Part shown: one piece after another, positions 1 through 64,000 of the stretch
Position numbering within the stretch: the stretch's first letter is position 1
How the letters are laid out: every line of letters starts with the position of its first letter
From: an uncultured Tolumonas sp.
GTDB taxonomy: Bacteria > Pseudomonadota > Gammaproteobacteria > Enterobacterales > Aeromonadaceae
DNA length: 64,000 bases
Assembly (NCBI RefSeq): GCF_963676665.1
Contig: NZ_OY781378.1
Span: forward strand, 712,001-776,000
Direction of reading: 5' to 3'
Translations under genes and position numbers: made by a program
The notes under the pieces: model-generated
Databases searched by the model: none
The model's input: the letters and a program-made list of their open reading frames with translations, nothing else
What the model was told of the DNA's origin: nothing

Positions 1-240
1 GCTTTAACTCAAATTGGTGATACCTCTTGGAAAGAATCACAGGATTCAGGTGAGGCTGTTCCAGGAATTCCAGGTAATGGGACTTTTGGTAATATCAATT
101 CATCAGCACTGGAATCATCCAACACCGATCTTTCTGCTGAGTTGGTTAATTTGATCGCAGCACAACGTAACTATCAGGCGAATTCGCGTGCGTTGGAAGT
201 TAACAGTCAGTTACAAGATAATATCTTACAAATCCGCTAG
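1..240 (+). CDS. flgE: Flagellar hook protein FlgE, C-terminal end (partial)
   Basis: The window opens inside this gene in frame 1 and reads to a TAG at 238-240. The visible 79 residues contain the ending typical of rod/hook proteins (SALESSNTDLSAELVNLI followed by AAQRNYQANSRALEVNSQ), which folds back as an alpha-helix into the D0 domain. FlgE forms the universal joint between rod and filament. Its position directly before flgF supports FlgE rather than FlgG or FlgF, which are accounted for downstream. A strong terminator follows the stop, so it ends the upstream flg transcription unit. Confidence 0.93.
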   Translation, partial: ALTQIGDTSWKESQDSGEAVPGIPGNGTFGNINSSALESSNTDLSAELVNLIAAQRNYQANSRALEVNSQLQDNILQIR

Positions 241-250
241 TTAAATTAAA

Positions 251-283
251 AAACCACTGCCAGTGTTATCTGGCAGTGGTTTT
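251..283 (+). terminator. Rho-independent terminator after flgE
   Basis: A perfect 12-bp stem (AAACCACTGCCA at 251-262 and its complement at 271-282) with an 8-nt loop, flanked by A and T runs. It lies 10 nt after the flgE stop and separates flgE from the flgF operon. Confidence 0.88.
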
Positions 284-335
284 CTCTGTATTCATCCTGC
301 CTATATTTACATCAAAAATTTCTATTTTTTACATT

Positions 336-352
336 CTGGTATCTAAATTGCT
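336..352 (+). promoter_or_regulatory. Candidate sigma54 (RpoN) promoter of flgF operon
   Basis: CTGGTATCTAAATTGCT has GG and GC at the -24/-12 spacing of the sigma54 consensus YTGGCACGRNNNTTGCW. It lies 36 nt before the flgF start, just after the flgE terminator. In polarly flagellated Vibrio and Aeromonas, hook and rod genes are sigma54/FlrC dependent, which fits. The -24 block TGGTATC deviates from TGGCACG at two bases. Confidence 0.6.
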
Positions 353-388
353 TAATGATGATTAAGTCAGCGATTTGACGGAGACATC

Positions 389-1135
389 ATGGACAAGCTG
401 CTTTATATCGCCATGTCAGGCGCCAAAGAGAACCTAAATAGCCTTGCTGTTCGCAGCAATAACTTGGCGAATGCCAATACGTTGGGTTTTAAAGCCGATT
501 TTGAAGAAGCTCGAGCCATGCAAGCGTATGGCGATGGTTTACCGAGTCGCGTTTTTTCTTTGGCTGAACGACCAGGGCAAAGTTTTCAGCACGGCAGTTT
601 ACAAACAACCGGACGCGAGCTGGATGTTGCTATTCAAGGTGACGGTTGGCTGACAGTTCAGGATAAAGACGGCAAAGAAGCCTATACCCGCAATGGTAGT
701 TTGCAGGTGTCTCCACTAGGGGTGCTGCAAACATCGAATGGGCTGAATGTCCTTGATACTACCGGACAGCCAATCACGTTACCGATGCCACTGGAAAAAA
801 TACAGATCACTGAAGACGGCACTATTAACGCCCGTTTACAAGGTGCTGAGCCTGCGGCAGTAGAAAATTTACAGCAGATAAAACTGGTTAACCCAACTAA
901 TAAAGACATGACAAAAGGTGAGGATGGATTGTTCCGTCGTATTGATGGAACTACTGAGTCCGCAGCTACAAATGTACGTTTAGCTTGTGGAGCGCTTGAA
1001 AATAGTAACGTCAATGTGGTTGAAGAGTTAACTAACTTGATCAAATTACAACGGCAGTTTGAAACACAGATCAAGATGATGTCTACAGCTGAAAAAAACG
1101 ATGAAAACCAGAATCAATTATTGAAGCTCGGATAA
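389..1135 (+). CDS. flgF: Flagellar basal-body rod protein FlgF
   Basis: A 248-residue proximal rod protein. The N-terminal motif (NSLAVRSNNLANANTLGFKADF, about residues 17-38) and the C-terminal motif (ENSNVNVVEELTNLIKLQRQF) are the D0 helices shared by rod and hook proteins, and the middle is the FlgEFG beta domain. The start MDKLLYIAMSGAKE matches FlgF, which begins with a membrane-proximal helix rather than a cleavable signal. It is the first gene after the candidate sigma54 promoter at 336-352 and is followed 17 nt later by flgG, so it leads the flgFGHIJKL operon. Confidence 0.96.
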   Translation: MDKLLYIAMSGAKENLNSLAVRSNNLANANTLGFKADFEEARAMQAYGDGLPSRVFSLAERPGQSFQHGSLQTTGRELDVAIQGDGWLTVQDKDGKEAYTRNGSLQVSPLGVLQTSNGLNVLDTTGQPITLPMPLEKIQITEDGTINARLQGAEPAAVENLQQIKLVNPTNKDMTKGEDGLFRRIDGTTESAATNVRLACGALENSNVNVVEELTNLIKLQRQFETQIKMMSTAEKNDENQNQLLKLG

Positions 1136-1152
1136 GCATTAAGGAGTAAATC

Positions 1153-1941
1153 ATGATTCCTGCACTTTGGATCAGCAAAACCGGGCTGGATGCTCAACAA
1201 ACCAATATCTCTCAAATCTCCAATAACTTAGCGAACGCTTCTACGGTTGGTTATAAAAAGGGGCGTGCGATTTTTGAAGATTTGTTGTACCAGAACGTCA
1301 ATCAGCCTGGCGGACAATCATCGGCTAACTCCACGCTACCATCGGGCTTGATGATTGGTGCCGGTTCAAAAGTTGTGGCAACCCAAAAAACTTTTACACA
1401 GGGGAGTGTGCAGACTACTGATAATTCTCTGGATGTAATGATCAATGGCCGCGGCTTTTTTGAAGTACAGCTGCCTGACGGTACGACAGCTTATACGCGA
1501 AATGGTCAGTTTACTTTGAACTCGGAAGGCACTCTGGTTACAACGGGTGAAGGATATACCGTACAACCAGAAATTCAGATGCCAGCAGGAACGCAAAGTA
1601 TCACCGTGGGTTCTGATGGCCAGGTTTCTGTTCAGATCACAGGGCAATCAGCATCACAGACTGTCGGACAATTGACGGTGACTGATTTTGCAAACCCAGT
1701 TGGGTTGCAACCTATGGGGGAAAACCTCTATCTGGCTACGCAAGGCAGTGGCGACCCTATTCAGGGGATTGCTGGTACAGATGGTATGGGCACGATCAAA
1801 CAAGGCATGCTGGAAGCGTCAAACGTAAATGCGACAGAAGAATTAGTTAATTTGATCCAGGCACAACGTGTATATGAGATGAATTCAAAAGTCATTTCTA
1901 GTGTGGATCAGATGTTGCAGAACGTAACCCAACAGTTGTAA
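1153..1941 (+). CDS. flgG: Flagellar distal rod protein FlgG
   Basis: 262 residues, the standard FlgG length. It begins MIPALWISKTGLDAQQ, has the ISNNLANASTVGYKKGRA rod signature at about residues 22-39, and ends ASNVNATEELVNLIQAQRVYEMNSKVI, the conserved C-terminal helix. FlgG builds the distal rod that crosses the peptidoglycan and outer membrane inside the P and L rings, whose genes follow at once. AAGGAG lies just upstream of the ATG. Confidence 0.97.
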   Translation: MIPALWISKTGLDAQQTNISQISNNLANASTVGYKKGRAIFEDLLYQNVNQPGGQSSANSTLPSGLMIGAGSKVVATQKTFTQGSVQTTDNSLDVMINGRGFFEVQLPDGTTAYTRNGQFTLNSEGTLVTTGEGYTVQPEIQMPAGTQSITVGSDGQVSVQITGQSASQTVGQLTVTDFANPVGLQPMGENLYLATQGSGDPIQGIAGTDGMGTIKQGMLEASNVNATEELVNLIQAQRVYEMNSKVISSVDQMLQNVTQQL

Positions 1942-1950
1942 GAGGTGGTT

Positions 1951-2628
1951 ATGCGTAATCGTGCATTAATATTGGTTTGTCTCTGTTCTTTGGCTGCCTG
2001 CACATCGTTGCCAAACAGCCCTAAGCCGAATGACCCTGATTTTTCACCGGTCGAGCCAGAAGATTATCAGGCAAACATGAAACCGAACGGTTCCATTTTT
2101 AATCAGGGTGCGGTGAACAGTATTTATTCTGATATCAAGGCACATCGCATTGGCGACATCATTACAGTTGAGTTGTCTGAATCAACCTCCGCCAGTAAAG
2201 GGGCATCGAATCAGCAATCAAAAGACACCAGTCTTGGGTTAAACCCTCTGAAACTGGGCGGAGACACGGTTACGCTGAATGGCTATGATACCTCTGTCAG
2301 TATGGGGGCAAATAATAGTTTTAAAGGGCAAGCTAAAGCCGGCCAAAGTAATAGTTTAAAAGGCAATATTTCTGTCAGCGTCATCCGTGTATTACCTAAT
2401 GGCAATTTAGCTGTGCGCGGAGAAAAATGGCTGATGTTAAATGAAGGTAATGAATATATTCGCATTACTGGTTTAGTTCGTTCAGAAGATGTGAATGCCG
2501 ATAACACGGTTTCATCGCAGCGTGTTGCTAATGCCCGTATTCAATACAGCGGCACAGGTGATTTTGCCAATACACAAGAACGTGGTTGGTTGTCTAAATT
2601 CTTCAACGGCCCTTATAGCCCTTTCTAG
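1951..2628 (+). CDS. flgH: Flagellar L-ring lipoprotein FlgH
   Basis: FlgH forms the outer-membrane L ring. The start is placed at ATG 1951 because AGAGG (1940-1944) then sits 6 nt upstream; a GTG at 1945 is also in frame but overlaps the ribosome site. The 225-residue product begins with a lipoprotein signal peptide with lipobox LAAC near residues 14-17. It contains AVNSIYSDIKAHRIGDIITV and ends with RIQYSGTGDFANTQERGWLS, both FlgH hallmarks. It lies between flgG and flgI in the usual order. Confidence 0.96.
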   Translation: MRNRALILVCLCSLAACTSLPNSPKPNDPDFSPVEPEDYQANMKPNGSIFNQGAVNSIYSDIKAHRIGDIITVELSESTSASKGASNQQSKDTSLGLNPLKLGGDTVTLNGYDTSVSMGANNSFKGQAKAGQSNSLKGNISVSVIRVLPNGNLAVRGEKWLMLNEGNEYIRITGLVRSEDVNADNTVSSQRVANARIQYSGTGDFANTQERGWLSKFFNGPYSPF

Positions 2629-2637
2629 GAGTTGGAT

Positions 2638-3738
2638 ATGAAAATTACCTTGAGAGTGCTGTTGGCGAGTTTAATTTGCAGCTTAATATTTCCGGTGCAG
2701 GCCGCGCGTATTAAAGATATTGCCAGTGTGCAGGGGGTTCGAAAAAACCAACTGATTGGTTATGGTCTGGTCGTTGGTTTACCTGGTACTGGTGAAAAGA
2801 GTAATGCCTTTACCGAACAAACGTTCAGAACAATGTTGAATAACTTCGGGATTAAAGTTCCTGATAGCGTAAAACCGAAAATTAAAGACGTTGCGCCGGT
2901 AGCTGTGCATGCGGATCTCCCCGCATTTTCCAAGCCTGGTCAAACTATTGACGTCACTGTGTCAGCGATTGGTGAAGCCAAGAGTTTACGGGGTGGTACA
3001 TTGATCCAGACTTTCCTGAAAGGGGTTGATGGGCAAGTTTATGCATTAGCACAAGGTAGTCTAGTGGTTGGTGGTTTAGGCGCTGAAGGTGCCGATGGTT
3101 CCAAGGTCGTTATTAATACACCAACAGTCGGTCGCATTCCTAATGGTGCGACTGTTGAACGGGAAGTGCCCAATTCATTTGCACAAGGTGACATGATCAC
3201 TTTTGATTTGAATCGCCCGGATTTTACCTCAGCCAAACGTCTGGCTGATGTTGTGAACGGATTAGTTGGTCAGAATACCGCTCAGGCGATTGATGCGACC
3301 TCTGTTCAGGTTTATGCGCCTCGTGATCCCGGTCAACGGGTTTCTTATTTGGCCACATTGGAAAATTTGGAAGTTGATCCGGCCGATGAAGCGGCCAAAA
3401 TTATTGTTAATTCCCGCACCGGTACGATAGTTATTGGCAGTCAAGTTAAGCTGAAACCTGCCGCTATTACTCATGGTGGATTAACTGTCACGATTAAAGA
3501 AAATCCGACCGTATCTCAGCCTAATGCATTTTCGAACGGCCAAACCGCTGTTACGCCGAATTCTTCCATTACGGTACAACAGCAAAACAGTCGGATGTTT
3601 AAACTGGATACGGGCAATTCTCTGGATGATCTGGTGAAAGCGGTCAATATGGTCGGCGTAGCACCAGGGGATCTGATGGCAATATTGGAAGCACTACAAC
3701 AAGCAGGTGCGATCCAAGGCCAGCTGGAAATCCTGTAG
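2638..3738 (+). CDS. flgI: Flagellar P-ring protein FlgI
   Basis: A periplasmic protein of 366 residues that polymerises into the P ring around the rod in the peptidoglycan layer. It has a Sec signal peptide (about residues 1-23, ending VQA) followed by [20 protein letters not shown], the characteristic mature N-terminus. The C-terminal [20 protein letters not shown] is also typical. AGGAG at 2627-2631 selects ATG 2638 over the in-frame TTG at 2632. Confidence 0.97.
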
Positions 3739-3751
3739 TAGAGGTAAGTAT

Positions 3752-4798
3752 ATGGATAAGTTAACGAGTCAGGGGTTAGCCGGTGATATCCGAAATCTGG
3801 ATCAACTTCGTCAGATGGGTATCAAAAAAGATGGTGTCACCTCAACATCCTCTACTGAAGGTCAACAGCAAGCGTTGCAAGCGGCTGCTCGCCAATTTGA
3901 AGCCATATTTACTCAAATGTGGATGAAGAGTATGCGGGAAGCCAATAGCGAATTACAGGATAAAGACAGCCCGTTTAACAGCAGTGATACGCAATTTTAT
4001 CAAGGGATGATGGATGATCAGCTAGCGGCAAATGTTGCCTCAGGCGGAAGAGGTTCACTTGCCGATTTAATTGTTAAACAACTGTCGCCGGCGAAAAAAC
4101 AGTCAGTGGCAAATACTGATGCGGTAAATCATACTTTCAATATGCCAACCGACCATGCCGCGGTGATGCGCCGTTTTGCTCAGGCTGACAGCTCTACCGC
4201 TAATAATACGATGGTTCCGGCGGGTGTATTAGCCGCAGAAAGATTTGTTTCACAAAATCAGGCATATAAATTGCCTGTAAGTAACTCAATAGCAACATCA
4301 GGTGATAGTGATTCTGATCAACAAACTCGTTTTGTTCGTCAGTTAATGCCGGCCGCAAAGATGGTTGCCAGCAAAATGGGTTTATCGCCCGTTGCATTAA
4401 TTGCGCAGGCTGCGTTAGAAACTGGCTGGGGAAAACATATGTTACCAGGGAGTAATGGTTCTTCTGGTAACAACCTGTTCGGCGTAAAAGCGGGGAGTCA
4501 CTGGCAAGGTCAGCAAGCTTCTGCGAATAGTTTGGAATATCAACAAGGTAAACCGGTGATGCAACGTTCATCCTTCCGGTCTTACACTTCGGTTGTGCAG
4601 AGTATGCAGGATTATGCAGATCTGATTGCATCTTCAGATCGTTATCAGCAAGCGAAAGCCGTAGCTCACGATCCAGATGCATATTTTGATGCGTTGCAAT
4701 CAGCGGGTTATGCGACAGATCCCAATTATGCTCAGAAACTGAAACAAGTATTACGCAGTGATGCGTTGCGTTCTGTCTCTGCAACGACAGAAATTTAG
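3752..4798 (+). CDS. flgJ: FlgJ, rod cap and peptidoglycan hydrolase
   Basis: 348 residues in the two-domain form found in gammaproteobacteria. The N-terminal rod-scaffold domain (about residues 10-110) includes ARQFEAIFTQMWMKSMREAN. A linker of roughly 80 residues leads to a C-terminal glucosaminidase-type domain (about residues 190-335) with QAALETGWGKHM around the catalytic Glu. It cuts a hole in the peptidoglycan for the growing rod. The start is ATG 3752, preceded by GAGG; longer in-frame starts would overlap flgI. Confidence 0.95.
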   Translation: MDKLTSQGLAGDIRNLDQLRQMGIKKDGVTSTSSTEGQQQALQAAARQFEAIFTQMWMKSMREANSELQDKDSPFNSSDTQFYQGMMDDQLAANVASGGRGSLADLIVKQLSPAKKQSVANTDAVNHTFNMPTDHAAVMRRFAQADSSTANNTMVPAGVLAAERFVSQNQAYKLPVSNSIATSGDSDSDQQTRFVRQLMPAAKMVASKMGLSPVALIAQAALETGWGKHMLPGSNGSSGNNLFGVKAGSHWQGQQASANSLEYQQGKPVMQRSSFRSYTSVVQSMQDYADLIASSDRYQQAKAVAHDPDAYFDALQSAGYATDPNYAQKLKQVLRSDALRSVSATTEI

Positions 4799-4808
4799 GA
4801 GATAAAAA

Positions 4809-6770
4809 ATGGCCTCTGATTTACTGAGCATTGGCTCTTCAGGTTTGCTGGCACAGCAAAAAATGCTGGCAACGACAAGTAGCAACATATCAAATGTCAG
4901 TACAGAGGGTTATTCTCGCCAGAACACGCTTGTGTATTCAAATGAAAATACACTTGGTGTCGGCAACAGTTATACCCGCCGTTTGATCGATACTTATGCA
5001 CAAAGTGAAGTTTGGCGTGATACCGCAACGTATAACCAAGTTAATACAACCTATACTGAATTATCTCAGTTGGATAAATATCTGAGTAACAGTGCTACCA
5101 GTCTGTCAGATAGTATTGATAGTTTTTTTACTGCCATGCAGGCAGCAAACACCAGCCCGAATACGACATCAGCGCGTCAGGGGCTGATGGGGCAGATATC
5201 CACGATTACAAATCGTTTTCAAAGTGTATCTACACAACTGACCCAGCAAAACGATGATATCAACGGTAAGATTTCGATTGATCTGAGCAGTGTGAACTCT
5301 ACGTTAAAATCTATTTCTGATTTGAATGATAAAATAGTGAAAACCATCGGTGTCAGTGATGATGGTACCCGTGAAAATTTACTAGATCAGCGAGATCAAC
5401 TGATTAAGCAATTATCCGAAAAAATGGATATACGCACCGTTAGTCAGAGTAATGGTACAACTTTAGTTAACCTAAATACCGGAGAGTCATTAGTGCTTTC
5501 CGGTAGTTATGCTCAACTTTCCTCAATACCCGGTAATCCAGATCCCAAAAATACAGGGGTTCAGGTAAAGCTGGGCTCAGCAACCTTTACCCTGAATAAT
5601 AAAACGCTGGGCGGTACGTTAGGCGGTTATCTTGCAGCCAGAGATACTATCACTGAAACACAACGTGAAGTTGGGCAACTGGCTTTGGCATTCTCTGACG
5701 CCATGAATTATCAGAATAAATTAGGGATGACGCTGAATAACACAATCGGTGGTAATTTATTCAATGTGGCCGCCAGCGCCGGATTACCTAGTAGCACGAA
5801 TACCGGAACCGGCAGTGTGACGATGAGCGTTATTGCCGGACAGGGAAGTAAGGTTCCGCCGAATGATTTTAAGGTTGTGAATAACGGTGCATCGTATGAT
5901 GTCTATATGATCGATGCCAGTAGTGGTGCTGCAACCAATCTGGCAAGTATGACGCCAGCGAAGACATTAGCCGATTACGGTTTGCAATTAAATCCCGCTA
6001 CTCCTCCGGCAACGCTTGCAGTTAATGACAGTTTCCTGCTGCAACCGGCACGAGGCGCTGCGGGTAGCATCACTACGGTTATAACTGATTCCTCTGATTT
6101 GGCACTGGCTTCACCACTGAAAATCAGTGCGGCAGCGTCGAATAATGGTTCTGCCAGCTTATCGATCGCCAGTTTTACAGATACTTTATCATTTGGCGGA
6201 ACACCGACCAGCTTACTGGCGGGTAAACCAGCATCGATTGAAATGACAGCAGCAGGCGTTTATACGGTTAAAGATGCTTCAGGCACTATATTAGGCACCA
6301 GTTCATCCGCGACCAATATACTGACTAACCTTTCTCCAGCACTTAGTCCGGCTGCTGGTTTTGATCTCAGTCTCAGTGGTACGGCGCAGGTTGGGGATAA
6401 GTTCACGCTGAGTTTTAATCAGAATGGATTTTCTGATAACACCAATGGGCTGGCATTGGCGGCATTACAAACAACTGATTTGGTGCGTAAAGGTGCCAGC
6501 GATGCCACTGATAATAAAATGACGTTTAACGAGGCATTTACCACCACATTAACGGGGGTGGGGACCACGGTGAACGGTTTGAATACCAGTGTGACGGCGG
6601 CGAACACCAAACTAACCCAAAGCCAGGAAATGTATGACAGTGTTGCTGGTGTGAATCTTGATGAAGAAGCTGCTAATTTGGTGCGTTTTCAGCAAGCATA
6701 TGCAGCTTCAGCAAAGGTTATATCAGCCGCTAGAGATGTATTCGATACTTTATTAAGTGCAGTGAAATAA
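4809..6770 (+). CDS. flgK: Flagellar hook-associated protein 1 FlgK
   Basis: 653 residues. The conserved N-terminus has SSGLLAQQKMLATTSSNISN and VSTEGYSRQ (about residues 10-38), and the C-terminus has VNLDEEAANLVRFQQAYAASAK, the coiled D0/D1 helices of HAP1. The variable middle forms the outward domains. FlgK is the first junction protein between hook and filament. The gene starts 10 nt after flgJ and is followed 9 nt later by flgL, so it looks co-transcribed with the rod and ring genes. Confidence 0.97.
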   Translation: MASDLLSIGSSGLLAQQKMLATTSSNISNVSTEGYSRQNTLVYSNENTLGVGNSYTRRLIDTYAQSEVWRDTATYNQVNTTYTELSQLDKYLSNSATSLSDSIDSFFTAMQAANTSPNTTSARQGLMGQISTITNRFQSVSTQLTQQNDDINGKISIDLSSVNSTLKSISDLNDKIVKTIGVSDDGTRENLLDQRDQLIKQLSEKMDIRTVSQSNGTTLVNLNTGESLVLSGSYAQLSSIPGNPDPKNTGVQVKLGSATFTLNNKTLGGTLGGYLAARDTITETQREVGQLALAFSDAMNYQNKLGMTLNNTIGGNLFNVAASAGLPSSTNTGTGSVTMSVIAGQGSKVPPNDFKVVNNGASYDVYMIDASSGAATNLASMTPAKTLADYGLQLNPATPPATLAVNDSFLLQPARGAAGSITTVITDSSDLALASPLKISAAASNNGSASLSIASFTDTLSFGGTPTSLLAGKPASIEMTAAGVYTVKDASGTILGTSSSATNILTNLSPALSPAAGFDLSLSGTAQVGDKFTLSFNQNGFSDNTNGLALAALQTTDLVRKGASDATDNKMTFNEAFTTTLTGVGTTVNGLNTSVTAANTKLTQSQEMYDSVAGVNLDEEAANLVRFQQAYAASAKVISAARDVFDTLLSAVK

Positions 6771-6779
6771 GGAGCCAGC

Positions 6780-8000
6780 ATGCGTGTATCCACTAATATG
6801 ATGTATCGGCGTGGTGTTCGCTCTTTACAAAATGCTAATGAACGCCTTGATACTGCCAATCAACAACTTACCACAGGGTATAAATTTTCCTCAGCAGGTG
6901 ATGACCCTGTTGGTATGTCTCAAGCACAGAGTCTAAGCACAAAAATTGGACTCTATAATCAATATAATAATAACGCTGGATTATTGAACAGTAGTTTGTC
7001 TTTGGAAGAGACCGCATTAAACTCAGTCAATACCAGCCTTTCCCGTGCTTATACACTGATGCAACAGGCAAATAGTGGTGCGTTGAGTAGCACTGATCGA
7101 GCGTCTATTGCCACGTCATTATCTGAAATACAAAAACAGTTACTGGATCTGATGAACAGCAAAAATGCCGATGGTGAATATATTTTTGGCGGTAATCAAA
7201 GTCAGACTACGCCTTTCACATTAGGCAGTAATGGTAAATATATTTTTCAGGGAGATACAGGGCAAAGACAAATTCAGGTTGCACCATCAGTAACTATTCC
7301 CAGTAATGATTCTGGGTTAGCACTGTTTGAATCAGTTGCAACTCAAAGAACAGCGAGCACAACATCAACTCCTGTCAGTGATCTGAGCATTGGGATTACA
7401 GATCAATCACAATATGACACATTCTTCCAGAATAATTACTCTTTCGCTACCCCGGCTAAAAATTCGTACCAAGTTAGTATTACGACAGATGTTTCTGGTA
7501 ATCCCAAATATGACATCCTCGATAGTACTAATACATCGGTGCAATCAGGATCTTATCAGGTGGGTACAGCGATTAGCTTCAATGGTCTGTCATTAACAAC
7601 GAATATGGCTACGGGGAGCTCGGCTACATTTCAGCTCGATGCTCCGAAAAATGACAATATTTTGAACACCTTATCAAAGGCGATTGCCACATTAAACAAC
7701 CCTGCAATATCAGGTAGCACTATCACAGATTTAGCTGCTGAAGTTGAAACGCACCTTACCAATGCAATGAACGTTGTGAATACAAAACTTGGTGAAATCG
7801 GCGGTAGAATGAATACGTTAGATGATGTAATAAGTTCGAATTCATCACTGAGTTCTATTGCAACAGAAGCAAAAGCAAACGTATCTGAAGTCGATATATA
7901 TGCAGCCATCAGTAAAGTTTCGCAAGAGCAAAACTCACTCACGGTTGCTCAACAAGCCTATACCAAAATCAGTAAAGCCTCTTTGTTTGACTATCTCTAG
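6780..8000 (+). CDS. flgL: Flagellar hook-associated protein 3 FlgL
   Basis: 406 residues with a flagellin-like N-terminus (MRVSTNMMYRRGVRSLQ, then NERLDTANQQLTTGYKF) and a C-terminal helix ending SVAQQ-type sequence (SLTVAQQAYTKISKASLFDYL). FlgL is the second junction protein, between FlgK and the filament. It is the last gene of this + strand flg unit; a 272-nt gap holding two sigma28 promoters separates it from flagellin. Confidence 0.96.
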   Translation: MRVSTNMMYRRGVRSLQNANERLDTANQQLTTGYKFSSAGDDPVGMSQAQSLSTKIGLYNQYNNNAGLLNSSLSLEETALNSVNTSLSRAYTLMQQANSGALSSTDRASIATSLSEIQKQLLDLMNSKNADGEYIFGGNQSQTTPFTLGSNGKYIFQGDTGQRQIQVAPSVTIPSNDSGLALFESVATQRTASTTSTPVSDLSIGITDQSQYDTFFQNNYSFATPAKNSYQVSITTDVSGNPKYDILDSTNTSVQSGSYQVGTAISFNGLSLTTNMATGSSATFQLDAPKNDNILNTLSKAIATLNNPAISGSTITDLAAEVETHLTNAMNVVNTKLGEIGGRMNTLDDVISSNSSLSSIATEAKANVSEVDIYAAISKVSQEQNSLTVAQQAYTKISKASLFDYL

Positions 8001-8096
8001 GCTACATCAACCTCTTTTCTTTAAGGGTAAGTTGTTGTAATTTATTGGTTTTTTCTGATATCTAAAACTAATAATTCTCATCTTTGATTTTTATCC

Positions 8097-8123
8097 TAAA
8101 GCCCTCGTGTTTATGGCCGATAC
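8097..8123 (+). promoter_or_regulatory. Upstream sigma28 (FliA) promoter candidate for flagellin
   Basis: TAAAGCCC at 8097-8104, an 11-nt spacer, and GCCGATAC at 8116-8123. This compares with the sigma28 consensus TAAAGTTT-N11-GCCGATAA, with correct spacing. It is about 150 nt before the flagellin ATG. A 12-nt palindrome ACCTAATTAGGT begins inside the -10 element (8122-8133). Confidence 0.65.
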
Positions 8124-8172
8124 CTAATTAGGTCAGGTAGTTAATCGAAAACTAAAGAAAATAAAAAAATTC

Positions 8173-8199
8173 TAAAGTTTTCGTAAAAAAGCCCGATAA
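8173..8199 (+). promoter_or_regulatory. Main sigma28 (FliA) promoter of flagellin
   Basis: TAAAGTTT at 8173-8180, an 11-nt spacer and CCCGATAA at 8192-8199. This is a 15 of 16 match to the sigma28 consensus with exact spacing, about 70 nt before the flagellin start. Confidence 0.9.
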
Positions 8200-8272
8200 A
8201 TGAAGTAAGCAGGCAGTGATAACAAACTCAAGCCTGATTAATTCAAAATAGAAAGCCTTAGGAGAATCAATC

Positions 8273-9256
8273 ATGTCTATGTTTATTAACACTAACGTGT
8301 CATCACTGAATGCTCAGCGTAATATGACTAAAAGTGGCAATTCATTAGATACCTCATACCAGCGTTTAGCATCAGGTTTACGTATTAACAGTGCCAAAGA
8401 TGATGCCGCGGGTTTGCAGATTTCTGATCGTCTTACTTCTCAGATCAATGGTATGGATCAAGGTAACCGTAACGCCAACGACGGTATCTCTATGGCACAA
8501 ACCGCTGAAGGTGCCATGGATGAAATGACCACCATGCTCCAGCGTGTCCGTACACTGGCCCAACAATCAGCTAACGGTTCAAATTCATCCGCGGACCGAG
8601 CATCTTTACAGGCAGAAGTGAGTCAACTGGGTAAAGAAATAAATCGTATATCCAAAGATACCACATTTGGTGGTCAGAAATTACTGGATGGCTCAATTGG
8701 TAACAAGGGGCAGGTTGATTTCCAAGTCGGGGCTGATGCTAATCAGACTATCGGATTTAAATTAGCAACTTCTGGTGGACTGGGTTTTTCTGTTTCAGGT
8801 ATTGCGGCAGGATTAACATTTACTACAACCGCTACAGGTTTTGGTATCACAAGTGGTAAGGTCAATGTTTCTGATATATTTCTTTCTGGGACTTCAACAA
8901 ATATTGCTAATAAAGTAAACGTGGGTGGAACTGCTTCCAGTGGTAATCAATCGGGTATCAGTATTTCAACCCAAGCTAATGCTCAACTGGTGTTGGGTGC
9001 AGTTGACAAGATGATTAAGGCAATCGACGGTAAACGCGCGGAACTGGGTGCGGTGCAAAACCGTCTGGATTCAACGATCAGCAACCAGTCAAATGTTTCT
9101 GAAAACTTGAGTGCTGCACGTTCTCGTATTCAGGATGCAGATTTTGCTACAGAAACTGCTAATATGACTAAACAGAACATTTTGCAGCAGGCCGCATCCA
9201 GTGTGTTGGCTCAAGCAAACCAAAGACCTCAGAATGCGCTGTCATTACTGAAATAA
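8273..9256 (+). CDS. fliC: Flagellin (filament subunit)
   Basis: 327 residues with the invariant D0/D1 ends: [15 protein letters not shown] and [20 protein letters not shown] at the N-terminus, and [20 protein letters not shown] then [20 protein letters not shown] at the C-terminus. The short central region (about residues 175-230) is rich in Ser, Thr and Gly and is where O-linked Pse-type glycans would be attached. AGGAG lies 8 nt before the ATG. It is driven by tandem sigma28 promoters. Only one flagellin is in this window; others could exist elsewhere. Confidence 0.97.
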
Positions 9257-9288
9257 ATATGGGCTAATTAACTTACTGGAGGCGGTTT

Positions 9289-9759
9289 ATGACAACTGGA
9301 TTAAACATAAATCTGTCGGCCAGCACCTCAGTGGTGGGAACAAATGATAAGAGCGGCCTTTCGGCCGCTCAGCCGCATTCTGTTTCTGCCTCAGTCGACA
9401 CTGCTGCGGTGCGTCAAACAGCCAAAAATGCTAATTATCCTTCCGCAGTGTCTGCCACAGAAAATATTTCAGAGCAGGATCTTCAAAAACAAAAAGATGC
9501 TCAAACAGCTGAGTTAAAAAAACAGGCTCAAAATTTGCAAGAGCTAAGTCAATTGAAAGGCTGGCGAGTCGATTTTACTATCGACCAAGACTTGAAAGAA
9601 ACTGTAGTAAAGGTAGTTGATACCGATACCAAAAAAGTGATTCGTCAAATGCCGAGTGAAGAAATGCTGGCACTCGCAAAACGAGTCAAAACCTTGCAAG
9701 AAAACGAAAATACCGGGGATAATGAAATATCGGGTTTGTTGTTTGACAGCAAGGCGTAA
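9289..9759 (+). CDS. flaG: FlaG family flagellar protein
   Basis: 156 residues. The C-terminal half (about residues 95-145) is the FlaG domain, with WRVDFTIDQDLKETVVKVVD followed by TKKVIRQMPSEEMLALAKRV. The N-terminal half is low complexity and Ser/Ala rich. FlaG influences filament length in several polar-flagellate bacteria; the mechanism is not settled. It sits between flagellin and fliD as in Vibrio and Aeromonas. A GC-rich hairpin lies inside its early coding region at 9351-9370. Confidence 0.92.
   Translation: MTTGLNINLSASTSVVGTNDKSGLSAAQPHSVSASVDTAAVRQTAKNANYPSAVSATENISEQDLQKQKDAQTAELKKQAQNLQELSQLKGWRVDFTIDQDLKETVVKVVDTDTKKVIRQMPSEEMLALAKRVKTLQENENTGDNEISGLLFDSKA
9351..9370 (+). repeat. 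GC-rich hairpin inside the 5' end of flaG
   Basis: GAGCGGCC (9351-9358) pairs perfectly with GGCCGCTC (9363-9370) across a 4-nt loop, about 95 nt after the flagellin stop. It has no T-run. It could protect the 3' end of the abundant flagellin mRNA or lower read-through into flaG-fliD; this is inference from position. Confidence 0.6.
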
Positions 9760-9787
9760 TTTTCTCTCATAAACAGAGGAAGAGATC

Positions 9788-11536
9788 ATGACCGCTGTTA
9801 CTTCAGCTGGCGCCGGCTCTGGGCTTGATTTAGAGAGCATTATTTCTTCAAGTGTTGCTGCAAAAAAAGCTCAACTGATGCAGCCGTTGATTAAAAAACA
9901 AAATCAGACTCAAATTACCCTCTCTGGGCTTGGCCAACTCAGTTCTATTATTTCTAATTTTAAGTCCAGTCTTGATGCATTGAGCGCGAGCGGTGCGTTT
10001 AATAAACGATCTGTCAATATTACTCAAACAACAACTAGTCCAGTATTACAGGTAACTGCCAATTCTGACGCTTCAAATGGGCAATATAATATTACTGTCA
10101 ATAAACTGGCTACCACCAGTCAGTGGGGAGGTGTTTTTGACAAATCAACCACGGCATTGGCAACCCAAGATGGTAAGCTGACGTTTACTGCAGGCTCAAA
10201 ATCATTCACTGTTGATGTAAAAGCTGGAGATACGCTGCAGAATATCCGCAAACGGATTAATAGCGATGGTGATAACTTTGGCTTGTCAGCAAATATAATT
10301 AACACATCTGATGGCAAGGCGAAATTAGTTATTGACTCAGGTATTTCTGGTGATGGTAAAGATTTAAGTATTTCCGCCAGTACCGGTGAATTGGGTATTT
10401 TTGCGACAAGTAAAATGTCACAAACTACGGCGGCAAGTAGTTCCTCAAATAATGTGTTCACAGGGTTATTTGCAGCAAATACACCATCAATCACTCAAGC
10501 GGGTAAATTGACTATTCAGTCTGGATCGGGAATAAATAGTACCTTTACTGTTGATGTCAACGCTGGGGATTCCCTTCAAGCGATCAGTGATAATATCAAT
10601 AGTGAAAGTACTTCAGCTGGCTCCAAATTTACATCTAAAGTTGTTACCAATAGTGATGGCACTTCAACATTAATTTTTGATTCTGGTATTAACGGTGATA
10701 GCTTGAGTGTTTCGGGTGATACGAACGAACTGAGTGCTTTTACGACTAATAGCACAAGCAAAATGGCACAGACTCAACTTGCAAGTAGTGCATTAATCGA
10801 TGTTGATGGTAATACACTAAAAAGCGATACCAATACATTTAATAATACTATTCAGGGGCTTAAGGTCACTGCTTTACGCACATCAGATAAAGATGCAACA
10901 AGTGGTAGTCTGACATCGAATAAAGTGGCCATCACGACTGATACCAGTTCGATTACCAGTCTGGTGCAGAATTTTATTAGTGCCTATAACACCATGGTTT
11001 CTAAGACGACCTCACTCTCAAGGCGAGATTCAATTGTTGCTGGTGTTAATCAGAATAATGGTGGAGCCTTAGCTGGAGACTCCATGGTGACATCCATAAA
11101 AGATTTAGCAACCAATATGTTGTTAAAGCCATCAACGCAAAGTTCAACTTTTTCTACTATTTTTGAATTGGGCGTTAAAATGGACAATGATGGTGTGCTA
11201 TCACTGGATACCGATAAATTTAATACCGCATTGTCTAATAACTTTGATCAAGTTGTGGCCTTGTTTGGTGGTAAAGACGGAGTTGCTGGTACTATTTCAT
11301 CTACACTTGATAAATATACTCAAACAGGGGGGTTAATTTCTATTCGGCAGGATGGTCTGAATACACAGCTTCGATCAATCACAACGCAAGAAAATAACGC
11401 TACCAATAAACTAACACAATATGAAACGAATTTACGAAAACAATACGGTAATCTGGATACACTATTAGCCAACATGAAAAGTTCAGCGTCGTACTTAACG
11501 GCCTTATCATCATCTACCACTTCAAGTTCAGGTTAG
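9788..11536 (+). CDS. fliD: Flagellar filament cap protein FliD (HAP2)
   Basis: 582 residues. The N-terminus (GAGSGLDLESIISSSVAAKK, with QTQITLSGLGQLSSIISNFK) and the C-terminal region (LIS...RQDGLNTQLRSITTQENNATN and LTQYETNLRKQYGNLDTLLA) are the cap-protein helices. The middle holds two repeats of a flagellin-hook IN-type motif (TFTVDVNAGDSLQAI-like, near residues 145-160 and 260-275). FliD caps the filament and folds incoming flagellin. It is followed 15 nt later by fliS, its usual neighbour. Confidence 0.95.
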   Translation: MTAVTSAGAGSGLDLESIISSSVAAKKAQLMQPLIKKQNQTQITLSGLGQLSSIISNFKSSLDALSASGAFNKRSVNITQTTTSPVLQVTANSDASNGQYNITVNKLATTSQWGGVFDKSTTALATQDGKLTFTAGSKSFTVDVKAGDTLQNIRKRINSDGDNFGLSANIINTSDGKAKLVIDSGISGDGKDLSISASTGELGIFATSKMSQTTAASSSSNNVFTGLFAANTPSITQAGKLTIQSGSGINSTFTVDVNAGDSLQAISDNINSESTSAGSKFTSKVVTNSDGTSTLIFDSGINGDSLSVSGDTNELSAFTTNSTSKMAQTQLASSALIDVDGNTLKSDTNTFNNTIQGLKVTALRTSDKDATSGSLTSNKVAITTDTSSITSLVQNFISAYNTMVSKTTSLSRRDSIVAGVNQNNGGALAGDSMVTSIKDLATNMLLKPSTQSSTFSTIFELGVKMDNDGVLSLDTDKFNTALSNNFDQVVALFGGKDGVAGTISSTLDKYTQTGGLISIRQDGLNTQLRSITTQENNATNKLTQYETNLRKQYGNLDTLLANMKSSASYLTALSSSTTSSSG

Positions 11537-11551
11537 TAATGGCGGTAATTT

Positions 11552-11977
11552 ATGTATCAGAAAAAACTGGAAGCATATAAAAATCTTAATCTTGAAGCTG
11601 AAATTTCTGTTGCTTCCCCGCATCGGATTATTCAAATGCTGATGCAGGGAGTAATGGAACGATTAGCTCAATGTAAAGGTGCTATCACTCGCCGTGATTT
11701 TGAAGCTAAATCGACGGCTGTTTCAAAAGCTCTGGCACTAATTAATGGGTTGCAGGATTCATTAGATTTCTCTCAGGGAAAGATAGCGGAAGACTTATAC
11801 TCTTTGTATAGCTATATGAATAAAAAAATAATGTCTGCCAGTATTAATATGAATATTGATGATATTGATGAAGTGGCACAACTAATGATTACTATTAAAT
11901 CAGCTTGGGATCAAATCCCTGAAAAAGAACAACAAAAAGCAAATGAGATTAGAGAAACACAGGGTATATCAAAATGA
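11552..11977 (+). CDS. fliS: Flagellin export chaperone FliS
   Basis: 141 residues, all helical, with the FliS signature near the N-terminus (YKNLNLEAEISVASPHRIIQMLMQGVMERL) and the SLYSYMNKKIMSASINMNID segment in the middle. FliS binds the C-terminal helices of flagellin in the cytoplasm and prevents early polymerisation. Its stop overlaps the next start by 4 nt (ATGA at 11974), so the two are translationally coupled. Confidence 0.94.
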   Translation: MYQKKLEAYKNLNLEAEISVASPHRIIQMLMQGVMERLAQCKGAITRRDFEAKSTAVSKALALINGLQDSLDFSQGKIAEDLYSLYSYMNKKIMSASINMNIDDIDEVAQLMITIKSAWDQIPEKEQQKANEIRETQGISK

Positions 11978-12291
11978 AGGAAAGGCTTGATTCTTTATTG
12001 CTTGAACTCAAGAGAAATACAGAAAAATTAAATGAATTTATTGAGTGCGGCGATATTGAATCAGCTTTGGATATTACAACAAAACGATTAGCTATCTTTG
12101 AAGAGATAACAAATCTTGTTAGGTGTAATCACGAATATCAGTTTTATGTGAAAGAAGCTATTCTCCCCTATGCTTTGATAGAGACTAATTTAACTAAAAA
12201 AATATCAATACAGAAAGATAATATAGCGGTTCAGTTACTAAAGTTTGAGAGAATGAGTAAAGCTGAACAGGCTTATCGTGACGTTTTGTAA
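11974..12291 (+). CDS. Small FliT-like flagellar chaperone (putative)
   Basis: 105 residues, predicted all helical and charged (KERLDSLLLELKRNTEKLNEF). It overlaps fliS by 4 nt, the slot occupied by fliT or flaI-type genes in other polar flagellar clusters. FliT proteins chaperone FliD and can inhibit FlhDC or related regulators. Sequence similarity to FliT is weak to my eye, so the call rests mainly on size, helical character and position. Confidence 0.6.
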   Translation: MKERLDSLLLELKRNTEKLNEFIECGDIESALDITTKRLAIFEEITNLVRCNHEYQFYVKEAILPYALIETNLTKKISIQKDNIAVQLLKFERMSKAEQAYRDVL

Positions 12292-12302
12292 TAGGATTAG
12301 TG

Positions 12303-14417
12303 ATGCACGAAAGATCAATAGATGCACAATTATCAGAAGCAGAAGATCTTCTCTTGAAGATAAAGAAACAAGCAGAACAGGAACAGGCAATGCGAAGTGT
12401 ATTGCCTGTTCGTTTTCAGGACAATTTATCTGCTTTTAGAGATTTTATACCTGCCATAGCTGATTTCTTCGAAAATTACAATCCAGCTAGAACTTTTGAG
12501 TTTTTTTGCACAGAAAATGGAATTCCAAATTTCTTTTGGTTAGAAAATAAAAAACCATTTTATATGGAAGATCCTTATCTGCAATGCAAAGCGCAGATTG
12601 ATACATTTATTAGTGAAAGTACAATAGCTCGATTCAGATTTAGAAAAGAATATAATGCAGCGAATCAGATCCATGTTGATTGTTTGAATGCACTTTCGGA
12701 TGTTTATTTTAACTCTCAAAATGAATTTGAAGTTAATGACGATGTAAAAAATGGCGTACCGTTGTTATTAATGTTTGGTGTTGGTCTTGGTTATCAACTT
12801 GGCTATATTTACGAGAGTTTTACGCCCCAAAATATATTCATATTTGAACCTGATTTGGATGTGTTTTATGCGTCACTGTATGCATTTGATTGGAAATCGC
12901 TAATTAGTTATTTGATTGGTGAAAAATTAGGGCTTCATATTTTTCTTGGAACTGATAAGACGTCCTTGATGAATGATATGAAAGATGCACTAACAAAAAG
13001 AGGTGAATTTCTTTCTGCAAATATAGCAGCTCTTTGTCATTACGAGTCAGAAAAAAATACAGAGTTGGTGGAAACTACACTGAAAGAGCTTTATTTGTTA
13101 AATACTGGTTGGGGTTTTTTTGATGACTCTATTTCTGCATTAGGACATAGTGCTGAAAATATTATTAATGGTGTTCCATTTTTGTTAAAAAATAAGAAAG
13201 TAAAAGAAAAATGGAAAGATATTCCAGTGTTTGTTATTGCAAATGGTCCATCATTGGACGCGGCATTACCTGTTATCGATAAATATAAAAATGATGCGAT
13301 TATTTGTGCCTGTGGTAGCAGTATTCACACTTTATATAAAAAAGGTATTAAGCCAGATATCTATTTTACTGTGGAAAGGACACAAACCTCAGCCAACTTT
13401 GTTAAATTAATTGATGATCCTGAGTTCCTAAGTGATATTTTATATCTGAGTTCTGATGTATTGCACTCAGATGCTCACCAATATTTTGAACATATTGGAA
13501 TCGGGTTTCAGGTTGCAGAACCAATGTATCCTCTGATGATGGTGAACTCTGAAGATGCAAGACAATGTGAGCCGTTGACTTGGGTTAATCCATTAGTGGG
13601 TAATATGGGGCTTAGCTATCCAATTTTGCTGGGATTCCACAAATTATATTTATTTGGTATTGATAATGGCTTTAAAGACAGAAGTCATCACCATTCCCGC
13701 TATAGTGCGTATTACGATAAATTCGGAAATCCGATACAAGCATTTTCAGGTATGGCTTTAGCAAATGGAGGTCTGGAATTACCTGGTAATTTTGGTGGAG
13801 TTGTAATTGCCAATGAGCTTTTTGCTACATCTGTGAAAATGATGCAAGAATTACTTTTGCATAACTCACATGTTGAGTGTTTTAACTGTGGCGATGGGGC
13901 ATTAATTGAGGGAGCCAATGCGCTGAAACCTGAAAATGTAAATGTAGAGCGTCTCTCTGATAACAAGAAAGAGATTATGGCTTTTATTTATGGTCAATGT
14001 TTTAAATCTCTAAATGTAAAAAAAGAAGAGCTGATGAATTGGCTTGTCGTACCTGTATTTAATGAAATTGTTGATGTTTTAATTAACGACTGGAAAAGTC
14101 CAATTCATAACAGAACTGAAGCATTAGATAAAATGCAACAGCAATATGAATATATTCAAGCACTTTTTCAAACACAATATCACCATATTTATCGCGTATT
14201 AATTGGCTCAATCAATTACTGCTTTACTATTATGTCAATGATTGTCTATAAGTTTCAGAATGAACGTGACTCCATGGTGGTTTTAGATAGAGCTATTGAA
14301 GTGTTTGTAAATTTTATGAATGATATGAAAAAAATATATCCATCAGCATTATCTTTTCAAGATAAACGAGATGATGGTATGTTTCGTATCATCAATAAAA
14401 TAAATGAACAGCCATAA
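12303..14417 (+). CDS. Motility accessory factor (Maf), putative flagellin Pse transferase, copy 1
   Basis: About 704 residues, a long Maf-type protein with the central MAF_flag10/DUF115 domain (about residues 215-470): KDIPVFVIANGPSLDAALPV, GIKPDIYFTVERTQ and YLFGIDNGFKD. Maf proteins in Aeromonas, Campylobacter and Helicobacter are needed to attach nonulosonic acids such as pseudaminic acid to flagellin. Here it directly follows fliS and the fliT-like gene and converges on the pse genes. The start is set at ATG 12303, 6 nt after AGGA; the GTG at 12300 is too close. The gene is AT-rich compared with the flagellar genes. Confidence 0.88.
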   Translation: MHERSIDAQLSEAEDLLLKIKKQAEQEQAMRSVLPVRFQDNLSAFRDFIPAIADFFENYNPARTFEFFCTENGIPNFFWLENKKPFYMEDPYLQCKAQIDTFISESTIARFRFRKEYNAANQIHVDCLNALSDVYFNSQNEFEVNDDVKNGVPLLLMFGVGLGYQLGYIYESFTPQNIFIFEPDLDVFYASLYAFDWKSLISYLIGEKLGLHIFLGTDKTSLMNDMKDALTKRGEFLSANIAALCHYESEKNTELVETTLKELYLLNTGWGFFDDSISALGHSAENIINGVPFLLKNKKVKEKWKDIPVFVIANGPSLDAALPVIDKYKNDAIICACGSSIHTLYKKGIKPDIYFTVERTQTSANFVKLIDDPEFLSDILYLSSDVLHSDAHQYFEHIGIGFQVAEPMYPLMMVNSEDARQCEPLTWVNPLVGNMGLSYPILLGFHKLYLFGIDNGFKDRSHHHSRYSAYYDKFGNPIQAFSGMALANGGLELPGNFGGVVIANELFATSVKMMQELLLHNSHVECFNCGDGALIEGANALKPENVNVERLSDNKKEIMAFIYGQCFKSLNVKKEELMNWLVVPVFNEIVDVLINDWKSPIHNRTEALDKMQQQYEYIQALFQTQYHHIYRVLIGSINYCFTIMSMIVYKFQNERDSMVVLDRAIEVFVNFMNDMKKIYPSALSFQDKRDDGMFRIINKINEQP

Positions 14418-14418
14418 A

Positions 14419-14456
14419 AATGGTTGAAAATTATATTTTTCAGTTTTTCAACCATT
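14419..14456. terminator. Bidirectional terminator between maf and pseI
   Basis: A 12-bp perfect stem (AATGGTTGAAAA at 14419-14430 with its complement at 14445-14456) and a 14-nt loop, A-rich on the left and T-rich in the loop. It lies 2 nt after the maf stop and covers the last codons of pseI, so it can serve both convergent genes. Confidence 0.65.
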
Positions 14457-15480
14457 CCCAGTTTAATGGTACGTTAGCAGGTTGATCACAACCTGCTTTT
14501 TTCCCAATCACCAGATCATAATCGGCTGGCGGCAAACCTAGCCCCGGCCGGACTGACCTTACATGTTCTGCGGTAATGACATCGCCCGCTTTGACTGATT
14601 TCACTAGATAAAGCGAACGTCTGAATTGCACATTCTGTTTTTCTGCTGGGGTTGGCGTGTAATTTACTGCTCCCAAACTGGCCCATGCCGTTTTGCTGTC
14701 GTTGACTAACTGTGTTAATTCCGCTGGTTCTAAAGAGAATGCTGAATCTGGCCCGCCATCGGCACGACTGAGCGTAAAATGTTTTTCAATCAGTGATGCG
14801 CCGAGCGCGGTTGCTGTGATTGCCGTGGTGTTGCCAATCGTGTGGTCAGATAACCCCACTTCACAGCCAAAAAGTTGACGCATGTGCGGAATGGTGCGCA
14901 GATTGTACTCTTCCGCCGGTGCCGGGTAACCGCTTATACAATGCAGTAACGCTACATCGCCGCAGCCATATTTATGTGCGGTATTGAGGGCGGCATCAAT
15001 CTCGGCTTCATTCGCCATACCGGTTGAAATAATCAGTGGTTTTTGAGTTTCAGCCGCATAGCGGATCAACGGTAAATCAATCGCTTCGAAAGAGGCAATT
15101 TTATAGGCCGGGGCATCGAGCTCCGCCAGTAAGTCAATGGCGGTGAAATCGAAGGGGGAACTGAAAATAGTAATTCCAAGCTCTTTGGCTAATACGAATA
15201 GCGGCTTATGCCAATCCCAGGGCATATGTGCCCATTGGTATAAATCAAACAGGCGTTTGCCATCCCATAATCCGCCATGGATCATAAATTCGGGGCGGTC
15301 GCTATCAAGCGTAATGGTGTCTGGGCGGTAGGTCTGTAATTTGACGGCTGATGCACCAGCTTGCTTTGCGGCTCGGACAATATCCATTGCCCGATCAAGG
15401 CTACCATTATGATTAGCCGACAGCTCAGCAATGACATAGGGTGGTTGCATTAGGCTGATTTCGCGATCAGCAATTTTCAT
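14440..15480 (-). CDS. pseI: Pseudaminic acid synthase PseI
   Basis: 346 residues, NeuB family TIM barrel (about residues 1-270) plus a C-terminal SAF/antifreeze-like domain (about 285-345). It condenses 6-deoxy-AltdiNAc with PEP to give pseudaminic acid. PseI-type features are AELSANHNGSLDRAM near the N-terminus, KLQTYRPDTITLDSDRPEF, FSSPFDFTAIDLL and AYKIASFEAIDLPLI. Metal-binding His residues sit in LLHCISGYPAP and GLSDHTIGN. Its start overlaps the pseG stop by 14 nt, so pseF-pseG-pseI is one leftward operon. Confidence 0.93.
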   Translation of the reverse strand: MKIADREISLMQPPYVIAELSANHNGSLDRAMDIVRAAKQAGASAVKLQTYRPDTITLDSDRPEFMIHGGLWDGKRLFDLYQWAHMPWDWHKPLFVLAKELGITIFSSPFDFTAIDLLAELDAPAYKIASFEAIDLPLIRYAAETQKPLIISTGMANEAEIDAALNTAHKYGCGDVALLHCISGYPAPAEEYNLRTIPHMRQLFGCEVGLSDHTIGNTTAITATALGASLIEKHFTLSRADGGPDSAFSLEPAELTQLVNDSKTAWASLGAVNYTPTPAEKQNVQFRRSLYLVKSVKAGDVITAEHVRSVRPGLGLPPADYDLVIGKKAGCDQPANVPLNWEWLKN

Positions 15481-16510
15481 CGGTTAGCTCCTGCTGCTCA
15501 GGCTTATTGCTCTTCAAAATAAACTCAATTAACCGGGGTACACCGTCGCCATCAATAAATGTTTGTCCCCGTGAAAAGTAGCTATCGGCATTTATTTTCA
15601 GTTCCTGAAGGGCGGTAGCAAGTTTTTCTGGAATAGATAAATCTGACAATGCCAGCCGCTCACAAAGTTGGAAATGGGCTAGCACATCGTCGTTAAATTT
15701 CTGATTTTCGGCGATAGGAATAACGATCGATGGTAGTCCGATACAGCAACGCTCCCATGTCATGCCGCCAGCGGCACCAATGGAAAAATCGTGTTCGCTC
15801 ATCAATGTCGCCATGTCGCCATGGTGATGCAATAAGGCAACATCGAGCGAGGTTTCTGCTTGCCATTGCTGTAATGACGGCCAGTCGGAGTTTGCTGCAC
15901 CTGCGACTACTGTCCAGGAAAATTGATGCGCATCTTTAATTTTTTCCAGTGATTTCACTGTTGATAACGTAGCGTGTGCCGGATCGGCACCACCAAAACA
16001 GATCAGGCCTTTTTGCCATGTTTGGCAAGAGGTGCGTTGCAGCTGCTTATACTCTTTGCGTAGTAATGCATAGCGGCAACCCAGTAATAAGCGACATTCT
16101 GGGTTGATGATGTTGGCGTAATCCACAGGCGTTCTTAGTGGGCCTTGGTCTAACAAAAGATCAGCAACATGAGGTCGGTCAGCTAAGTCATCTAATACTA
16201 AAAGGTGGGAAGCGAGTGGTCTGGCTTTTCTCTCCCATTCTGCGTCGAGTGCATAGTGATCAACGACAATCCAGTCGGGTTGGAGTTGCGCTATCAGAGC
16301 AAATTCATTGTCGATATCTGTCGGGCAAAGCGAGCGATGTTTTTTGTCTAAAATGAGTTGCTGTAATCGTTCCGGCAGCGGATAACAGAGAAACCAAGAG
16401 GTAACACCAAATTCTTGCAACGCATCAGCAATGACTAAGCAACGCATCAGATGGCCAGTGCCTATCTGGTCGTTGGCATCGAGCCGGAATAAAACGTTAC
16501 TTGTTATCAT
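15467..16510 (-). CDS. pseG: UDP-2,4-diacetamido-2,4,6-trideoxy-L-altrose hydrolase PseG
   Basis: The start is taken at ATG 16510 (MITSNVLFRLDANDQIGTGH), since longer in-frame starts run deep into pseF. The product is 347 residues with a GT-B fold. The N-terminal motif RLDANDQIGTGHLMRC carries the catalytic His of this family, and the C-terminal half has GAAGGMTWERCCIGLPSIVI, the UDP-binding loop. PseG removes UDP before the PseI reaction. It overlaps pseF by 14 nt and pseI by 14 nt. Homologues are sometimes fused to PseH; here PseH is a separate divergent gene. Confidence 0.92.
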   Translation of the reverse strand: MITSNVLFRLDANDQIGTGHLMRCLVIADALQEFGVTSWFLCYPLPERLQQLILDKKHRSLCPTDIDNEFALIAQLQPDWIVVDHYALDAEWERKARPLASHLLVLDDLADRPHVADLLLDQGPLRTPVDYANIINPECRLLLGCRYALLRKEYKQLQRTSCQTWQKGLICFGGADPAHATLSTVKSLEKIKDAHQFSWTVVAGAANSDWPSLQQWQAETSLDVALLHHHGDMATLMSEHDFSIGAAGGMTWERCCIGLPSIVIPIAENQKFNDDVLAHFQLCERLALSDLSIPEKLATALQELKINADSYFSRGQTFIDGDGVPRLIEFILKSNKPEQQELTDENC

Positions 16511-17195
16511 GCTGTTGTAATGCCTGATACAGAAGTTCGGCCATTTGCCAGTCTTCTTCAGTATCAATATCAACGACACGATAGCGCGGCAAAATATGTG
16601 CGATACCGCTGCCATTGAACACGCCTTTTCCGGTCAGCCACGCATCACGGGTACCCCAATAAAACTGTCCGGCATCCTGATAGGCGGGTTCCAGATCCTG
16701 ACTGCGCTTGATGATATTTTCAGGTTGGAATGGCACTGCAAATCCACCATCAATGAGTTTTAACGCACGCTGGATCGGGAAGCCATACGACGCGGCAGAA
16801 AAGACATAATCAGCCTGTTTGTTTTGTAGTTTCTGGAAAGCAGCCACTAAGTCGACTGCTTGTAGCAAAGGGGTCGTGGCATAAATACAACAGTAAGTGT
16901 CAGAATTGAACCCTAACGATTCGAGCTGTTTAATGGCATCAACTGTCACCGCTGTGGTGCCAGTATGGTCATCAGCCAGCGACGGATTACGCATAAAGGG
17001 CACTTCGGCGCCTAATTGCCGCGCGGTCTCTGCAATTTCTGCATCATCAGTCGAAACAACAATATGTTCAAAACAACCACTGGCTTGTGCTGCTTTAATG
17101 GCATAGGCAAGCATAGGTTGCCCACAAAATGAGCGCAGGTTTTTCTTTGGAATTCGTTTACTGCCACCACGGGCGGGAATAATGGCGATGGGCAT
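16497..17195 (-). CDS. pseF: Pseudaminic acid cytidylyltransferase PseF
   Basis: About 232 residues. MPIAIIPARGGSKRIPKKNL is the CMP-sialic acid synthetase nucleotide loop, followed by YAIKAAQASGCFEHIVVSTDD and, near the C-terminus, DIDTEEDWQMAELLY. It activates Pse with CTP to CMP-Pse, the donor for Maf-type transferases. I place the start at 17195 because AGGAG is then 6 nt upstream; the ATG at 17201 abuts the ribosome site. It leads the pseF-pseG-pseI operon and is divergent from pseH. Confidence 0.92.
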   Translation of the reverse strand: MPIAIIPARGGSKRIPKKNLRSFCGQPMLAYAIKAAQASGCFEHIVVSTDDAEIAETARQLGAEVPFMRNPSLADDHTGTTAVTVDAIKQLESLGFNSDTYCCIYATTPLLQAVDLVAAFQKLQNKQADYVFSAASYGFPIQRALKLIDGGFAVPFQPENIIKRSQDLEPAYQDAGQFYWGTRDAWLTGKGVFNGSGIAHILPRYRVVDIDTEEDWQMAELLYQALQQHDNK

Positions 17196-17229
17196 CTGCA
17201 TCTCCTAATGACATATAGCCTGATATGGC

Positions 17230-17256
17230 TAAAGTGTTTGTGGCAACAGCCGATAA
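17230..17256 (+). promoter_or_regulatory. Sigma28 (FliA) promoter driving pseH and the acyl cassette
   Basis: TAAAGTGT at 17230-17237, an 11-nt spacer and GCCGATAA at 17249-17256. This is 15 of 16 to the sigma28 consensus (the -10 is perfect) with exact spacing. It points toward pseH, whose ATG is 109 nt downstream. It would switch on this biosynthetic operon together with flagellin. Confidence 0.87.
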
Positions 17257-17271
17257 ATGAATGTCGATCAG

Positions 17272-17323
17272 CATACCACTCTGACCCGATTTTTTCAGGT
17301 TATCAATAATATAGTGTGGTATG
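17272..17323. repeat. Inverted repeat in the pseF/pseH divergent region
   Basis: CATACCAC at 17272-17279 and GTGGTATG at 17316-17323 form an 8-bp inverted repeat with 36 nt between the arms, just downstream of the sigma28 promoter and upstream of pseH. It could be a regulator site or an RNA stem in the leader; no family can be assigned. A TATAAT-like hexamer sits at 17329-17334. Confidence 0.4.
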
Positions 17324-17364
17324 AATGATATAATACCGCCAGATTTTCAGGTTGAGATGTTGTC

Positions 17365-17904
17365 ATGCAGTTACCGCTCTGCTTTTCCCGATATGGTATT
17401 ACGTTGAAAGAATTACAACGTGATGAAATTGAAATGGTTCGGCAATGGCGCAACGATCCTAAAATTGCGGAGCTGATGTTAGATCAAACTCACATTACAG
17501 CAGAGATGCAAAAACAATGGTTTGAGCGCATGTCACAATCTGATTGCCAATATTATTTTTTGGCCTGGTTTAAGGATCAACCGATTGGTGTCGCTTCTTT
17601 GATTAAGCTCGATCGCGAACAGCAGTCGTGTGAACCGGGCATGTATATCTATGTTGATGAATACCGTAATAATGTAGTGCCGTTCTGCGTGGCATTTGCC
17701 TTAAACGATCTGGCATTTGAGGTGTTCAGCTTACAGACATTGTATGGAAAAATTTTTGCAGATAACGCAGCTTCGGTTCGCTTTCATGAAGCCTGCGGTT
17801 ATACCAAATATAGTGAGCGTGCAGATCAGTTGGGGCTGTTCAGTTTGACACAACCTGACTATCTGATTGCCAGAAATAAAATTTCCCGATTTATCAGGTA
17901 TTAA
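17365..17904 (+). CDS. pseH: PseH-type N-acetyltransferase of the pseudaminic acid pathway
   Basis: 179 residues with a GNAT fold. ITLKELQRDEIEMVRQWRND and the following HITAEMQKQWFERM are typical of PseH; LYGKIFADNAASVRFHEACGY near residues 130-150 is the acyl-CoA-proximal segment. PseH acetylates the 4-amino group of UDP-4-amino-4,6-dideoxy-AltNAc between the PseC and PseG steps. It is the first gene of a + strand operon behind a sigma28 promoter and is followed at once by acyl carrier and acyl-activation genes. An acyl donor other than acetyl-CoA is therefore possible. Confidence 0.82.
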   Translation: MQLPLCFSRYGITLKELQRDEIEMVRQWRNDPKIAELMLDQTHITAEMQKQWFERMSQSDCQYYFLAWFKDQPIGVASLIKLDREQQSCEPGMYIYVDEYRNNVVPFCVAFALNDLAFEVFSLQTLYGKIFADNAASVRFHEACGYTKYSERADQLGLFSLTQPDYLIARNKISRFIRY

Positions 17905-17905
17905 T

Positions 17906-18139
17906 ATGAAATCTTTAGAACAAATTTTTGCCGACAGCCTTGCCATCAATCTGAGTGATATCAGCGATGCGTTGACCTATCAGAGCATTCCGCAGTGGGA
18001 TTCAGTTGCGCACATGACACTGATTGCGGCGGTGGAAGATGAATACGGCATTATGCTGGATACCGACGATATTATTGATATGAGTTCGGTAGCCAAAGCC
18101 AAAGCGATCCTGCAGAAATACGGTGTTGAAATCGCATGA
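17906..18139 (+). CDS. Acyl carrier protein
   Basis: 77 residues. The phosphopantetheine attachment site is the Ser in the motif QWDSVAHMTLI (about residues 30-40), and the acidic helix EDEYGIMLDTDDIIDM follows, as in dedicated acyl carrier proteins. The start ATG 17906 is 2 nt past the pseH stop; it overlaps the next gene by 4 nt. The context (ketoacyl reductase, AMP-ligase, LuxE- and LuxC-like genes) says it carries a small or medium acyl group for the flagellar glycan pathway rather than serving general fatty acid synthesis. Confidence 0.87.
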   Translation: MKSLEQIFADSLAINLSDISDALTYQSIPQWDSVAHMTLIAAVEDEYGIMLDTDDIIDMSSVAKAKAILQKYGVEIA

Positions 18140-18885
18140 ACTTATTGTTGTCCGGCAAGAAAGTGCTCATCACCGGCGCGGGCCGGGGGATCGGCAAAGC
18201 GATAGCGCATCTTTTTGCGGAACATGGCGCAGAGATTTTTCTTAACGGACGCGATGAAACAGCGATTGCACAGTTAAGAGATGAGCTGGTGGCAACCTAT
18301 TCGGCTACCGTTCATCTCGCAGTTTTCGATGTGGCTGATGCTGAATCGGTCAAACAAGGTTTTCGTACACTGTTTGCGGAAACTAAATCGTTGGATGTGC
18401 TAGTCAACAATGCCGGCATTTTGGATGACGCGTTGATTGGCATGGTGTCACAGGCGCAAATTCAACAAACGTTTTCAGCAAATACTTTTAGTGTGCTTTA
18501 TTGTTCGCAATACGCCGCCCGCATGATGCAACGTAATAAACGGGGCAGCATTATCAATATGGCTTCGATTATCGGGCGGGTTGGTAATGCGGGGCAGGCG
18601 GTTTATGGCGGCAGCAAAGCCGCTGTAATTGGCATTACCCAATCGCTAGCAAAAGAGTTGGCCGCACAGAATATTCGAGTTAATGCTATTGCACCGGGTT
18701 TTATTGATACCGACATGGCACGCTCGCTGCCTGATGATAAATTTCAGCAACGGCTCGACAGCATTGCGATGGGGCGTATCGGTTCGCCGGAAGAGGTGGC
18801 TAAAGTTGCATTATTCTTGGCCAGTGATCTGTCGTCATATGTAACGGGGCAGGTGATTGGTGTGGATGGAGGAATGCTGATTTGA
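18136..18885 (+). CDS. SDR-family 3-oxoacyl-ACP reductase (FabG-like)
   Basis: 249 residues. The cofactor loop GAGRGIGKA is at about residues 14-22, NNAGIL at about 92-97, and the catalytic Ser and Tyr-Lys pair appear in NMASIIG and VYGGSKAAV. The length and the C-terminal YVTGQVIGVDGGM match FabG-like NADPH-dependent reductases. It would reduce a keto group on the acyl chain bound to the preceding carrier protein. It overlaps both neighbours by 4 nt, which shows tight coupling. Confidence 0.85.
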   Translation: MNLLLSGKKVLITGAGRGIGKAIAHLFAEHGAEIFLNGRDETAIAQLRDELVATYSATVHLAVFDVADAESVKQGFRTLFAETKSLDVLVNNAGILDDALIGMVSQAQIQQTFSANTFSVLYCSQYAARMMQRNKRGSIINMASIIGRVGNAGQAVYGGSKAAVIGITQSLAKELAAQNIRVNAIAPGFIDTDMARSLPDDKFQQRLDSIAMGRIGSPEEVAKVALFLASDLSSYVTGQVIGVDGGMLI

Positions 18886-20234
18886 GCTTATGGCAGCAAA
18901 TTTCCCAAAATCAGGGCGTGGCTATTTTTGAGCAAGAACAGACATTCAGCTATGCCCAGCTCTGCCTGGCAGCAATGCAGCGTGCAGAAGGCTTGGGGGC
19001 AACTCGCCAGCTGGTGTTATTACTGGCCGATAACTCTTACGACACGCTGACAACCTATCTGGCCTGTTTGGTCGCGAAGCATCCGGTCATCTTATTATCG
19101 TCATCGTTATCGGATGATGTGGTGCAGCAGTTGATCGCGACCTATCAACCGAACTGGCTTTTTCGCCCTCATCATGCCCCTGTTCAGCTCACTGCAAAAC
19201 AGCATCACTTCGCGGATGAACTGGCGGTGATGCTAACGACATCTGGCTCTACGGGAAATGCCAAACTTGTTCGGCTGAGTGAAGCCAACCTTGCCGCTAA
19301 TGCCAATTCTATCTGCCAATATTTAGGCATGAAACCAGATGATCGAGCGCTGACGGCGTTGCCTTTTGCTTACTCCTATGGTCTATCAGTCATTAACAGT
19401 CATTTGCTTTGTGGTGCATCAATTACCATGACGAATGATGGGCCGTTAGAGCGCGGGTTCTGGCAGTTATTGAAAACCCAGCCGATCACTCAGCTGACCG
19501 GTGTGCCTTACAGTTACCAAATTTATGAGCAGCTACGCCTGCGGCGGCAAAAATGGCCACATCTGCGGATCATGACACAAGCCGGTGGCCGTATGCCGCC
19601 TGAGCGCGTGCTTGATTATGCTCGTTGGTGCGCGGACGAACAGATTGCCTTTTATGTCATGTATGGGCAAACCGAAGCCACCGCACGTATGACTTATTTG
19701 CCACCGGAATTAGCGCTACAACACCCTGACAGCATCGGTGTTCCGATCCCACAAGGTGAGATGCTGATTCTCGATGAACAGGGTAAGCCTCTTACTGATG
19801 GTGTGGGGGAACTCTGTTATCAGGGGCCAAATGTGATGCTGGGCTATGCCAGCCAATTGAGCGATTTGGTCTTACCTGCAAACGAGCCTCGCTTGCGTAC
19901 TGGCGATTTAGGCTATCGCAACGCACAAGGCTTGTTGTTTGTGACTGGGCGTTTGAAACGGCAAATTAAACTGGCTGGAATCCGCTGGCAACTCGATGCG
20001 TTTGAGCAGCAGTGCAAACAGCATGGCTGGGATGTGGTTTGTTGTGGTGAGGATCAGAAATTATGTGTGGCCTGTGTGTGCGTTGATCATGCTGAGCCAC
20101 TGATTGCCCATTTACGCGAAGTACACCAACTGCATCCGAGCTTATTTCAGGTCATCGTTGTCGATGCTATTCCGCGAACGCATGCCGGTAAAATTGATTA
20201 CCCTGCGCTGAATGCACAGTTTGGTGTTGCGTAA
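18882..20234 (+). CDS. AMP-dependent acyl ligase (ANL superfamily)
   Basis: 450 residues. TTSGSTGNAKLVRLSE (about residues 123-138) is the ATP/AMP loop, YGQTEATARM the A5 motif, TGDLGYRNAQGL the A7 motif, and HAGKIDYPAL near the C-terminus the A10 lysine motif. It should adenylate a carboxylic acid and load it on the acyl carrier protein or CoA. The start is a TTG whose first bases overlap the stop of the reductase gene (TTGA), with GGAGGA about 9 nt upstream. The substrate is unknown. Confidence 0.83.
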   Translation: MSLWQQISQNQGVAIFEQEQTFSYAQLCLAAMQRAEGLGATRQLVLLLADNSYDTLTTYLACLVAKHPVILLSSSLSDDVVQQLIATYQPNWLFRPHHAPVQLTAKQHHFADELAVMLTTSGSTGNAKLVRLSEANLAANANSICQYLGMKPDDRALTALPFAYSYGLSVINSHLLCGASITMTNDGPLERGFWQLLKTQPITQLTGVPYSYQIYEQLRLRRQKWPHLRIMTQAGGRMPPERVLDYARWCADEQIAFYVMYGQTEATARMTYLPPELALQHPDSIGVPIPQGEMLILDEQGKPLTDGVGELCYQGPNVMLGYASQLSDLVLPANEPRLRTGDLGYRNAQGLLFVTGRLKRQIKLAGIRWQLDAFEQQCKQHGWDVVCCGEDQKLCVACVCVDHAEPLIAHLREVHQLHPSLFQVIVVDAIPRTHAGKIDYPALNAQFGVA

Positions 20235-21304
20235 TGTCTACACTATTAGATCAGCTGATGCAGGCGCCTGTTTACCAGTTACCGCAGGCAGAAAAAGAAG
20301 CATTATTACTGCCTCGGCTCAATGAGTTGACACACTGGCATGATCAACATTGTGAGCTGTTTCATCATTTAATGCAGGCAACCCAAGCACAGTTACAAGC
20401 CACAGATTATGGCGATTTGCCCTATGTTGCTGTGCGGTTATTTAAACATCGCCTGTTAAGCAGTGTGCCTCATGATGCCATCTTTAAAACTCTCACTTCA
20501 TCTGGTACCACAGGCGCGGTTTCCCGTATTGTGCTCGATCGCGACAGTGCCGCGCTGCAAAGCAAAGTGTTAGTCAAAATCATGCAGGAATATATTGGTA
20601 AACAACGCTTACCGATGCTGCTGGTGGAACAACCTGCTCTCATTCAAAACCGCAGTGGTTTTTCTGCTCGTGGCGCTGGCGCATTGGGGCTGTCGTTTTT
20701 AGGGCGTGATCATCACTATGCATTAGATGAACAGATGCAACCGAATTGGCCGGTGATTGAGGCGTTTTGCGAGAAACATGCTGACCAGCCGGTGTTCCTG
20801 TTTGGTTTTACCTTTATGGTTTGGCAATGTTTATTAGAACCACTGAAAAAGCGTGGCATCAAATTACCACTCTCGAAAGGCGTGTTATTCCATAGCGGTG
20901 GCTGGAAGAAACTGACGCATTTAGCCGTCAGCGCCAGCGACTTTAATCAACGCTGTGCTGATGTGCTGGGCATTCAACAGGTACACAATTTTTATGGCAT
21001 GGTGGAACAAACCGGGGCTATTTTTGTCACTTGTGAGCATGGTCATCTGCATACACCAGTGATGGCTGATGTGCTGATCCGAGATCCAAAAACGCTCGCG
21101 GTTTTACCACATAAACAGAAAGGGCTGATTCAGGTGCTTTCCGCGTTACCGCAAAGCTATCCCGGCCATAGTTTGTTGACGGAAGATCTCGGCACGTGTC
21201 TGGGGGAAGATGATTGCCCTTGTGGGCGCAAAGGCCGTTATTTTGTCGTACATGGGCGGTTGCCGAAAGCGGAGGTGCGAGGATGCAGCGACACATTTCG
21301 TTAA
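20234..21304 (+). CDS. LuxE-like acyl-protein synthetase
   Basis: 356 residues of the LuxE/acyl-protein synthetase family, with TLTSSGTTGAVSRIVLDRDS (about residues 90-109) as the adenylation loop, GVLFHSGGWKK in the middle, and NFYGMVEQTGAIFVTCEHGH toward the C-terminus. In the luminescence system LuxE activates a fatty acid and passes it to LuxC as a thioester. Here LuxC follows but luxAB are absent, so light production is not the role. It shares one base with the upstream stop (TAATG). Confidence 0.82.
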   Translation: MSTLLDQLMQAPVYQLPQAEKEALLLPRLNELTHWHDQHCELFHHLMQATQAQLQATDYGDLPYVAVRLFKHRLLSSVPHDAIFKTLTSSGTTGAVSRIVLDRDSAALQSKVLVKIMQEYIGKQRLPMLLVEQPALIQNRSGFSARGAGALGLSFLGRDHHYALDEQMQPNWPVIEAFCEKHADQPVFLFGFTFMVWQCLLEPLKKRGIKLPLSKGVLFHSGGWKKLTHLAVSASDFNQRCADVLGIQQVHNFYGMVEQTGAIFVTCEHGHLHTPVMADVLIRDPKTLAVLPHKQKGLIQVLSALPQSYPGHSLLTEDLGTCLGEDDCPCGRKGRYFVVHGRLPKAEVRGCSDTFR

Positions 21305-22512
21305 CCACCACCGAGATAACACCAGTCAAGATGCCACATTGGGATGACGCACTATTAGCCTCCGTTGACGTGGTTTGTCCGCGCAATGCCACTTGGTCTG
21401 TATTTGAATTAGAGCCTTTAGCGGTATTCAGTGAGCCAGTGACCCGTTTTGTCACTGAGTTGTCACGTCGTTTGTTACTGTTGGCGCACAGTCAGCCGGA
21501 TTTAGCCGCGTTAGGTTTTTTTCTCCGACCTGCGGCATTGAAGCAAGCGCTGCAACAATATAAGCATGCTGATCTGATGCCGCTTGGGCTGACATTCCAT
21601 TTAGTGCCATCAAACGTACCAACCGTTGCTTTTTACTCTTGGCTGGCAGCATTACTGCAGGGGAATAGCGCCGTCGTGCGTTTGTCTTCCCGACGTAACA
21701 CAGTGCAAGATGCCATGCTGGATTTGCTAAACCAGATGTTTAGTGAGGTGGAATGGCACGCTATCGCGGCGCGTGTGCGGTTTGTGCGGTATCAGCACAG
21801 CAATGCCATCACGGAATATTTTTCTGCGCTTTGTTTTTCCCGGGTAATTTGGGGCGGTGATAACACCATTCGTGAAATCAGAAAAATTCCGCTGTCGGCG
21901 AAAGCAAAAGAGCTCTGTTTTCCTGATCGTAAATCAGTCGCGGTGTTGGATAGTCATTATCTGAACGCATTAAGCGAACGTGATTTTGCACAATTGATCC
22001 AGCGCTTAGGTTTGGATATTAGCCAGTTTAACCAGCAAGCCTGTGCTTCCCCTGTATTATTGGTTTGGTTGGGCGAGCCTTCGACAGAAATATGGCTACG
22101 CTTTTGGCTGGCACTTTCATGTCAATTTCCTGACGAATTTGCCGATAAGTTAGAACAAACGGTAAACCTGCAGTTAGCGGCTTGCGATGGTTTGATTTCT
22201 CAGTCGGTACAGTTTGGTAATCTAACCGTTGCTGCGATCAGTCATGCTGCAGATGTGAACTTCTGTAAATTTGGTGCCGGTTTTCTGGTTTATCAAATCG
22301 TTGACGAATTAGATGGTTGGCTAACACAGCCTGCATCATTCCAGACCTGTGTTTATGTAGGAGCCAATAAAACGCATTTGGTGGAGTTAGTAAAAAAAAG
22401 CTTAACCATGCGTATTGATCGAGTTTGTCCTGCGGGGCAGGCGCTGGCATTCGATTGGATTTGGGATGGTCACGCCATGTTGAGTTCATTTAGTCGTCAG
22501 TTCATTCGCTAA
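21283..22512 (+). CDS. LuxC-like acyl-CoA/acyl-protein reductase
   Basis: 409 residues from ATG 21283, overlapping the luxE-like gene by 22 nt. It belongs to the LuxC/aldehyde dehydrogenase superfamily. LGLTFHLVPSNVPTVAFYSW corresponds to the NADPH-binding region, and the acyl-accepting Cys is residue 254 in NQQACASPVLLVWLG. It would reduce the LuxE-bound acyl thioester to an aldehyde, or release it to another acceptor. It ends the pseH-to-luxC operon; the next gene starts 86 nt later with different base composition. Confidence 0.8.
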   Translation: MQRHISLTTTEITPVKMPHWDDALLASVDVVCPRNATWSVFELEPLAVFSEPVTRFVTELSRRLLLLAHSQPDLAALGFFLRPAALKQALQQYKHADLMPLGLTFHLVPSNVPTVAFYSWLAALLQGNSAVVRLSSRRNTVQDAMLDLLNQMFSEVEWHAIAARVRFVRYQHSNAITEYFSALCFSRVIWGGDNTIREIRKIPLSAKAKELCFPDRKSVAVLDSHYLNALSERDFAQLIQRLGLDISQFNQQACASPVLLVWLGEPSTEIWLRFWLALSCQFPDEFADKLEQTVNLQLAACDGLISQSVQFGNLTVAAISHAADVNFCKFGAGFLVYQIVDELDGWLTQPASFQTCVYVGANKTHLVELVKKSLTMRIDRVCPAGQALAFDWIWDGHAMLSSFSRQFIR

Positions 22513-22598
22513 ATAAAAATAAGTAATTTTTTGGCTCATATATGTGATATTACTGATCAGAATTGAAATATTTTTAATATCTTGGTTTGGAGATTAAA

Positions 22599-22994
22599 AT
22601 GAGAATTCATTTTTTACAATTACAAACACATGGCGATGATCGAGGTGCGCTGATCGCACTTGAACAAGGTAAAAACATTCCTTTTGATATCAAAAGAGTA
22701 TATTACATGTTTAATACCGGTCACGGAGTTAGACGTGGTTTTCATGCTCACAAAGCATTAAAACAAGTTGCAATTGCCGTCAGAGGGTCTTGCCGCTTTC
22801 TTCTTGATGACGGACAGGAAAAAATAGATATTCTCCTTGACAATCCATCTCAAGGGTTGCTTATAGAGTCTTTTGTTTGGCGTGAAATATATGATTTTTC
22901 GGAAGAGTGTGTCTTAATGGTTTTAGCTGATAAATTATATGATGAGTCAGATTACATTCGAGATTACTCTGAATTCAAAGCGCAAGTTTCTTAA
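22599..22994 (+). CDS. dTDP-6-deoxy-hexulose 3,4-ketoisomerase (FdtA/WxcM family)
   Basis: 131 residues from ATG 22599 (GGAG just upstream; an in-frame TTG at 22587 overlaps it). It has a cupin fold with the active-site run RRGFHAHKALKQVAIAVRGS at about residues 43-62, as in FdtA/QdtA sugar 3,4-ketoisomerases. These convert dTDP-4-keto-6-deoxyglucose to the 3-keto sugar for 3-amination. It is AT-rich. With the two genes after it, it forms a dTDP-Fuc3NAc or dTDP-Qui3NAc cassette; which one depends on C4 stereochemistry that I cannot read from sequence. Confidence 0.85.
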   Translation: MRIHFLQLQTHGDDRGALIALEQGKNIPFDIKRVYYMFNTGHGVRRGFHAHKALKQVAIAVRGSCRFLLDDGQEKIDILLDNPSQGLLIESFVWREIYDFSEECVLMVLADKLYDESDYIRDYSEFKAQVS

Positions 22995-23003
22995 GGATGC
23001 AAA

Positions 23004-23474
23004 ATGATTCATCAATTGAGTGATGTACAATCAAAAAGTATTGGTGAAAATACGAGAGTTTGGCAATTTTCAGTTATTCTCCCTAATGCACGAATAGGCT
23101 GTGATTGTAATATATGTGCGCATACATTAATCGAAAATGATGTAGTTATAGGTAATCGCGTAACTATCAAGTCAGGTGTTTTTGTCTGGGATGGAATAAC
23201 AATAGAAGATGATGCATTCATTGGTCCTAATGCAACCTTTACAAATGATAAATTTCCTCGGTCAAAACAGCCATTTGATAGAAGTAAACGTACTCTTGTT
23301 AATGCGGGGGCCTCTATTGGTGCAGGGGCAGTAATTTTGCCCGGTGTGATTTTAGGGAAAAAATGCATGATAGGTGCGGGTGCTGTTGTTACTCATGATA
23401 TACCTGAATTAGCAATTGTTATTGGCAACCCTGCGAGGGTAATAGGATTTATTAATGAAGATCCCCTTTCTTGA
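23004..23474 (+). CDS. Sugar 3-N-acetyltransferase, left-handed beta-helix (FdtC/QdtC-like)
   Basis: 156 residues built of hexapeptide repeats ([53 protein letters not shown]), the left-handed parallel beta-helix of trimeric acetyltransferases. It should use acetyl-CoA to acetylate the 3-amino group made by the following aminotransferase. It overlaps that gene by 20 nt. One sampled stretch (23101-23160) is only about one third GC, well below the flagellar genes. Confidence 0.84.
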
Positions 23475-24558
23475 TTTGAAAATGATGAATGCTAGATACG
23501 AGTCTGAATTAAAATCGGCTTGTTCTAGAGTTATTGAATCTGGGTGGTATATTGCGGGAAATGAACTATCCTCATTTGAGTCTAGCTTTGCGGGTTATTG
23601 TAATACTGCATTTTGTGTTGGTGTTGGTAATGGATATGATGCATTAGTGCTCGTTTTACGAGCATGGAAGCAACAAGGAAAATTGCATGATGGAGATGAG
23701 GTTTTAGTACCACGAAATACCTTCATTGCAACTGTTGCCGCAATAATTGTCAATAATCTTGTACCGGTCCTAGTTGATGTTGATCCTGATACATTTAATA
23801 TTGATCTAAATCTGATTGTTAATGCCTCTTCGGAAAAAACAAAAGTTATCATTCCTGTGCATCTTTATGGTTTATTAGCTCCTATGCCTGAAATAATAGC
23901 TATTGCTCATGAAAATGGCTGGCTAGTTCTTGAGGATTGTGCTCAAGCTCATGGTGCTGAAATTAATGGCCGCAAAGCCGGTGCTTGGGGAAATGCATCT
24001 GCGTTCAGCTTTTATCCAGGTAAAAATCTAGGTGCACTTGGTGATGCTGGTTGCATAACTACAAATGATACGGAGTTATATAAGCTATTAAAATTATTGA
24101 GAAGTTATGGTTCGGTAGAAAAATATCATCATGAGTTTTTAGGGGTTAATAGTCGTCTTGATGAAATTCAAGCCGCGATGCTTAAAGTAAAATTAAAGTA
24201 TCTAGATGAAGAAATAACATTTAGGCGTCATATTGCAAATCGTTATTTATCTGAAATAAAAAACCCACATATTATTCTTCCAAAGGCTTTAATGAATACC
24301 GCTCATGTATGGCATCTTTTTGTGGTCCGCTGTCAGTCTAGAGATAAATTAAAGCAATACTTAGCAGGTTTTGATATACAGACAATGGTTCATTATCCAT
24401 TTCCTGTTGATTATCACAAGCCATATTCCAATTTAAAAGTGTTTAAATCGAGAGATGGTGGTGCACATAATTTCATTTTATCATTACCTATTTCCCCTTC
24501 AATTAACGATGATGAGCAAAGCTTTATTATTGATAAAATAAATGGATATTTAATCTAG
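23455..24558 (+). CDS. dTDP-3-keto sugar aminotransferase (FdtB/QdtB-like, DegT family)
   Basis: 367 residues. A PLP-dependent fold type I enzyme: the start motif [52 protein letters not shown] and [20 protein letters not shown] are all typical. The PLP lysine is K190 in [15 protein letters not shown]. It transfers an amino group to C3 of the sugar delivered by the ketoisomerase. No rmlA or rmlB is in this window, so the dTDP-4-keto-6-deoxyglucose precursor must come from elsewhere in the genome. Confidence 0.87.
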
Positions 24559-24585
24559 TTGTTCGTTAAATTAGAGGTGGCTGTT

Positions 24586-26130
24586 TTGTTATTTAAAAAT
24601 AAAGAGAAAATTCTGATCTTTGGTACCGGTTCTGGCGGTGTTAATTTTTTCAATAGTTGTCGCAGTCGTTATCGAGTTGTTGGGTTTTTGGATAATAACA
24701 AACAGAAACATGGAGACAAACTTTTGGGCCTGAAGATTTATTCTCCCCAGAAGCTCAAAGAGTTATCATTCGATAAAATAATCATCGCCAGTGATTATTA
24801 CATTGATATACATAACCAGTTAGTTAACCAATTGATGGTAAATGAAGAACAGGTCGAGGTTTTTCACTCGGGTGAGGCAGTATTTTTATCTGGTTGGCAG
24901 CTGCTTAAAAATAAAATATACCAATATTTTATAAAATTGATGTGCTGCCAGCCAGGCTTCCTTACAAGCATTTTATTTCATCTTTTTTATGGCCGCTGGC
25001 GTGGATGCAATAATATAAAAGCGATGCCATTTGACTGGTTAGATCGGCGGGAGGATTTGTGTATCCATCTGTTTCGCCCGGCCATTCCGGATACAGTCGC
25101 AGGACCGGCTTACATAGGGCGGCCGCAGGTTATGGTAGATATACTGTTACCAGAGATTGCTCTTTATCGGATGAAGAGCACTCAGGTTTGCACTGTGTCA
25201 CGCTCTTTTATATTGCCGGACTCTCGATTATTGATTGAGCGAATAGCGTCATCTATCAAAGACGATGCTGATTATTCTGGTGGCCACCTTTTATATCATG
25301 GTAAAAAACTTGCACTAGTGAGAAAGGATTCTCCTGAATTAATTGAAAAAGGAATTCTCATCAGTGGTAGAAATGAAAAAAACTATTATCACTGGATGCT
25401 TGAAGTACTCAGTCAACTGCAGTTTGTTAATGAAATGCCCGATGAGTTTAACGACTACCCAATTTTAATATCAGCATTTAGCGAAAAAATCGAATCTATT
25501 CGTTGCTTCATCGAAGCAGCTAATACAGGCCGTGACCTTATATATTTGAATGGTGTGTCATCCTATCTGGTAGCTGATTTGCTGTTAATTAGCACACCTA
25601 ATAATATGATTGCGAATTCGAAAGGTACTGCGTGGAGTGATGTAAAGAACTCCTATGCAAGATCAGAGTCTATTGAATATTTGCGCCAGACGGCATTTAA
25701 ACGCTGTCGTCATGAGCAGAAATTTAAAAATTATAAACGTATTTTTTTGGCAAGAAAAGGATTCATCCGTCATTACAATCAAAATGAAATCATTGACGCA
25801 TTAGAGAAATTTAATTTTTATTCTGTTTATATGGAAGATCTCAGTTTTGATGAGCAAGTATCACTTATTGCTCAGGCTGATATGATTGTTGGTCCAACGG
25901 GCGCTGCATGGACAAACATTATATTTGCCAAGTCAGGTGCCAAGGCTTTGTGCTGGATGGCCGAAGAATGGGGAGACCTATCCTGCTTTTCAAATCTCGC
26001 TTTTCATGTGGGTGTTGAAATGGATTACATCTCATATTCAGCCGGGACAAAGGAATCACGGGAGCTGTACTATCAAAGTTATCATCTGCCGATTGACGAT
26101 ATAACGAGTTGGGTCAAGGCAAGGATTTGA
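24586..26130 (+). CDS. GT61-type (DUF563) glycosyltransferase with N-terminal Rossmann module
   Basis: About 514 residues from TTG 24586 (AGAGG 8 nt upstream; an earlier TTG at 24559 is possible). The first 80 residues form a small Rossmann module (KILIFGTGSGGVNFF, VGFLDNNKQKHG, FDKIIIASDYY). The C-terminal half is a GT61 domain: RNEKNYYHWMLEVLSQLQF, RIFLARKGF and MIVGPTGAAWTNIIFAKSG. It is probably cytoplasmic and builds an oligosaccharide; acceptor and donor are unknown. The same N-terminal module occurs in the next gene and at the C-terminus of the one after it. Confidence 0.72.
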   Translation: MLFKNKEKILIFGTGSGGVNFFNSCRSRYRVVGFLDNNKQKHGDKLLGLKIYSPQKLKELSFDKIIIASDYYIDIHNQLVNQLMVNEEQVEVFHSGEAVFLSGWQLLKNKIYQYFIKLMCCQPGFLTSILFHLFYGRWRGCNNIKAMPFDWLDRREDLCIHLFRPAIPDTVAGPAYIGRPQVMVDILLPEIALYRMKSTQVCTVSRSFILPDSRLLIERIASSIKDDADYSGGHLLYHGKKLALVRKDSPELIEKGILISGRNEKNYYHWMLEVLSQLQFVNEMPDEFNDYPILISAFSEKIESIRCFIEAANTGRDLIYLNGVSSYLVADLLLISTPNNMIANSKGTAWSDVKNSYARSESIEYLRQTAFKRCRHEQKFKNYKRIFLARKGFIRHYNQNEIIDALEKFNFYSVYMEDLSFDEQVSLIAQADMIVGPTGAAWTNIIFAKSGAKALCWMAEEWGDLSCFSNLAFHVGVEMDYISYSAGTKESRELYYQSYHLPIDDITSWVKARI

Positions 26131-26178
26131 TTGTTAGCTGATGATTTATGTTTTATATGTGTACACTGAAGGTGACAT

Positions 26179-27663
26179 GTGGAAAAGATAATAATTTTTG
26201 GTGCAGGTTCTGATGGCTTAAATACCTATCATCTTATTCAGTATCTTTCTGTTTTTGATGTGGTTGGTTTTGCTGACAACAATTCAAAAATACAAAGCTG
26301 TGAATTGATTGATGGTCTGATAGTATATGCACCAGGAGACCTTTATGGTGTTGATTTTGATAAGATTCTGATTGCAAGTACCTATCACCAAGAAATTAAG
26401 TCGTCGCTAAAGGTAGAACATCCTGAATTATATGAAAAGCTCCTTGAACCGCAGTGCTTGAAAGCAGGCCTTTATGCAAATCAGAAACCGCGGTTTCAAA
26501 AAATGCTCACTCAAGTTAGAGCGAAGAACCGGATCAAGGTTGTTTTTTTTGTAATACACCAAAGTACATGGAAGTTGGACAAGCTATATCAATTAATGTC
26601 TGCCGACGACTACTTTGAACCTGTCATTCTTATCTGTCCTGATTCGAGCAATGGTGGGCAGGGCATGATTAGCGATATGAACAAGTGTCATGAGCATTTT
26701 GTTTCAAAAAACTACAATTCCATCCTTTCATGGCAAAATGATCGATGGATCGATGTGAATAAAGCGTTGGATCCGGATATTGTTTTTTTTACCAACCCAC
26801 ATAACATCACATTACCAGAGTATCAGATATCATCGTTCGTTGATCGACTGACTTGTTACTATCCTTATGGATATATAATTTCAAGTTATGATGATGATGT
26901 TCCTCAGTTTAATAGTTATTTTCATAACCTGTTGTGGTTGTTTTTTACTCCATGTCAGTACAATGAAAAACTCTCAAAAAGGGTTGCTGCCAATAAGGGT
27001 GATAATGTCCGTGTGGTTGGCTATACATTTGGAGAGACTTTACTAGATAACAAGCAGCGAAGAAATGGCTGTGAAAAGAAGAATATTATTTATGCTCCAC
27101 ATCATACGATTTGTGAGAGTAATACACTGGCTTGGTCAACATTCATAAAATATGGCGAAAGAATTGTTACGATTTTTGACCAGTATAGAGACAGGGTGGA
27201 CTTTTATTTCAAACCTCACCCGTTGTTAAAGTCTAGGCTTTATCTTCACCCAGAATGGGGGAAGGATAAAACCGATGCCTATTATGAGTCATGGGGTGAT
27301 AGATATATTTCAGATGATTATGTTGAGTTGTTTTCTAACTCAGATGCCCTTATTCATGACTGCGGCTCATTTCTGATTGAATATATGTATTTAGATAAGC
27401 CAATGGCCTATCTAATTAGAGATGATGAGGTGAGAAACCGTTTTAATGAAATCGGGCAGTTGGCTTTTGATGTTGCTCTTCATGTACATTCGGAAGAGGA
27501 AATTCATTCGTTTATTGATGATGTGCTCTGTGATCGTGACCACAAACGTTTGCAGAGGAATAAGTTCATCAATGAAACCGTTTTGCGGGCTGAGTTACAG
27601 ACGCCATCGCAGAATATAATTGATGTGATTAAAAATGAAATCAATGCCAAGATTTCTGAATGA
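26179..27663 (+). CDS. CDP-glycerol glycerophosphotransferase-like (TagB/F family) with N-terminal Rossmann module
   Basis: 494 residues, GTG start. Residues 1-80 repeat the Rossmann module of the preceding protein (KIIIFGAGSDGLNTY, VVGFADNN, DKILIASTYHQEI). The rest resembles the TagB/TagF/SpsB family: NIIYAPHHTICES, VDFYFKPHPLLKSRLY, FSNSDALIHDCGSFLIEYMY with the conserved His/Asp/Ser and C-terminal KPMAYLIRDDE. TagF-type enzymes move a phospho-alcohol from a CDP-activated donor, so this one is a candidate for transfer of CMP-activated hydroxyethylphosphonate made by the genes at 29-32.7 kb. That link is inference. Confidence 0.7.
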   Translation: MEKIIIFGAGSDGLNTYHLIQYLSVFDVVGFADNNSKIQSCELIDGLIVYAPGDLYGVDFDKILIASTYHQEIKSSLKVEHPELYEKLLEPQCLKAGLYANQKPRFQKMLTQVRAKNRIKVVFFVIHQSTWKLDKLYQLMSADDYFEPVILICPDSSNGGQGMISDMNKCHEHFVSKNYNSILSWQNDRWIDVNKALDPDIVFFTNPHNITLPEYQISSFVDRLTCYYPYGYIISSYDDDVPQFNSYFHNLLWLFFTPCQYNEKLSKRVAANKGDNVRVVGYTFGETLLDNKQRRNGCEKKNIIYAPHHTICESNTLAWSTFIKYGERIVTIFDQYRDRVDFYFKPHPLLKSRLYLHPEWGKDKTDAYYESWGDRYISDDYVELFSNSDALIHDCGSFLIEYMYLDKPMAYLIRDDEVRNRFNEIGQLAFDVALHVHSEEEIHSFIDDVLCDRDHKRLQRNKFINETVLRAELQTPSQNIIDVIKNEINAKISE

Positions 27664-27700
27664 CTCGGCAATTATTGTGTAAGTTTAATCTCTGTTATGT

Positions 27701-29152
27701 ATGATTATGGTGTCAACAATGATTGATTATCCAAAAGTGTCTTTGTTTGTTTTGTGCTATCAGCAAGCTGGTTATGTTGCTGAGTCAATTCACGCCGCTT
27801 TGTCACAAGATTACCCCAATCTGCAAGTTGTCATATCCGATGATGCATCAACAGATGAAACCTATTCAATAATTCGTAACATTGTTGACCAATATCAAGG
27901 TCAACATAGAGTCATCATCAATCGTAATGATAAAAATCTTGGCATCGGTTTTCATTTCAAAAAATTGATGAGTGAACTGGTCGATGGTGAGTTGATTGTT
28001 GCGTCGGCTGGTGATGATTTATCGGAGAGTAATCGCGTCAGTCGCATAGTTGAGGTGTGGTTGCTTAATGGAAAGCCAGATTTTATTGCTCATGGGCTGA
28101 CAGAAATCGATGAGAGGGGGAACCTATTTCCAAGCTCTCGAACTATTCAGTACCGTTATCAGCAGGATCCCAGCCAACTTTCGTCGCAAGAAAGACTACG
28201 AGCTTATATAGATAATCCTTATCCGTTGCCTTTCATAGGCGCGGCCGTTGCTTATCGAGCTGATCTTTATAGATTATATAGTTCTCCTGTTTTCCCTGCG
28301 CCATACGAAGACCATTTAATGTATTTCAGAGCTATTTTGGCTGGGCGTATTACTTACTTTGATGAGCCGTTAATAAAATATAGACGACATAGATTTAACT
28401 TCTCTGGAAATATGAAAGAGCATTCAAAAGCTGCATTGCATGATATTAGGCTTGGCTTGAACCGGATTAGTATTCCAGATTCATCGTCTGGTGAGTTGAA
28501 TTTACACCATTTGTGTTGTCAGCAGTGGTGCGATTATGTCACATCGGTTCATCTCGGCATCCATGGTCTGAACACAGCGATCGCGTCATCCCTATGGCAA
28601 CAATTAGAACTTCGTCATCAGGCGTTCGTTTGGAGTTTTGGCTCAACACTCTCTCGAGTTAACCAATTGCTTTCGGTGACTCGTCAATGGATATTTCGTT
28701 GGAAAAAAATAATTGCTGGCGAAATGGTAGCTGACTATTCTCCGGTAACTCACTCTTTATTGACTTACCTCCCAACAATGGAGTGTGTCATTTTTGGGGC
28801 TGGGCGGGCTGGAGAATTGACTTTTTTGAAGTTGCCAGCAGGAATTCGTATTAAAGCATTTATTGATAATGACAAAAATAAGCAAGGTAAACTTTTGCAT
28901 GGCATACCAATTTTCGCGGCAAAAGAAAGCATGTCACTCTTGAAATCAACCGACTGTGTTATTGTCGCCAGTATGTATTATCATGAAATAAAATCTCAAC
29001 TTATCGAAGAGCTTAATGTTCCTTGCGTGCGTATTGCTCGTTCGACACACGCTGATATTATCAATCCACCGCAGGATATGCTGGATCGCCCGCTGGCAAT
29101 TTTTTTATTAACTATCTCACTCTTACTTTTTGTTTGTTTATTGATTGTGTAA
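27701..29152 (+). CDS. GT2 glycosyltransferase with C-terminal Rossmann module and membrane anchor
   Basis: 483 residues. The N-terminal GT-A domain (about residues 10-240) has VSLFVLCYQQAGYVAESI and VVISDDASTDETY, typical of family 2. At about residues 360-440 it carries the same Rossmann module found at the N-termini of the two preceding proteins (VIFGAGRAGELTF, AFIDNDKNKQGK, VIVASMYYHEIKSQL). A hydrophobic C-terminal segment (about 463-483) may anchor it in the membrane. Start choice is uncertain: ATGs at 27701, 27707 and 27719 are in frame. It converges with the phosphonate operon and overlaps its last gene by 15 nt. Confidence 0.7.
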   Translation: MIMVSTMIDYPKVSLFVLCYQQAGYVAESIHAALSQDYPNLQVVISDDASTDETYSIIRNIVDQYQGQHRVIINRNDKNLGIGFHFKKLMSELVDGELIVASAGDDLSESNRVSRIVEVWLLNGKPDFIAHGLTEIDERGNLFPSSRTIQYRYQQDPSQLSSQERLRAYIDNPYPLPFIGAAVAYRADLYRLYSSPVFPAPYEDHLMYFRAILAGRITYFDEPLIKYRRHRFNFSGNMKEHSKAALHDIRLGLNRISIPDSSSGELNLHHLCCQQWCDYVTSVHLGIHGLNTAIASSLWQQLELRHQAFVWSFGSTLSRVNQLLSVTRQWIFRWKKIIAGEMVADYSPVTHSLLTYLPTMECVIFGAGRAGELTFLKLPAGIRIKAFIDNDKNKQGKLLHGIPIFAAKESMSLLKSTDCVIVASMYYHEIKSQLIEELNVPCVRIARSTHADIINPPQDMLDRPLAIFLLTISLLLFVCLLIV

Positions 29153-30274
29153 TGCTAACTGTTGGCTTCTTGTTATGATTGCTGAAATATCTTCTGCCGT
29201 TAGGTTCTGGATGAAGTTATCTGCCCGTTGAGGATTGAACATTTCGGATTGTAATGCTTCGATCTGACTCCAGCTGATATATTTTGCCAAACTGCTAAAT
29301 AAGGGCAGCTGTCTCAATATGCGTTGAGCCTCGAGTAGTAAATCTAATTCTTCATCGGGTAATAAATGGCCACGATGGATGCGCTCTATCAGTGCGGGCA
29401 GTGTAAAGCTACAGGCTATTCCATGCGGTACACCGTAGTGGCTGGTTAGTGGGTAGGAGATTGAGTGTGCAATCGCAGTTCTTGTCTGACTTATTGCTAG
29501 ACCGGCTAGTAAGCTGGCTTGTTGCATTTCCTCGCGGGCTAGCTGTTCTTCAGGTCTATGAAGCAGTAGTGGAAGTGCACGGCAAATTTTCTCGATAGCT
29601 GCCCTGGCATAGGCGCTGCTGATTGGCGTTCTGTGCTTGTTCCAGAGAGACTCCAAACTGTGTGACAACGCATCCAGGCCGCCACTGAGTGTTTCGCTGA
29701 TCGGCAGACTTAGTGTTAATTCGGAGTCCAGTAAAGCGAGGTCTGGATACATGAAATTGCCGGACAAGGAGTATTTGCTGTGGGTTGTTCTATCCCAAAT
29801 CGTGGCAAAAGGTGTTACTTCGGCTCCCGTGCCTGACGTTGTAGGTATCGTGATGAGTGGCAGGCGGCTATGCAAACTTATTTTTTTGTGTTCTCTAAAG
29901 TGGCTATGAAGAGGCTTTCCTACACTCGCCAGCGTGGGAATAATGGTTGCGAGGACTTTCGCAGTATCCATCACACTACCACCACCGAGAGCCACAATCT
30001 GATGGATGGACGTTATCTTCGCTACGCGGCTCGCCATCTCCTCGATGTCATCCAATTCAGGATTGGGGGTGACCTGATCTATGACCAATAGATTGAAGGC
30101 CGAGAGCTGGGAACAGATTTTGTCCGTGATTCCTCGTTTGGTAAAGCCTCTACTGGTGAGGAGGAGGATATTTTTCCCGTGAACAAACTCCGGCAAGCGT
30201 GAGAGTAAACCAGGAGCTGAGCTGACGTGCACTGGATGGTGATGTTGCCAGCTGATAGCGCTTTGATTATTCAC
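29138..30274 (-). CDS. Iron-type alcohol dehydrogenase, putative phosphonoacetaldehyde reductase
   Basis: About 378 residues from GTG 30274, which overlaps the decarboxylase stop by 8 nt; upstream in-frame ATGs (30388, 30349) would extend far into that gene. Family III Fe-ADH: ALGGGSVMDTAKVLA is the NAD loop, ITIPTTSGTGAEVTP the second signature, and GGLDALSHSLESLW plus IAHSISYPLTSHYGVPHG carry the metal-binding Asp and His residues. In phosphonate clusters such enzymes (PhpC/FomC type) reduce phosphonoacetaldehyde to 2-hydroxyethylphosphonate. There is no 2-AEP transaminase in the cluster, which supports the alcohol as product. Confidence 0.8.
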   Translation of the reverse strand: MNNQSAISWQHHHPVHVSSAPGLLSRLPEFVHGKNILLLTSRGFTKRGITDKICSQLSAFNLLVIDQVTPNPELDDIEEMASRVAKITSIHQIVALGGGSVMDTAKVLATIIPTLASVGKPLHSHFREHKKISLHSRLPLITIPTTSGTGAEVTPFATIWDRTTHSKYSLSGNFMYPDLALLDSELTLSLPISETLSGGLDALSHSLESLWNKHRTPISSAYARAAIEKICRALPLLLHRPEEQLAREEMQQASLLAGLAISQTRTAIAHSISYPLTSHYGVPHGIACSFTLPALIERIHRGHLLPDEELDLLLEAQRILRQLPLFSSLAKYISWSQIEALQSEMFNPQRADNFIQNLTAEDISAIITRSQQLALHNQ

Positions 30275-31388
30275 GGCAGTGTTCCATGAAAGCTCGTTTA
30301 TTCTGTGCTGGCGTTCCGGCAGGACGGCCCAGATTACTCCGCGAGCCATTGGCGATTCGAATTTCAAACATACTGGGGCCCTTAGCATCAGATAATTGAT
30401 TCCAGGCTAGTCGCAAGGTATCTGCGGAGTCAGCCTGAAAGTATTCTTGATATCCGAGTGCTCGGCTCAATGCCTGGAAGTCAATTTTTCCTGCCACCGT
30501 GGGTTGGCCACCTACAGATTCATGCGACTGATTATTTAGAATGATGTGTACCATGTTCCTGGCATGACTACTGCCGATAATCGCAGCCGATCCCATATGC
30601 ATAAGGAATGAACCATCACCATCAAGGCATAGCACGCGACGGTGGGGTTGAGCTAAAGCTACACCTAATGCAATGGAGGATGTATGTCCCATGGATCCGA
30701 CCGTCAGGAAATCCTGCTGCGTTTCATTTCGCTCGAGGCGTAACTCATACAATTCACGAGAAGTTTTCCCTGTTGTCGCAATAATAGCGTCTTGTGGGTA
30801 ACTCAATTCCAGCAAGGTACGAATGGCATCTTCGCGAATAAAAATGGAGTTATTCTCAGGTTTTGATACTGGCGTGTATTCGGCGAAAGTATCTTTCTGT
30901 ATCAACAATGCGACAGGAGCATTGAGACTGTGCAAATCAGCAACCGCCTTGTCGACAACATTAGCCATGTCACTCTGTGCATTCAGAACCTGAAAAGGAA
31001 TCCCCAGTTGCGTCAGCATCGCTGGAGTAATTCTTCCTTGTTTGATGTGTTGAGGTTCATCCTTTACATCTGGTTCACCACGCCAACCAATAATTAAAAG
31101 TGCAGGGATCTGGTAAACTTCAGGGTCGGTCAACGAAGTAACAGGGTTAACCAAATTACCGATGCCGGAATTTTGTAAATAAACAGCAGCAATTTTTCCA
31201 GAACCGAGATGGTAGCCAGCGGCCATAGCTAGAGCATTACCTTCATTGGCTGCAATGATGTGCTTATTTGCGGGTAAATTATCTGAAATGAAGGCACATA
31301 GATTTTTTAATAATGAGTCAGGGACACCGAGGTACATGTCTATACCGTGCTCTGATAAAGCATCAAAAAATTTATTAACCTGTATCAT
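30267..31388 (-). CDS. Phosphonopyruvate decarboxylase
   Basis: 373 residues, a compact ThDP enzyme in which the central TH3-type domain is absent, as usual for Ppd. The N-terminal Pyr domain has YLGVPDSLLKNLCAF and AANEGNALAMAAGYHLGSG (about residues 45-63, with the catalytic Glu). The C-terminal PP domain has CLDGDGSFLMHMGSAAI and IILNNQSHESVGG, the GDG-to-NN thiamine diphosphate motif. It converts phosphonopyruvate to phosphonoacetaldehyde, pulling the unfavourable PEP mutase equilibrium. It shares one base with the end of pepM (TAATG). Confidence 0.92.
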   Translation of the reverse strand: MIQVNKFFDALSEHGIDMYLGVPDSLLKNLCAFISDNLPANKHIIAANEGNALAMAAGYHLGSGKIAAVYLQNSGIGNLVNPVTSLTDPEVYQIPALLIIGWRGEPDVKDEPQHIKQGRITPAMLTQLGIPFQVLNAQSDMANVVDKAVADLHSLNAPVALLIQKDTFAEYTPVSKPENNSIFIREDAIRTLLELSYPQDAIIATTGKTSRELYELRLERNETQQDFLTVGSMGHTSSIALGVALAQPHRRVLCLDGDGSFLMHMGSAAIIGSSHARNMVHIILNNQSHESVGGQPTVAGKIDFQALSRALGYQEYFQADSADTLRLAWNQLSDAKGPSMFEIRIANGSRSNLGRPAGTPAQNKRAFMEHCRE

Positions 31389-32689
31389 TATTTTCCACCT
31401 GGAATAAGTTCAAGCACATCCTTGATGGACATCATGTCATTGTCAGCTTCAGCTGAGCGACCGTGCAATAAAATAGATTGAGCTGTTTTTACCATGGCAG
31501 GATAGGCACTCCGCAGAAGATGATTAGCGTAAATGACAATATTTACACCATGCTCTTCAAGCTCTTTCTCTGTCACGGAATTATAACTGGATGGTACAGC
31601 AACCAGGGGCTTACGGTTTTCTAGCTGGTTATAACGGCGGCAGAATTCAAAAACCTCATCGGGTGTTTTTTCCCGGCTGTGAATCATGATTCCATCTGCG
31701 CCTGCATTGAGGAAAGCCATCGCTCTTTCCATTGCATGATCAATTCCTTTGCCCAATATCAGACTCTCAATTCGAGCAATGATCATAAAATCTCGTGTTG
31801 CTTGAGCATTTTTTCCTGCTCTGATTTTAGCACTGAAATTTTCAATAGAGTCTTGTGTTTGTTCTACTTCGGTTCCGAAGAGAGAATTTTTCTTGAGGCC
31901 TGTTTTGTCTTCAATAATCACTGCAGAGACGCCGAGACGTTCTAAAGTTTTCACTGTAAATACAAAGTGCTCTGTTTTTCCACCGGTATCCGCATCATAG
32001 ATTATGGGTTTGGTGGTGACTTCCATTACTTCATTTAATGTAACCATACGGCAAGATACATCGACTGCCTCGATATCTGGTTTCCCTTTCGCTGTGGAGT
32101 CCGTCAGGCTACTTCCCCACATGCCATCAAATTCACGCGGACCATCGGATGTCATTATTTTGGTGTTTTCGATGATCAATCCGGACAATGCATTGTGGAT
32201 ATCAAGAAAGCGAACTATGGGCTTTGCTGCCAATAGTCGACGGAGGGATTTTAAGCGAATGTCTGGGGTGGTTCCGATCTCTTTCATCATGGTATGTAGT
32301 AATGATGAGGAGATGCCTTTGGTATATGGTACTTCAACGAGCTTACCATTCCATTCGGCTAATACATCGATGACTTTCTGTCGGGTTTCTTTTTGTACAC
32401 CATCTTTCCAGTCATCACCATGTACTACATAATCTGGTTTTAACTTCCGTAGATTGTCTGAGTAGCTGAGAGTTTCTTGTGGAATGACATGCTCAACGCC
32501 CTTTATATTTTCGACAACAACCTTCCGTTGCTCAAAGGTCATAAACGGAACGCGTTTGTAACTGGCGATTGCTGCATCAGTGAGCAACCCGACGGTCACT
32601 TCACCGAGCTCTGCGGCCTTATTCAGAATGTTCAGATGCCCCGGGTGGATCAAATCCGCACTCATGCCGACATAAACTGTAGTTGTCAT
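31388..32689 (-). CDS. PEP mutase fused to an N-terminal cytidylyltransferase (Fom1-like)
   Basis: 433 residues from ATG 32689 (GGAG about 6 nt upstream). Residues 1-130 are a nucleotidyltransferase: [17 protein letters not shown] with the HxGH motif at H15-H18, and [10 protein letters not shown] for the ISSS motif. Residues 150-430 are PEP mutase, with the diagnostic [10 protein letters not shown] at 260-269 (isocitrate-lyase relatives lack it) and [19 protein letters not shown]. The fusion matches Fom1 of fosfomycin biosynthesis, whose N-terminal domain makes CMP-2-hydroxyethylphosphonate. It makes the C-P bond and probably also activates the end product of its own operon. Confidence 0.92.
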
Positions 32690-33387
32690 ATCTACTCCAT
32701 GAAATTTTGGGTAACACTTTTTTGGATTGCTTGCCAGGCATCTTTTCAGGAAAGCATTCATCTGTGCGGTAATACGCTTACCGACTTGTATATGTAGGAT
32801 ACAAGTTTTTTATGGTTGAAGACATCGGATTGTGACCATCAGAGATGCGTGATATGAAGTTAGTTTGCTATGCCAACTGTGATTCTGATCTCATAAGGCT
32901 TGATGTGCCCCTTGATTTTTTCTGCAGTTAGCTGATGAGGTGGTCAATATAACCACAGATTGCTAAGGCCTGATCTTGAATGTACTTTTGATGGCTACTT
33001 GGCGGTGAAAACCGGCAGCCTTTTCCTGTCCAGATTCCAACCGCCAAGCTGACGCATATAGTCATCATGATAGACTGGCGTTCCCGAAAAACTGCACTAG
33101 CAGGGAGCATGTTTCTTCGTGGTAATCGTCATGCCGATTCATACATGGACAGTTTTCAATGACACAAGCGAGGACGGATCACAAAGGAAAAATATATGAT
33201 AATAGATAATGCTTGGGCGATGTTGTTGACTATATCGTGCGGTTTTTAAACAGCAAGCATAAACATGGTTCCAATGATTTTCTGAGTCCAGTAGAGTTAA
33301 ATATCGCTATCTCGACCGACTGGGATGTTTCTCGTTCACTTATGGTGATTCACATATCACTTTTGGGTACATAATCAGGCAGTATTT
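32690..33387. other. 698-nt intergenic region between the phosphonate and phosphoramidate operons
   Basis: No intact gene is visible. It must hold promoters for the divergent operons, but I cannot place them with confidence. A 9-bp inverted repeat CTTGGCGGT/ACCGCCAAG lies at 32998-33006 and 33040-33048. The right part (33061-33302) is a decayed IS3-family transposase fragment, listed separately. No ops/JUMPstart element is seen. Confidence 0.7.
33061..33302 (+). pseudogene. Decayed IS3-family transposase (OrfB) C-terminal remnant
   Basis: Two blocks in different frames read like the end of an IS3-type OrfB. Block 1 (33106-33159) gives SMFLRGNRHADSYMDSF, comparable with the family's SMSRRGxCYDNAxMESF. 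Block 2 (33216-33302) gives GDVVDYIVRFLNSKHKHG then SNDFLSPVELN, comparable with the YIxxFYNxxRRHxxxxxxSPxxFE ending. Stops (33160, 33207) and a frame change separate them. The terminal repeats are not recognisable, so the element is dead. It marks a past insertion at the junction of the two phosphorus cassettes. Confidence 0.72.
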
Positions 33388-34449
33388 ATGGATATCAATC
33401 AGGGTTTCAGGAAATTGGCTTTTTTTGTCCATACAGCGGAGATGTATCATCACTACAAATCTGTTTGGCGATTGTTGGGCCCGGATGGATTTGATGTTGT
33501 GTTGCATGGAACCGAAAGTGCTATGGCCGAGAGCCGTGCTTTGATTGGCGGTATGGGGTATAGCTGCCATGATAGTGCCGTCATCCTCAGCGCGGGGCAT
33601 TACTATGACGTGGTTGTATCTAATCACAGTTTGTTTACTTACGGTGAGCGACCACTAATTCAAGCGTTGGGACGGCGCCAGGTCCGTTTTATGTATGCCC
33701 TTGGTAAAGCCAAGCATAATTTTTCTGCTTGGAATCAGCATTATGATCTGATCCTCTGCTTTGGTCCATGGCAGGCTGAGCGAATGAAGGAGTGTTGTTC
33801 GGCTGTAACATTTCAGATGGGATATCCCCGCTATGATGATTATTTTAGACAGTCAGAACTTCAACATTTTTTACCAACAGATCTAGGTCTGGATCCAAAT
33901 AAAAAGACAGTGCTTTGGTTGCCAACTTGGCGTGGGCTTTCGTCGTTGCGTTTATTTTCTGATGCCATGTCAAATTTAATTAAAGATTACAACGTAATTG
34001 TTAAAACGCACCCACTGTCTGTAAGTGCGGAACCTGATGCGTTGAAAGTCCTTCAGCAATATCCATTTACCGCTGTAATTACTCATGTCTACGATAACTT
34101 AGATTTATTTCGCTGTGCTGATTTCGTCGTCTGTGATTATGGTGGCACGCCTTTTGGTGCCTTGTACCTAGATAAAAATTTGTTGCTGCTGAATGTACCT
34201 AATGCTGCGGCTAATGCGCTGACAGGAGAAAACTCACCAGATGTGGATCTGCGGCAGGATATTGTTTCTCTCGATGCCTCAGAGCGATGGAGAATATCTG
34301 AAATTTTACAAAACAAGGCGCTTTGGTCGGAGCAGGTCTCGAGCCGTAGCCGATTACGGCGCCGCTTTTTTTCAGCCAGCTATGGCTTTTCTGCAGAGCT
34401 AGCTGTGTTAGCGATAAAAAATATTAAAAACCTGATTAGGCAGGGATAA
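33388..34449 (+). CDS. TagB/F-like (CDP-glycerol glycerophosphotransferase family) transferase
   Basis: 353 residues, a GT-B-like protein of the CDP-glycerol phosphotransferase family: ILCFGPWQAERMKE, KTVLWLPTWRGLSSLRLF, YNVIVKTHPLSVSAEPD and LFRCADFVVCDYGGTPFGALYLDKNLLLL, the region with the conserved His and Asp/Ser residues. It is shorter than the 26179 protein and lacks the Rossmann module. It leads the + strand operon whose later genes make a CDP-linked phosphoramidate, so it is the best candidate in this operon for the final transferase; that is inference. It ends 2 nt before the kinase gene. Confidence 0.72.
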   Translation: MDINQGFRKLAFFVHTAEMYHHYKSVWRLLGPDGFDVVLHGTESAMAESRALIGGMGYSCHDSAVILSAGHYYDVVVSNHSLFTYGERPLIQALGRRQVRFMYALGKAKHNFSAWNQHYDLILCFGPWQAERMKECCSAVTFQMGYPRYDDYFRQSELQHFLPTDLGLDPNKKTVLWLPTWRGLSSLRLFSDAMSNLIKDYNVIVKTHPLSVSAEPDALKVLQQYPFTAVITHVYDNLDLFRCADFVVCDYGGTPFGALYLDKNLLLLNVPNAAANALTGENSPDVDLRQDIVSLDASERWRISEILQNKALWSEQVSSRSRLRRRFFSASYGFSAELAVLAIKNIKNLIRQG

Positions 34450-34451
34450 AA

Positions 34452-34973
34452 ATGGTTATTTGGTTGGTTGGAATGTCTGGTGCAGGGAAAAGTACAATTG
34501 GACGTAGTCTCTGTGCGAGTCTAAAGGAAGAACGTCCTCAGACAGTATTCGTTGATGGCGATGAAATACGGGCTATGTTTCGTCATGATCAGATTGCAGA
34601 TGCTTATTCGATCGCCGGGCGACGAGTCAATGCAGAGCGTATTCAATCACTTTGTCGCTGGTTGGATGGTCAGGGCATCGATGTGGTCTGCTGTATTCTA
34701 GCGATGTTCCCTGATATCAGCGCCAATAATCGGCAGATTTTTTCTGACTATCGGGAGATATTTGTGGATGTGCCTTTGTCTGTGTTGATGCAACGTGATG
34801 ACAAGGGTCTTTATCAAGCAGCTCTTTGTGGTCGTCAACCGAATGTCGTTGGGGTTGATATTGAATATTGTCCCCCTGTTGCTCCCGATCTCGTGATAAA
34901 CAATAGGTTTGATACCAAGTTATTGCTTGAATATGTTAGCCGCATTCGGCAGGTCTGTGGGCGAGGTCTCTGA
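34452..34973 (+). CDS. APS-kinase-like protein, putative cytidine diphosphoramidate kinase (Cj1415-like)
   Basis: 173 residues. The Walker A motif GMSGAGKST is at residues 7-15, followed by VFVDGDEIRAMF, a typical APS-kinase DGD motif, and NAERIQSLCRWL. True APS kinase would belong with sulfate assimilation genes, which are absent here. In Campylobacter jejuni the homologous enzyme Cj1415 phosphorylates CDP-NH2 on the 3' hydroxyl in phosphoramidate biosynthesis, and the other three enzymes of that pathway are encoded just downstream. It overlaps the next gene by one base. Confidence 0.78.
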   Translation: MVIWLVGMSGAGKSTIGRSLCASLKEERPQTVFVDGDEIRAMFRHDQIADAYSIAGRRVNAERIQSLCRWLDGQGIDVVCCILAMFPDISANNRQIFSDYREIFVDVPLSVLMQRDDKGLYQAALCGRQPNVVGVDIEYCPPVAPDLVINNRFDTKLLLEYVSRIRQVCGRGL

Positions 34974-35548
34974 TGCGTTATCCCTACTCAGAAGGTGATT
35001 TACTACAAACACCACAGCGTTATCACTATACCCCATTCATGGGGGATGAATTTATACAAGCGTGGCGAGCATCGCGAGAGTTCGCCCGTCAGCGCTTACC
35101 TGCTCCTGCGTTGCCTCCGGTGACCCCATGTATCTTGGCAAGTGCAGAGGATACTCTGTCGCTGCTGCAGGTGATGTGTCGTGCCTTACGGGGGGCTGTT
35201 GCGGAAACCGTTGACCAGGAGGTTGTTGACTACTGGTTGCTTCGGCTATTGAAAAAATTTGAAGTTAGTAAACATCTGCATGTTGGCTATCAGGCTCAGC
35301 CCCCGCATCCGCCACTGGCTGGAAGCAGATATCTCGCTATAGAACCTTACTTGTGGCTGGCAGAGTGCTTATCCCGGGCCTGGCAGCGTCAGTCAGCCGG
35401 TTATTTTCTGAGTGGATTACTCAAATTGAATGACACTCTCGTTTCACAAATTCAGCATCTTGATGCAGAACAGGGGGCTCATTTGGCTTGGCTCTTGAAT
35501 ATGGAACAGCAACTATTGAGTGAGTTGAGTTCGGAGATGGGTCTATGA
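34973..35548 (+). CDS. Uncharacterised protein in the phosphoramidate operon
   Basis: 191 residues that I do not recognise. No signal peptide, membrane segment or metal motif is obvious. It is rich in Leu, Gln and Ala and looks mostly helical in its C-terminal two thirds (QEVVDYWLLRLLKKFEVSKH, LWLAECLSRAWQRQSAGYFL, LAWLLNMEQQLLSELSSEMG). The first 20 residues are rich in Tyr and Pro. It is locked into the operon by a 1-nt overlap with the kinase and a 4-nt overlap with the formyltransferase, which suggests a dedicated role in the same pathway. Confidence 0.8.
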   Translation: MRYPYSEGDLLQTPQRYHYTPFMGDEFIQAWRASREFARQRLPAPALPPVTPCILASAEDTLSLLQVMCRALRGAVAETVDQEVVDYWLLRLLKKFEVSKHLHVGYQAQPPHPPLAGSRYLAIEPYLWLAECLSRAWQRQSAGYFLSGLLKLNDTLVSQIQHLDAEQGAHLAWLLNMEQQLLSELSSEMGL

Positions 35549-36267
35549 GGGCACAACGTCTAGTTCTGCTTTGTGGTCGTACGGTTCGTTCCTCCGTCTA
35601 TGTACAGGCGTTAGCAAACGCGAACATAGTTCCAGATGCGATTTTGGTATATGGCGATGGAGGGGGGAGGGTCCAGTCTACTCGACAGGTACAGGGCGTA
35701 ATGGTCAACGATCTATTCACTCCAGATCCATGTCGGGAGCTTGTAGATTGTCTCGATGAAGTGGAATGGCCCTATCAGGTTTGTTCTGCTCAGTCCCTCT
35801 CGGATCCGGCATTGCTTGGGATGCTGGAAGCTCTGACTCCTGAATTAGTGGTCTACTCAGGTTACGCTGGGCAATTGGTTCCGGCGGAATTACTACGTTG
35901 TTATTCGGTGTTGCACGTTCACTCTGGCTGGCTTCCGGATTATCGGGGTAGCACAACCCTATATTACCAGATCATTAAACAGGGAAGCTGTGCCGCGAGT
36001 GCCTTGTTGATTGATGAACGTATCGATACTGGCCCGATTTTGGCGCGGAAGCAGTATCCGCTTCCACCTCCTGGAGCGGATGTTGATTACCTTTATGACA
36101 ATATGATTCGTGCCGATCTGTTGGTGACCGTGCTGGCTCAGTGGCGGGCGGGGTTGCCGTGGGATCGGATATCTCAGCAAATGGACTCTCCGCCTTATTT
36201 CATCATTCATCCTCTACTCAAACATATGGCCCTGCTCGCCATCGATAAGCAGGAGAGAGCCTCATGA
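35545..36267 (+). CDS. Formyltransferase-family enzyme (PurN/Fmt fold)
   Basis: 240 residues. The C-terminal half carries the formyltransferase core: VLHVHSGWLPDYRGSTTLYY and DERIDTGPIL. In the family the catalytic triad is Asn-His-Asp; here His126 and Asp161 are present but the usual Asn position is His124, so activity may be altered. It could N-formylate an amino sugar of the glycan (dTDP-3-amino-6-deoxy sugars are known substrates of relatives) or another amine in this pathway. It overlaps both neighbours by 4 nt. Confidence 0.75.
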   Translation: MRAQRLVLLCGRTVRSSVYVQALANANIVPDAILVYGDGGGRVQSTRQVQGVMVNDLFTPDPCRELVDCLDEVEWPYQVCSAQSLSDPALLGMLEALTPELVVYSGYAGQLVPAELLRCYSVLHVHSGWLPDYRGSTTLYYQIIKQGSCAASALLIDERIDTGPILARKQYPLPPPGADVDYLYDNMIRADLLVTVLAQWRAGLPWDRISQQMDSPPYFIIHPLLKHMALLAIDKQERAS

Positions 36268-38660
36268 GTTTCTCGGCTCCCGATTTTAATTTTGGAACTA
36301 AATCTGAAACTCTGGCCCGCTTACAAACGAGGGTTAGCCGTTCGCAAATTCTCCCTCTTTATTATTTCACTGCCACTCAGTGGCTATACCAAAAAACTGA
36401 AATTCTTGTGGCCATCGCCGGTATGGATCATGGTGGCTGCGTAATCATCCGCAGTAGTGCTCAAAATGAAGACAGCCAATGTAATTCCATGGCTGGAGCT
36501 TTTACCAGCTGTTTGAATGTGCCTGCTGATAGTCAGTCGGAACTGAATCAGGCGATCGAACGTGTGATTGCCTCATTCGGGCTGCATCAACATGGAGAGA
36601 ATCAGATACTGGTGCAACCCATGCTCAGAGATATTCAGATGAGCGGGGTCGTGATGACCCACGATCTGGAGCATGGAGCTCCCTACTATGTCATTAATTA
36701 TGATGATGAAAGTGGTCTGACAGACACAATTACGGGTGGGGTCGGAATCCAGAAAACAGTATTGATCTACCGTGATACTGATCATCGTCTCGTGCGCTCA
36801 ACACGTATTCAGGCACTGTTGGCGGCATGTCGAGAGCTGGAGGAGCTTTGTGGGCTGGTGCCTTTGGACATCGAATTTGCTATCGATCGCAAAGCATGCG
36901 TTTACATTCTGCAAGTTCGTCGCATCACTCTTTGTAATACTTGGCATCCGGTCACTGAGCGGCGAGTTGCTCGGCAACTGGCCCATATTCGGCATTACCT
37001 TGAGCAAACCCTGCCTCCTCAGCGTGATCTATTTGGCGGTAATTCACTACTGGGGGTGATGCCGGATTGGAATCCTGCCGAGATCATCGGAACTATGCCA
37101 CGCCCACTGGCTTCATCTCTCTATCGTCTACTGGTAACCGATTCGGCATGGCGGGAGGCTCGAGCCAGGATGGGGTATTACCATCCCCGTCATCAAGTGC
37201 TGATGGTGATGCTGGGGCATCATCCCTATATCGATGTACGCAGCAGCTTCAACTCCTTTTTGCCAGCAGGTCTTGATGATGCGACGGGCGATCGTTTGGT
37301 CACTGCCTGGTTGGAACGGTTACGCGAACACCCAGAATGGCATGACAAGGTTGAGTTTGAGGTTGTGCAAACCTGTCTGGATTTTACCTTCGAAGCCGAT
37401 TCTGAGGTTCGTTATGCCGGATGTCTGACTCCCGATGCGTTTCAAACCTATCGACAGGCGCTGGGTGCATTGACGTGCCGCGCCATCGTCGGAGAGGGAG
37501 AGGGCTCGCTGGCATCTGCAATGGCGGGTATCCATGCGTGTGCAGTCGATCAAGAGCAAAGAGGGCCGATTAACAGCTGGCGAGCCGATCTGGTATCCGT
37601 CAAACGTCTTTTGATGGCGTGCCGTGAGTTCGGTACCGTTAACTTTGCGATCCTCGCCCGGCACGCCTTCATCGCCGAAGCGTTGTTGCGTTCCGCATGC
37701 CGTCGCGGAGCAATTTCTACGGAACGATTGCAGCTTTGGAAACAGTCTTTACATACGGTGACAACAGATCTCACCACGGATTACGCGGCTGTTTGTGCTG
37801 GAACACAATCTGCTGATCATTTTCTCGCCCGATTTGGTCATCTGCGTCCAGGGACCTATGACATTACGTCGCTGCGCTATGATGAGCGTCACGACCTGTT
37901 TGCGACCGCATCTGGATCGAATGGGCTGGAGTCGGTCCATGCGACGAGAGGTTTTGAGCTACAACCCGACGAAGAACAGGCGTTGCAGCGATTGCTGGAT
38001 GAACGAAGCTGGCCTGTTACTGCCGCAGGTTTGCTGGCTTACGCTGGCCAGGCTGTCCAAGCGCGAGAGTACGCCAAACTGATCTTCACCCGAGACTTAT
38101 CGGATGCGCTAGCTTTGCTCAACCGTTGGGGAGGAGAGGTTGGTCTGTCTCGGGAGGATCTCTCCTACCTGGATATATTCCAACTGCTGGATACTCTGGT
38201 TTCTCCGCTGCTGGATGATATCGACCGCGTCGTGTTAAATTGGGTAGACAAAGCCCGACATGAGCATCAGCAGGCCATTTCTCTGAAACTTGGCCATTTG
38301 ATTTCGGGGGCGGATGATGTGTTTGTCGTACCAATGCATCGCAGCCTGCCTAATTTTATTACGCAAAAGCGAGTGGAAGCCGAGGGGATATTGCTGCAGC
38401 AAGACACACCGGTCACTACGGCATTGCAGGGACGGATTGTCTGCATCGAGAACGCAGACCCCGGCTATGACTGGGTCTTCACGCGGGATATCGTTGGTCT
38501 GGTTACGCAATATGGCGGAGCCAATTCCCACATGGCCATTCGTTGTGCCGAATTTGGTATCCCAGCGGCTATTGGTTGTGGTGAGCAGTTGTTCAGCCGC
38601 CTGTTGCGCTGTCGGGGTATCGTCCTGAACTGTCAGGATAAGACAATTAATTTGGTGTGA
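36264..38660 (+). CDS. PEP-synthase-like L-glutamine kinase (Cj1418-like, phosphoramidate pathway)
   Basis: 798 residues. The N-terminal PEP/pyruvate-type ATP-grasp domain (about 1-230) has CVIIRSSAQNEDSQCNSMAG and FAIDRKACVYILQVR. A middle substrate domain follows, and a C-terminal swivelling phosphohistidine domain has TQYGGANSHMAIRCAEFGIP with His756. The PEP-binding TIM barrel of real PEP synthase is missing. C. jejuni Cj1418 has this architecture and phosphorylates the amide of L-glutamine, the first phosphoramidate step. The adjoining GATase and cytidylyltransferase genes, as in Campylobacter, support this role. Rifampin phosphotransferases share the domain plan and are the main alternative. 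Confidence 0.8.
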   Translation: MSFSAPDFNFGTKSETLARLQTRVSRSQILPLYYFTATQWLYQKTEILVAIAGMDHGGCVIIRSSAQNEDSQCNSMAGAFTSCLNVPADSQSELNQAIERVIASFGLHQHGENQILVQPMLRDIQMSGVVMTHDLEHGAPYYVINYDDESGLTDTITGGVGIQKTVLIYRDTDHRLVRSTRIQALLAACRELEELCGLVPLDIEFAIDRKACVYILQVRRITLCNTWHPVTERRVARQLAHIRHYLEQTLPPQRDLFGGNSLLGVMPDWNPAEIIGTMPRPLASSLYRLLVTDSAWREARARMGYYHPRHQVLMVMLGHHPYIDVRSSFNSFLPAGLDDATGDRLVTAWLERLREHPEWHDKVEFEVVQTCLDFTFEADSEVRYAGCLTPDAFQTYRQALGALTCRAIVGEGEGSLASAMAGIHACAVDQEQRGPINSWRADLVSVKRLLMACREFGTVNFAILARHAFIAEALLRSACRRGAISTERLQLWKQSLHTVTTDLTTDYAAVCAGTQSADHFLARFGHLRPGTYDITSLRYDERHDLFATASGSNGLESVHATRGFELQPDEEQALQRLLDERSWPVTAAGLLAYAGQAVQAREYAKLIFTRDLSDALALLNRWGGEVGLSREDLSYLDIFQLLDTLVSPLLDDIDRVVLNWVDKARHEHQQAISLKLGHLISGADDVFVVPMHRSLPNFITQKRVEAEGILLQQDTPVTTALQGRIVCIENADPGYDWVFTRDIVGLVTQYGGANSHMAIRCAEFGIPAAIGCGEQLFSRLLRCRGIVLNCQDKTINLV

Positions 38661-39295
38661 TACACATGAAGCGGATAGGCATCACGTTACGGACATGTCA
38701 GGCGGTGGGTTATCAAGAGGCCCGTGATGGGCTCGCTCGGGATTGGTATCGTTTTTTGCTGCAATTAGATTGGGGGTGGGAGTGGGTGTTGTTACCCAAT
38801 CTTGGTTCGCAGAGCGTGGCTTACGCCCAGGCACTGGGGGTCGAGGGGCTCATCTTAACTGGCGGTGAGGATCTCGGTTCAGACCCCCTACGGGACGAGA
38901 GTGAGTTTGCTCTGCTGGAACATGCCGTGAACCACCAGTGGCCGGTACTGGGCATCTGTCGGGGGATGCAGTTGATTCAACGCTTCTTTGGTGGCGAGCT
39001 GGTGATTGCGGGTGGTGACCATCATGTGGCAACTCGGCATTCAGTCTCTAAGCAACGGGCATTGCCATGGGGAGGTATGAGCGAGACATGGTGCTGTGAG
39101 GTCAACTCCTATCACGCCAACCGGATACCCTTACCGCTACCTGCCAGTTTGCAGACTCTGGTCGTCGATGCCGATGGTTATTGCGAAGCTTTCACCCATC
39201 AGCACATAAAGCTGGCTGGAGTCATGTGGCATCCTGAGCGTGAACTATTCTGCCATGAATTTGATCGGCAACTATGCCGATGGCTTTTTGAGTGA
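38657..39295 (+). CDS. Class I glutamine amidotransferase-like, putative gamma-glutamyl-CDP-amidate hydrolase (Cj1417-like)
   Basis: About 212 residues. The nucleophile Cys is in VLGICRGMQLIQRFFGG (Cys101 counted from GTG 38657) and the His-Glu partners are in VMWHPERE near residue 192. GLILTGGEDLG is the oxyanion-side loop. It stands alone, with no synthase partner, which fits a hydrolase of the gamma-glutamyl-gamma-aminobutyrate hydrolase type. In C. jejuni, Cj1417 cleaves glutamate from CDP-L-glutamine to give CDP-NH2. The start may be GTG 38657, overlapping the kinase stop, or ATG 38666. Confidence 0.8.
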   Translation: MIHMKRIGITLRTCQAVGYQEARDGLARDWYRFLLQLDWGWEWVLLPNLGSQSVAYAQALGVEGLILTGGEDLGSDPLRDESEFALLEHAVNHQWPVLGICRGMQLIQRFFGGELVIAGGDHHVATRHSVSKQRALPWGGMSETWCCEVNSYHANRIPLPLPASLQTLVVDADGYCEAFTHQHIKLAGVMWHPERELFCHEFDRQLCRWLFE

Positions 39296-39301
39296 GGTGA
39301 T

Positions 39302-40066
39302 ATGCAAGCCATAATTTTAGCGGCCGGGCGAGGTTCCCGGCTTGGTACCATGACCGAGAACCAACCCAAACCGCTGGCAAAGTTGGCTGGTAAGCCGTTG
39401 ATTGAATGGCAGTTGGCATCGCTAGCCGCGGCAGGTGTCCACAGTGTTCATGTGGTTTGCGGATATTGCAGTGAAGCCCTGCAGGGCTACGGTAACAGCC
39501 GAATCATGAACGCCAACTGGGCTAGTTCTAATATGGTCCGCAGCCTGATGTGCGCTGATGCTGTGCTATCGGTGGAGCCGACTCTTGTCTGTTACGGGGA
39601 TGTTGTCTATCGCCCTGGGATCATCAGAACCTTGATGGCATCTGATGCGCCACTAGCCACCAGCTACGACAAAGAGTGGTGGTCACTCTGGTCGGCCCGG
39701 TTTGATGATCCTTTATTGGATGCTGAAAGCTTCCGACAGCAGGGTGGTCAATTGATCACCATCGGTGAACGGGTTCAGGCTCGAGAGGAGATCGAAGGGC
39801 AATATATGGGGTTGTTGAAGTTCACCCCTGAGGGCTGGCAACGAGTGTCTGCGGTGTTAGCAGGACTCAGCGCCGAACAAATCAACAAGCTGGATATGAC
39901 CAGCCTGCTGCGCCTATTGCTGTCTCAAGGTGTTCCCATTGCGACGGTTGCTATCTCTGGTGGTTGGGTTGAAGTGGATAATCCATCCGATATTTCCTTG
40001 TACGAACAACGGATCGCCGAACCTGGCTGGAGTCATGATTGGCGATCCGATGATCTGCCAATCTAG
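39302..40066 (+). CDS. Nucleotidyltransferase, putative CTP:phosphoglutamine cytidylyltransferase (Cj1416-like)
   Basis: 254 residues with the LicC/MobA-type nucleotidyltransferase fold: IILAAGRGSRLGTMTENQPK at residues 4-23, the PKPL Lys, VCYGDVVYRPG with the metal-binding Asp, and GGWVEVDNPSDISLYE near the C-terminus. LicC-like enzymes activate phosphocholine or phosphonates with CTP. In C. jejuni, Cj1416 joins CTP and phosphoglutamine to CDP-L-glutamine, and the flanking gene set here is the same. It ends the operon and overlaps the convergent methyltransferase gene by 4 nt. Confidence 0.8.
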   Translation: MQAIILAAGRGSRLGTMTENQPKPLAKLAGKPLIEWQLASLAAAGVHSVHVVCGYCSEALQGYGNSRIMNANWASSNMVRSLMCADAVLSVEPTLVCYGDVVYRPGIIRTLMASDAPLATSYDKEWWSLWSARFDDPLLDAESFRQQGGQLITIGERVQAREEIEGQYMGLLKFTPEGWQRVSAVLAGLSAEQINKLDMTSLLRLLLSQGVPIATVAISGGWVEVDNPSDISLYEQRIAEPGWSHDWRSDDLPI

Positions 40067-41280
40067 CGATAAATCTGCTTCGCTCGTTCCAGATCGAATG
40101 TTCTACATGCGGTTGGCTCATGAGCCAACCGCCGTTTCAATATAACGAACAGTTTGTCAATATCGACCAACGGAATAAATTTCTTTGTCATATAGTAATC
40201 GACGACTTCGAAATATTTTTCGACTACATCAAATTTTTCGTTCAAGTCACCATCATCACCCACATTACCGCTTCCTGGGCCAAATACATTATGGCTTTCA
40301 AAGAATAAGTAACCATCAATATCGAGCAAGTTAAAACATTTAGCTATATATTCTTCAAAGTTTATCGATAAATTGCCATCGATCGTGCAATGATTAGCAA
40401 GCGAAAATATGGCTTGATATTTTTTGTGTGTTGCATATTCACAAAAATCTAACTGATGAAAATTGATATTTTTTATTCCAAGTTCTTGTTGTGTTCTTTT
40501 AGCAATAAGATTCAGGTAAGGATTGAACTCGATAGCATCGACATGATTTATTTGTTTAGCTATTTCCATACTAAAAAAACCGCTATTCGAACCTATATCA
40601 AGTACTTCATCATCTGGGGATAGATACATCTCGATTCGATAACGACTGAGGCGTTCCTCGGTCGGTTTTGCTCCCGAAATACCTATTTTACTCAGTCCTT
40701 GATAGGGATACCCTGAAACATAGCTGAAATTCCAAGTCTTGAGTTGTTGAGTGCAGATTGAAAATATATCGTTGTGCAGTGGTATGTATTCTGGGTGTAT
40801 AAAAAATGCTACCAACAAATCTTTAAATAAATAAAATTGGCGCAATCTAGTAAATGCGTTGGCTCTGCTCAACTCCTCATCAGCCATTTGCCTCAATAAA
40901 GGTATAACTTTTTTATTTCTATATTCCGGGTTTTCTGTTTTTTTTTGCCATTCCAGATAATCATTTTGGCTAGAAAGATCGGGAAGCCATTTTTTGTTGG
41001 CAAAAAAATGTATTTTCTTTGACAGTTCATTATCCACATCATCCATCAAAAGTGAAAACCAATGTGGCGCGGAAAATAGCGTAGCCGTCAGTTTGTTCCA
41101 AGTGTCAAGAAACGTATTAAAAGAGATATTTTCCTGCTCAACTCCCCGGAGCTTTTCAATCAAGCAGATCTGGTTGTTGTCGTATTCACGTTTGTGGCGC
41201 TCGGCTATTTTTAGTAGCAGTTGAAGTATGTTCATCGCAGTCTCTGGTTGCAGGTCGTGTGATGTAGAGGACGTGTTCAT
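40063..41280 (-). CDS. Class I SAM-dependent methyltransferase with long N-terminal region
   Basis: 405 residues. The SAM-binding core is at about residues 215-330: SPDDEVLDIGSNSGFFSMEI (motif I), HVDAIEFNPYLNLIA and HQLDFCEYATHKKYQAIFSL. The first 200 residues are helical and match nothing I recognise. It is AT-rich and convergent with the phosphoramidate operon. A role in O-methylation of the phosphoramidate (as MeOPN in Campylobacter) or of a sugar is possible but not shown. An alternative start is Met16 at 41235. Its 3' end contains a 24-nt perfect palindrome. Confidence 0.75.
   Translation of the reverse strand: MNTSSTSHDLQPETAMNILQLLLKIAERHKREYDNNQICLIEKLRGVEQENISFNTFLDTWNKLTATLFSAPHWFSLLMDDVDNELSKKIHFFANKKWLPDLSSQNDYLEWQKKTENPEYRNKKVIPLLRQMADEELSRANAFTRLRQFYLFKDLLVAFFIHPEYIPLHNDIFSICTQQLKTWNFSYVSGYPYQGLSKIGISGAKPTEERLSRYRIEMYLSPDDEVLDIGSNSGFFSMEIAKQINHVDAIEFNPYLNLIAKRTQQELGIKNINFHQLDFCEYATHKKYQAIFSLANHCTIDGNLSINFEEYIAKCFNLLDIDGYLFFESHNVFGPGSGNVGDDGDLNEKFDVVEKYFEVVDYYMTKKFIPLVDIDKLFVILKRRLAHEPTACRTFDLERAKQIYR
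40109..40132. repeat. Perfect 24-nt palindrome at the 3' end of the methyltransferase gene
   Basis: GCGGTTGGCTCA at 40109-40120 is followed directly by its exact reverse complement at 40121-40132. It lies 40-70 nt from the ends of two convergent genes and may act as a bidirectional transcription stop, though there is no T-run. Confidence 0.75.
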
Positions 41281-41304
41281 ATCGGTTCTCTCATATGTGA
41301 TTGA

Positions 41305-43493
<2,189 letters not shown>

Positions 43494-43649
43494 TTAAATG
43501 TAAACTTACTGCTTATTGTCGTTTTGCTATGTTACCCAGTTAAATAGCGACATATCTCCACGATACTTTAAAATAATTTGCTCATAAACAGGGTTTGCTT
43601 CTTTGTAATATCAGTAAGCTGCTAAGAGAAAAGGGAGAGTCTGCTCGTT

Positions 43650-44936
43650 ATGCCGGATATTTTTATACAAAACCTCGCACTACTTGAAAAACGTTGGCCT
43701 TCTTTGGCTGATCTGTTACAGCAGGAAGCGGCAGAGCTGAATGTAACCTTAGTTAAAGGGCTATCGTCAACACTATCGGTTGATGGTATTCAGCTCTCTA
43801 GCCGGCATGACCGTATTAAAGAAGCATGTCAGCAAATGCTCTCGATCCCCACAGTACCTGAAATTCATCTGTACGGAATCGGGCTTGGCGATCTCCCTCG
43901 TGAACTGTTGAAACGTGCTGAATTACAAAAACTTCACATTCATGTTCTTAATGAGTCTTTGCTTGGGTTGATACTTCATTTACTTGAACAAGATGATTGG
44001 TTGGCAGACCCACGCGTAACATTACACATAGCATCAGAATATAAAGAAATTCAGCTACCATTTTTTGCTATTCCGGCAGAACTGTTTTTGGCTAGTGATG
44101 GCAATGCTAAAATTCGAGACCGGCTAGTGGCTGAAATTGAACAGCCGTATGTTAATCAACGCTTTAACCCCCAAAATACAGAGCTTTTGGATCGAATAGA
44201 GCAAAATATCTCATTGTTAGAATTAGATCCTGATGTTGCTACGTTGTTTGACTCTTACAACGGGAAAGAGGCGTTTGTACTGGCGTCTGGGCCCTCTTTA
44301 GAACTTCATTACTTAAAGTTGCTAGAAATTAGAAAACGGCAAGATCGCCCTGTATTTATCGCACTTGATACAGCGTTGCGCCCCTTGATGGCTAACGGAA
44401 TTGAACCTGATTTTGTTATTAGTATTGATCTACTTATTACGTCTAGCCATTTTCCAAACCTAATTCCAGACACGATCAAGCTGATCTATTTTCCCTTATC
44501 TCAAAATCAGACCCTGATAAGTTGGCATGGAAAACGTTATGCTGCTTATTCGAAAAGCTCTATTTATGATGAAGTTTATCAACGTTTCCCCAAAGCTCGT
44601 TTTTACTCCAGTGGTAGTGTATTGCATCCCGCTGTTGATTTTGCAGTACGTCTTGGAGCTAAAAGTATTACCTTATTTGGTGCAGACTTCAGTTACCCAC
44701 GAAATAAAACCCATTCAGGCTGGGAGAGTGGTGTCTTAGGTGAACCAGTCGCTGCAGCAAAACACTGGGTACTGAACGGCGATGGAGTGCGAGTCAAAAC
44801 TTTGTTAAATTTTCGCAGTTATCTTTGTGCGTTAGAACGCTATATCGCCCATCATCCTGAAGTGCAATTTTATAATTCCAGTCGTATCGGTGCTTTCATT
44901 GATGGAACCCTTTTTCATCCGGAGTTTGTAAAATGA
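43650..44936 (+). CDS. Motility accessory factor (Maf), putative flagellin glycosyltransferase, copy 2
   Basis: 428 residues, shorter than the copy at 12303. The MAF_flag10/DUF115 core is at about residues 180-380: GKEAFVLASGPSLELHYLKL, GIEPDFVISIDLL, and SITLFGADFSYPRNKTHSGW. It is probably a cytoplasmic transferase that puts Pse or a derivative on flagellin Ser/Thr. It sits on the far edge of the island, divergent from pseB, and overlaps the next small gene by 4 nt (ATGA). Confidence 0.87.
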   Translation: MPDIFIQNLALLEKRWPSLADLLQQEAAELNVTLVKGLSSTLSVDGIQLSSRHDRIKEACQQMLSIPTVPEIHLYGIGLGDLPRELLKRAELQKLHIHVLNESLLGLILHLLEQDDWLADPRVTLHIASEYKEIQLPFFAIPAELFLASDGNAKIRDRLVAEIEQPYVNQRFNPQNTELLDRIEQNISLLELDPDVATLFDSYNGKEAFVLASGPSLELHYLKLLEIRKRQDRPVFIALDTALRPLMANGIEPDFVISIDLLITSSHFPNLIPDTIKLIYFPLSQNQTLISWHGKRYAAYSKSSIYDEVYQRFPKARFYSSGSVLHPAVDFAVRLGAKSITLFGADFSYPRNKTHSGWESGVLGEPVAAAKHWVLNGDGVRVKTLLNFRSYLCALERYIAHHPEVQFYNSSRIGAFIDGTLFHPEFVK

Positions 44937-45208
44937 ACACATCTATTTTGCAGTGGCAGAAAGAGGCCAACGATTTAGCGTTAAAGATCCGACTTGGTCA
45001 CAACGTCGAAGCAGGATTAATGCTGGTGACCTATTTGGAACAATTGGTTGCAGTGTATTCTCAATTCCCCGCAGAACAACAGCGCCAGTTTCAATCAATT
45101 TTATCTGCAATGCTGGTATGTCAAGAAAGGCAGGATTGGATTGGGTTAGCTGATTACCTTGAGTATGAACTCCAACAACTGTTTATTGAGCTAAACGGTG
45201 CCTTTTAA
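44933..45208 (+). CDS. Small uncharacterised protein coupled to Maf 2
   Basis: 91 residues, mostly helical (ILQWQKEANDLALKIRLGHN, YLEQLVAVYSQFPAEQQRQF, LVCQERQDWIGLADYLEYEL). I do not recognise a family. It overlaps the maf gene by 4 nt, so its expression is tied to Maf 2. In size and helix content it resembles small flagellar chaperones such as FliT, and it may help Maf or flagellin handling; that is inference. Confidence 0.78.
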   Translation: MNTSILQWQKEANDLALKIRLGHNVEAGLMLVTYLEQLVAVYSQFPAEQQRQFQSILSAMLVCQERQDWIGLADYLEYELQQLFIELNGAF

Positions 45209-45341
45209 TTTATATTTGTTGGAAATGAGAATAAATTACCTTGTGAACAAAAAACAACCAATCTGTGTGCTTCCAGTGCTGGTCTTCCTTCGTTAAACTT
45301 TGTACAATCCGCGCCCTTCTCTACAGGTCTCTGAGGCATCC

Positions 45342-46463
45342 ATGAGCGAAAATAAAGTTAATCTGCTGGATTTTGATCGTAACGCATTACGTGCATTTTT
45401 TGCCGATGAATTGGGCGAAAAAGCATTTCGTGCCGATCAAATCATGAAGTGGATCTACCATTTCGGTTGTGATGATTTTTCACAGATGACCAATGTGAAC
45501 AAAGCATTACGTGAAAAATTATCGCGAATTGCCGAGATTCGGGCACCAGAAATCAACACTGAACAGCGTTCTTCTGACGGCACGATCAAATGGGCGATGC
45601 GAGTCGGTGATCAGGAAGTTGAAACCGTATTTATTCCGGAAGCTGATCGCGCAACACTTTGTGTGTCATCCCAGGTTGGTTGTGCTTTGGAATGTAAATT
45701 CTGCTCAACCGGGCAACAAGGGTTTAACCGTAACCTTACCGTGTCAGAGATTATTGGCCAGGTATGGCGTGCTGCTCAGGTGGTTGGTTTTCCTAAAGAT
45801 ACCGGTAAACGCGTCATTACCAATGTTGTGATGATGGGCATGGGTGAACCTTTACTGAATCTGTCTAATTTGGTTCCTGCACTTAGTCTGATGATGGAAG
45901 ATTATGGCTTCGGCTTATCGAAACGTCGTGTGACTGTTTCGACGTCCGGTGTTGTACCGGCATTAGATAAACTGGGTGACATGATAGACGTTGCATTGGC
46001 GATTTCCTTACATGCACCAAACGATAAACTGCGTTCAGAAATAATGCCGATCAACGATAAATATAACATTCAGGAATTCCTGGGCTCTGTACAGCGTTAT
46101 CTAAGCAAATCGAATGCAAACCATGGTCGTGTTACCGTTGAGTATGTGTTGCTTGATCATGTCAATGATGACATGGAACATGCGCGGGAGTTGGCCGAGC
46201 TGTTAAAGGACACCCCAAGCAAGATCAATTTGATCCCATTTAACCCGTTCCCAAGTAATCCATATGGCAAACCGAGCAACAGCCGTGTTGATCGTTTCTC
46301 TAAAGTCTTGATGGAATATGGTTATACCGTCATCGTACGTAAAACCCGCGGTGATGATATTGATGCCGCTTGCGGCCAGCTGGTTGGTGATGTAATCGAC
46401 AGAACGAAACGAACCATGAAAAAACGGATGCAAGAGCAGGAGATTTCCGTCAAAATGCTTTGA
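45342..46463 (+). CDS. rlmN: Dual-specificity 23S rRNA/tRNA adenine-C2 methyltransferase RlmN
   Basis: 373 residues from ATG 45342 (CTGAGG upstream). Radical SAM enzyme with the 4Fe-4S cysteines in [32 protein letters not shown] downstream, and AACGQL near the C-terminus holding the Cys that acts on the methylated intermediate. It methylates A2503 of 23S rRNA and A37 of some tRNAs. It begins the conserved rlmN-pilF-rodZ-ispG-hisS-yfgM-bamB-der block. Confidence 0.97.
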
Positions 46464-46489
46464 AATCCAGTTCGTTAATGTACTGAGAC

Positions 46490-47266
46490 ATGAAAAGACA
46501 TCTTCTATTACTCTGGGCAGCGATGATCTCGCTGTCTGGATGTGTCACCGAAACTACAATTATCGGTAAAAATTCTGAGCGACAAGAAAATTCGATTGAT
46601 GGCGCTTCTGCTGCCAAAACTCGTATTGAGCTTGGCATGGGCTATCTGAATAAAGGCCAGATGGCACCAGCAAAATACAATTTTGAAAAAGCAATTGAGA
46701 TGGCACCGAATAATGCGGATGCCTATCTTGCGATGGCTTATTACTACCAGTCGGTCGGTGATAACGCGTCTGCGCAAAAAACGTATGAACAATTAGTCTC
46801 TAGCCACAGTAATAATCCCGATGTACTCAATAATTATGGTACTTTCCTCTGTCGGAATCATGACTATACCGAAGCCGACGAGATGTTTCGACGTGCAGTC
46901 GTGCAGCCGCATTATTTAAAGATGGATGATAGTTATGAAAATGCTGGCATTTGTGCGCGTCAGGCAGGGCAAACCGCCAAAGCATTGGAATATTACCGCC
47001 TTGCGCTTGGTTATAATCCCAATAAAGTCAGATTAATGCTGGAACTGGCGGAAATGGCATTGGATGCACATAAGCCCGATGAAGCTCAGAAATTGTTGAG
47101 CACTTATCGTAGTAAAGCTAATCCAACACCACAAAGTTTATGGTTGAGCCTTCGCACCGCACAAGAACAGGGACATATCGCGGATATGCATGTTTTCGGT
47201 CAGTCCTTGGTTCAGCAATTCCCATCCTCGATTCAAGCGAAAAGATATCAGAACAATGACTACTGA
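46490..47266 (+). CDS. pilF: Type IV pilus biogenesis TPR lipoprotein PilF/PilW
   Basis: 258 residues. A lipoprotein signal peptide with lipobox LSGC (about residues 16-19) is followed by tetratricopeptide repeats: ARI-type KTRIELGMGYLNKGQMAPAK, NADAYLAMAYYYQSVGDNAS, DVLNNYGTFLCRNHDYTEAD. PilF/PilW is the outer-membrane pilotin needed for PilQ secretin multimers. It sits between rlmN and rodZ as in many gammaproteobacteria. It overlaps rodZ by 11 nt. Confidence 0.94.
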   Translation: MKRHLLLLWAAMISLSGCVTETTIIGKNSERQENSIDGASAAKTRIELGMGYLNKGQMAPAKYNFEKAIEMAPNNADAYLAMAYYYQSVGDNASAQKTYEQLVSSHSNNPDVLNNYGTFLCRNHDYTEADEMFRRAVVQPHYLKMDDSYENAGICARQAGQTAKALEYYRLALGYNPNKVRLMLELAEMALDAHKPDEAQKLLSTYRSKANPTPQSLWLSLRTAQEQGHIADMHVFGQSLVQQFPSSIQAKRYQNNDY

Positions 47267-48260
47267 ACAGCGTCATGAAACTGCCCAACTAACGCCGGGC
47301 ACCATATTGAAAACGGCCCGCGAACAACGGGGTATGAGTCAGCAAGATGTGGCTCATTGCCTTAACTTACGTATCTCATTGATTCGTGATATTGAAGAGG
47401 ATCGTTTCGATCAAAAAACGGCCAGCACCTTTACCAGAGGTTATCTGAAAACGTATGCCCGTTTTGTGGGTACTGATGAGCAAGCGGTATTAGCGGCTTA
47501 TGATCGTCTGGGATTGAACGATCAACAATACAGTGAAATGTATAGTTTTTCTGGTCGCACGCAACGCGAAGCGAGTGAACATCGCGTACGTTTCATCTCT
47601 TGGGTTTTGTTTATTGGCTTAGCCGGTTTAGGTGGAACATGGTGGTGGTTACAGCCAGCAGAAGAGCCAGTACCAACTGCAATCAATGAAGCTGGGCAGC
47701 TCGTAGTAAAAGCAACCGATGCTGTTTTGGCGGCAAAACCGAGCGCAGCCCAAGCAACCACTGCTAATCCAGTGGCGACAACCAGTGCTGCTCCTGTAAC
47801 AGCAACCAGCAGTGCCGAAGATACGGCTGAAACATCGACAGATCTACCAGTTGCCGCTGATAATGACGGTCAAGAACCAACGGTTTTATCGAATGCAGCG
47901 GCTGAAGAAAACAGTCAAGAACAAACTAAAATAGTCCCTGCATCGCCAGCTACTGTTGCTTCTACAGAAACTACAAAATCTGAAACTGTAGCTGATTCAA
48001 CAGTTGATGCCTCAATTGCTTTGCAACTGCAATTCAAAGCGTCATGTTGGCTAAGAGTTACTGATGCGTCAGGAAAGTCCTTATTTGAAGGCACTAAAAA
48101 CGCTGGCGATAAAGTTAATGTGTCGGGTAAAGAGCCATTTAGTTTAACGATTGGTGCTCCAAGAGCAGTTTCTGTCTATTTCCATGGGCAGGCTGTTGAT
48201 ATGTCGTCCTACATTCGTCAGGGTGTGGTTGCTCGTTATAAGTTACCGTTGAAGAATTAA
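47256..48260 (+). CDS. rodZ: Cytoskeletal protein RodZ
   Basis: 334 residues from ATG 47256. The N-terminal helix-turn-helix (TPGTILKTAREQRGMSQQDV, then RDIEEDRF and RGYLKTYARFVG) binds MreB; one transmembrane helix is at about residues 113-130 (FISWVLFIGLAGLGGTWWW). A long Ala/Thr/Ser-rich periplasmic linker follows, then a C-terminal beta domain (LQLQFKASCWLRVTDASGKS). RodZ links MreB to the elongasome and keeps rod shape. It is followed 3 nt later by ispG. Confidence 0.95.
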   Translation: MTTEQRHETAQLTPGTILKTAREQRGMSQQDVAHCLNLRISLIRDIEEDRFDQKTASTFTRGYLKTYARFVGTDEQAVLAAYDRLGLNDQQYSEMYSFSGRTQREASEHRVRFISWVLFIGLAGLGGTWWWLQPAEEPVPTAINEAGQLVVKATDAVLAAKPSAAQATTANPVATTSAAPVTATSSAEDTAETSTDLPVAADNDGQEPTVLSNAAAEENSQEQTKIVPASPATVASTETTKSETVADSTVDASIALQLQFKASCWLRVTDASGKSLFEGTKNAGDKVNVSGKEPFSLTIGAPRAVSVYFHGQAVDMSSYIRQGVVARYKLPLKN

Positions 48261-48263
48261 GTT

Positions 48264-49385
48264 ATGAGTCAGCACATTTCACCTATTAAGCGCCGGATCA
48301 GTAAACAGATCATGGTTGGAAATGTACCGGTAGGCGGTAATGCGCCGATATCGGTGCAATCAATGACGAACACGTTGACCACTGATGTGGCAGCGACTGT
48401 AGCGCAAATACAGGCTCTACAGCGTGTTGGTGCAGATATTGTGCGGGTTTCTGTACCCACTATGGATGCAGCAGAAGCATTTAAGCTGATCAAACAGCAA
48501 GTTTCCGTTCCGTTGGTGGCCGATATCCATTTTGACTACCGTATTGCGCTGAAAGTGGCGGAATATGGGGTTGATTGTTTACGTATTAATCCCGGCAATA
48601 TCGGTAAAGAAGACCGTATTCGCTCTGTCGTCGATTGTGCTCGCGATCTGAATATTCCAATCCGAATTGGTGTGAATGGCGGCTCACTCGAAAAAGAGTT
48701 AATGGATAAATACGGTGAACCAACTGCGGAAGCACTGGTTGAATCGGCCATGCGTCATGTTGATATCCTTGATCGACTCAACTTCGACCAATTCAAAGTC
48801 AGTGTAAAAGCATCTGATGTGTTTCTTGCTGTCGATGCTTATCGACTCTTAGCTAAACAGATTGAACAACCATTACATCTGGGCATTACTGAGGCCGGCG
48901 GTTTCCGCTCTGGTGCAGTGAAATCAGCAATTGGCTTGGGTATGTTGCTAGCAGATGGTATTGGCGACACGTTACGCGTGTCATTAGCTGCAGATCCGGT
49001 AGAAGAGATCAAAGTCGGCTTTGATATTCTTAAATCTCTACGTATTCGCGCGCGTGGTATTAATTTTATTGCTTGCCCAACCTGTTCTCGTCAGGAATTT
49101 GATGTCATCAGCACAGTAAACGCTTTAGAAGAGCGTCTGGAAGACATTATTACACCAATGGATGTCTCTATTATTGGCTGTGTTGTGAATGGCCCAGGGG
49201 AAGCATTGGTATCAGATTTAGGTCTGGCGGGTGCGAACCGCAAGAGTGCCTTGTATGAAGACGGTGAACGCGTTGATCGTCTGGATAATGAAAATATTCT
49301 TGATCAGCTCGAGGCTCGTATTAGAGCCAAAGCATCACAGCTGGATCAAGGAAAACGTATTCCGATCCAACAACATCACGAGTAA
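48264..49385 (+). CDS. ispG: 4-hydroxy-3-methylbut-2-enyl diphosphate synthase IspG (GcpE)
   Basis: 373 residues. It catalyses the penultimate step of the MEP isoprenoid pathway, reductive ring opening of MEc[21 protein letters not shown] and [20 protein letters not shown] mark the TIM barrel; the 4Fe-4S ligands are in [13 protein letters not shown] and [17 protein letters not shown]. It sits between rodZ and hisS, the standard order. Confidence 0.97.
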
Positions 49386-49420
49386 CAAAGAGACCGTTTT
49401 TTCGTTACTCAGTTAGCAGG

Positions 49421-49450
49421 TTGTACCTGTCTTTTTAAACTCCCTATAAT
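49421..49450 (+). promoter_or_regulatory. Sigma70-type promoter of hisS
   Basis: TTGTAC at 49421-49426, an 18-nt spacer and TATAAT at 49445-49450, 36 nt before the hisS GTG. hisS in E. coli also has its own promoter within this gene block. Confidence 0.7.
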
Positions 49451-49485
49451 GTGGGCAGTTTTGTATTAGAAATTTGAGAATTATT

Positions 49486-50763
49486 GTGGCTAAACAAATT
49501 CAGGCTATTCGTGGAATGAATGATTGTCTACCGGAACAAACACCGGTCTGGCAAATGCTCGAAGAAACTTTACGACGTGTCGTTTCTTCTTATGGTTATT
49601 CTGAAGTGCGGATGCCGATTGTCGAAGTGACTAATCTGTTTCAACGCGCCATCGGTGAAGTGACCGATGTAGTTGAAAAAGAAATGTACACGTTTAATGA
49701 CCGTAATGGTGACAGTCTGACTCTGCGTCCTGAAGGAACCGCCGGTTGCGTTCGTGCCTGTATCGAACATGGCTTGGTTTACAATCAGGAACGTCGGTTA
49801 TGGTATGTAGGGCCAATGTTCCGCCATGAACGTCCGCAAAAAGGCCGTTATCGTCAATTCCATCAGTTTGGTGTGGAAGTGTTTGGTCTGAATGGACCAG
49901 ATATCGATGCCGAATTGATCATGCTGACTGCTCGTTTGTGGCGTGAGTTAGGTATTGAACAGTTCACTACTTTACAGCTGAATACATTAGGTTCTTCTGC
50001 AGAGCGAGCTGCTTATCGTGATGCTCTGGTTGTGTTTCTTGAACAACACAAAGATGCACTCGATGAAGAAAGTAAACGTCGGATGTACTCTAATCCACTG
50101 CGTGTACTGGATACGAAAAGTCCGCAGGTGCAAGAAATTTTGCAGCACGCGCCAACATTGACGGATTATTTCGGTGAAGAAACCAAAGCGCACTTTAGTG
50201 GATTGAAAGCGTTGCTTGATGCAGCTGGAATTGCTTATCAAGTTAATGAACGTTTGGTTCGTGGCTTAGACTATTACAATTACACCGTATTTGAATGGGT
50301 GACTGATAGCCTTGGTGCACAGGGGACTATCTGTGGTGGTGGTCGTTATGATGGTCTGGTTGAACAACTAGGCGGTCAAGCAACTCCTGCCGTGGGTTTT
50401 GCAATGGGTCTGGAACGTTTGACTCTGATGCTTGAAACCTTGGAGAAAATCCATAATCTGCCAGCTACTGTTGATGTCTATATCTGCATGGCAGGTGAGG
50501 GGACTCTATCAGCTGGTTTGCTGCTGGCTGAGCACATACGAAATGAACGTCCGCAGTTACGTGTAATGACGCATTGCGGCGGTGGTAATTTTAAAAAGCA
50601 GATGAAACGAGCTGACAAAGTTGCAGCCAGAATCGCATTGATTTTGGGTGAAACGGAAGTTGCGGAACAAAAAGTCACCGTTAAATTTTTACGTGATCAA
50701 ATAGAACAGCAAACGATTGCTGTTGCAGCATTGTTACCGATACTGGATCAGCTGGGAGAATAA
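49486..50763 (+). CDS. hisS: Histidyl-tRNA synthetase
   Basis: 425 residues. The GTG start at 49486 gives the N-terminus [16 protein letters not shown], as in E. coli, which also uses GTG; an upstream TTG (49474) is in frame but less likely. Class II motifs: motif 2 [20 protein letters not shown], histidine loops [16 protein letters not shown] and [17 protein letters not shown], motif 3 [14 protein letters not shown]. It charges tRNA-His. Followed 2 nt later by yfgM. Confidence 0.97.
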
Positions 50764-50765
50764 TA

Positions 50766-51419
50766 GTGGACATATATAATTCAGAAGAACAACAAGTTGA
50801 AGCTATCAAATCTTGGTGGCAAGAAAATGGTAAGTCCATTATTGCTGGTGTTGTGATCGGGTTCGTTGGGTTATTTGGCTGGCGTTATTACAACAGCTAT
50901 GTGCAACAACGTAGTGAAGCATCGGCAGCTGCATATCAACAAGTGATGCAAGTATTAGCCGAGCAGCATGAGAAGGGATTTAGTGCTGTTAGCAAGTTCA
51001 TTGCCGATCATGGTAGTGATACCTATGGTGATCTTGCAGCATTACAATTGTCGGCCGACGCAGTGAAAGCTAATAAATTGGAATTAGCTGCAGAACAGTT
51101 ACGTCGCGTGGCTGAACATGGTGTTGATGATGAGTTTAAGCCTGTTGCGGGAATCCGTTTAGCTCGTGTATTACTGGCAATGAATAAACCAGCCGATGCA
51201 TTGAAAGCACTGGATGCGGTAACCGCTGAGCAATATAAAGCAACTGTTGCTGAAGTCAGGGGCGATGCATTATTGGCATCAGCACAACCTGAAAAAGCTC
51301 GCGCAGCATATGTTGTTGCATTGCAAGCCAGTAAAAATGGTGCAAATCCTGTTTTACAGATGAAACTTGATGATCTTTCTGTAGCCGGCGAAAAAGCTGA
51401 TACACCTAAAGCGAAATAA
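50766..51419 (+). CDS. yfgM: Periplasmic chaperone-like inner membrane protein YfgM
   Basis: 217 residues, GTG start. The short cytoplasmic N-terminus (MDIYNSEEQQVEAIKSWWQE) leads into one transmembrane helix (SIIAGVVIGFVGLFGWRYYN, about residues 25-44), then TPR-like helices rich in Ala. YfgM associates with the SecYEG translocon and PpiD and shares clients with SurA, Skp and DegP. Position between hisS and bamB is conserved. Confidence 0.93.
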   Translation: MDIYNSEEQQVEAIKSWWQENGKSIIAGVVIGFVGLFGWRYYNSYVQQRSEASAAAYQQVMQVLAEQHEKGFSAVSKFIADHGSDTYGDLAALQLSADAVKANKLELAAEQLRRVAEHGVDDEFKPVAGIRLARVLLAMNKPADALKALDAVTAEQYKATVAEVRGDALLASAQPEKARAAYVVALQASKNGANPVLQMKLDDLSVAGEKADTPKAK

Positions 51420-51439
51420 AGCGAAGGATGGTGAACCTA

Positions 51440-52618
51440 ATGCATAAAGGTTGGCAAAAATTTAGCTGTCTATTGCTGGGGAGTGTATTGCTCTATGGCT
51501 GTAGTTCAGAAGAAGATGTCATTAAGATGGCTGACGTACCTGTTGTTGAATCAGCTTTTCATCCAGAGACAGCTTGGAGTAGTGGGGTTGGCTCTGGCGT
51601 CGGCAAATTTTATTCGCACCTGCAACCGGTTATTGTTGGCGATAATATTTTTGCTGCATCGCGGGATGGCCGCGTTTATGCCTTTGAAAAGCTGAGTGGG
51701 AAAAAACTGTGGAGCGTTGATCTGAGCGATCAACCTTTCTATGAAGAAAAACGCAGTGCCCGTTTATCTGGCGGTCTTGCGGCAGCCGATGGCCGTATTT
51801 ATGTTGGGTCAGAAAACGGACAAATGTTGGCGTTAAAACAAGAAACTGGCGAACTGGTTTGGCACACTGATGTTGGCGGTGAAGTTCTGGCGACACCAGC
51901 AACTGACTCTGGAAAAGTTGTAATCTCTACTGGCGCAGGGCAACTACTGGCGTTGGATGGTGAAACCGGCAAGATAGATTGGACGGTCACCAGTGAACAA
52001 CCTAATTTGACATTGCGTGGTACTGCAGCGCCTGTCATTGCTGCTGGTGGTGTACTGTATGGTCGCGCTGATGGTAAAATTGGCATCGTACTGCTACAAA
52101 ATGGCCAGTTAGTTAACGAAACTCGTGTCGCGACACCGCATGGACAGACTGACCTTGATCGAATTGTCGATGTTGATGCTGAGCCGGTGATTGTTGATGA
52201 TGAGCTTTACGCTGTTGCTTACAATGGCCAGTTAATTTCCCGTAAATTGATTTCCGGGGATGAATTATGGAAGCGTAAATATGCGTCTTATCAAAATATG
52301 GGTATTGGTGTAAATGACATTGCCATCACCGATTCCAAATCTCATATTTATTTGATTGACCGTTCAACGGGCACAGAGAAATGGTCCAATACTCAATTGG
52401 AATATCGAAATCTGACTGCGCCGTTGGTATTAGGCGACTATATTGTAGTAGGTGATAATGAAGGTTATCTCTACTGGATTTCGCAAACAACGGGTAAAAT
52501 TGCTGCTATGCAGGAAGTCGATAGTGCTGGCTTGTATGCAACACCCATTATCGATGGGGATTTGATCTATATTCAAACCCGCGGCGGCGAACTGGTTGCA
52601 ATTAAACGTCCGTCATAA
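51440..52618 (+). CDS. bamB: Outer membrane protein assembly lipoprotein BamB
   Basis: About 392 residues from ATG 51440; an ATG at 51428 is in frame but abuts the AAGG ribosome site. Lipoprotein signal peptide with lipobox LYGC. It forms an eight-bladed PQQ-type beta-propeller, with repeats such as VYAFEKLSGKKLWSVDLSDQ, GQMLALKQETGELVWHTDVG and GQLLALDGETGKIDWTV. BamB is a scaffold subunit of the BAM complex that inserts beta-barrel proteins. Confidence 0.96.
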   Translation: MHKGWQKFSCLLLGSVLLYGCSSEEDVIKMADVPVVESAFHPETAWSSGVGSGVGKFYSHLQPVIVGDNIFAASRDGRVYAFEKLSGKKLWSVDLSDQPFYEEKRSARLSGGLAAADGRIYVGSENGQMLALKQETGELVWHTDVGGEVLATPATDSGKVVISTGAGQLLALDGETGKIDWTVTSEQPNLTLRGTAAPVIAAGGVLYGRADGKIGIVLLQNGQLVNETRVATPHGQTDLDRIVDVDAEPVIVDDELYAVAYNGQLISRKLISGDELWKRKYASYQNMGIGVNDIAITDSKSHIYLIDRSTGTEKWSNTQLEYRNLTAPLVLGDYIVVGDNEGYLYWISQTTGKIAAMQEVDSAGLYATPIIDGDLIYIQTRGGELVAIKRPS

Positions 52619-52640
52619 TTCGGACTGTATGTTTGTTTAT

Positions 52641-52665
52641 AGCCCCTGATCTGGTATCAGGGGCT
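52641..52665 (+). terminator. Hairpin between bamB and der
   Basis: A 10-bp stem AGCCCCTGAT/ATCAGGGGCT with a 5-nt loop, 22 nt after the bamB stop, followed by a weak T-rich stretch. It may terminate or attenuate read-through into der. Confidence 0.65.
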
Positions 52666-52693
52666 TCTGTTTATTTAATAATTGAGGTTTTAT

Positions 52694-54187
52694 ATGACCC
52701 CTGTGGTAGCCCTGGTGGGACGCCCGAACGTTGGCAAGTCCACATTATTTAATCGTCTGACGCGTAGCCGGGACGCACTGGTGGCTGATTTTCCAGGATT
52801 AACGCGTGACCGTAAATACGGTCAGGCAGTCGTCGATGACATGAATTTTATTGTCGTTGATACCGGCGGGATTGATGGTTCCGAAGAAGGTATCGAAGTC
52901 AAAATGGCTGAACAATCGCTACAAGCGATTGATGAGTCTGATGTGGTGTTATTTATGGTTGATGCCCGAGCGGGTGTTACCAGTGCAGATATTGGTATTG
53001 CTAACCATCTGCGTCGCCAAAAGAAAAAGGTATTTCTGGTCGCGAATAAAACAGACGGTTTGGATGGAGATGCTCATTGTGCTGACTTTTACAGCCTGGC
53101 ACTGGGTGAAGTTTATCAAATCGCGGCTTCGCATGGCCGTGGTGTAACAGCATTGCTGGAAAAAGCACTGGCGCCGTTCTTTGAAGAGTTAACTGGGAAG
53201 TCACCAGAAGAAGAAGCGGAAGACGAAGATGCGGCTTACTGGGCTGCATTGGAAGGTACCGATGTTGAAGTCGAATCAGAAGAAGACGAATTTACTGGTG
53301 AAGATCGTTATGCAGATTTACCGATTAAATTCGCTATTATCGGTCGACCAAACGTTGGTAAGTCAACGTTAACCAATCGCATGTTAGGCGAAGATCGCGT
53401 TATTGTATTCGATTTGCCAGGTACTACCCGCGATTCTATTTACATTCCGCTGGAGCGTGATGAACAACAATACATCGTTATTGATACTGCGGGTGTGCGT
53501 AAGAAGAAAAAAATCTACGAAACCGTCGAAAAATTCTCCGTTGTTAAAACATTGCAAGCGATTGAAGACGCCAACGTAGTATTGTTATTGATTGATGCTC
53601 GCGAAGGCGTATCTGATCAAGATTTAAGTTTGTTAGGTTTTACTCTGCATTCTGGTCGTTCGATAGTTATTGCAGTTAACAAATGGGACGGTTTAGACCA
53701 GGACACGAAAGAGAAAATCAAAGAAGACTTAGAGCGTCGTCTTGGTTTTGTTGATTTTGCTCGTGTGCATTTCATCTCTGCGTTGCATGGCTCTGGTGTG
53801 GGTAACTTGTTTGATTCAATTCAGGAAGCTTACCGTTCAGCAACTAAACGTATCAGTACTTCGATGCTGACCCGTATCATGAACATGGCCGCTGAAGATC
53901 ATCAGCCACCATTGGTACGTGGACGCCGTGTGAAACTGAAATATGCGCATGCTGGTGGTTATAATCCACCACGGATCATTATTCATGGTAATCAGGTTAA
54001 AGACTTACCTGAATCGTATAAGCGTTATCTGATTAACTATTACCGTAAGTCACTTAAGATCATGGGTACGCCTATCCATATTGAATTCCAGGAAGGTGAT
54101 AACCCATTTGAAGGGCGACGCAATAAGTTGACTCAAACTCAGATCCGCAAACGTCGCCGTATGATGAGTTTTGTTAAGAAAGGGTAA
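52694..54187 (+). CDS. der: Ribosome assembly GTPase Der (EngA)
   Basis: 497 residues from ATG 52694. Two tandem GTPase domains: the first with [17 protein letters not shown] and [11 protein letters not shown], the second with [45 protein letters not shown] and NKWD. An acidic linker (about residues 165-205) joins them and a C-terminal KH-like domain follows. It acts in late 50S subunit assembly. It closes the conserved block with the zinc-ribbon gene after it. Confidence 0.97.
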
Positions 54188-54208
54188 CTACTCTTAAGGA
54201 GAGGTGAA

Positions 54209-54439
54209 ATGGCTTATCAAATCACCTGTCCTTCTTGTCAGCAAGAAGGACTTGATCCACGGTTTTCTACAACAACCTGTGTTCACTGTGCAAAACAGTT
54301 TAGCCTGGTCGCTTGTTGCCCCACATGTCATGCTGAACTCGAGCGTTTACAAGCATGTGGTGCCGTGGATTATTTTTGTAACAGCTGTAATTCCATGATT
54401 TCCAAACGGCAAGCTGAATATAAACTCACACCCGTTTGA
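54209..54439 (+). CDS. yfgJ: Small zinc-ribbon protein (YfgJ family)
   Basis: 76 residues with three Cys pairs (ITCPSCQQEG, TTCVHCAKQ, ACCPTCHAELERLQACGAVD) and a fourth pair in FCNSCNSMIS, the pattern of two rubredoxin-like zinc ribbons. E. coli yfgJ occupies the same place after der and ends in a similar ACGAVDYFC segment. Function unknown. AGGAG at about 54197-54201 precedes the ATG. Confidence 0.88.
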   Translation: MAYQITCPSCQQEGLDPRFSTTTCVHCAKQFSLVACCPTCHAELERLQACGAVDYFCNSCNSMISKRQAEYKLTPV

Positions 54440-54451
54440 AAATTGAAAAAT

Positions 54452-54482
54452 AAAAAAGCCGGATATTTAATCCGGCTTTTTT
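54452..54482. terminator. Bidirectional terminator between yfgJ and grcA
   Basis: A 13-bp perfect stem with GCCGGAT core (54452-54464 and 54470-54482), 5-nt loop, an A6 run on the left and a T6 run on the right. It works for the + strand yfgJ unit and the - strand grcA. Confidence 0.92.
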
Positions 54483-54510
54483 GTCTGTTCGTCTGGCAAC
54501 AACGAGCAAA

Positions 54511-54891
54511 TTACAGTGATTGAGTAAATGTGCGGGTGATCACATCGCGTTGCTGTTCTGGAGTCAGTGCGTTGAAGCGAACTGCATAACCAGATACACG
54601 AATTGTCAGCTGTGGATATTTTTCTGGATTCGCAACAGCATCTTCCAGTGTTTCACGGCGCAGAACGTTTACGTTTAAATGCTGACCACCTTCAACCTGT
54701 GGCGCAAAGCTCATTGGCACTTCACGAAATTCAATGTTACCTAGAGACTCAACAGCTACAACCTGATCTTCGGTATAGCGTGGATCTTTAGAACACAGGC
54801 AACGAGCTTCCTGCTTTGCTTCATCCAGTAACCAGAAAGAATTGATCAGATCTGCATTAGCTGCCTGAGTGATTTGAATACCCTTAACCAT
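54511..54891 (-). CDS. grcA: Autonomous glycyl radical cofactor GrcA (YfiD)
   Basis: 126 residues. The C-terminus carries the glycyl radical motif [20 protein letters not shown], almost the same as the end of pyruvate formate-lyase; GrcA rescues oxygen-damaged PflB by supplying a new radical domain. The N-terminal half ([20 protein letters not shown]) is typical of GrcA. A perfect FNR box lies 180 nt upstream, as expected for an anaerobically induced gene. Confidence 0.96.
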
Positions 54892-55226
54892 GATATATAC
54901 CTCGATAGTTTGGGGCGATTCTTGTCACATATACAAGAAAAAGTGCCCCGTTATGTCAGGGGATTAAACCGGCTTGGTTTAATCATGTATCTTTGATGCT
55001 ACATTAGTAAATTTACGAACTATGTGCAAGGGCATACCCATACAAAGCTGAGGTCTATTCCTCTTAAAGCTTGATCTGAATCAATAAACATGCATTTTGT
55101 ATCTAGTATTAAAAATGTGGAGAAAGTTTCACATCATTTTCTTGTAATTTTACTACATATTTGACTGATCCCGTTTAATGGCGAAGTAAGCTAAAATAGC
55201 GTTTTGATGCGGAGCGGGAGAGCAAA
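54892..55226. other. 335-nt divergent intergenic region grcA/ung
   Basis: No gene seen. It contains the FNR box at 55071-55084 listed separately, and probably a long grcA leader of about 145 nt if transcription starts about 41 bp from the centre of the box. A/T-rich sequence upstream of ung should hold its promoter, which I cannot fix. Confidence 0.7.
55071..55084. promoter_or_regulatory. FNR binding site upstream of grcA
   Basis: TTGATCTGAATCAA is a perfect match to the FNR consensus TTGATnnnnATCAA. It sits between grcA and ung; grcA (yfiD) is a classic FNR-activated gene in E. coli. Confidence 0.88.
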
Positions 55227-55898
55227 ATGCAAACGTGGAGTGATGTGCTGGGGAAAGAAAAACAGCAGGCGTATTTTCAAGAAACAATGAATTTTGTTCG
55301 ACATGAACGCGAATCAGGCAAGACGATTTACCCACCATCCTCTGATGTATTTAATGCTTTCAAATATACAGAATTTGCTGATGTCAAAGTGGTTATTTTA
55401 GGCCAAGACCCCTACCACGGGCCTAACCAAGCGCATGGACTTTGTTTTTCCGTGTTGCCGGGTGTTGCTGTGCCGCCCTCTCTGGTAAATATTTACAAAG
55501 AGCTACAACGTGATATTCCAGGGTTTGAAACGCCTAAACATGGTTATCTCCTGTCATGGGCAGAGCAGGGGGTTTTGTTATTAAACACCGTTTTAACGGT
55601 AGAAGCAGGAAAAGCGCACTCGCATGCTGCGCTAGGCTGGGAAACATTTACGGATCGCGTTATTGCGAGTCTGAATGAGTCGCGGGATGGTTTGGTCTTT
55701 TTGCTGTGGGGAAATCATGCGCAGAAAAAAGGACAATATATCGATCGTCAACGACATCATGTCTTAATGGCGCCACATCCAAGCCCGTTATCGGCACATC
55801 GCGGTTTTCTGGGCTGTGGGCATTTTTCTAAAACAAATCAATATTTAGCTGATAGCGGAAAAACGCAAATAAACTGGCAAATCCCATTGATTGCGTGA
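55227..55898 (+). CDS. ung: Uracil-DNA glycosylase (family 1)
   Basis: 223 residues. [18 protein letters not shown] contains the catalytic Asp of the water-activating loop, and [15 protein letters not shown] the His-containing minor-groove loop; [17 protein letters not shown] lies between. It removes uracil from DNA. GGAGCGGGAGAG precedes the ATG. Usual length and no oddities. Confidence 0.97.
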
Positions 55899-55996
55899 CA
55901 GTGTTTGCACATTTACGTTTAGGTCCGCGACTGAGAATAAAATTTACTATAATTCTTTAATTGTCATCTTTGGTCTTTTGTTCAGGAGCGTGCACC

Positions 55997-56539
55997 ATGT
56001 TGGATATTTTGCACCAAGATCACCTCAACATTTCCAGATTACTGAATGTGTTGCGTGACAAACTGGCTGCTTTGCGCAGCGAAAAAACGATACGCTTCGA
56101 TTTGCTTAAAGATGCACTGAGTTATTTAAGTGAAGTGTCAGATACGCGCCATCATCCGCGCGAAGATCTGATTTATGATTATTATGTTGCTTATCGGTGT
56201 AGTGATCCGACAAGTGTAACGTCTGAACTTAAAGATCAACATAAACAGATCGTGAGTAGTGGTGAAAGTCTACGTGAAATGGTTGATATGATCCTGATGG
56301 ATGCCGTCATTCCACTGGAGCATGTTGCTTTAGCCTTAGAGCAATTCATCGTGTTGCAACAACAGCACTTAGATTATGAAGAAAGCATCGTTTTCCCGCT
56401 ATTACGGCAGGCCATGACAGAAGATGATTGGCGTCATCTTGAGCATAATTGGGCAAATATGACCAGTGATGATCCACTGTTCGGGCGACAAGTCGCCGAA
56501 CGTTATCAAGATCTGGCTATGCAGTTATTATCCGCCTGA
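55997..56539 (+). CDS. Hemerythrin-domain (HHE) protein
   Basis: 180 residues from ATG 55997 (CAGGAG 8 nt upstream). A four-helix hemerythrin-like domain with the metal-binding residues in LHQDHLNISRLLNVL, TRHHPREDLIYDYYV, LKDQHKQIV and QQHLDYEESIVFPLLRQAM. Such proteins bind a di-iron centre and are linked to oxygen or nitric oxide sensing and iron handling. Single gene with its own terminator; role here unknown. Confidence 0.87.
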   Translation: MLDILHQDHLNISRLLNVLRDKLAALRSEKTIRFDLLKDALSYLSEVSDTRHHPREDLIYDYYVAYRCSDPTSVTSELKDQHKQIVSSGESLREMVDMILMDAVIPLEHVALALEQFIVLQQQHLDYEESIVFPLLRQAMTEDDWRHLEHNWANMTSDDPLFGRQVAERYQDLAMQLLSA

Positions 56540-56555
56540 ATGTCGATTTAAAAAT

Positions 56556-56586
56556 AAAAAATGGCGCTGATTAGCGCCATTTTTTT
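56556..56586. terminator. Bidirectional terminator after the hemerythrin gene
   Basis: An 8-bp GC-rich stem ATGGCGCT/AGCGCCAT extended by A/T pairs on both sides, with loop GATT and T-runs for both directions. It reaches the stop of the convergent small gene. Confidence 0.9.
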
Positions 56587-56774
56587 CAATTCAGTGAAAC
56601 ATCATTGATGCTTAACTCATAGTTCAAATCGATAGACTGTAACTCTCGTTGTAAACGATATCTGTCTTTTAAGGCTTCGATTTCTCTCCATTTGCGTTTT
56701 TTGTTTGCTTGGCGTTGACGTACATCAGTGTCGCTGACGGTCAGCTCTTCTGTTTCCAGTGAGAACCTATCCAT
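56586..56774 (-). CDS. Small DUF3545-family protein
   Basis: 62 residues from ATG 56774, preceded on its strand by a strong GAGGGGG site at proper distance. The Arg/Lys-rich centre (RQRQANKKRKWREIEALKDR) and acidic ends match DUF3545 proteins, common in gammaproteobacteria and of unknown function. Longer in-frame starts (to 56837) lack a ribosome site. Confidence 0.78.
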   Translation of the reverse strand: MDRFSLETEELTVSDTDVRQRQANKKRKWREIEALKDRYRLQRELQSIDLNYELSINDVSLN

Positions 56775-57212
56775 GGAACTACCCCCTCGTCTCAAACTAA
56801 AGAACGTACAAACTATAATAAGCATTTTGTAGGCCAAAATTCATTTATGCATAACCAAATGAGTTTTGGCGTATTGCGGGAATTAACCCGCTAACTTGTA
56901 TCCCGACAAGTACTTTCCGTATATCACAGCTCATATAAAACTAAAATACTGAGATGACAAAACTATTACAGACCTCAAAAGGTGAAAATAGACCTGCTGA
57001 TTATCGAGCGAAGGGGTAGGATAGTTCTTATAGTTTCATTAGAAGACTGGTAGGCATAAAATGCATAATAAATTTATATTTTGAATATATATGCTGCTTA
57101 GTTAAAAAAATATCAATAATAATTTTGTATTTAAAGCCGATGCTGGTATTTTTCCGGGTATCATTTTTGCAATGAATTTTTGTGTTCAGCGATTATTGGG
57201 AAAGGCTCATAT
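56775..57212. other. 438-nt intergenic region before the amino acid ABC transporter
   Basis: No gene seen. AT-rich sequence at 57061-57096 (GCATAATAAATTTAT and TTTTGAATATATATGC) weakly resembles paired ArgR boxes, which would suit a basic amino acid transporter. The match is partial. Confidence 0.5.
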
Positions 57213-57983
57213 ATGGAGCAAGTTGCCACCTTAGAGGTGCAGAATTTATGTAAACGCTTTGGTTCCAATGAGGTACTAAAGGGAATTAATCTGACAGCGC
57301 ACAAAGGCGATGTTGTTTCAATTATTGGTTCGTCTGGTTCAGGCAAATCAACTTTCTTGCGTTGTATAAATTTGCTGGAAACGCCTACCAGTGGCGATGT
57401 TTATGTCCATGGTGAGCTAATTCGTATGAAAGCCGACAAATCTGGCGAACGGATACCTCAAGATGCTAAACAGGTAGCCAGGATCCGTTCCCGGCTGGCA
57501 ATGGTGTTCCAAAGTTTTAATCTTTGGTCTCATATGACGGTATTACAAAACATCATTGAAGTCCCCGTGCATGTGTTGAAAGTGCCGCGCCAGGAAGCGA
57601 TCGAGAAAGCAGAAGCATTATTGCATCGTGTTGGCCTGTATGAGCGTCGTGATTATTATCCCGGCCATTTGTCTGGCGGGCAGCAACAACGTGCAGCTAT
57701 TGCTCGCGCATTGGCTGTTGACCCTGAAGTTATGTTGTTTGATGAACCCACCTCTGCGCTGGATCCGGAGTTGGTGGGGGAAGTGTTGTCTGTCATGCGT
57801 GGTTTGGCAGAAGAAGGCCGGACTATGCTGGTGGTAACGCATGAAATGGCTTTTGCACGAGATGTTTCGAATCGGGTGATGTTTTTGCATCAGGGACGAG
57901 TTGAAGAGGATGGTGATCCGAAAGAGCTTTTCGCCAATCCTAAATCAGAGCGTTTCCGTCAGTTTATATCTTCCACTTATTGA
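57213..57983 (+). CDS. Basic amino acid ABC transporter ATPase (HisP/AotP-like)
   Basis: 256 residues from ATG 57213 (AAAGG upstream). Walker A IIGSSGSGKSTFLRCINLLE, Q-loop MVFQSFNLWSHMTV, signature HLSGGQQQRAAIARALA, Walker B VMLFDEPTSALDPELVGEVL, and H-loop VVTHEMAFA. The sequence is closest to my eye to HisP/AotP of the polar amino acid family. With the binding protein and two permeases after it, it forms an importer for arginine, ornithine, lysine or histidine; the exact substrate is not readable. Confidence 0.9.
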   Translation: MEQVATLEVQNLCKRFGSNEVLKGINLTAHKGDVVSIIGSSGSGKSTFLRCINLLETPTSGDVYVHGELIRMKADKSGERIPQDAKQVARIRSRLAMVFQSFNLWSHMTVLQNIIEVPVHVLKVPRQEAIEKAEALLHRVGLYERRDYYPGHLSGGQQQRAAIARALAVDPEVMLFDEPTSALDPELVGEVLSVMRGLAEEGRTMLVVTHEMAFARDVSNRVMFLHQGRVEEDGDPKELFANPKSERFRQFISSTY

Positions 57984-58013
57984 TACGCTTATAAAATCAG
58001 CAAGGAGCAAACA

Positions 58014-58781
58014 ATGAAAAAACTGTTGTTAACAGTCGTTATGGCTAGTTTGATGGTTACTGGTGTTCAGGCGAAACCATGGAAAGAAGTTCGTGTTGCA
58101 ATTGAAGGCGCTTACCCTCCATTTTCCAGCGTTGATGAAAAAGGCCAATTATTGGGATTCGATGTTGATATCACCAATGCGCTGTGTGAACAGATGAAAG
58201 TAAAATGTACCATCGTAAAACAGGACTGGGACGGTATGATCCCTGGCCTGATGGCGCGTAAATTTGATGCGATCATTTCCACAATGGACATTACGGAAGA
58301 ACGTAAGAAAAGCATTGATTTCTCTCAGAAATATCAGCATGTTCCAGCGCGTTTTGCCGCTAAAAAAGGAGCAACGCTTGAACTGACCGATGCGTTCATG
58401 AAAGATAAGAAGATTGGTGTGCAGCGCGCTACATCCATGGATACTTATGTTTCTGATAACTTCCCGCATGCCACTATCAAACGCTACGGCACTGCTGATG
58501 AAGCATACTTGGATCTGAAATCTGGCCGTGTTGATTATGTGTTGGCAGATGCTGCTTCGTTGATTGATGGTTTAGTTAAAAAATCAAATGGCGAATATAG
58601 CTTGGTAGGACCAGGCCTGACCGAGAAAAAATGGTTCGGTGAAGGTGCGGGTGTGGCACTACGTAAGGGTGATGGTGATCTGAAAGCAATGTTTAGCAAA
58701 GCTATTTTGGATATTCGCGCTAACGGTAACTACAAAAAGATTAATGATAAATATTTTGATTTTGACGTTTACGGTGAATAA
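58014..58781 (+). CDS. Periplasmic basic amino acid binding protein (HisJ/ArgT/AotJ-like)
   Basis: 255 residues. Signal peptide about residues 1-20 (cleavage after VQA). The mature protein has VRVAIEGAYPPFSSVDEKGQ, LLGFDVDITNALCEQMKVKC and WDGMIPGLMARKFDAIISTM, the ligand-binding fold of cluster 3 solute-binding proteins. RKKSIDFSQKYQHVPARF includes the Arg-containing region that contacts the substrate alpha-carboxylate. AAGGAG lies upstream. It is followed by a hairpin before the permease genes, which would keep binding protein mRNA in excess. Confidence 0.92.
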   Translation: MKKLLLTVVMASLMVTGVQAKPWKEVRVAIEGAYPPFSSVDEKGQLLGFDVDITNALCEQMKVKCTIVKQDWDGMIPGLMARKFDAIISTMDITEERKKSIDFSQKYQHVPARFAAKKGATLELTDAFMKDKKIGVQRATSMDTYVSDNFPHATIKRYGTADEAYLDLKSGRVDYVLADAASLIDGLVKKSNGEYSLVGPGLTEKKWFGEGAGVALRKGDGDLKAMFSKAILDIRANGNYKKINDKYFDFDVYGE

Positions 58782-58808
58782 AACCGCTCGTTCATAATTT
58801 CTGTATTT

Positions 58809-58833
58809 AACGGGCCCATAAAGGGCCCGTTTT
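58809..58833 (+). terminator. Attenuating hairpin between binding protein and permease genes
   Basis: AACGGGCCC/GGGCCCGTT stem of 9 bp with a 5-nt loop, followed by a short T-run, 27 nt after the binding-protein stop and close before the permease start. Partial termination here would explain differential expression. Confidence 0.75.
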
Positions 58834-58846
58834 GATGGATAACGGT

Positions 58847-59587
58847 ATGTTCGATTTGAAAGGCTATAGTGCCACGATCCTAGATGGTGCCTGGATCACG
58901 CTGGAAGTTGCGTTGCTGTCGGTATTAGTTGCAGCAGTATTGGGCATGATGGGAGCATTGGCGAAGCTGTCTAAAAACCGTGTAGCTAAAGGTATTGCTA
59001 CTTTTTATACCACGCTGGTGCGCGGTATCCCTGATTTGATCCTGATGATGTTGATCTTTTTTGGTGGGCAGATCTTTCTGAATTTCTTATGTACCCAAAT
59101 TAATGAAGGCATAAACGGTTGGTTAACCGGACGTAACTCGGATCACGAATGGGTTTCTTATGTGCCAGATTACATTGATATCAGTCCATTTATTGCCGGT
59201 GTTCTGGCGATAGGCTTCATTTTTGGCGCTTATATGGCGGAGACTTTTCGCGGTGCAATTCTGGCCGTTGAGCGGGGACAGTTGGAAGCAGCATATGCTT
59301 ATGGCATGTCTCCTTGGCAGGTTTTCCGCCGGATTTTATTTCCGCAGATGGTACGGCATGCTTTGCCGGGGTTTGGTAATAACTGGTTAGTTTTACTGAA
59401 AACAACCGCATTGGTATCGGTGATCGGCCTGGATGATATGGTGCGTAAAGCCGGGTTAGCCGCCGGGAGCACGCAATTACCGTTTACTTTTTATATGTTT
59501 GTTGCGCTAATTTTCTTAGGCTTTACTGCAGTCTCTTCGGCGCTGTTGCGTTGGGCTGAATTACGTTATGCAATTAAAACGAGGTAA
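58847..59587 (+). CDS. Amino acid ABC transporter permease, HisQ type
   Basis: About 246 residues from ATG 58847 (ATG 58835 is also in frame but lies on the hairpin). Membrane protein with the N-terminal ILDGAWITLEVALLSVLVAA helix and the EAA-loop GQLEAAYAYGMSPWQVFRRI. HisQ-like length and a periplasmic insertion (TQINEGINGWLTGRNSDHEW). It forms the membrane pore with the next gene product. Five nucleotides separate the two genes. Confidence 0.9.
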   Translation: MFDLKGYSATILDGAWITLEVALLSVLVAAVLGMMGALAKLSKNRVAKGIATFYTTLVRGIPDLILMMLIFFGGQIFLNFLCTQINEGINGWLTGRNSDHEWVSYVPDYIDISPFIAGVLAIGFIFGAYMAETFRGAILAVERGQLEAAYAYGMSPWQVFRRILFPQMVRHALPGFGNNWLVLLKTTALVSVIGLDDMVRKAGLAAGSTQLPFTFYMFVALIFLGFTAVSSALLRWAELRYAIKTR

Positions 59588-59592
59588 GTCGG

Positions 59593-60288
59593 ATGTTTGA
59601 TTTTTCCATTATTTATAATGAATGGCCGACATACCAGGAAGGCTTAATCAACACTGTCTGGTTGGTTGCGGTTTCCTTGCTCGCGGGTTTAAGCATTGCG
59701 ATCCCTGTCGGTATCTTACGTAACAGCCAGAGTGCTTTTTTACGTTACCCTGCTTGGGCTTATATCTATTTTTTCCGTGGAACGCCGTTGCTGGTGCAGT
59801 TGTTTATTATTTACTACGGTGCAGGGCAATGGCAGTGGTTACAGCATTCATGGGCCTGGAAATGGTTCCAAGAAGCGTGGTTTTGTTCGCTGTTAGCTTT
59901 TGCTTTAAATACCGGAGCCTATACGGCAGAAATTGTTCGTGGTGCTATTCAGATGATCCCGAAAGGGGAACTAGAGGCGGCCGCAGCGTTTGGTATGTCT
60001 CGTTGGCAAATGTTGCGACATATCATTTTACCCAGCGCGTTGCGACGTGCACTACCGGCTTATAGCAATGAAGTGATTCTGATGCTGCATGGTTCATCGG
60101 TGGCAGGCGTTATCACCGTGGTTGATTTGACTGGTGCGGCACGGATCATTAATGCGCGTTACTACACGCCGTTTGAAGCATTTATTACTGCTGGTTTGTT
60201 GTATTTAATGCTGAGTTTAATGCTGGTTTGGGGTTTTCGTCGTTTGGAACGCCATTGGTATGCACATTTGCGTCCGAGAATCGGTTAA
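59593..60288 (+). CDS. Amino acid ABC transporter permease, HisM type
   Basis: 231 residues. Membrane protein beginning MFDFSIIYNEWPTYQEGLIN with EAA-loop GELEAAAAFGMSRWQMLRHI and the FFRGTPLLVQLFIIYYGAGQ segment typical of HisM. It pairs with the HisQ-type permease to form the translocation channel. Last gene of the importer operon. Confidence 0.9.
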   Translation: MFDFSIIYNEWPTYQEGLINTVWLVAVSLLAGLSIAIPVGILRNSQSAFLRYPAWAYIYFFRGTPLLVQLFIIYYGAGQWQWLQHSWAWKWFQEAWFCSLLAFALNTGAYTAEIVRGAIQMIPKGELEAAAAFGMSRWQMLRHIILPSALRRALPAYSNEVILMLHGSSVAGVITVVDLTGAARIINARYYTPFEAFITAGLLYLMLSLMLVWGFRRLERHWYAHLRPRIG

Positions 60289-60359
60289 GCCGGTATTATC
60301 TGGGATCTATAGCGTGATACCATATTGGTGCTTATGCGTATCTAGTTAAGGGTTCCATT

Positions 60360-62318
60360 TTGTTCGCTCGGTTGCTCGTCAGTTTTTTTATTTTATTCTT
60401 TAGTCTGACTGCTTCAGCTGATGAGCAAGTCAAATTTGAGCCTGCACCTCAATGGGTGCAGAGCCTGCAAGTTCCCACGATTTCACACCAATCATCACCG
60501 GTTAATGGCCTGCGTTATCAGTTAATCGATCGTCAGTTAAATCTGGAAGCTCGACAAGTTTCGCAATATTCCCATTATGTCATGCAAATCACGAGCACCG
60601 AAGGGTTGGAGCAAGCCTCTCAGCTGTCATTTGATTTTGATCCTGGGTATCAAACACTGCAGATACATCAGGTGCGTGTTTTAAGACAGGGGGTTTATCT
60701 TGACCGGTTGGAGCCCAATGAATTGCGACTATTTCAACGGGAACCGGATCTGGAACACTTTCTTTATTCTGGAACTAAAACGGCCTACCTGATTTTACCG
60801 GATATTCGAGTTGGCGATATTTTGGAATATAGCTATAGCACGATCGGTAATAATCCCGTATTGGGAAATAAATTCAGTGTACAACTGCAACTGGATTGGG
60901 AAATGCCTGTGGCATTTAGCTCAGTTCGGGTTTTAGTGAGTAGCGGGCGAACACTCTATTATTCGGTACCGGAAGGTCAGAATGGTAAATTGACCATGAC
61001 CGAATCTTCCACCCACCGCGAATTATTATGGCAACAATCGCCGGTGGCTGCTGTTAATGTGGATGACGATGTTCCTGCTTGGTTTACTCCACATCATTAT
61101 TGGTCACTGAGTGAATTTTCCTCATGGCAAGATGTTGTGCAATGGGCTTTGCCACTTTATGAACAAACTGCCGTTGTTGAGCCCGTCGTACAACAAGTTG
61201 CAGATCAACTTATGCAAACTACTTCCGAACCTAAAGCCCGGGTCATGGCGGCTTTGCAGTTTGTGCAGCAACAGGTGCGTTATCTGGGAATTGAGGATGG
61301 TATTGGCTCACATGTACCACGTAAAGCCGCTGATACCTTGTATCGTCGTTATGGCGACTGTAAAGACAAAACGGTATTGCTTATGGCATTACTCAAAGCG
61401 ATGGGGTTCAATCCACAGGCGGCTTTAGTTAATCTGGAACAGGGCACTATTTTGCCCAGACAGCTACCATCGCCCTATGCCTTTGATCATGTCATTGTGA
61501 CGTTATCGTTAGGTGAGCAACAATATTGGATGGATGGCACAGATCTGAATCAAGGCTCGGATCTGGACACTATCGGTGTTCCTTACTTGCATTACGCATT
61601 ACCTGTTGCGGTAGACAGTAAAGAACTGGTCGGAATGGATGACAAATATCGTGCGGCGGAGACAGTATTACGGCGGGAGCTTTGGCTGGATGAACCGCGG
61701 AGTCGTTTATTAGTAGAGGCGCGTTATTCAGGACATGAAGCCGAAACTCAACGTTCTTCCTGGAAAAATACCTCTCCGGAACAAATTGGTCATCAACAGG
61801 TTGGCTATTATTCAAAGCTTTATTCTGATTTAGAAGGCCACGCCTTACCGGATGTTCAAGATGATCTACAGAAAAATGAACTGGTGTTACGTCAGCAATT
61901 TACGTTATCCGGTGGTTCAGAAGAGTTAGCGCGAAATGGTCTGCCGCTATATGCAGACTTGATTGATAATTATCTGAAAACAATTGATAACGCAAGAAAG
62001 CAACCTCTAGCACTCGGGCCACCACTTAAAATTCGCCAAGAGTTTATCTTTCATTTACCGCATGATGTAAATATTGCCGATTATAATCAGCATTATGAAA
62101 ATGACGTGTTCAGTTTCAGTATTTGGATTCAGCAGGTAAAACCACGTTTATTACGGGTAACTTATCGTTATCAGAACCGACTGGATCATGTGCCTGTACG
62201 TGAGTTGGCGCGTTATCGGGAATCGGTATTACGAGCGAGAGAGGAGCTTGCGCTTAACTTTACTCTCCCGCCTGCAGTTGCGATGACTGCTAGTACCAGT
62301 GCTGAGCCAGCTAAATAA
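60360..62318 (+). CDS. DUF3857 and transglutaminase-like exported protein
   Basis: 652 residues, TTG start with AAGGG upstream. A signal peptide (about residues 1-20, ending TASA) is followed by a DUF3857 domain (about 40-210). A transglutaminase-like core follows at about 270-400, with [20 protein letters not shown] and [20 protein letters not shown] containing the nucleophile Cys, and [10 protein letters not shown] with the His. The C-terminal part is beta-rich. Periplasmic; function unknown. It overlaps the convergent xthA by 8 nt. Confidence 0.83.
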
Positions 62319-63117
62319 ACTCAGCCCAGATCGGCGCATGATCAGACGGTTTTTCCATACCGCGGATCTGGTAATCAATGCCGGTATGCTGTAAACGTTG
62401 TTGCAACACCGGAGTGGCAAGCAACAGATCGATCCGTAACCCACGATTATCATCAAAACCACGACTACGATAATCGAACCATGAGAAATGCTCATTGGAA
62501 TCAGGGTTTTGGCTGCGCCAGGTATCTACAAAACCCCAGGCTAATAACGCATTGAGCCATTCTCTTTCTTCTGGCAAGAAAGAGCATTTCCCTGTTTGTA
62601 ACCAGCGTTTACGGTTAGCTTCACCAATACCGATATCAAGATCAGTTGAAGAAATATTCATATCACCCATGATGACGATATCTTCATCAGGATGATGGTT
62701 TTGTTGTAAATAACTCAACAGATCTTGGTAAAATTTCTGTTTTGCAGGAAATTTAGTCGGATGATCGCGAGATTCACCTTGTGGAAAATAACCATTAAAC
62801 ACAGTCAATAAACGGCCATTTTCTTGTTGAAATTGTCCAATTATTAATCGTCGTTGAGCTTCATCATCATCAGCAGGAAAACCTTTGATGATCGCATCTG
62901 GTGTTTTGCGGGATAATAATGCAACGCCATAATGTGCTTTTTGGCCGTGAAAATGAACCTGATACCCGAGTTCTTCAATCAGAGCACTCGGAAACATCTC
63001 GTCATGAACTTTAGTTTCTTGTAAACCAATGATGTCAGGGTTATGTTGCTCAATAATGGCTTGTAATTGATGTGGTCTGGCTCTTAGCCCGTTGATGTTA
63101 AAAGAAATAATTTTCAT
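62311..63117 (-). CDS. xthA: Exodeoxyribonuclease III
   Basis: 268 residues, the usual ExoIII length. [20 protein letters not shown] begins the EEP fold; [13 protein letters not shown] contains the metal-binding Glu; [13 protein letters not shown] the Asp-Asn pair; [11 protein letters not shown] ends with the catalytic Asp-His. It is an AP endonuclease and 3'-5' exonuclease in base excision repair. The start ATG is at 63117. Confidence 0.96.
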
Positions 63118-63132
63118 ATGATTTAAGTCAAC

Positions 63133-64000
63133 TCAGCGTTTTCGTGGTTTTAGCAGAGCCATGGACTCCACCTTCAATTGTTCATAACGTGCTTTCTGTG
63201 CCGGGTTTAGCGGTACACCATCCATAATCGTTAATGTTTCACTCAGTTCCGTCAACAGCTCTTTTCGTGTCTGTTGTTGCTGGCATAAAGCCAATAATGC
63301 CTGTGTTTTATTCAGGGCCGCACTGGTATTTGCCGGTGCTTTACGTTGTGCATCGCGGAAATGTTTTAATGCCATTTCCAGATCACCTTGGGTAAAGGCT
63401 TTGATTCCCAGTTCGTTGCTCTGTTGATATTGGTTTCTGCGTTCGGTTATAACGGCATCAGAACGAATAGATTGGATACATTGCGTCAGTAACGGGTCTT
63501 TGGCTTGCTCTGGTGGCAACGATTTTTGCAATTGATCGGCAAATTCAAATTCCCCAAGCTGTAGCATCGCCAAAATGGTCTCGCTTAATATCTCGGATGA
63601 CATCGTTTGCGGTGCATCGAGATAATCTTGCGTTGATTTATACAGCAGCTGTTTTCCTTTTGGCAGATTGCCACGCGCCATTTGCACTCGGGCCTGACAT
63701 ATATGCTCAAACGTATGAAAATCAAAATCATGGTTTATCAAGCTGTCTCTACAACGAGACAAAGCTGTGTTGACTTGTTTTTGTAAATTGCCAATGTGGT
63801 AGGGGTCTTGGCTATTAATGGCATGCAAAATCATACAATGAACATAACTGCCTAATATCTGTGGATTATCATCGACGGCGTAACGATGTAAATCCAGCAG
63901 TGTTGCTAATGATTGTTTTGCCCGAAAATAATCATGCTGACTTAAGCAATGCTCGGCAATTTGCTGATGTAGACGGCCTGATTGCGGGGAGATACCGACT
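63133..64000 (-). CDS. TPR-type protein, C-terminal part (5' end beyond window)
   Basis: The frame stays open from 64000 leftward to a stop at 63133, giving at least 289 residues. An internal Met (63834) is not the start, since coding sequence such as HQQIAEHCLSQHDYFRAKQS reads on upstream. Helical repeats with TPR character are visible (HICQARVQMARGNLPKGKQL, ILSETILAMLQLGEFEFADQ, GIKAFTQGDLEMALKHFRDA). Similar C-terminal TPR regions occur in CheY-TPR response regulators of gammaproteobacteria; the N-terminal domain that would settle this is outside the window. Confidence 0.8.
   Translation of the reverse strand, partial: VGISPQSGRLHQQIAEHCLSQHDYFRAKQSLATLLDLHRYAVDDNPQILGSYVHCMILHAINSQDPYHIGNLQKQVNTALSRCRDSLINHDFDFHTFEHICQARVQMARGNLPKGKQLLYKSTQDYLDAPQTMSSEILSETILAMLQLGEFEFADQLQKSLPPEQAKDPLLTQCIQSIRSDAVITERRNQYQQSNELGIKAFTQGDLEMALKHFRDAQRKAPANTSAALNKTQALLALCQQQQTRKELLTELSETLTIMDGVPLNPAQKARYEQLKVESMALLKPRKR

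Follow-up and report, generated by a model that had tools for sequence, protein, structure and literature searches.

A variant phosphoramidate-type gene cassette in the flagellar/pseudaminic acid island of an uncultured Tolumonas sp.

The nitrogen–phosphorus (phosphoramidate) group is rare and is best known from Campylobacter capsules. What product is to be expected from a phosphoramidate-type gene set that stands in the flagellar island of an uncultured Tolumonas sp., and what is the role of the two extra genes that it carries? A first-pass annotation of the analysed DNA (the window, a stretch of 64,000 nucleotides) had described six open reading frames at 34452–40066 as a complete phosphoramidate cassette, and all six are present as described (Table 1). 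The reading that we prefer, and regard as moderately probable from the sequence comparisons, is that they would provide a phosphoramidate donor, activated by CDP, for a glycan of the flagellum or the cell surface; the donor would be finished by X and F (possibly by N-formylation) and moved by P.

Table 1. Cassette genes, their neighbours and the exchange unit in the window
Feature	Positions	Strand	Remarks
K, APS-kinase-like nucleotide kinase, 173 aa	34452..34973	+	proposed 3'-kinase of CDP-phosphoramidate or of its X/F-modified form
X, 191 aa, without known family, predicted all-helical	34973..35548	+	
F, formyltransferase-fold protein, 240 aa	35545..36267	+	His124-x-His126...Asp161 where the catalytic Asn-x-His...Asp is expected
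G, glutamine-kinase-like, 798 aa	36264..38660	+	ATP-grasp half, C-terminal phosphohistidine domain, His756
A, class I GATase-like hydrolase, 212 aa	38657..39295	+	triad C101/H192/E194; proposed gamma-glutamyl-CDP-amidate hydrolase
C, LicC-like cytidylyltransferase, 254 aa	39302..40066	+	proposed phosphoglutamine cytidylyltransferase
P, PF04464 (TagF/CDP-glycerol glycerophosphotransferase-like), 353 aa	33388..34449	+	candidate phosphoramidate-group transferase
m, SAM-dependent methyltransferase, 405 aa	40063..41280	-	recurrent, non-obligate companion; much longer than M
pseC and pseB (pseudaminic acid)	41305..43481	-	context
Exchange unit K-X-F-G-A-C	34452..40139	+	compared with L012 by DNA identity

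Core enzymes and the kinase

The genes K-X-F-G-A-C form a tight operon, in which neighbours overlap by 1–4 nt or are separated by a 6-nt gap, and all six appear to be under purifying selection (dN/dS 0.09–0.27; Nei–Gojobori, window versus its relative L012). Promoter-like sites numbered 6 (9.8 expected) and terminator-like sites 12 (7.2 expected, sd 2.8). PADLOC gave no match to the cassette at E 0.001, and the PHROGs matches are just general kinase, formyltransferase, GATase and unnamed families (best 3.9e-14).

In C. jejuni, according to a passage of PMC11800397, four enzymes of the G, A, C and K kinds produce CDP-phosphoramidate 3'-phosphate from Gln, ATP and CTP. By analogy, G of the window would phosphorylate the amide nitrogen of glutamine. 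It combines PPDK_N with a C-terminal PEP-utilizers (phosphohistidine) domain, and the domain search found no PEP barrel. The family NF004508/PRK05849, to which we take Cj1418 to belong, covers nearly all of G (1004.7 bits, cut-off 501), as against 44.6 bits for PEP synthase (TIGR01418, cut-off 739.75) and 29.5 bits for rifamycin phosphotransferase (NF041857, cut-off 999). The histidine of its GG-x-x-SHM motif (window index 756) is invariant in 12/12 aligned rows.

The product of G would be coupled to CMP by C, which lies next to G and A and is by type a LicC-like cytidylyltransferase (Pfam NTP_transf_3, 2.3e-18; best PDB match LicC, 1jyk); its residues G9, G11, R13, P22, K23, D100, E224 and D226 are invariant in 79/79 rows. 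Subsequently, A would remove glutamate to leave CDP-NH2. Its best curated family is the gamma-glutamyl-CDP-amidate hydrolase NF045546 (92.5 bits; runner-up 49.6), and the triad is unchanged in 73/73 rows. Speaking against this assignment, A falls far below the equivalog cut-off of 250, as do five of its relatives (86–126 bits). This shortfall, and the fact that Pfam and PDB place C as LicC-like and no closer, would fit a different CDP-linked donor made by G, A and C (for example, CDP-linked glutamine or another amide), with a K, X and F product lacking a free P-NH2. We consider such a donor improbable, given that the catalytic residues of G, A and C are invariant, that the three genes are kept together across many taxa, and that their enzyme types are those of the C. 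jejuni set.

K would complete the phosphoramidate donor by phosphorylating the nucleotide 3' position. It matches Pfam APS_kinase (4.6e-28), and its best curated family is PRK05541 (138 bits, cut-off 127), which NCBI names adenylyl-sulfate kinase; the name counts against the preferred reading. R57 is the same as in CysC, and N60 is shared with CysC in 13/14 kinases of the X/F type, while other cassette kinases are without that Asn; the retained Asn likewise speaks against the preferred reading. One can suggest from these likenesses that K is a second APS kinase giving PAPS for sulfation and that the genes do not form one pathway. This is very improbable: K reaches 100.5 bits with the APS kinase equivalog TIGR00455, under its cut-off of 138.7; a separate true CysC is present elsewhere in the genome (237.6 bits versus 99.1 for K); the position occupied by Phe in CysC is Val or Met in 14/14 X/F-type kinases; and K accompanies G-A-C in 71/80 loci and in all X loci.

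Family models thus suggest that the four enzyme types proposed by the first-pass annotation for activated phosphoramidate are all represented. The sequence-based outcomes that it had named as adverse did not materialise: G scores far higher with PRK05849 than with PEP synthase or rifamycin phosphotransferase, the genome has a true APS kinase in addition to K, and the curated family nearest to A is the pathway hydrolase, albeit below the cut-off.

Putative finishing modules: X and F in place of M

The cassette had been put forward as an occurrence outside Campylobacter, and this proved to be no novelty, since the set is widespread: at least 572 related stretches were confirmed. The locus survey covered the best 80 of 572 relatives, none of which is titled Campylobacter. 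These loci were ranked by similarity to an M-type kinase, so the M form is over-represented among them; the gene profiles were derived from the same loci, and near-copies are included (L060/L061, L128/L129, window/L012). Within 6 kb of G in the 80 best GK loci, A was found in 79, C in 77, K in 71, and the SAM methyltransferase M in 62. In the 51 loci with at least 5 kb on either side, the combinations were A, C, K, M (42), A, C, K, X, F (4), A, C, K (1), A, C (3) and A (1).

In most cassettes, M presumably caps the group to give O-methyl phosphoramidate. None of 102 loci has both M and X/F; even at E 1e-3, no M was detected in the window or in any of 14 X loci, and each of these 15 contains K, X, F, G, A and C. 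The methyltransferase adjacent to the window's set is the different, 405-aa protein m. The designation of the cassette as complete needs qualifying, since the methyltransferase of most cassettes is absent; the two extra genes, whose reading as the sign of a modified version is supported, stand in its place. We suggest that X and F substitute for M and that the finishing step would be the distinguishing trait of the window form.

X has no family match in Pfam, NCBIfam, PHROGs or PADLOC. Its model is of mean pLDDT 73, its dN/dS is 0.22 (window versus L012), and no X was found in viral contigs. X and F co-occur in 15/15 sources (window and 14 X loci), F being present at every X locus examined, and X is fused in frame to F in L126 and to K in L157. 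Searches with X alone in 369, 298 and 398 genomes, partly overlapping, returned 11 distinct genomes; three of them (the own genome, G120 and G121) were already represented in the X alignment, eight were new, and X lies with the whole set in 8/8 of the new ones.

F has the formyltransferase fold (PF00551). The superfamily of GAR transformylase, Fmt and ArnA carries the Asn-x-His motif, which is kept by four other formyltransferases of this genome, including an ArnA-sized protein, whereas F has His-x-His...Asp (7/7 aligned rows) and the loop HSGWLPxYRGSTT; its active-site loop is poorly modelled (residues 129–138, pLDDT under 50). With His in place of Asn, F may have lost the ability to transfer formyl groups or may catalyse another reaction. 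Its most probable activity, with X as a partner, would be transfer of a one-carbon unit from 10-formyl-THF to the P-NH2 nitrogen, which would yield N-formyl phosphoramidate.

Alternatively, the donor may be ordinary, unmodified phosphoramidate, and X and F may act elsewhere in the same glycan; for example, F may formylate an amino sugar. The fold of F is compatible with this, an acetyltransferase and a DegT aminotransferase lie beside the X loci L060, L061, L074 and L127–L129 (DegT in L132), a pseF-like gene occurs in L066 and L126, and a review passage reports C. jejuni phosphoramidate with and without methyl (PMC9561416). On the other hand, the mutual exclusion of X/F and M and the fusions of X with K and with F speak against this, and no acetyltransferase/DegT pair was detected at L066 or L126. 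In addition, F has replaced the Asn-x-His that sugar formyltransferases, to our knowledge, retain. We rate the unmodified donor as unlikely, though a serious possibility.

Returning to a donor finished by X and F, the kinase tree separates the X/F-type K (14 rows) by one branch from 54 others (SH-aLRT 100), and N60, I64, W70, D72, I82 and L83 are specific to this type. Since K changed along with X/F, its substrate is probably the nucleotide modified by X/F, or else it is specific for the precursor of that nucleotide. An APS kinase fusion was considered for the extended kinases of L020 and L022 and rejected, as their extension gave no Pfam match.

While the X/F-type K forms one clade, its G partners belong to at least three lineages, and the tree requires three or more changes of form on its starred branches; K-X-F thus looks like a swappable finishing module. 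In Pseudomonas, the locus after flgL holds K-M in L079 and L094, and m with F-X-K-P in L060, L061 and L074. Against the preferred reading, G of L019 groups with the window's G, yet that locus carries M. The exchange unit is 91.6% identical in DNA to L012, versus 76.6% for the neighbouring pse genes. Within it, K is less alike (dS 0.55 versus 0.19–0.33 for the other five genes), a hint that the block may have moved in more than one piece.

These comparisons point to a wide distribution of the enzyme set among bacteria, with at least two interchangeable finishing modules. The surprise lies in the X/F variant of the cassette, not in its presence outside Campylobacter. The combined proposal of a formyl group (or another one-carbon group derived from folate) on the P–N nitrogen, a two-part X/F enzyme, an N-acyl phosphoramidate on flagellin, and swapping of K-X-F with K-M is tentative, and we hold it to be rather doubtful as a whole. 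We know of no organism with an N-acyl phosphoramidate group or with an enzyme reaction that forms it.

Neighbouring genes and the putative glycan target

P (PF04464, 1e-12), which ends 2 nt ahead of the K start, would move the phosphoramidyl group onto the sugar. Its homologues are present in 10/14 X-carrying loci and in 1/89 other loci (E 1e-5), and H208-P209 and D250-Y251 are invariant in 12/12 sequences. Its absence from 4/14 X loci (L012, L066, L126 and L157) speaks against the preferred reading. Partnership of P with the phosphonate genes at 29138–32761 was also considered and is less likely, because P recurs in X loci for which no PEP mutase was found in the stretches searched (E 1e-10).

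The gene m (Methyltransf_31, 1.4e-8) is not recovered with the M profile at E 1e-3. Its homologues lie beside the cassette in L060, L061, L074, L128 and L129 and, in pieces, in L018; a weaker one occurs in L039, a locus without X/F, and none was found in the remaining X loci. Some of the relatives also have P and m beside the cassette, so that the unit extends beyond 34452–40066.

The window's pseC and pseB are 85% and 76% identical to the pair adjoining the cassette in L012; pseI is located at 14440–15480 (497 bits, over the cut-off), and flagellar hook, filament and flagellin frames, identified from their sequences, at 389–11536. This supports the flagellar or surface-glycan setting proposed initially. 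With X and F in place of M, the cassette suggests that the sugar would receive a related chemical tag that is so far undescribed. The increments on flagellin, calculated by hand, would be +78.98 (phosphoramidyl), +93.00 (O-methyl) and +106.98 Da (N-formyl); such P–N increments might otherwise be assigned as "phosphate" or "methyl phosphate".

Relation to known systems

Enzymatic P–N bond formation on glycans is presented, in the cited passages, mainly as a Campylobacter trait: a review passage speaks of a "C. jejuni-specific glutamine kinase" (PMC9561416), and a figure legend on archaeal Borg elements is an exception (PMC12660748). The survey indicates a wider spread of the set, and it assigns a specific role that can be tested to X, a protein without family, and to the altered formyltransferase.

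Several candidate precedents were discarded. PA1088–PA1091 of P. aeruginosa PAO1, tried as a G-A-C match, are in the source excerpts a phospho-dimethylthreonine set; the "+80, +14" on HexNAc of Aeromonas AH-3 flagellin was dropped as support for phosphoramidate, as the authors assign +80 to phosphate in the relevant passage (PMC7874193); and the match to a C. botulinum flagellar island lay only in a reference list.

The flagellin glycans of C. difficile Type A (CD0241–0244) and P. aeruginosa PAO1 b-type (PA1088–1091) resemble the window, as excerpts describe them, in a LicC-like plus a TagF-like protein. The TagF-like CD0244 and the LicC-like CD0242 are needed for the phospho-part of the glycan (PMC10714395, in part), which sets a precedent for the putative role of P. 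A CDP-activated phospho-group on a flagellin sugar, together with a methyltransferase, is outlined in passages of PMC10714395 and PMC11833859, the activities being the authors' hypotheses. These excerpts concern phospho-threonine, not phosphoramidate, and describe no kinase/GATase set of the window kind.

Like the window, M-type cassettes (K, M, G, A, C; e.g., L013–L017, Azospirillum L021 and Smac51 L019) have K and G with a GATase and a cytidylyltransferase nearby; unlike the window, they have M, lack X/F, and their K lies outside the X/F clade. The MeOPN pathway of C. jejuni (Cj1415–Cj1418), compared by enzyme type and family models, has these four enzyme types too, likewise in a locus for a surface glycan. 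The G-A-C-K order of some relatives (e.g., L094) corresponds to Cj1418-1417-1416-1415 when the gene numbers are taken in descending order. In contrast to the C. jejuni pathway, the window has X/F for the methyltransferase, a separate K clade and a PF04464 candidate transferase, and its cassette is located not in a capsule locus but in a flagellar/pseudaminic island.

Gene content of the island

The six genes of the K-X-F-G-A-C stretch overlap or lie almost end to end, and K starts at 34452, next to the end of P at 34449. In searches with family profiles, the glutamine-kinase-like G matched PRK05849 with 1004.7 bits (cut-off 501), far above its scores for PEP synthase (44.6 bits) and rifamycin phosphotransferase (29.5 bits). 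The APS-kinase-like K reached 138 bits (cut-off 127) for PRK05541, named adenylyl-sulfate kinase by NCBI; CysC is encoded separately in the same genome. For the GATase-like A, the nearest family was gamma-glutamyl-CDP-amidate hydrolase (92.5 bits, below the cut-off of 250). Searches for families and structural relatives placed C as a LicC-like cytidylyltransferase, F as a formyltransferase and P, a TagF-like candidate transferase, in PF04464, while X (191 aa) had no match in the family searches. The first-pass annotation, which had proposed a complete phosphoramidate (N-P) cassette outside Campylobacter, picked out a pathway that appears to be real and coherent.

Features of the window and of the related loci compared with it
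Feature	Position	Placement	Basis or details
Flagellar gene block	389-11536	One side of the P-K-X-F-G-A-C run	ORF reading
Two weakly PseD-like proteins (flagellin modification)	12300-14417, 43650-44936	One at each end of the island	67 and 41 bits (cut-off 670)
Phosphonate gene set	29138-32761		Family scores; minus strand
P-K-X-F-G-A-C, seven co-oriented genes	33388-40066	Between flagellar block and pseBC	
pseBC	41305-43481	Other side of the run	
m, methyltransferase gene (405 aa)		Opposite strand, behind the run	
m gene of L018	237-1078		Several reading frames
838-aa protein of L021	5633-8149	Adjoins the cassette	Azospirillum plasmid
Loci carrying X (n = 14)			L012, L018, L060, L061, L066, L074, L126-L132, L157

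Two proteins of the phosphonate-type set score above their cut-offs: a PEP mutase with a cytidylyltransferase fused at its N-terminus (398.7 bits) and a phosphonopyruvate decarboxylase (446.1 bits). The iron alcohol dehydrogenase encoded with them stays below its own (TIGR03405, 350.8 bits, cut-off 423.7). The set looks like one for CMP-hydroxyethylphosphonate synthesis, and its presence suggests that C-P and N-P chemistry may be adjacent within one island.

Companion genes, transfer step and target

Gene presence in the related loci was scored within a 6-kb limit, on contigs that are often short, using profile HMMs made from these same loci. Among the best 80 of at least 572 loci, A occurs in 79, C in 77, K in 71, X and F in four each, and M, a SAM methyltransferase of about 250-260 aa that presumably O-methylates, in 62. 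Where at least 5 kb was available on either side (51 loci), the combinations were A-C-K-M (42), A-C-K-X-F (4), A-C (3), A-C-K (1) and A only (1); M and X/F co-occurred in none of 102 loci. All 15 X-carrying sources, the window plus the 14 X loci, have the full set of K, X, F, G, A, C, and none of them gave a match to M, even at E 1e-3; an additional 263-aa gene between F and G in L066 does not match M. When X was searched for independently of G, two of the 369 genomes sampled from the class carried it, as did eight of 298 Pseudomonas genomes and two of 398 from the phylum, with the own genome counted. Together they amount to 11 distinct genomes: three had contributed rows to the X alignment, and in all eight new ones the whole set adjoins X. 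X and F share one reading frame in L126, as do K and X in L157. The last of the first-pass claims, that the two extra genes mark a modified version of the pathway, is the better one and is supported by the locus comparison, X, F and K together apparently representing an alternative finishing module. Cj1419 and Cj1420 are reported to have no function assigned (PMC11800397).

Of the loci without X/F, 33 (L031 among them) have, close to the kinase, a member of a protein family with a median length of 571 aa and a Rossmann-like N-terminus; the X/F locus L018 also has one, perhaps through a shared N-terminal domain. This family is a candidate transferase for the methylated group. P homologues (E 1e-5) are present in 10 of the 14 X loci versus 1 of the 89 others, and more distant PF04464-type proteins adjoin L020 and L022. 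For the C. difficile flagellin glycan, the phospho-part is reported to require the TagF-like CD0244, its proposed transferase (PMC10714395).

Six X loci, all of Pseudomonas, are directly preceded by flgK-flgL; no flagellar gene was found within the stretch examined in the seven other X loci tested, and 15 of 76 other loci (from the best 80 of at least 572 relatives) also have a flagellar gene. The window and L018 have luxE/luxC-type genes in common; in Aeromonas, such genes are a mark of the group II flagellar islands (PMC7874193). Given these genes and the position by flagellar genes, a flagellar glycan is the likeliest target in the window.

Apparent movement of the module

In a quick tree of K (68 rows, L157 left out), one branch (SH-aLRT 100) separates the 14 proteins of the X/F form from the 54 of loci without X/F. 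In the G tree (98 proteins), where long branches were flagged, the X/F label requires four changes, at least three of them forced by starred branches. X/F accompanies at least three G lineages. One is the window-like group, into which M-carrying L019 also falls (support 94). A second, the Pseudomonas flagellar group, is nested beside L079, L094 and L056, all of them carrying M, and a third is the L066 kinase from Verrucomicrobia, whose neighbours are L085, which lacks M, and L069, which has it. In Pseudomonas, flgL is followed by K-M in L079 and L094, and by m with F-X-K-P in L060, L061 and L074. Judged from the sequences, the module appears to move.

The K-to-C block, bounded by the K start codon and a point 73 nt beyond the C stop, has 91.6% DNA identity between the window and L012, compared with 76.6% for the neighbouring pse genes. 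Since K (dS 0.55) is less alike than the rest of the block (0.19-0.33), more than one exchange is possible. The m gene of L018, being spread over several reading frames, looks broken there.

Spread and variants of the core set

PRK05849 scored above its cut-off in 8 of 120 relatives' genomes and in 15 of 398 genomes drawn from the phylum (own genome counted in both), and the window's G as a tblastn query matched 14 of 72,556 plasmid records. A pattern scan of 84,980 species' genomes revealed at least 589 stretches, 572 of these encoding relatives; the best 80 of at least 572 are labelled as Clostridia, Proteobacteria, Acidobacteria, Spirochaetes, Verrucomicrobia and others. From this spread, the gene set is not peculiar to Campylobacter.

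Some relatives are unusual. Mechanical ORF calls gave kinases of about 970-1070 aa in L020, L022, L041, L043, L045, L050, L052, L054, L078 and L080; the N-terminal extension (200-250 aa) had no Pfam match in the two examined, L020 and L022. The 838-aa protein of L021 has an APS-kinase-like domain at residues 658-801, and its long N-terminal part could be a transferase. In L023 (Allorhizobium pAtS4e), where the kinase is split, the locus also encodes a GATase and a cytidylyltransferase, along with translocators of the LysE family, a CDP-alcohol phosphatidyltransferase, an asparaginase and a protein related to aa-tRNA ligases; no APS-kinase-like gene is annotated, and the set might serve a small molecule. 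Plasmids of Cupriavidus (L024, with nifK about 7.5 kb away) and Microvirga (L025) carry divergent kinase relatives with no adjoining ORF labelled GATase or cytidylyltransferase. Two contigs labelled as phage or viral, L026 (MT837632) and L158 (IMGVR_UViG_3300027864_000720), also encode relatives of the kinase, with an identity of about 33%.

We recognised no statements on a wider spread beyond those cited here, most subscription papers being outside the search, and we do not claim that it is unpublished. As far as the accessible texts go, one review terms the glutamine kinase C. jejuni-specific (PMC9561416), 13 out of 30 Campylobacter strains are reported to have cj1416-1418 orthologues (PMC3907429), and genes for O-methyl-phosphoramidate and phosphonate are ascribed to an archaeal Borg element in one paper from 2025 (PMC12660748).
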